Of a stretch of DNA of 21,715 bases, positions 1 to 21,715 are shown in pieces. The notes beneath the pieces are model-generated. The model saw nothing but the letters and a program-made list of their open reading frames with translations. It was not told the origin of the DNA and searched no databases. The stretch's first letter is position 1. Each line of letters starts with the position of its first letter. The position numbers were made by a program, and so were the translations under genes. The stretch is from a virus. The stretch covers positions 1 to 21,715 of the IMG/VR virus record IMGVR_UViG_3300010885_060967; one strand, written 5' to 3'.

Positions 1-989
1 ACTGCGGCTGCAATAGTTGGTGTGCCCCAAGCGGCGCTGGTTAGATAGGTCGAACTTGGAACAAACAGAGTGACCACTGTGGCAGGTGCAGTACCAAATG
101 TAGTGAATGGTGACGCTGTGGCAGTTCCGCCGGTGATAACGTCGCTGGAACCGACTGTAGAACCACCTGGATCAACCCAGGTTGTGGTCAATACCAACTG
201 TGTGCCAGAACCGGCTGTTTTGGCATTTAAAGAAATGTATTGTCCTGTATACGGGGCTGTATCAGCATATTGACGATACAATTGTGTATCAGTTGTGAGC
301 AGGTTATACCAACCGGTTGAGGTAGCTAATGTGTTTGGCACACCAGTTCCACCACTTTTAGTAGTGCCTGTGTAACTAGTACCGGCAATAGTTTGTGGAC
401 TCAGTACGCCGCCACCGGTGATAAAAATATCACCACATAAGGTAGTGGCCAAGTCGTTCCATTCGGCGTCGGCCAATTGACCTGTGGACGACTTGTTGGT
501 TTCCCATTTAATTCGGCCGCCGGCGTTGAAGAAGTATCTAGCAGCATCTGCACTGGCCCAGGTAATGGTGTGTGTGAATGTGATAGACCAGGCACTTGAT
601 CCTGAGCCTGTGTCGGTAGTTTTACTAGTTGTTCCAGAGAATGTAGTTGTTTGTGCACCACTGGCAGAGGCATTGCCACGAGCAGAAGTAATGTTTGTTA
701 CGTCTGTGCTTAGGTTTGCTAAAATTGCAATAGTAGTACCGGTGGTTGGGTTAGCACGACTGGTAATGGTGGTGCCCTGGTGGCTGGCCATAGACGAAAT
801 TTTGCTGTTTAAAGTAGACCATTGAGCAGCAGTAATTGTTGCGGCTGCACTTACTGTGGTCAATGCAGTTTCGCCGTATCCGTATGTTGTGGCACCTGTG
901 GACCAAATTCCGTTTACATTTGCTCCGTTAGTACTAACAAATCCGTTATAGTCGGTTGCTAGTATTGTGCTGCCTGCGGTATATGTCAT
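1..989 (-). CDS. Virion/tail-fibre-like protein, partial (N-terminal 329 codons)
   Basis: This reading frame is open from an ATG at 989 to the left edge, so the C-terminus lies outside the window. The start is supported by an AGGA ribosome binding site seven bases upstream, and the gene begins 12 bases after the stop codon of the fibre-like gene before it. The product begins MTYTAGSTILATDYN and is very rich in Thr, Ser, Gly and Ala, with almost no charged stretches and no signal peptide or membrane segment. A recognisable block is D-A-A-R-Y-F-F-N-A-G-G-R-I-K-W-E (about residues 148-163). It is followed by short T-G-T-T-K-S-G-G-T-G type segments. From memory, proteins with this opening and the RYFFNAGGRIK block recur beside tail-fibre genes in environmental T4-like phages. 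The composition and position fit a distal tail or fibre protein. No enzymatic motif is visible and the exact role is unknown. Confidence 0.75.
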   Translation of the reverse strand, partial: MTYTAGSTILATDYNGFVSTNGANVNGIWSTGATTYGYGETALTTVSAAATITAAQWSTLNSKISSMASHQGTTITSRANPTTGTTIAILANLSTDVTNITSARGNASASGAQTTTFSGTTSKTTDTGSGSSAWSITFTHTITWASADAARYFFNAGGRIKWETNKSSTGQLADAEWNDLATTLCGDIFITGGGVLSPQTIAGTSYTGTTKSGGTGVPNTLATSTGWYNLLTTDTQLYRQYADTAPYTGQYISLNAKTAGSGTQLVLTTTWVDPGGSTVGSSDVITGGTATASPFTTFGTAPATVVTLFVPSSTYLTSAAWGTPTIAAA

Positions 990-1001
990 GTTAATTTCCT
1001 A

Positions 1002-2285
1002 TTAATTGATTTTGACAATTGCTTCCACTGTACCTTGGTCGGTGGAAGATTTATTTTCTAATGATCTGCCAATGACATTAAATGCTGTTGCTTCGCCCGG
1101 TTGCGCTGCTCTAGCTAGTCCGTTTCCGGCAGATACAAGTCTGTCACCCTTGCGAACAACTCCAATCGTATTAACTGGTACACGGCCTGTCATTGCAACA
1201 GGGGGGTGTGTTTCGTCAGTGCCGGCGATAGCGTTCATCAAGTATGCTGCTCGAGTACTTATGACGCCGAACACACTTTCGCTCAATTCAGCGGTAACTT
1301 TGGTAATTTCGTTGGTTCCGCCAAGCTCGACTACTGTGCCTGCTTCTAGCACTTCGTCGGCAGCAAATCGTTCAGCAACGTCGGCATAGTTAGCATAGAT
1401 GCCGTTGGCACCAGAAACAATACCAGTTGCTCCGTTAATGGTCATTACTGTGGTTGGAACACCGGCAATATTAACGTTGAATGCAATGTTACCATTGCTA
1501 GTTTGATTGTAAATTGTTGCAGTGGTTCCTGTTACTCCCACACGGAAATCTGAATTTGCACCAACTGTGAGGCCGGTGTTGTTTAGCACACCAAACGTAC
1601 CTGTTGTGGTTTGGTTGGTGTTTCTCAACAAGAAGCCTGTTGAATCAATACCGTCTAGCAGTTGGGAATCAGTTGCTGTTCCTTGGAACAACGGAATCTG
1701 AGATCCTACCAGGGTACTCAATGTAATGCCCGGGCGTACTGTGGTGAATCCTGTAAGCGGTACCTGTGGAGTAAATGCGGCATCCTTACTGACAATGCCA
1801 ACAATTGAATTTTCAACATACAATTTAATTACAACGTGACTGACAGATGTGTTGTCAGTGATGGTGTCAACAATGGCACCGGTTGTACCTGTTCCTGCGG
1901 TAAACTGTGGGCCAACTAACAACCAGACAGAGCCAGTATATACTTTTAACTGTGCATTAACTGTGTCGTACCACAAATCACCTTGTACATTACTAGTCGG
2001 AGCACTTGATTTTGCGGTTGCAGCCGAAATAACTTTAAAAGTAGATCCGTTGTATACTTTCATTAGGCCAGTGGATTTATCCCACCAAAGTTGACCAGTT
2101 AACGGTGCTGTTGGGGCAGTGGTATTGGATCCATTTTCCAGCAAGTGGATAAAGTTTTCGTCCAAAAATTCACCGTAACCAGCGTAGTTTTTGCCAACTA
2201 GTATCATTGAACTAGAAGTATTGATGGTGCCATCTGCAATAGTAGCAAATATGGTGCCATCAGTTAGATTAATTGTATATGCCAT
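1002..2285 (-). CDS. Tail-fibre-like structural protein (427 aa)
   Basis: This is probably a distal tail or baseplate fibre protein. The N-terminal block (residues 1-60: T-D-G-T-I...K-N-Y-A-G-Y-G-E-F-L-D-E-N-F) is one I associate with fibre proteins of cyanophage- and pelagiphage-like myoviruses. Two tandem modules follow, G-Q-L-W-W-D...L-M-K-V-Y-N-G-S (about 64-81) and G-D-L-W-Y-D...L-K-V-Y-T-G-S-V-W (about 102-121). The middle is a low-charge beta-rich shaft with an S-T-G-F-L-L-R-N-T motif (about 215-225). The C-terminal domain starts at Y-A-D-V-A-E-R-F (about 298) and contains G-V-I-S-T and M-T-G-R-V-P-V...K-G-D-R-L-V. That set recurs at the C-termini of many phage fibres and is loosely reminiscent of autocleaving or chaperone-type fibre ends; that comparison is inference. 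The gene has its own late promoter box and a GGAG ribosome binding site ten bases before ATG. Confidence 0.85.
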   Translation of the reverse strand: MAYTINLTDGTIFATIADGTINTSSSMILVGKNYAGYGEFLDENFIHLLENGSNTTAPTAPLTGQLWWDKSTGLMKVYNGSTFKVISAATAKSSAPTSNVQGDLWYDTVNAQLKVYTGSVWLLVGPQFTAGTGTTGAIVDTITDNTSVSHVVIKLYVENSIVGIVSKDAAFTPQVPLTGFTTVRPGITLSTLVGSQIPLFQGTATDSQLLDGIDSTGFLLRNTNQTTTGTFGVLNNTGLTVGANSDFRVGVTGTTATIYNQTSNGNIAFNVNIAGVPTTVMTINGATGIVSGANGIYANYADVAERFAADEVLEAGTVVELGGTNEITKVTAELSESVFGVISTRAAYLMNAIAGTDETHPPVAMTGRVPVNTIGVVRKGDRLVSAGNGLARAAQPGEATAFNVIGRSLENKSSTDQGTVEAIVKIN

Positions 2286-2307
2286 TTGTGTCTTACTCCG
2301 TTAATTG

Positions 2308-2315
2308 TATTTATA
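2308..2315 (-). promoter_or_regulatory. T4-type late promoter box TATAAATA upstream of the fibre-like gene
   Basis: The minus strand reads TATAAATA, a perfect match to the T4 late promoter -10 element recognised by the gp55 sigma factor with the sliding clamp. It lies 22 bases upstream of the fibre ATG. That leaves room for a short leader carrying the GGAG ribosome binding site (2296-2299). It falls in one of the few real intergenic gaps here. No -35 element is expected for this promoter class. Confidence 0.65.
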
Positions 2316-2332
2316 ATGCAATTATATATCTA

Positions 2333-2340
2333 TATTTATG
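2333..2340 (-). promoter_or_regulatory. Second candidate late promoter box CATAAATA
   Basis: The minus strand reads CATAAATA, matching the looser NATAAATA form of the late promoter seen in T4-like phages. It overlaps the TAA stop codon of the 206-aa gene and lies 18 bases before the TATAAATA box. It may be a second start point for the fibre transcript or a chance match in an AT-rich junction. Confidence 0.35.
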
Positions 2341-2956
2341 CCGCACTAAGGTTCGTTAGCGTCTGGATACGTATTGTATAATCAATCTGTATCTGTCTGT
2401 TCAAACTCTTTTGCACCGGGTGAAATATTACATGGGTAATCAGACGCAAATCCGTAGCACTTCCGTTCCATGTTTTAAGCCCTAATTCGTCAAACACATA
2501 TTCTCCGTTGAAGTTTGTGCTGTTATCAAACGCCTGTTGCCCGGGCGGTTCGCCGTAGTCTAACAAGCATGTTACCAAAATATCTGTGTAAACTTTGCCG
2601 GATGTGTGTAACACTGTCATTTTGTTGTTGGCAGTATCAGTATCGGCAGCAGAATTATCATCTACCACTTTGGCATAGGTTTCGTTGTACAATGTAGCAT
2701 TTTGCCCGGTGGTGTTGGGTGGCAAGTATGTAATAATACCTGTTGGGTCCACGCTGGATCCGCCATTGCCAAATGCCATTTCGTATATCCATCCGCCGCC
2801 TTGAGCAGATGTACGATCACTCAGCGTTTGAGCCATTGCATAAGATATGTTTTCGTAATGAATTGCATTCTTTTTATCTACCAATATTTCACCGGTAGCA
2901 GGATCGTGGATTTTTACAAATCCTTCAATTTTGGCCAGTCCGGGCTGAATTATCAT
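2336..2956 (-). CDS. Conserved T4-like phage structural protein (206 aa)
   Basis: The product is a soluble protein without signal peptide or membrane segments. It opens with the block I-E-G-F-V-K-I-H-D-P-A-T-G-E-I-L-V-D-K-K-N-A-I-H-Y-E-N (residues 10-36). It continues with F-G-N-G-G-S-S-V-D-P-T-G-I-I-T-Y (about 62-77), L-L-D-Y-G-E-P-P-G-Q-Q-A (about 131-142), F-D-E-L-G-L (about 155-160) and H-P-V-Q-K-S-L-N-R-Q-I-Q-I-D-Y-T (about 177-192). I recall this set of blocks from uncharacterised virion proteins encoded near baseplate and fibre genes of cyanophages and relatives. No enzyme motif is visible. The ATG overlaps the stop codon of the upstream 45-codon gene as ATGA and has GGAG eight bases before it, so translation is probably coupled. 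A connector or accessory role in the baseplate or fibres is inferred from position only. Confidence 0.8.
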   Translation of the reverse strand: MIIQPGLAKIEGFVKIHDPATGEILVDKKNAIHYENISYAMAQTLSDRTSAQGGGWIYEMAFGNGGSSVDPTGIITYLPPNTTGQNATLYNETYAKVVDDNSAADTDTANNKMTVLHTSGKVYTDILVTCLLDYGEPPGQQAFDNSTNFNGEYVFDELGLKTWNGSATDLRLITHVIFHPVQKSLNRQIQIDYTIRIQTLTNLSAA

Positions 2957-3090
2957 GCTCGCTTCTCCACTATGACTTCCTTGGTTGTTGGGTCAAAAAT
3001 ACGAATGTGCCCTTCAACAGAAATCGATCCTGTTTCATTAGGTTTCTTAGCCGGTTGCGCCGGCTGTTGTGGTTGTGTACTTTGATTCAT
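2953..3090 (-). CDS. Small protein (45 aa), truncated twin of the 206-aa protein N-terminus
   Basis: A 46-codon frame runs from ATG at 3090 to TGA at 2953. It sits in an otherwise unexplained gap between the giant gene and the 206-aa gene. It starts 16 bases after the giant gene's stop, has AAGG ten bases before the ATG, and overlaps the next ATG as ATGA. The first 21 residues are rich in Gln, Pro, Ala and Lys and look disordered. Residues 25-44 align without gaps to residues 10-29 of the next protein: 9 of 20 are identical, including E-G, D-P, the Thr, the Glu, the Val and the Lys, and about 7 more are conservative. The frame stops exactly where the longer protein continues N-A-I-H-Y-E-N. 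The tight packing and shared motif argue that it is a real gene. Its function is unknown. Confidence 0.65.
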   Translation of the reverse strand: MNQSTQPQQPAQPAKKPNETGSISVEGHIRIFDPTTKEVIVEKRA

Positions 3091-3106
3091 GCTTTATTTA
3101 CCTTGA

Positions 3107-6100
3107 TTATCCGCCACGTAAAAACCTTGCGGCTCTGGTTTCGGTATCTTGCAATGCCACACCGTTACTTGGTGTGCCAGCACCGGGTGCATACCAAGTT
3201 ACTCCTCTGCGTACCAAAATAGTAACTTGTACGCCATCGGCAGGAGCAGTGTCAAATTCGATGGTTACTGGACTAGAATTGGTAATGTCGTAGCCGCTGG
3301 CTTGGAATGTTCCGCCAATATAAACTTCAACTACTTCTTGTATGGTAGCCGGACTCTGAAGATAATCCACAACAAGATTTTCTGCTACAAACACAGTGGT
3401 CGATCCGTCGCCTAATATAGGGTCAACAGCAGTATCGTTCTCAAGATTACTTACAACATAATTTTGATACTGTACTGGCAACAAGTTTCCGCGACTGATG
3501 TTGTATACGTCAGTTGCCGCAGTGTGGTCAGCAGCGGCTGTACCTGCTGTGCCTCGGCGCAGGCCGCTGACTGTGTTAGCCACGGTATCACGGTTACGGT
3601 ACATAATACGTTCACCATTGACTGTTAATAGTCCCCAAATATTAATTGGTAAATTTGGTTCGTTCAGTGCAGATGCATTATGTACATAAATTATGTCATC
3701 ATCTTTGCTCAAATCTTCTACTAGATAAGTTGTGGTTCCAGGAGTAATACGATACGTGGCCTGTACTCCTCGCATGTCTTGGAATATACGGAATGCCATT
3801 GCTTCTGGTGCAATACTGTTGGTGAACTCTGTAATTGTAACTACATCAGTTGGCGACATAATGTACCCGCCGGCTAATATTATTGTATCATTTACAATTG
3901 TAAAGTCATCGTACACAAATATTCGACGACCATTGAGTGTTACCCATAGGTTGTCTGGATTGACAATTGTTCTATTCAGATATAAATCATTGCGTGTGAC
4001 AGACTGCGAGGACGAATAATCGTACGATCCAGGGAAATTAGATACAAGTCCAACGTCATAATCGGTGCTGCTATACGGTTCTACAATTACTGCGGTGCCG
4101 GTGTTTGGACCAACATATACCTGTGTTAATATATCCTGTTGTCGGGTATCGTTCCAACTGGTCACTGCAATAACATCGCCGTTGACTGGCACAAGGCCGC
4201 CGGCAGGATTAAACAGTAACTGATTGCCAACTGCTATTGCCTGTGCGTTTGTTGTGACACAAATTAAAATTTTCTCACCCAGTGTCAACGGTGTTGTAAA
4301 CATTACAGCACGAGGTGTGATTGGATCATATGGCTCAACCATAAAGTCTACGCCTAACACCTGCGGAATATTGTTAACATATACGTGAACTTCATTGTTG
4401 GCAATGATTGATTGCGAGAACCCAAGACGTTGAGGTAACAAATAGTCTGTTGTGCCGTCGGCTAGATACTCGATACCAGCAGATGTTCTTGCCCGTAGTC
4501 CGTTGACTGTAATAACCAAGTTGTCTGGGTTGACATATTCCATGCTGTTGGTTAATGTGTACGTAGTTAATCCTGTTACTCCTGGAATGTATTGAGTAAC
4601 TGGCACAGACCAACTGTAGTCTACCGGAGTATTATCTACTGTGGTCGGACCAATGGCACCAATCATCAAATAATCGTTAATGGTGTAAGTGCTTCCAAAT
4701 AACAATTCTGTACTGGTACTACCGTATTGAACAAATGTATAGTCTGTGATTAATATGCCGTTGACAAAAATTACAAAATCAGTGATCAATGAGTACTGCA
4801 CAGGCACTACTAGACTATTTCCAATTTCTGCACCGTTGTATGAACGCTTGAACAATTGATTTCCGCCACCAATTTCGTACAGGGTGATTACTATTGCACT
4901 GCCTATTGCAATGCTTGAATCTAATGTGATAGTCTGTTCGGCCCAGTTTGCAGTGTACTCTAAACCAATGGTTAAATCAAGCCCAGTTGTCTGGTTTGTG
5001 ACTATCATTGTGGCAGGAACTGGTGCAATACCAGCAAAACTGTATGTTTCTCCTAAGGATCTAACTGTGAATTTCTGCACTTCAATTCTGAATCCATGAC
5101 CGTCACGTGCCCAATCTGCACCAGGCGTTGTGTAGACACGAATGTCTAGCGTGTCAAATTCGCTGCCAGGTACTAGTTCTTCTGGTGCATAACTTGAGTA
5201 TTGGTCAATGTATCCGCCGCCGTCAACATTGATACTGGTGGGTCTTGTCCCCAAATACGGGTCAGTGTACGGGCTTTCATAGATGGCATTTAGTATAGTC
5301 TGATCAAATGTTGGTCGACCTTCTGGACCATACTGTAAGTTATCAAACGGTGTAGAGTCAAAACTTCCAGCGGTACCATTGAATTTGTCAGTGTCAGGGT
5401 TTCTTGTGTACACAATAGTTGACACTGTTCCTGTACCTGCAGGCGGGCGGCCTGTGACTGGATAATCATATGCTTTCCAATTTGCTGTGAATGTTGTTCC
5501 AACATTGTTGTTTATGGCACCAAACAGAACAAAATCAGTGGTGCCAACCGTGACAATCGTATAAATCTCTCCTAAGAGAATTAAATTAGGTGCTAATACC
5601 AGTGTTGACTCTGAAGATTTCCATAGCACATCAAATCCAGGATATTGATCATACCCAACCCCGTATACTTGAACACCTGGGTATTCAACGCCATCGATCA
5701 GCAACGGCAAACTCAGCCCTGGTTCGTTGACAGCAGGAGCATAGAAGCCCATGGTACGATCAACGCCTGTTAGTAATCCAGCATTTACTTCTATCCACTG
5801 TGATGGATCAAATGTAGCACTCTGGACACTAGAACTGTCACCGCTGTCTGCTTCCCATACACGGTCTGCATATCTAACCTGTGTTCCGTTATCGTAGGGC
5901 ACATTTGCTTGCCACTCAACAACAGTGGAGAAGTATTCATACCTGTCATATTTTATAGTGGTTTTAATTTGACGAATCAAATTATTTCCCATAACTGCTA
6001 CCGCAGTGGCGCCTGTTCCGGTGCTATCCACAAATGTTATCACCGGAGTGGTTACATATCCACTGCCAGGTTCTATTAGATTAACACCAATTATTCGTCC

Positions 6101-9100
6101 AGCACTGTTGACCACAGCAGTCATTTCTGCTGGAGTAATGCAATTGCCAGTGACCAACACTGTTGTACCAAGACTGTAACCAGCGCCGGTGTTAGTTACA
6201 AACACAGACTGCACAGTTAGTGTGTAGTTATTGTACCACTCTGCCCATGGATTTTCTGTCCATATTATAGCAGTTGGTTCTGTGTCAGCATCGTAATTGG
6301 TTTTGCTATTGGCACTTGATGCAGTGTAAGGCAATAAAATAGGACCAATGAATTGAGGTACTGTTAATGTCCCGTCCCAGAACGCAGGATTGTCAAAGTC
6401 AGTCAACATGCCTTGGTAAGCATCGTTACCATCGTACGACAGATTAAACTCACGAATTTGAGTGTGGTAAGGCTTGACCTCTTGGATGTAATTCAATACA
6501 AAGTCCTGATTGTCTTGACGATATGATTGATAAGGAATCAAATTACGAATTTTGTGAGTAACATCGATTAAACTGGTTTTTAACAACCAGTCTGGAGCAG
6601 AAAATTCACTCATAATAAATTCAAACATCAAAATCAACGCACGATTTCGGTTAATTGCCAATTCATCAATAAACAACTGTTGATTAACTGCTTGAACTAT
6701 TTTACGTGTTTCAATCACTGGTTCTTGGTCAAAGTACTGTGCATCAAATACTTCAACGTCGAATCCAAAATTACCAAGTGAGTAGTTCCACAACTCTGCA
6801 CTAAATTCAATTGTGCCATCTTCGAGCCCAACACGATCCCAACTTGTAAGTGTACGCTGATAAATTTCGTACTTGCCAGCCGGTGCATTAGACACTTTGA
6901 CACTGGATCCCACAGGTGCAATAGCAATTGTCAGCCCGGACAGCCCTGCATAATTTGTAACAGTTGCAACAGGATTTAATGTGCTGTCGTAACCGGGTGC
7001 ATACCAATTAATATAAGACCAATAACGGCTTGTGTCGTAATTTTGTACACGTATCAGTGTTAATTCTTTTGTTCCGACGGCTAGGCCTGGCATAACTTCG
7101 TATATGGTCCAGAACCCCGAATTACTCGAGTCTACTGCAACCAAATAACGGTATCCAACGGGTACAAGCACTAGATTTTGATAGCCTAGTTCTGTTAAAT
7201 CTGCAACACGTATGTTCCAAGCACCGCTGCCTGCGGCTGGCTCTGGTTCTCTTGAGTTGAGCAGAGTAAAACTCTTTGTTTCAGATATTGGATAATTTGC
7301 CAGGATTCGATTTGTATATCCAAGGTAATTTTTCAATGCGTCAAAGCGGTCAACAAACATGCTCTGACGTGGTCTAAATTCAACGCCATATCGCTCTGCA
7401 GGACTTAGTGTTGGATCTGGCACAGGTGCACCAGTTATATTAACACCGCTCAGACTGTCTTGAAGTTTGAGGTACAAGTTAGCACTTAAGAAACTATCTG
7501 CCACTCCGTCTGCAATCAGTTCATATTCTTGGTGTACATTGTCGTCATTTTTAATACGGTCATATTCAACGTGCAAGATTGTGTCTTGTGCGGTGATCAA
7601 TGCATTTACGTTATACACGGCCACTGTACTGGAATTCAATGCTGCCAAGTAAGAAATACCACTGGATCTTGGGTTAAAGATATAATTGGCAATAGCAGTA
7701 GTACTTAATTTTTTACCTGCTGTAGTGTTTACTGTAGCAATGTCTCTTACCCAGTAATAATAGCGTGTTGCAAAAATATTATTAGTGTTGAGTTCAGAAC
7801 GTGTGGTATAACTCAACACACTGAGTGGCGTACCGGGACCTGTGTAGTTAACAGGGGTTACATCACTTTCAATCCATTGATAGATGTCTATACTGCTGCC
7901 AGGAAACACTTGGCCCCACCGGCGACTTGCATAAACAATATCATCTTGGTTAGGGTCTATAAAACGTACTGAGTTTGTATCCCACCAAATTTGACCCACT
8001 CTTGACGCATTCCACGGGTTGCCAACATTGTGTACGGGACCGTTATTGTAGTTTGCAGGGTCTACTGCACCAATGTAATCGATGTTTTCTCTAGCCACTC
8101 CAAGTATCTTGCCTTGCAATGGATCAATAAAATCCAAATATGATGTAATTGTAGATGCTAGTTTATCGTACATGTACACAGAATTTAACAACCCAACATC
8201 AACCACTGGCTGTTGTATGTGTTTGACAGTCCAAGCCGGTGTTCTATCTGCATTTTCAAATACACTAACACGACCAATATTAGAATTACTGCTGTCACCA
8301 AGGTCGCTGCCTGGAGATCCAACTAACAATCTTCCTGTAACATAACTAATGGCTGATCCATAAAGGTCAAGTTCAACAATGTCACTGTCGTACATTTGTT
8401 GACCAAATACAAATTGCCCTGGGTCCGTAACCGAGTCAGACGAGCTTGGCAAATAATCAAATGTGTATGCTACACCGCTCTGAATCAGCACAGTTGAGAA
8501 AATTGTACTACGATCATCAAAGTACGTTTCTCCATTGTCAAATGTGACTGGTTCGTATAAATTACCAGTCGGTGCACCAACCAACAGTGTAGTTGCATCT
8601 GTGTTGATGAACACTGTGGCGCCAAAATTTGCACCAAGTGTTGGGTTAGGACTTGTTATGGTCTGTGTATATGAATAATTTACAAAGCCAATGTCAACAA
8701 ATGCTGTACCAACAACTCCGGGCAAGACTTCAAGTCTTGTGTAAGGCAATGTGGCGGCAGCATTTATAACACTTAAAGTTAGTATACCAGAAACCACACG
8801 TATGATTGTGCCGCCCTCGGGAGCAATTGCAAAAGTAATAATACCGGTGGTATTATCGTAGGTGTAGTTGACATTAATTGTTTGCAATACACTGTTAATA
8901 TAAACCACAGTGGTATAACTAGCACACTGTGAATAGGTTACGCCAATATCAAATGTTTTTGTAGTGTTGGTTCCAACAAAGAACAGATCGTCGGACACTG
9001 TGGCCCGAATGTTGGGAATCCCAACTCCGTCGTTGGCATTATTAATAGCATCTGCTAGTCCTGCAAGTGTGTTGTCTGGGCTAGCAGGAACGGCTATTTC

Positions 9101-12100
9101 ATAATTGTCAATACGTAATGTGTCACCGGCTGTTAACGATGGATTGGCAATTGTAGATGTTATTACGCCGTACACCCGTGCTTGGTTTACATTACGTTGT
9201 ACACTTCCGGCAGCAACATACACAGTGCCGTCGGCCGGAGCTCCAATATAGACACTACAGTTATTTGGACATATATCAACTGCGGTACCAAACTGTGCTT
9301 CATCAAACGGAGATTTAATTGTAATTTGTTGGACTTCTTGGAATATGTTGCTTTCAATTTCAATTATATCACCAACTTCCAGAGTCAGATCACTAGACAA
9401 TACCACATTGCCGCCGGTTACAGTAAATTGTCCGTTAAGGAACTGACTACTATTCTGTAAGAAAGTATTATTAACCAACACCGAAACAGGTTGCGTATAT
9501 CCCACCGGCAATGCAAACGTTTTTGTAGTTGTTTCGCCAATGCCCACCTGATATCTTGCCACACTGCGATCGTACACATAGGTACTGCCCGAAATTAATG
9601 TATCGATTACATCTGTCGGTGCACCAATGACTACCTGGCGGCCGTCGGTTCCTGGGGATAGACTTGTTCCAAATCCAGATCCGACTGGCCCAGACAACAT
9701 GCCAGCATACTTGAAGTAGGTTCCGGTTTCAACAACAATATCACTGCCAGCAGGTGGATTAGACCCTACATTAAAAGTCAATGTGGTTCCTGCAAATGTA
9801 TAATCAATATATGGGCGCTGTAAAATGCTATTGACACTGACGCTGAAAGAGTTAATGTTGGTTGCAGTATACAGCACTGGTTGTAGGTCAAACACAGATG
9901 TATTTGACACACCTGAACCAGAATACGTAAATGCAGTTATTGCTCCAAGAGTAATTGCTGTGACTGTAATAGTTAAATTATTAGCCGGCGACGTTCCTCC
10001 CCCGATAGTGGCTGCATTTATAGTAAGCACTTCTCCGTTGGCGTAATTAACACCTGGAGTAGTTATTGAAACAGTGTATGTTCCACGGACACGGGCTACT
10101 GTAAATTTTGCTCCTGATCCAATTCCTGACGTTGAATTTTGTGAAACATTATAATACGTTTTAGCATCCAATGGCGCCAGCATATTTCGCAGTATTGCAA
10201 TTGGCAAGTCTTTAAGTGGCGGAGTATTAAATATTACCGCAGTTGAGCTTATATCGTAGTTAACTCCGTATTGCTGGATAACATTATTGACCAACACAGT
10301 GATTTGTTCTGGCTGGGCAAGATCAAATATTAAATTATTATCATAGTTAAACGACTCAGTAATACCATCACCAACGTAGTTAACATATTGAGTTTCTTCA
10401 TCTACACGGCCATATGCATACACTGTGTCAGAGTCAGGTGCACCAACATATGCCCAACGTTCATCTTTGCTTATTACCACCGAAGAGCCAAAGCTACCCA
10501 AATTTGAAAGATAATCGGGCGCAATTAACAATTGCGTTTGTAAAAATTTATTACTCGACGGTGATCGATAAATTACAACTGCATATCCAGCACCACTGTA
10601 ACTCAGGCTGGCACCAGCAATGGCCCAAGATTGATAGCCTATATCCAATGCGCTGCCATATCCTATTGTGCCAGGAGTAGTTAATTGTAGCAATGGATTT
10701 TCTTCATATATGCCATTCTGCCCACGCAGGTACGGGTATATTGCGCCAGTGTCACCGTACAACGGTGCACCGACTAGAGCCGCAATATTTTCATATGCTT
10801 GAGCAATGCTTGAACCGTAACCGGTATTCTCTAATGCAAGGTTTGTGTCGAGCGAATAACTTGGAGAAAACACATTTTGTTTTTCAAGAACTTCCCATAG
10901 TCCGGCGCCGTTGTTATCTACCCAGGCCAGTGCACCAGGAACCAACTCGTTGGCATAAGATAACTTACCAACATCGCTTGCTTGAGTAACACGCATTGTA
11001 TCCAGGTAGAATCCTAGCCCAGAGCCGACTATAGTAGTTTGATTACCGTTGGGAAATGTATAAGCAACAGTCAGGGTGGTTGGCTTGGGGGTTGTCAACA
11101 CGCGATATACGCCATTGAACGAATCATTGAAGAATCGAACAATCAACAAGTCTCCAACTTTTAAATTGTGTATTTGTGTGAATGACACCAGGCTGGTTCC
11201 GTCAAGGTTGTCAGTAACACGAGAAATTTTGCCCGGGGTTTGTGTAGCGCGATATACGTTCCAATCGTAGCTGTTAGTTTTAGCCACCCATATTCGTGTT
11301 CCGTTGCCTATATTGTCAAGGTTTGCAGAAATGTTAGTTGGATCGTCTAACGAAAACACAGTTATGTCAACATCGTTGATATTAACGTAGCCTGCACTTG
11401 GTAATGCAGTATCAGTGACTGATGTCGTAGTAGTTGTTAAAAAGCCAGGCGAGGATAGTTTGTAACTTTCGCGCCACAGATCACTGAGAAATATAGTTTG
11501 ATTTGCCAAACTTGTTTCTCCTGCTACCACTACCTGTACTGTGGAAGGATTACTCTGTAACAACGCTTCGTTCAATCGAAATTCAACAAAACTGCGATTT
11601 GCGTTTGCACCATATGTGCCGCGGCGCACTGCCCAGTTCTCGTAAATTTGATAGTCAGCAGTTTCTTTTCCAAGGTTAGCACCGGTGAATATTTCTGCAC
11701 TCAAGATTGTGCCTTTGGTCCCAATGAACTGTTTGTACAAGTTAACTTGACTTGTGTCGTCAAGGTTCAATGCTACCATGTACTCTCTTGGCTGGAAGCC
11801 GATCAAGCCATAGCTCAATAGATCGTTGTCGCTTTCAAGGTTGGCAGTTTGTGTATCGTAGCTGTTGGACAATTGATCTGCTTTGTTAGGAATATTAGGC
11901 AATAGTCCTTTTTGTATTTTGGTATAGTCACTCTTGACCCAGTCAGAATAGGCGAATTCCAACTTAGGCTGAATGATGCTTTGTGCAGACCAATAATTAT
12001 TTTTGTAGTTGACAATTTCGCCTTTGGCATACTTACGATTTGGGACCCACAACTGTACATTGTCTTGGTTGAGTACAAACCCTTGTGCATTTAACGTTCC

Positions 12101-15100
12101 GTTCCATTCTGTTGTGGTAAACGCTGAAACATAAATTCGATTCTGTCGTGCGCCAGTGGCTGAATTATAAATCAAGTCAGCAAAAATACTAACATTGTTT
12201 AGTATTATAATGTTTTCGTAATTGACAAATTGTATTTTTGCATAGGCAATTGATTGATCATTTGCACTGGTCACTGTGAATCTATTTTCTAATCGTTCAA
12301 TTATCAAGTTTCTAGCATCAAACGGTGTGCGATTTTGATCCAGTAACATGTTTTCGGGATTCTGCACAGTAATATTATCAACAACTGCACCAGGACGTTC
12401 TGCAGTCAATTGCAGTGCTGCCGGATTTAAATTGATCAAACTATCCACAGCCCAGCCTTGATTTGCCCAGTAAAGAAACTCGCGGGCCATCTGTTGCCAG
12501 TCCAGGGTGTAACCATTTTCTCGAGTGTCAAATATTAACCCTTGATATGTCAGGTATTGGCCGTAGCTCAGTAAAAAATCAACAACTGATGATTGATTTG
12601 TGAATACAAATCCATAGGGAACTTGTGTAATATCATTGGTATATTGCTTTGGCACACGCACTGTGCTGCCGCCGGCGCTGACTGTTTGTAACTGTCCACT
12701 GGGACGACTTGCAAAAATATTAAAATACGGATCTGTGGTACTGTAACCAAATACCGCATACCCTGCGTCGGTAAGTTGAATAATTACTGCGCTGTAAGCA
12801 ACCGATCCAAACGGTGAGTTTTTATACAACAACAAGTCATAGCTTTCATCTGGCAACAGCAGGCTTGAATTCAAACTGTTAGGGCTTGATCGTTCTGTGT
12901 ATATTTTGAGATATTGCTTATCTGTAAAACTGCCAGTTCTCCAACACAACCGAACGTCAAGATTTGCCAGAGCATTTTCTAAAGTCTGTGTTGAGTTAAT
13001 ACCCAATTGTTGATTGTAGTCAACGATCCAGTTGATATAACTGGCTTTACTAACAGGGGTAACAACCCCTGTTGATATGTTAACGTGGCCGCCATATACT
13101 TGTACACCTTGTGCATCTAGTCGGTAGCGGTTGTTGTAAAGGTACTGCTGAAATTCAGTGCTGTACTTGTAAAGATCTCTGTCAGCAAACAAACTAAAGA
13201 ATTTTGCAGGCCGAGTCAGGGCCAATAATCGCATAACAGCAAACGGGTAACTACTGCTTGACCACCATGCGGCCTCTGCAGGGCCGCCATCACCAACAAC
13301 CCAACTCTTGCGCCAGGCATTGGGATCGTACTGTCCAACTACACTGTTGAGAGGTGCCAGCAACTGCCCTTCTGTGCCCGTGGGTATAAAGTATGTTGAC
13401 AAGTTTGGTCGTACAAATTCAGGTCGTACAAAATGACCGTCTGGATCTGCAACAACACCGGCCTGGATGTCGTCCCATAATACCAAGTTATCTTGTGTGT
13501 ATGGTGCTGGACCATAGCGTGTTTCCCACCAAGTTGGCTTCTGGCTAAATCCCAACATTTCCCACGGTGTATAATTGGGATTCAATGTGTCATAAAAATA
13601 CCTGCTGATGCCGCGCCAGGCGCCTAGTAGAGGTAGATTTTTTTCTTTGTCGCCTGCTTGACTATAGTTGTAGGTAAATGCATTGTTGGCAATGTATTGC
13701 TGAGTTTTATAATCTATTTTGTTTTGTCCTACCCAGGTCAAAAAGCTCTCACCTAAGATAGTTGTAATCTCAGTCTGAGTGTAATCAGTAGTGCGGAAAT
13801 AGCCCGGAATCACTTCTTCCGGAGTTATCGGAACTGGATTACCTTCAGTTTTTAAGTTGTTAAAAATTCTACGTTCAAATTCCAACAGGATATCATCCCG
13901 TATATCACCAAACGCTGTAGTGATACTGCCATCATGTCCGCGAATGACCACAGTTGGATTTACATAATTTTCATCCACAAATATTTCTGGCTTGTACGAC
14001 TGGTACAATCCCATTTTAGTAGGTGTGTTGGGCACAAAATTGCCAGTGGTGTCGGCATATTCTCGCACTGTAATTTTATCGCCAACTGTCAACGTTGTTG
14101 TAATTGTAATTCTAGGACCATCTGTTGCAACAGTATAGTCATAATTCAACGTTAATAAAACATCGTTTAGATATACTAATAATCCCAGGAAATTTGCCGA
14201 AGTAAACGTATATGTTTGTAAGGTGTCGAACGTTCCGGTTGTAATTGGTGTTACGGTATACACAGTGTCTGTGTACACATTGCCGCTGGGCAGCATATCA
14301 CTGTAGAAAAAACTGTTTAGATTAGTTTTGCCTGTGTTTAGATCTGTAACAATAGAATCAAGAATTTGACTGGTAGTCAAATTTCCCCATTCGCTACGAA
14401 TAGAATTTTCCAATAATCTATTTTTAAATTTATTATATTCTCTATCATTGAACTCTAAAGACTTGAAAATATTATATTCACTGCTTCTCATAAAGAAGCC
14501 GGCCAGAGTCAATTGTGCACTCTGTTGTAGAATAACTGTGCCATAGCGTCCAATGTTGCCTAAGTCACGAGTGTTATTGGGTCCATTGATGTCTCCAACA
14601 AAGCTAATCAAGTTCTCAGCAATGCTTTCGTAATGTGTTCTTATGGTGCCTAATGTAAACTCAGGGCTGTTGATATTAAATGGATTATTGGCCAAATTAA
14701 TTGGCACCTGGTAAAACCCGTTATCACTGGCTTCATTGCTTAAGACCTGCACTTCTATCAATGATCCCGGAGCATAAATGTTGCTTAACACAATTGTAGT
14801 AACAGTAGAGGTACGTGTTACTGTGTAATCTGCTGGCAATATAAACTTGTTGGCCACAAACAGTTGAATTGCAGGCACCACAGTGTTGTCGGGTATATTG
14901 ATATTAAATTGTAAAGGAGATCCGTCGTATGTGAATTGGAACTGCTGACGAATCAAACTTGGCGTTTCTGCAACTTGCCATCCCAGTTGTCGTTGATACA
15001 ACACCCGATTTTGATATTGGTATGCAAATCCTGTGCTTGTTTTATTAGTGATGGCAGAATTACCAACAACGTATATAAAGGTGTCAGAATAGAAATTATT

Positions 15101-17734
15101 ATCAAATACAATGTCACCAATGTTATTTAAACTTAAATAACGCAATGGCAGACCTAGCACAGCGTCGGATGCGCCGTTTCCAACGGCATAACTAAATAAT
15201 TTACTACCGATAAATGTAGTACTTGGATATTTAATAGGATCGCTGAAACTGACTCCGTCTACATCGTAGATGTCAAACAATGGTGCCTGGTTTGTTTTTG
15301 TTTTTTGCTGTGCTGATATCCACTCAACTCCGTCAAAGTAATAGCTTATTCCTTGTTGTACTAGGCCATTAAGGCTGACTACTGTTTGATTGACCAACAC
15401 TTCAGAATCTGACGCAGGCACCAAGTTAATGATGGGTTCTGCAATCAATGGCACCTGGGTGTCCGGTGTGATAAAATTCACAACATAGATTTTATTTCTA
15501 ACTTGTGGATCCGAGTCTGCTGCAAAAATTACGCGAGTACCTTCAACAAAATCATAACCATCAATCCCGTAGCCAGGCGATCCATTTATTGTACTCATTG
15601 CGTCTGTTGCACTGAAATCAACAATGTTAACTGGTTGCTTTCCTTGTGTGCCAAACCCAAACAGGCGTGTTCCTGCGTAAAACTCAATGATAGGACGTTT
15701 GGCACGTTGCAAATTGTTTAATACTGGTACAGTGTTATTATAAGAGGCTGCGGCTGTGATTACATCAATGTGAAACCAGCGATTGCCGCGTGACCACGCA
15801 TTGAGATCTGGGCTTGCACGATTAATCGTAAGGTATTCCGGGAGTAGTGGTGCATTCAGTGTGTAATCAAAATTTCCATCATCATATGGTAAACTATCAA
15901 AGGGAATAGGAGAATTTTGAGTGTAGGGTTCGGGCGTGACAAAATTTACAACTGGCAATAATTTAATTGCAGTGCCTACACCTTCAACATAGTATTCTTG
16001 ATTTTCATACTCGGCAGGCACAGTAGTGCCACGGAATTGAACTTTGAGACCATTGGTGAATATCACTCCATTTGAGCTTGTATAGGTTTGTTTTCCAATG
16101 ATGTCTTCAATATACGTTGTAGTTGCATTGGTTTGATCAATGAGGCGTATTTGTCCGAATATCTCAGGATCAGTTCCATCTTGATAAAACAACAAATCTT
16201 TAATTGCAGTTAGTAACGGAATCTCTTCAAGGTACCCAGCCTGATTTTTATACCAGCCAGTGTTGGAGTATTGAATTCCAAACGCAATAGAAAACTTTTC
16301 TAAATTTGCAATTGGTAATATTTCATTTAACTGAATGTATTGTTGGCCGCCCGATGATGTTATATAGTTTATCTGCCAGACACTATATCTCTGAGCTTGT
16401 GTGAGAGGAGTGGCCTGAGCAAATGTTGTGCTGTCAAAAGTTCCGATTCCCGTGCCCGAGCTTGGCAAGGGATCAAATTGAGAAATATTTTCCCATCCGT
16501 TGTTGCCGGTGGTTGTGTTAAGGAATACTAACGTTCGCCCGTTTAAATTAGTAATGCCATCAATTCCAGATGGATTGGCTGCAAAAAAGTCTGACAGGAA
16601 AACATTGTTAATTTGACTAAATGTTAAATTAGTAGCCAGGTCAACCGTCCCAATACTGGTCAGGCCATAATAAAAACTTTGTGCGGTGGCCAATGGCACA
16701 TCAAATTCCACTGAGCCAAGATCTTCGCCGTTGTTGGTTACTCCCAACACATCTCTGCTGGAGATGTTTGGTGCCCACGGCAGCACACCCTCAATACCGG
16801 GTTCTGCTTGAATCCAAAATCCTGGGCCAGTGCCCGGAGTTCCATCAATGATTGACAGCATACCTTGCATGTTAAATTGTGTTTCACTTGCATAGTATAA
16901 CTGGTCAGGTGCATCTTGAGGCACAGTAAATGTGATATTTCCAGTGTTTGCTCCGTTACGGCTTACTCCATTATTATATGGATCTGTGCGCCCTTGAGTT
17001 GGAGCTGTTTTAATCCAGAATGGCGATACTACGTCAAGATTCAGATTGAATACATAGGTATTGCCGCGAACCAATGTCAGAGACGGGTTTGGTACATAAT
17101 CAATAATGTATGCTGATGTGCTATTAGCAGTGACACGGTAATTTACTGTCTCTTTGGAATTTTGTGCTACGTTAAATGTGTAATTGCCGGTGCGTAATAG
17201 TGTCAACGTGGGATTAGTACCGTTATATCCAGAAAAAGTATATACTCCGTTTTCTCGAGTGACAGTGTATTCTGCAGTTAACGGAACTGCTGTGCCGCCA
17301 ATGTTAACGGCCAATGGCCCGGCTGACAACCAATAGTACTGACTGTAATTTACAAATTTATCAAAATTAATTTGTGGATCCCAGGTGTAGTATTCACTGG
17401 TATAAAGTCTATCACTTTGATCAACAAATGCACCTTGTGTAGACAATGCATCACTGATGCCCGGGTATGTGATGGCATCTTTGACTGTGTCTGAATCGGT
17501 TTTCCTAAAAATAACGCCGGGTTCAAGTTGATAATCTGTGCGAGTCTGCGTGGGCTCAACAACATATTTGTCGTCGGCATTGACACCAGGACCCACTCTG
17601 CGGCCAACATATCCTTGTGTCTTTTTAAACTGCGGTTCTTGAACCAATTGATCTAATGTAGCAGATAAAAATTGCTTATTAGTGGAGGTTTGAAATATTT
17701 CTGGTAAAAAATCTACCGTTCTCACTTTTGCCAT
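3107..17734 (-). CDS. Giant multidomain baseplate/tail structural protein (4875 aa), in the gp7 position
   Basis: This unbroken frame occupies two thirds of the window. The ATG shares one base with the gp6 stop (TAATG) and has GGAG seven bases upstream. The N-terminus (V-D-F-L-P-E-I-F-Q-T...F-L-S-A-T-L-D-Q-L-V-Q) and the C-terminus (G-V-T-W-Y...A-A-R-F-L-R-G-G) match ends I recall from very long structural proteins of cyanophage-like myoviruses. In order I see: cupredoxin-like repeats (about 200-360); K-T-x-T-N-Q-A-P-L-F-D (about 805-820); R-G-H-D-G-S plus a helical R-D-D-I-L-L-E-F-E-R-R (about 1255-1290); P-W-E-M-L-G-F (1391-1397); a CBM5/12-like module (1896-1932); seven FG-GAP repeats (2306-3141); a helical block P-D-W-L-L-K-T-S through E-V-K-P-Y-H-T (about 3665-3765); a second CBM-like module (3941-3980); and a C-terminal run of beta modules (about 4239-4846). 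T4 places gp7 (1032 aa) after gp6, but no direct gp7 similarity is evident. The baseplate role is inferred from position. Confidence 0.85.
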   Translation of the reverse strand: MAKVRTVDFLPEIFQTSTNKQFLSATLDQLVQEPQFKKTQGYVGRRVGPGVNADDKYVVEPTQTRTDYQLEPGVIFRKTDSDTVKDAITYPGISDALSTQGAFVDQSDRLYTSEYYTWDPQINFDKFVNYSQYYWLSAGPLAVNIGGTAVPLTAEYTVTRENGVYTFSGYNGTNPTLTLLRTGNYTFNVAQNSKETVNYRVTANSTSAYIIDYVPNPSLTLVRGNTYVFNLNLDVVSPFWIKTAPTQGRTDPYNNGVSRNGANTGNITFTVPQDAPDQLYYASETQFNMQGMLSIIDGTPGTGPGFWIQAEPGIEGVLPWAPNISSRDVLGVTNNGEDLGSVEFDVPLATAQSFYYGLTSIGTVDLATNLTFSQINNVFLSDFFAANPSGIDGITNLNGRTLVFLNTTTGNNGWENISQFDPLPSSGTGIGTFDSTTFAQATPLTQAQRYSVWQINYITSSGGQQYIQLNEILPIANLEKFSIAFGIQYSNTGWYKNQAGYLEEIPLLTAIKDLLFYQDGTDPEIFGQIRLIDQTNATTTYIEDIIGKQTYTSSNGVIFTNGLKVQFRGTTVPAEYENQEYYVEGVGTAIKLLPVVNFVTPEPYTQNSPIPFDSLPYDDGNFDYTLNAPLLPEYLTINRASPDLNAWSRGNRWFHIDVITAAASYNNTVPVLNNLQRAKRPIIEFYAGTRLFGFGTQGKQPVNIVDFSATDAMSTINGSPGYGIDGYDFVEGTRVIFAADSDPQVRNKIYVVNFITPDTQVPLIAEPIINLVPASDSEVLVNQTVVSLNGLVQQGISYYFDGVEWISAQQKTKTNQAPLFDIYDVDGVSFSDPIKYPSTTFIGSKLFSYAVGNGASDAVLGLPLRYLSLNNIGDIVFDNNFYSDTFIYVVGNSAITNKTSTGFAYQYQNRVLYQRQLGWQVAETPSLIRQQFQFTYDGSPLQFNINIPDNTVVPAIQLFVANKFILPADYTVTRTSTVTTIVLSNIYAPGSLIEVQVLSNEASDNGFYQVPINLANNPFNINSPEFTLGTIRTHYESIAENLISFVGDINGPNNTRDLGNIGRYGTVILQQSAQLTLAGFFMRSSEYNIFKSLEFNDREYNKFKNRLLENSIRSEWGNLTTSQILDSIVTDLNTGKTNLNSFFYSDMLPSGNVYTDTVYTVTPITTGTFDTLQTYTFTSANFLGLLVYLNDVLLTLNYDYTVATDGPRITITTTLTVGDKITVREYADTTGNFVPNTPTKMGLYQSYKPEIFVDENYVNPTVVIRGHDGSITTAFGDIRDDILLEFERRIFNNLKTEGNPVPITPEEVIPGYFRTTDYTQTEITTILGESFLTWVGQNKIDYKTQQYIANNAFTYNYSQAGDKEKNLPLLGAWRGISRYFYDTLNPNYTPWEMLGFSQKPTWWETRYGPAPYTQDNLVLWDDIQAGVVADPDGHFVRPEFVRPNLSTYFIPTGTEGQLLAPLNSVVGQYDPNAWRKSWVVGDGGPAEAAWWSSSSYPFAVMRLLALTRPAKFFSLFADRDLYKYSTEFQQYLYNNRYRLDAQGVQVYGGHVNISTGVVTPVSKASYINWIVDYNQQLGINSTQTLENALANLDVRLCWRTGSFTDKQYLKIYTERSSPNSLNSSLLLPDESYDLLLYKNSPFGSVAYSAVIIQLTDAGYAVFGYSTTDPYFNIFASRPSGQLQTVSAGGSTVRVPKQYTNDITQVPYGFVFTNQSSVVDFLLSYGQYLTYQGLIFDTRENGYTLDWQQMAREFLYWANQGWAVDSLINLNPAALQLTAERPGAVVDNITVQNPENMLLDQNRTPFDARNLIIERLENRFTVTSANDQSIAYAKIQFVNYENIIILNNVSIFADLIYNSATGARQNRIYVSAFTTTEWNGTLNAQGFVLNQDNVQLWVPNRKYAKGEIVNYKNNYWSAQSIIQPKLEFAYSDWVKSDYTKIQKGLLPNIPNKADQLSNSYDTQTANLESDNDLLSYGLIGFQPREYMVALNLDDTSQVNLYKQFIGTKGTILSAEIFTGANLGKETADYQIYENWAVRRGTYGANANRSFVEFRLNEALLQSNPSTVQVVVAGETSLANQTIFLSDLWRESYKLSSPGFLTTTTTSVTDTALPSAGYVNINDVDITVFSLDDPTNISANLDNIGNGTRIWVAKTNSYDWNVYRATQTPGKISRVTDNLDGTSLVSFTQIHNLKVGDLLIVRFFNDSFNGVYRVLTTPKPTTLTVAYTFPNGNQTTIVGSGLGFYLDTMRVTQASDVGKLSYANELVPGALAWVDNNGAGLWEVLEKQNVFSPSYSLDTNLALENTGYGSSIAQAYENIAALVGAPLYGDTGAIYPYLRGQNGIYEENPLLQLTTPGTIGYGSALDIGYQSWAIAGASLSYSGAGYAVVIYRSPSSNKFLQTQLLIAPDYLSNLGSFGSSVVISKDERWAYVGAPDSDTVYAYGRVDEETQYVNYVGDGITESFNYDNNLIFDLAQPEQITVLVNNVIQQYGVNYDISSTAVIFNTPPLKDLPIAILRNMLAPLDAKTYYNVSQNSTSGIGSGAKFTVARVRGTYTVSITTPGVNYANGEVLTINAATIGGGTSPANNLTITVTAITLGAITAFTYSGSGVSNTSVFDLQPVLYTATNINSFSVSVNSILQRPYIDYTFAGTTLTFNVGSNPPAGSDIVVETGTYFKYAGMLSGPVGSGFGTSLSPGTDGRQVVIGAPTDVIDTLISGSTYVYDRSVARYQVGIGETTTKTFALPVGYTQPVSVLVNNTFLQNSSQFLNGQFTVTGGNVVLSSDLTLEVGDIIEIESNIFQEVQQITIKSPFDEAQFGTAVDICPNNCSVYIGAPADGTVYVAAGSVQRNVNQARVYGVITSTIANPSLTAGDTLRIDNYEIAVPASPDNTLAGLADAINNANDGVGIPNIRATVSDDLFFVGTNTTKTFDIGVTYSQCASYTTVVYINSVLQTINVNYTYDNTTGIITFAIAPEGGTIIRVVSGILTLSVINAAATLPYTRLEVLPGVVGTAFVDIGFVNYSYTQTITSPNPTLGANFGATVFINTDATTLLVGAPTGNLYEPVTFDNGETYFDDRSTIFSTVLIQSGVAYTFDYLPSSSDSVTDPGQFVFGQQMYDSDIVELDLYGSAISYVTGRLLVGSPGSDLGDSSNSNIGRVSVFENADRTPAWTVKHIQQPVVDVGLLNSVYMYDKLASTITSYLDFIDPLQGKILGVARENIDYIGAVDPANYNNGPVHNVGNPWNASRVGQIWWDTNSVRFIDPNQDDIVYASRRWGQVFPGSSIDIYQWIESDVTPVNYTGPGTPLSVLSYTTRSELNTNNIFATRYYYWVRDIATVNTTAGKKLSTTAIANYIFNPRSSGISYLAALNSSTVAVYNVNALITAQDTILHVEYDRIKNDDNVHQEYELIADGVADSFLSANLYLKLQDSLSGVNITGAPVPDPTLSPAERYGVEFRPRQSMFVDRFDALKNYLGYTNRILANYPISETKSFTLLNSREPEPAAGSGAWNIRVADLTELGYQNLVLVPVGYRYLVAVDSSNSGFWTIYEVMPGLAVGTKELTLIRVQNYDTSRYWSYINWYAPGYDSTLNPVATVTNYAGLSGLTIAIAPVGSSVKVSNAPAGKYEIYQRTLTSWDRVGLEDGTIEFSAELWNYSLGNFGFDVEVFDAQYFDQEPVIETRKIVQAVNQQLFIDELAINRNRALILMFEFIMSEFSAPDWLLKTSLIDVTHKIRNLIPYQSYRQDNQDFVLNYIQEVKPYHTQIREFNLSYDGNDAYQGMLTDFDNPAFWDGTLTVPQFIGPILLPYTASSANSKTNYDADTEPTAIIWTENPWAEWYNNYTLTVQSVFVTNTGAGYSLGTTVLVTGNCITPAEMTAVVNSAGRIIGVNLIEPGSGYVTTPVITFVDSTGTGATAVAVMGNNLIRQIKTTIKYDRYEYFSTVVEWQANVPYDNGTQVRYADRVWEADSGDSSSVQSATFDPSQWIEVNAGLLTGVDRTMGFYAPAVNEPGLSLPLLIDGVEYPGVQVYGVGYDQYPGFDVLWKSSESTLVLAPNLILLGEIYTIVTVGTTDFVLFGAINNNVGTTFTANWKAYDYPVTGRPPAGTGTVSTIVYTRNPDTDKFNGTAGSFDSTPFDNLQYGPEGRPTFDQTILNAIYESPYTDPYLGTRPTSINVDGGGYIDQYSSYAPEELVPGSEFDTLDIRVYTTPGADWARDGHGFRIEVQKFTVRSLGETYSFAGIAPVPATMIVTNQTTGLDLTIGLEYTANWAEQTITLDSSIAIGSAIVITLYEIGGGNQLFKRSYNGAEIGNSLVVPVQYSLITDFVIFVNGILITDYTFVQYGSTSTELLFGSTYTINDYLMIGAIGPTTVDNTPVDYSWSVPVTQYIPGVTGLTTYTLTNSMEYVNPDNLVITVNGLRARTSAGIEYLADGTTDYLLPQRLGFSQSIIANNEVHVYVNNIPQVLGVDFMVEPYDPITPRAVMFTTPLTLGEKILICVTTNAQAIAVGNQLLFNPAGGLVPVNGDVIAVTSWNDTRQQDILTQVYVGPNTGTAVIVEPYSSTDYDVGLVSNFPGSYDYSSSQSVTRNDLYLNRTIVNPDNLWVTLNGRRIFVYDDFTIVNDTIILAGGYIMSPTDVVTITEFTNSIAPEAMAFRIFQDMRGVQATYRITPGTTTYLVEDLSKDDDIIYVHNASALNEPNLPINIWGLLTVNGERIMYRNRDTVANTVSGLRRGTAGTAAADHTAATDVYNISRGNLLPVQYQNYVVSNLENDTAVDPILGDGSTTVFVAENLVVDYLQSPATIQEVVEVYIGGTFQASGYDITNSSPVTIEFDTAPADGVQVTILVRRGVTWYAPGAGTPSNGVALQDTETRAARFLRGG
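3197..5020 (-). repeat. C-terminal cluster of V-N-x-x-x-Q / D-Y beta modules in the giant protein
   Basis: This stretch encodes about residues 4239-4846. About six diverged copies of a 40-45-residue module fit the pattern V-h-V-N-x-x-x-Q...x-D-Y-T...I-x-F...P-x-x-G-x-x-I-x-I. Clear examples are F-V-I-F-V-N-G-I-L-I-T-D-Y (about 4318), V-H-V-Y-V-N-N-I-P-Q-V-L-G-V-D-F (about 4446), W-V-T-L-N-G-R-R-I-F-V-Y-D-D-F (about 4595) and V-E-V-Y-I-G-G-T-F-Q-A-S-G-Y-D (about 4801). Similar modules occur in many phage tail and fibre proteins and look like small beta-sandwich spacers. Between the last two copies sits another recurring phage module (V-N-G-E-R-I-M-Y-R-N-R-D...L-R-R-G-T-A-G-T). Confidence 0.65.
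5777..5932 (-). other. CBM5/12-like carbohydrate-binding module, copy 2 (giant protein)
   Basis: This encodes about residues 3935-3986. The aromatic pattern W3941-x5-Y3947-x2-G3950-x2-V3953-x-Y3955-x4-W3960-x-A3962, with a closing W3980, matches the spacing of chitin-binding CBM5/12 domains. It has the same spacing as the copy near residue 1896. In a baseplate protein such a module could touch cell-surface glycan or be purely structural. Confidence 0.5.
8255..10819 (-). repeat. Seven FG-GAP-type repeats (probable interrupted beta-propeller) in the giant protein
   Basis: This encodes about residues 2306-3160. Seven segments begin with Phe/Tyr-Gly at residues 2306, 2359, 2415, 2688, 2815, 3037 and 3125. 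Each reaches a G-A-P-like triplet (G-A-P in five, G-A-S and G-S-P in the others) 17 to 19 residues later, and five of the seven use exactly 19. This is the FG-GAP signature of integrin-alpha-type propellers, and seven is the usual blade number. The intervals are 53, 56, 273, 127, 222 and 88 residues. The three long ones hold inserted beta modules such as I-T-V-L-V-N-N-V-I-Q and V-S-V-L-V-N-N-T-F-L-Q. The canonical D-x-D-x-D-G calcium loop is not seen in any blade. Confidence 0.7.
11924..12067 (-). other. CBM5/12-like carbohydrate-binding module, copy 1 (giant protein)
   Basis: This encodes about residues 1890-1937, with W1896-x5-Y1902-x2-G1905-x2-V1908-x-Y1910-x4-W1915-x-A1917 and a closing W1932. 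The spacing is identical to that of the second copy about 2045 residues later and to the CBM5/12 consensus as I remember it. It is followed directly by a block (L-L-P-N-I-P-N-K-A-D-Q, then Y-G-L-I-G-F-Q-P-R-E-Y-M) that I associate with this family of giant phage proteins. Confidence 0.5.
16655..17137 (-). repeat. Tandem cupredoxin-like block with apparent loss of copper ligands (giant protein)
   Basis: This encodes about residues 200-360. The first unit runs L-T-L-V-R-G-N-T-Y-V-F, S-P-F-W-I, N-N-G-V, F-T-V-P, L-Y-Y, then S283-x2-Q286-x2-M289. In the plastocyanin-like phage module I remember, these positions read H-P-F and C-x2-H-x2-M. Here the two His and the Cys are Ser237, Ser283 and Gln286, and only the Met remains. 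The second unit repeats F-W-I (306-308) and a gapless 26-residue stretch (331-356 versus 256-281) sharing G-V, N-G, G, F, V-P and Y-Y. The fold assignment is inference from motif order. Confidence 0.55.
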
Positions 17735-20700
17735 TAAATTACTCCGCTGCCTGGGGCAGTCTTAAGGTTTGTGCTTGTTAATGCTTCGATCACTTGGATG
17801 TCTGCCACTGTGGCAGCATTGACAAAAATTTCATTTGGAGCAGAACGTATTTCGTATAGGTCACCAAAACTCTTTTGTGGACTCAGTGGAACCAACACCA
17901 CCGAACTTACTACGTCGCCAATGTTTTGATGCAGGTATCCTGACAGCTCTGAGAAATAAAATGTATCTCCAAAATTCCAATTTTCAATTTCAAAATAACT
18001 GTTGATATAGGACACCACTAGACTTTTTATTTCACTAACAGATGCAGTAGATCCACTGGCACGAATAACTTTGATTGTTGCACGTAGCTCTGCCGCGGCC
18101 TTGGCACCAAACAAAGGTTTAAATGTCACTGAATTAATAATCATATTATCAGAAATCATTTTATAGTCTTGCAATCCTGCATACTCAGAAGTTAATGTGT
18201 CAATAGACGGAGTGTCTGGTTTTGGAATTGCCCCGGTGGAGTCCACAATGTAATTTCTATATGCGGTATAATATGCCTGAGTCACTACATATATGTCAAT
18301 GATATTAGTTGATCCGGGGTCGATGCGATTTGTCAATGGACTATTGTGTCTATATTGAAAATACAGTCCTTGACGACCTACTCGAGTAATATACTCTGTT
18401 GTAAGATTCAGCACAGTTGTACCCGATGTAGTCAACACTAAAACATAAAACGCTGGATCAGTGGTATAGGTATTTGTTATACTGTCAAAAACACCATATG
18501 CATAAAATACTTGGCCAGGCACATATTGTGCTTTTTCTACTTCAATGTCATCAAGCGTAGAATATTGATCGTTGACAATTCCCGGTTCTACCAACAAATA
18601 TCTTTCAAGATTGTCAAAGTCTACTACTTGCTGAAAGAATACACGTTTAGTAGTTGAGTTCACAGTGGGTGCAACAATTGTATCAAAGAAATCTGGATCA
18701 TCTGGCACGCCATCAGCATCACTATCTTGCCAGGACACCAGGACCTGATAATCGTCAACGTAACCGTCGGGCTGTACCGGCTGATCAATGATACGCATTG
18801 TGATGTCACCGTCAAGTGGTAAATTTGAATCGGGTCTACTGTTGGTTTTTAGAACTTTGACAAAGTCTCGAATAGTCGTGCCTGTTCGGCTATCGTAAAT
18901 TTGTTCGTCACCGTAGAAGAAGAAACGTGTTTGTAATACACTGCCAAAGTAATAGTTCAATGCTCGTGTAGTAACAGTGTATGATTCGCCGTCGGTAATA
19001 AATTGCACAAACCAACTGGCATCTAGGTTTGCTCCGGATGTGTCTCCTGCATAGGCCTGACTCCAAGGTGCATTGATTGCAAGATTATTTGATGTAATCA
19101 AGTACCATTCATTGGTTAAGTTGTTATAACCCAATCCAAAATCACGATATAACTCAATCTGTGACAATGCGCTAGTACGCACATCAGTTCCTAAGTCTGT
19201 TATGAACAATGGTATAACTTGATTGCACACAGCACCGGAAGGAACATAGTTATTAAGAACCACTGGACCAAGTCCGTTGCTAAAATTGCCTGCACCTTGG
19301 TTTGTTCCGTCGACATATATGGCTGTGGCTGATGCCCATATTATTAATTTTTCGTCCGGCCTAGTAGGAACACCCAATGCTAATTTATTATTAACATCAA
19401 AATAATAACCAGTAGGTGGCACAAACTTAATTAGGCTGCCTGTTTGTACATACTTCATATTGTTACTGGCGTAAACTCCCACAGAAACAGGAATGCCGGC
19501 TGCATTTTTAAAGTAGCCTGTGGTTTCGTTAGACAAAGTGGTGCTTTGATTCCATGTCACTGCCAGGGACAACAATGATGGACGAGGATAATTAGCGTAG
19601 TAAAATTGTTTGGCAGCATCGCCTGTTAGTCTTGTTTCAACTTGATTGGTAATAACATCACTGATTTCGTTGGTTGTCAACCAACTAAACAAAAACGTTG
19701 GCAACACATTGTATTCGTACAGTGCGCCATCACTGGCAAATGTATTGGTAGAAGAATATTTTCCAGTGTTGTCTACTAGATCAAGATATCGGCTTGTGCC
19801 AATTGATGCACGATTCAATGCTTTAGATTTGATGATTGAATTGTAGGACGTGAACGGAAAGTTGTTGTAATCTTCACCGTTGACCATACGGTTTTGCGTG
19901 TAGTAACGTGCAGGTGCACGTTGCTTGATTTCGGCAAGCGTTTCACGTGCCAGTGCATTACTCACAGGTTCAGTGATACCACAAATCATTGTGAGCGTTT
20001 CTAATTGTCCAGAACGACTGACGTAACTGATGCTTAGTATTACGTTTTGCATTTCTTCCGGATTGATAATATACTGTAATCCATTACTTGCACGGACATA
20101 AGCACGGAATAAGCCAACTGGAATTTCTGAAAATACTCCGTCACCAAAGTTCATAGTGATCTGATCACTTGCTCTACTAGACACTGAGTACAGCGGGCGC
20201 AATGCTGTTTGTTGCTCAACTGCGGCAGTGTACACGCTTTCTACAAACTCCCACTCGCGAGCAACTGTGCCAACGTTGTCTAATTGATACAACCAGCGAT
20301 CGGTGTTGTTAACGCCTTCGATGTTGATGTTGACAGCTCGGTTGGCAATGCGCTCGGGCAAGTTAAAATCTTGATTTTGCAGTACACCTTGTTTGAACAG
20401 GAAGAAGAAGCCGGTGTTGTCAGACGCAAATCCCAATTGATCGTTGCGGAACAACATGTTAAATTGTCCGTTGGGACGTGGACTGGGTTCGTATACGTAG
20501 CCGCGGCCACTGGCAGTAGAACTGACTGCTTCAAACGGCATATTAACGCCGTCGACTACAGCACTGTAGGGTATCACTGGCAAAAAGCCTGGCAACAAAT
20601 TAATTGTATATTCGTCTGTGCGTATACCGTTGATGGTAGTTCTATTACCTGGGCGCCCATAACGCTGTGTATTGATCAAGGCAGCATTTATAATGGCAGT

Positions 20701-21168
20701 AAATTGTTCTTGCCAATCAAAGTTAGTTGGATCGGCCCAGTTAACTGTGATGTTGGCCAAATTAATGCCGTTGTAGTCTACTATATTTTCTGTTGTTTGA
20801 ATAGAAAATACTTTTAAATATCCAGATGCTTCTGTATTGCGCTTAGAAGTATATCCAACTAGATTGGCCAGTTTAACAACGCTGTCTCTACGCTCGGCCG
20901 TGTCTAAATAGTTTTCGCGAGTATTCAGGTCTGTGCGGAAGGCCAATGATTGCCCCATAAATGCCATTACATCTAATAGAGCAATAAATTCACTTGACTC
21001 AATGTAGTCGTTAAATGTTTCGGGGTAATACAGTCGTATATAATCAACAAAACTCTTGCGCAGAGTTTCAAAGTCATAACTTTGGAAGTCGGCTTCGCGG
21101 TAGGTTTGGTAGATTCTTTTCCAATCTTCAACTCCAAATACCGTGGTTTGTCTAGTAGTTTTTGCCAT
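17734..21168 (-). CDS. 6: Baseplate wedge protein gp6 (baseplate J-like), 1144 aa
   Basis: This is the T4 gp6 homologue, which dimerises to form the inner ring linking the baseplate wedges around the hub. The N-terminal helical block is diagnostic: D-Y-I-R-L-Y-Y-P-E-T-F-N-D-Y-I-E-S-S-E (42-60), then L-L-D-V-M-A-F-M-G-Q-S-L-A-F-R (64-78) and L-D-T-A-E-R-R-D-S-V (88-97). A baseplate-J core follows, with N-F-G-D-G-V-F (about 340) and R-A-P-A-R-Y-Y-T-Q-N-R-M-V-N-G-E-D-Y (about 415-432). The C-terminal block Y-F-E-I-E-N-W-N-F-G-D-T-F-Y-F-S-E-L (1058-1075) fits gp6 relatives in cyanophages. At 1144 aa it is far longer than T4 gp6 (660 aa). A calcium-type loop D815-x-D817-x-D819-G-x-x-D823 sits in the extra part. 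The start has GGA five bases upstream and a late promoter box 19 bases upstream. The stop is coupled to the giant gene. Confidence 0.95.
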   Translation of the reverse strand: MAKTTRQTTVFGVEDWKRIYQTYREADFQSYDFETLRKSFVDYIRLYYPETFNDYIESSEFIALLDVMAFMGQSLAFRTDLNTRENYLDTAERRDSVVKLANLVGYTSKRNTEASGYLKVFSIQTTENIVDYNGINLANITVNWADPTNFDWQEQFTAIINAALINTQRYGRPGNRTTINGIRTDEYTINLLPGFLPVIPYSAVVDGVNMPFEAVSSTASGRGYVYEPSPRPNGQFNMLFRNDQLGFASDNTGFFFLFKQGVLQNQDFNLPERIANRAVNINIEGVNNTDRWLYQLDNVGTVAREWEFVESVYTAAVEQQTALRPLYSVSSRASDQITMNFGDGVFSEIPVGLFRAYVRASNGLQYIINPEEMQNVILSISYVSRSGQLETLTMICGITEPVSNALARETLAEIKQRAPARYYTQNRMVNGEDYNNFPFTSYNSIIKSKALNRASIGTSRYLDLVDNTGKYSSTNTFASDGALYEYNVLPTFLFSWLTTNEISDVITNQVETRLTGDAAKQFYYANYPRPSLLSLAVTWNQSTTLSNETTGYFKNAAGIPVSVGVYASNNMKYVQTGSLIKFVPPTGYYFDVNNKLALGVPTRPDEKLIIWASATAIYVDGTNQGAGNFSNGLGPVVLNNYVPSGAVCNQVIPLFITDLGTDVRTSALSQIELYRDFGLGYNNLTNEWYLITSNNLAINAPWSQAYAGDTSGANLDASWFVQFITDGESYTVTTRALNYYFGSVLQTRFFFYGDEQIYDSRTGTTIRDFVKVLKTNSRPDSNLPLDGDITMRIIDQPVQPDGYVDDYQVLVSWQDSDADGVPDDPDFFDTIVAPTVNSTTKRVFFQQVVDFDNLERYLLVEPGIVNDQYSTLDDIEVEKAQYVPGQVFYAYGVFDSITNTYTTDPAFYVLVLTTSGTTVLNLTTEYITRVGRQGLYFQYRHNSPLTNRIDPGSTNIIDIYVVTQAYYTAYRNYIVDSTGAIPKPDTPSIDTLTSEYAGLQDYKMISDNMIINSVTFKPLFGAKAAAELRATIKVIRASGSTASVSEIKSLVVSYINSYFEIENWNFGDTFYFSELSGYLHQNIGDVVSSVVLVPLSPQKSFGDLYEIRSAPNEIFVNAATVADIQVIEALTSTNLKTAPGSGVI

Positions 21169-21187
21169 AATAATCCATCTTGTAGAT

Positions 21188-21195
21188 TATTTATG
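21188..21195 (-). promoter_or_regulatory. T4-type late promoter box CATAAATA upstream of gp6
   Basis: The minus strand reads CATAAATA, matching the NATAAATA late promoter form of T4-like phages, 19 bases before the gp6 ATG. It lies in the only gap between gp25 and gp6, just after a small hairpin. It would start the transcript covering gp6, the giant gene and the small genes behind them. Confidence 0.6.
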
Positions 21196-21197
21196 GC

Positions 21198-21219
21198 GAA
21201 AATAAACCGCCCAGTTTAT
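21198..21219 (-). terminator. Small AU-rich hairpin between gp25 and gp6, possible weak terminator
   Basis: A perfect six-base inverted repeat, ATAAAC and GTTTAT, flanks the loop TGGGCG (minus strand 21219-21202) and runs into TTT. It begins three bases after the gp25 stop and lies directly ahead of the late promoter box. Its position fits a weak terminator or processing site, but the AU-rich stem is short. It could also be fortuitous. Confidence 0.3.
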
Positions 21220-21221
21220 GT

Positions 21222-21596
21222 TTAGGCGTAACTGGCACTACGAGTTTGCTGATCAAAATACAGTGTTAAAAACTGTGTTGTTTGGCCTGGCACCATTGTC
21301 AGTGCTATTTGCACAAGTATACCATTGTCTTGTGGGAACATCTCAGCAGATTCAATGTAAATTCTTGGATCTAAACTGGCCACACGATTTATTTCTGCCA
21401 GTATTGCTCGCTCAGTATCCTGTGTTTGATTTTCAAACAGGTAACTCCAAATCACTGTGCCGTACCCAGGACGGCCTACTAGTTGTCCCTGCTGTATGTT
21501 GAATGCATTCAGCAAATCTCTCTTGACCAATTCAAAGTCCACCAGAGTAAACTTTTTTGGCTGACCAATTGTGTTAAAACCTATAAATGTTGTCAT
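21222..21596 (-). CDS. 25: Baseplate wedge protein gp25 (gp25-like lysozyme fold), 124 aa
   Basis: This is the T4 gp25 homologue (132 aa in T4), a small wedge protein that helps anchor the sheath end to the baseplate inner ring. It is conserved in contractile systems, including type VI secretion (TssE). Recognisable parts are an N-terminal arm (G-F-N-T-I...K-K-F-T-L-V-D), an amphipathic helix (E-L-V-K-R-D-L-L-N-A-F, residues 22-32), G41-R-P-G-Y-G, F-E-N-Q-T (54-58) and the end F-D-Q-Q-T-R-S-A-S-Y. The family's E-P-R triad appears as D76-P77-R78, the form I recall from cyanophage gp25. The ATG lies eight bases after the preceding stop codon. The ribosome binding site is weak (AGG 12 bases upstream, inside the previous gene), so coupling to the upstream gene is likely. 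Confidence 0.95.
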   Translation of the reverse strand: MTTFIGFNTIGQPKKFTLVDFELVKRDLLNAFNIQQGQLVGRPGYGTVIWSYLFENQTQDTERAILAEINRVASLDPRIYIESAEMFPQDNGILVQIALTMVPGQTTQFLTLYFDQQTRSASYA

Positions 21597-21604
21597 AACA
21601 GTAT

Positions 21605-21715
21605 TTAACCTATTGTGATCTTAGATTTAATTGCTGCCAGTGGGTCTGGAGAAAGTCCTAGTCTACCTAGTGTTATTGAATCTGTTCCGGTATATGGTAA
21701 TTTGCCCAAGGCGCC
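21605..21715 (-). CDS. C-terminal end of an unidentified protein upstream of gp25 (partial)
   Basis: An open frame enters from the right edge and ends at TAA (21607-21605), eight bases before the gp25 ATG. The 36 visible residues include L-P-Y-T-G-T-D-S-I-T-L-G-R-L-G-L and end in K-S-K-I-T-I-G. The strand, tight spacing and continuous frame argue for the tail of a real gene in the same baseplate cluster. Too little is visible to name it. Neighbouring baseplate genes in related phages (gp53, gp5 or a PAAR-type spike tip) are candidates by position only. Confidence 0.6.
   Translation of the reverse strand, partial: GALGKLPYTGTDSITLGRLGLSPDPLAAIKSKITIG

Follow-up and report, generated by a model that had tools for sequence, protein, structure and literature searches.

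A predicted seven-bladed FG-GAP propeller within a scaffold hairpin of a giant gp7-position virion protein of uncultivated jumbo phages

Background

How might a repeat ring of the kind seen in the head of integrin alpha chains come to lie within a structural protein of a phage tail, and what could it do there? This question is raised by 21,715 bases of DNA that represent part of an uncultivated virus (IMGVR_UViG_3300010885_060967; the whole fragment is hereafter called the window), in which an original prediction had read the stretch 8255-10819 as seven FG-GAP repeats forming a beta-propeller that is split by inserted domains and belongs to a phage baseplate protein. All coordinates given below for the three baseplate-region genes and for parts of the giant protein refer to the minus strand.

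A giant protein in the position of gp7

The repeats lie in an open frame at 3107-17734 that encodes a giant virion protein of 4875 residues, assigned to phrog_10938 (virion structural protein) by a match of 1080 bits. Directly upstream of it is the gene for a gp6-like baseplate wedge protein (17734-21168; phrog_10646 and phrog_219, baseplate wedge subunit), for which tblastn gave matches in 67 phage records, and beyond this lies the gene for another wedge protein (21222-21596; phrog_43, baseplate wedge subunit, E 4e-8), which from gene order and general knowledge we take to be gp25-like. The end of the gp6-like gene and the start of the giant gene have base 17734 in common, which suggests that their translation is coupled. 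The product of 1002-2285 matches tail-fibre families, and the giant gene stands just before such fibre-like genes.

Homologs of the giant protein are present in RaK2, PA5oct, Atu_ph07, Phosso, SCTP-2 and Munch, and in PA5oct, RaK2, Atu_ph07, Phosso and Munch the gene likewise follows that for a gp6-like protein. RaK2 ORF070, PA5oct gp355 and Atu_ph07 gp180 share both this gene position and a homologous scaffold on either side of the propeller; for the PA5oct protein the annotation records detection by mass spectrometry. T4 gp7 also follows gp6 in gene order, but the window protein is almost five times longer and has neither a gp7 Pfam domain nor a profile match to it: the Gp7_helical, 5th and 6th domains, on which T4 gp7 itself scores 100-160 bits, are absent from the giant protein, and a T4 gp7 homology was rejected when profile alignment gave no match. 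The designation as a baseplate protein is thus borne out for the protein as a whole by its place in the gene order behind the gp25-like and gp6-like proteins and by the detection of homologs in virions, whereas for the propeller itself a location on the particle is an extrapolation. A tblastn search of isolated phages with the propellers of the window and of a compact form gave no match, and as no isolated phage with the propeller was found at this level of sequence similarity, the virion evidence comes from relatives that lack it.

Seven repeats and their predicted fold

The repeat count was reproduced in the translation, in which 8255-10819 corresponds to residues 2306-3160. All seven [FY]G starts (residues 2306, 2359, 2415, 2688, 2815, 3037 and 3125) reach a GAP, GAS or GSP triplet, with motif lengths of 19, 18, 19, 19, 19, 19 and 17 residues, of which exactly five are of 19 as had been counted; the three long gaps (2415-2688, 2688-2815 and 2815-3037) are of 273, 127 and 222 residues, again as claimed. 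The motif, profile-profile comparison and a blade scan agree on blades 1 (10763-10819, residues 2306-2324), 3 (10436-10492, residues 2415-2433), 5 (9236-9292, residues 2815-2833), 6 (8570-8626, residues 3037-3055) and 7 (8312-8362, residues 3125-3141), and for blade 4 (9617-9673, residues 2688-2706) Pfam concurs with all three. Blade 2 (10607-10660, residues 2359-2376) is diverged, ends in GAS, and is identified by its motif and by the blade profile in relatives.

In its strict form the motif occurs 6 times in the giant protein, while 2000 shuffles contained none in 1502 cases and never more than 4. The Pfam family FG-GAP_2 (PF14312) matched residues 2180-3200 with 39.0 bits against a cut-off of 23, the whole giant protein with 26.8 bits, and 11 of 11 aligned orthologs; the classical calcium-loop FG-GAP family (PF01839) had no match in the record at E<=0.001. 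Profile-profile comparison found repeats 1 and 3-7 to be mutually homologous, with probabilities of at least 63% for 14 of the 15 pairs, the exception being pair 3-7 (23%). Repeat 2 was too diverged for this comparison (at most 14%) and fell below threshold in a stricter blade scan; its reading as a blade comes from the relatives of intermediate form and from the predicted structure. A profile of the blade, made from enlarged-family sequences and refined on the whole set of 197 proteins, recovered 952 repeats in their propeller region, with no match in their other 726,080 residues or in shuffled inserts. The best profile matches in the PDB were almost all to integrin alpha, non-significant when taken alone (E 0.075-0.22).

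Structure prediction for residues 2290-3165, which had been proposed as a check, gave a confident, nearly all-beta model in which all seven segments show the four-strand pattern of FG-GAP blades. This AlphaFold2 model used 105 homologs (pLDDT 92.5, pTM 0.90); one made with only 11 close orthologs reached a pLDDT of 37.6 and was discarded. Foldseek returned 196 PDB matches at E<=0.001, and integrin alpha made up 32 of the top 50 solved matches, most of the others being propellers. Whole-chain TM-scores were low, with a target TM of no more than 0.38 for integrins, plausibly since no single superposition can accommodate the extra domains. Among predicted structures the best matches included viral FG-GAP-type proteins with target TM of 0.60-0.80, such as proteins of Megaviridae and Pithovirus that bear the name FG-GAP, Harvfovirus proteins and an Atu_ph07 'hemagglutinin'. 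The last (A0A2L0UZX4, BFVD) is a separate protein of 393 residues resembling the propeller with a target TM of 0.70, and could be either a donor of the propeller or a parallel case. From the confidence of the model, the strand pattern and the fold matches we infer a closed seven-bladed ring. The integrin-alpha-type reading is upheld by the model, by the integrin-alpha fold matches and by compact relatives that lack the three swellings, and the structural unit, comprising the propeller and its extra domains, is slightly wider than first noted, spanning about residues 2286-3167 (8234-10879).

Point of insertion and extra modules

The edges of this unit coincide with two strands of a scaffold hairpin. 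At the left edge, residues 2280-2285 (WEVLEK, 10880-10897) align with the WAVA and WKVY strands of relatives, and at the right edge, according to the alignment and the model, stands the second strand, residues 3168-3173 (WTVKHI, 8216-8233). The flanking scaffold aligns on both sides, and not across the propeller, with the proteins of RaK2, PA5oct, Atu_ph07, Phosso, SCTP-2 and Munch, in none of which the blade profile found a match (0 of 6 checked). The hairpin turn is of 5-6 residues in PA5oct and in relatives L192-L196 and L219, and the same two strands are about 880 residues apart in the window protein; hence the propeller is a single insertion that as a whole replaces this short turn. The long inserts of Atu_ph07, Phosso and others had been entertained as alternative contents of the hairpin site, an idea given up when several relatives proved to carry these residues upstream of the hairpin and outside its turn. 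A reading by eye of the SCTP-2 region as a LamG-like lectin was likewise dropped, as Pfam found nothing there.

In the strand map of the model the swollen gaps carry beta modules. The expectation that these would be displayed on the rim holds in so far as extra domains are present, but all three insertions leave from the same loop, the one joining strands C and D, in blades 3, 4 and 5, and in propeller topology the C-D loops occupy a single face, close to its outer edge, and are not spread all around a rim. Insertion 1, in blade 3 (about residues 2446-2671, 9722-10399), comprises three beta modules and is marked by a blade 3-4 spacing of about 271-273 residues, where compact relatives have a median of 52. 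Roughly two thirds of the family possess its middle module (residues 2526-2612, 9899-10159; alignment occupancy 0.63-0.77), which one relative (L028) cleanly lacks; the fibronectin matches of a PDB sequence search (E 0.013) fall on this insertion. Insertion 2, in blade 4, occupies about residues 2731-2788 (9371-9544) in the model. Insertion 3, in blade 5 (about residues 2853-3018, 8681-9178), is read as a split flagellin-IN-like module: its unsplit counterpart in the intermediate relative L232 matches Flagellin_IN (PF07196) with 25.0 bits against a cut-off of 22.7, and the interrupted copy of the window scores 9.3 bits. The interrupting nested module (about residues 2919-2983, 8786-8980), which roughly half of the family carry, weakly resembles DUF2460 and the T7 tail-fibre N-terminal domain, with matches under the curated cut-offs.

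A further module lies outside the propeller. About 88 residues at 5363-5626 (residues 4037-4124), absent from the close relatives compared, contain a small module, YTIVTVGTTDFVLFGAINNNVGTTFTA, whose type occurs 39 times in 32 of the 197 giant proteins, at many positions and nine times inside the propeller insert, as if it were a cassette spread within the gene. In two relatives (L010 and L011) about 54 extra residues of the same cassette type interrupt the propeller before blade 5. The carbohydrate-binding family CBM_5_12 gave weak, sub-threshold matches to two stretches of the window protein, including 5849-5917 (residues 3940-3962), and weak matches also in SCTP-2, Atu_ph07 and L253.

Evolutionary history

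Pattern scans recovered at least 580 relatives of the scaffold, and about 200 loci were among the matches listed for viral contigs. Where the propeller is present it takes several forms, distinguished here by blade positions from the last profile iteration, at a laxer threshold than that of the scan giving 952 repeats. Compact forms have 485-582 residues at the insertion site, with up to seven repeats at ordinary spacing (medians of about 52, 55 and 59 residues for blades 3-4, 4-5 and 5-6). Intermediate forms have about 680-720 residues, with module-sized extra sequence in each of these three gaps (medians 116, 124 and 143). In the enlarged family, with medians of 268, 129 and 216, the site holds 712-1029 residues in 110 of 110 unique sequences, each with five or more repeats that the blade profile recognises, and invariant residues of the insert are retained across 105 sequences.

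A tree of the scaffold separates propeller-bearing proteins from the others and gathers the enlarged forms in one clade, each with a support of 1.0 (FastTree local supports, midpoint rooting). A single gain of the propeller, followed by enlargement through one module insertion after another, is the probable course, an order that depends on the rooting. Growth was not strictly one-way: a compact form (L223) lies inside the intermediate clade, and long forms (L245 and L199) occur among compact ones. The inserts of L245 and L265 reach 1241 and 1330 residues with few recognisable blades, which may be read as further enlargement or as loss of repeats. Compared in segments of 75 residues, the propeller has an identity of about 0.63-0.82 and its flanks one of 0.84-0.91, a sign of faster divergence in the propeller; entire phage lineages lack it, and its modules are gained and lost.

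Function and alternative explanations

Taken together, we consider it probable that the propeller was inserted in a hairpin turn of a baseplate-wedge scaffold, acquired modules in blades 3-5, and serves as an accessory platform. In this scheme residues 2286-3167 would constitute an integrin-alpha-type seven-bladed FG-GAP propeller, set as one unit in the turn of a beta-hairpin, with blades 3, 4 and 5 predicted to bear additional beta modules that separate the third strand from the fourth, one of these modules being interrupted by another. The propeller would stand off the wedge on its hairpin stalk, repeated around the tail; its blades would act as a rigid support, and the exchangeable modules of one face would touch the surface of the host or bind fibre and spike proteins. 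Its faster divergence than the scaffold, its absence from whole lineages and the turnover of its modules point to an accessory part, likely a platform at the edge of the baseplate that serves adhesion or docking.

Two alternatives are the least likely. Segment 2 fails both profile-profile comparison and the stricter blade scan, and might then be a linker or a module, leaving six recognisable blades; this is very unlikely, given that the model assigns it four strands in the usual order (model residues 83-86, 91-96, 105-112 and 117-124) and that the second repeat of intermediate relatives scores as a blade, for instance LGFSIDSVDTVVAVGAPDSYNGAGYVLIYG in L232. A calcium-dependent receptor that binds its ligand on the top face in the manner of integrins is hardly credible, although Foldseek places the two in the same fold class: calcium-loop motifs of the DxDxD type in the A-B loops occur in 0-4 of 105 homologs at any blade, and the extra modules leave from C-D loops, which propeller topology places across the ring from the face where integrins bind their ligand.

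The other two alternatives concern the role of the propeller. That the modules hold phage proteins such as tail fibres, whiskers or spikes, making the propeller a docking hub without host contact, is a possibility that we take seriously while judging it the less probable course; it draws on the fibre-like genes that follow the giant gene and on the likeness of inserted beta modules to T7 tail-fibre N-terminal and DUF2460 sequences, a likeness that stays below the curated cut-offs. It is rather unlikely that the propeller is a mere bulky strut that enlarges the baseplate edge and has no binding partner of its own. Its widely varying length, the gain and loss of modules with the scaffold left undisturbed, and the existence of lineages without it would all suit such a part, but the repeats kept throughout the enlarged sequences and the invariant residues across 105 sequences suggest a maintained surface. 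An accessory platform for adhesion or docking remains our preferred reading, and we lean towards the broader view that the wedge carries an evolvable display platform, in which a propeller captured once received repeated insertions of small beta modules in the same loop of neighbouring blades, one of them a module within a module, and in which empty, compact, intermediate and enlarged states all survive.

Relation to known systems and implications

The window propeller and the integrin alpha head have seven FG-GAP repeats in common, and the latter supplies the top fold matches; integrin-type propellers can also take inserted extra domains, such as the integrin I domain. They differ in that the window propeller lacks calcium motifs, has no significant sequence similarity to integrin alpha, belongs to a viral baseplate protein and carries C-D insertions in three successive blades. 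In sequence it belongs with the FG-GAP_2 proteins of bacteria and large viruses, whose viral members are among its best predicted-structure matches, but those are other proteins, whereas here the propeller sits in a baseplate protein and bears nested modules. RaK2-like giant proteins, with the same scaffold, differ in that the six checked gave no match to the blade profile, the site in PA5oct being a short turn. Propeller domains with known or proposed binding roles have been described on phage tails and spikes, namely phi11 gp45, PRD1 P2 and phiKZ gp131C (PMC6115969). These are separate receptor-binding or peripheral proteins, unlike an insertion in a wedge protein. The layout had been thought undescribed for a phage baseplate part, and in the literature searched we likewise found no paper combining FG-GAP, phage and baseplate. 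The fold is known, and its setting and architecture are new. The locus and its relatives offer a natural series in which a repeat ring was captured by a virion protein and then enlarged inside it, and show that a hairpin turn of the baseplate wedge can accept about 900 residues. They also indicate that jumbo phages of a large, uncultivated group are likely to have a surface for host contact or docking.
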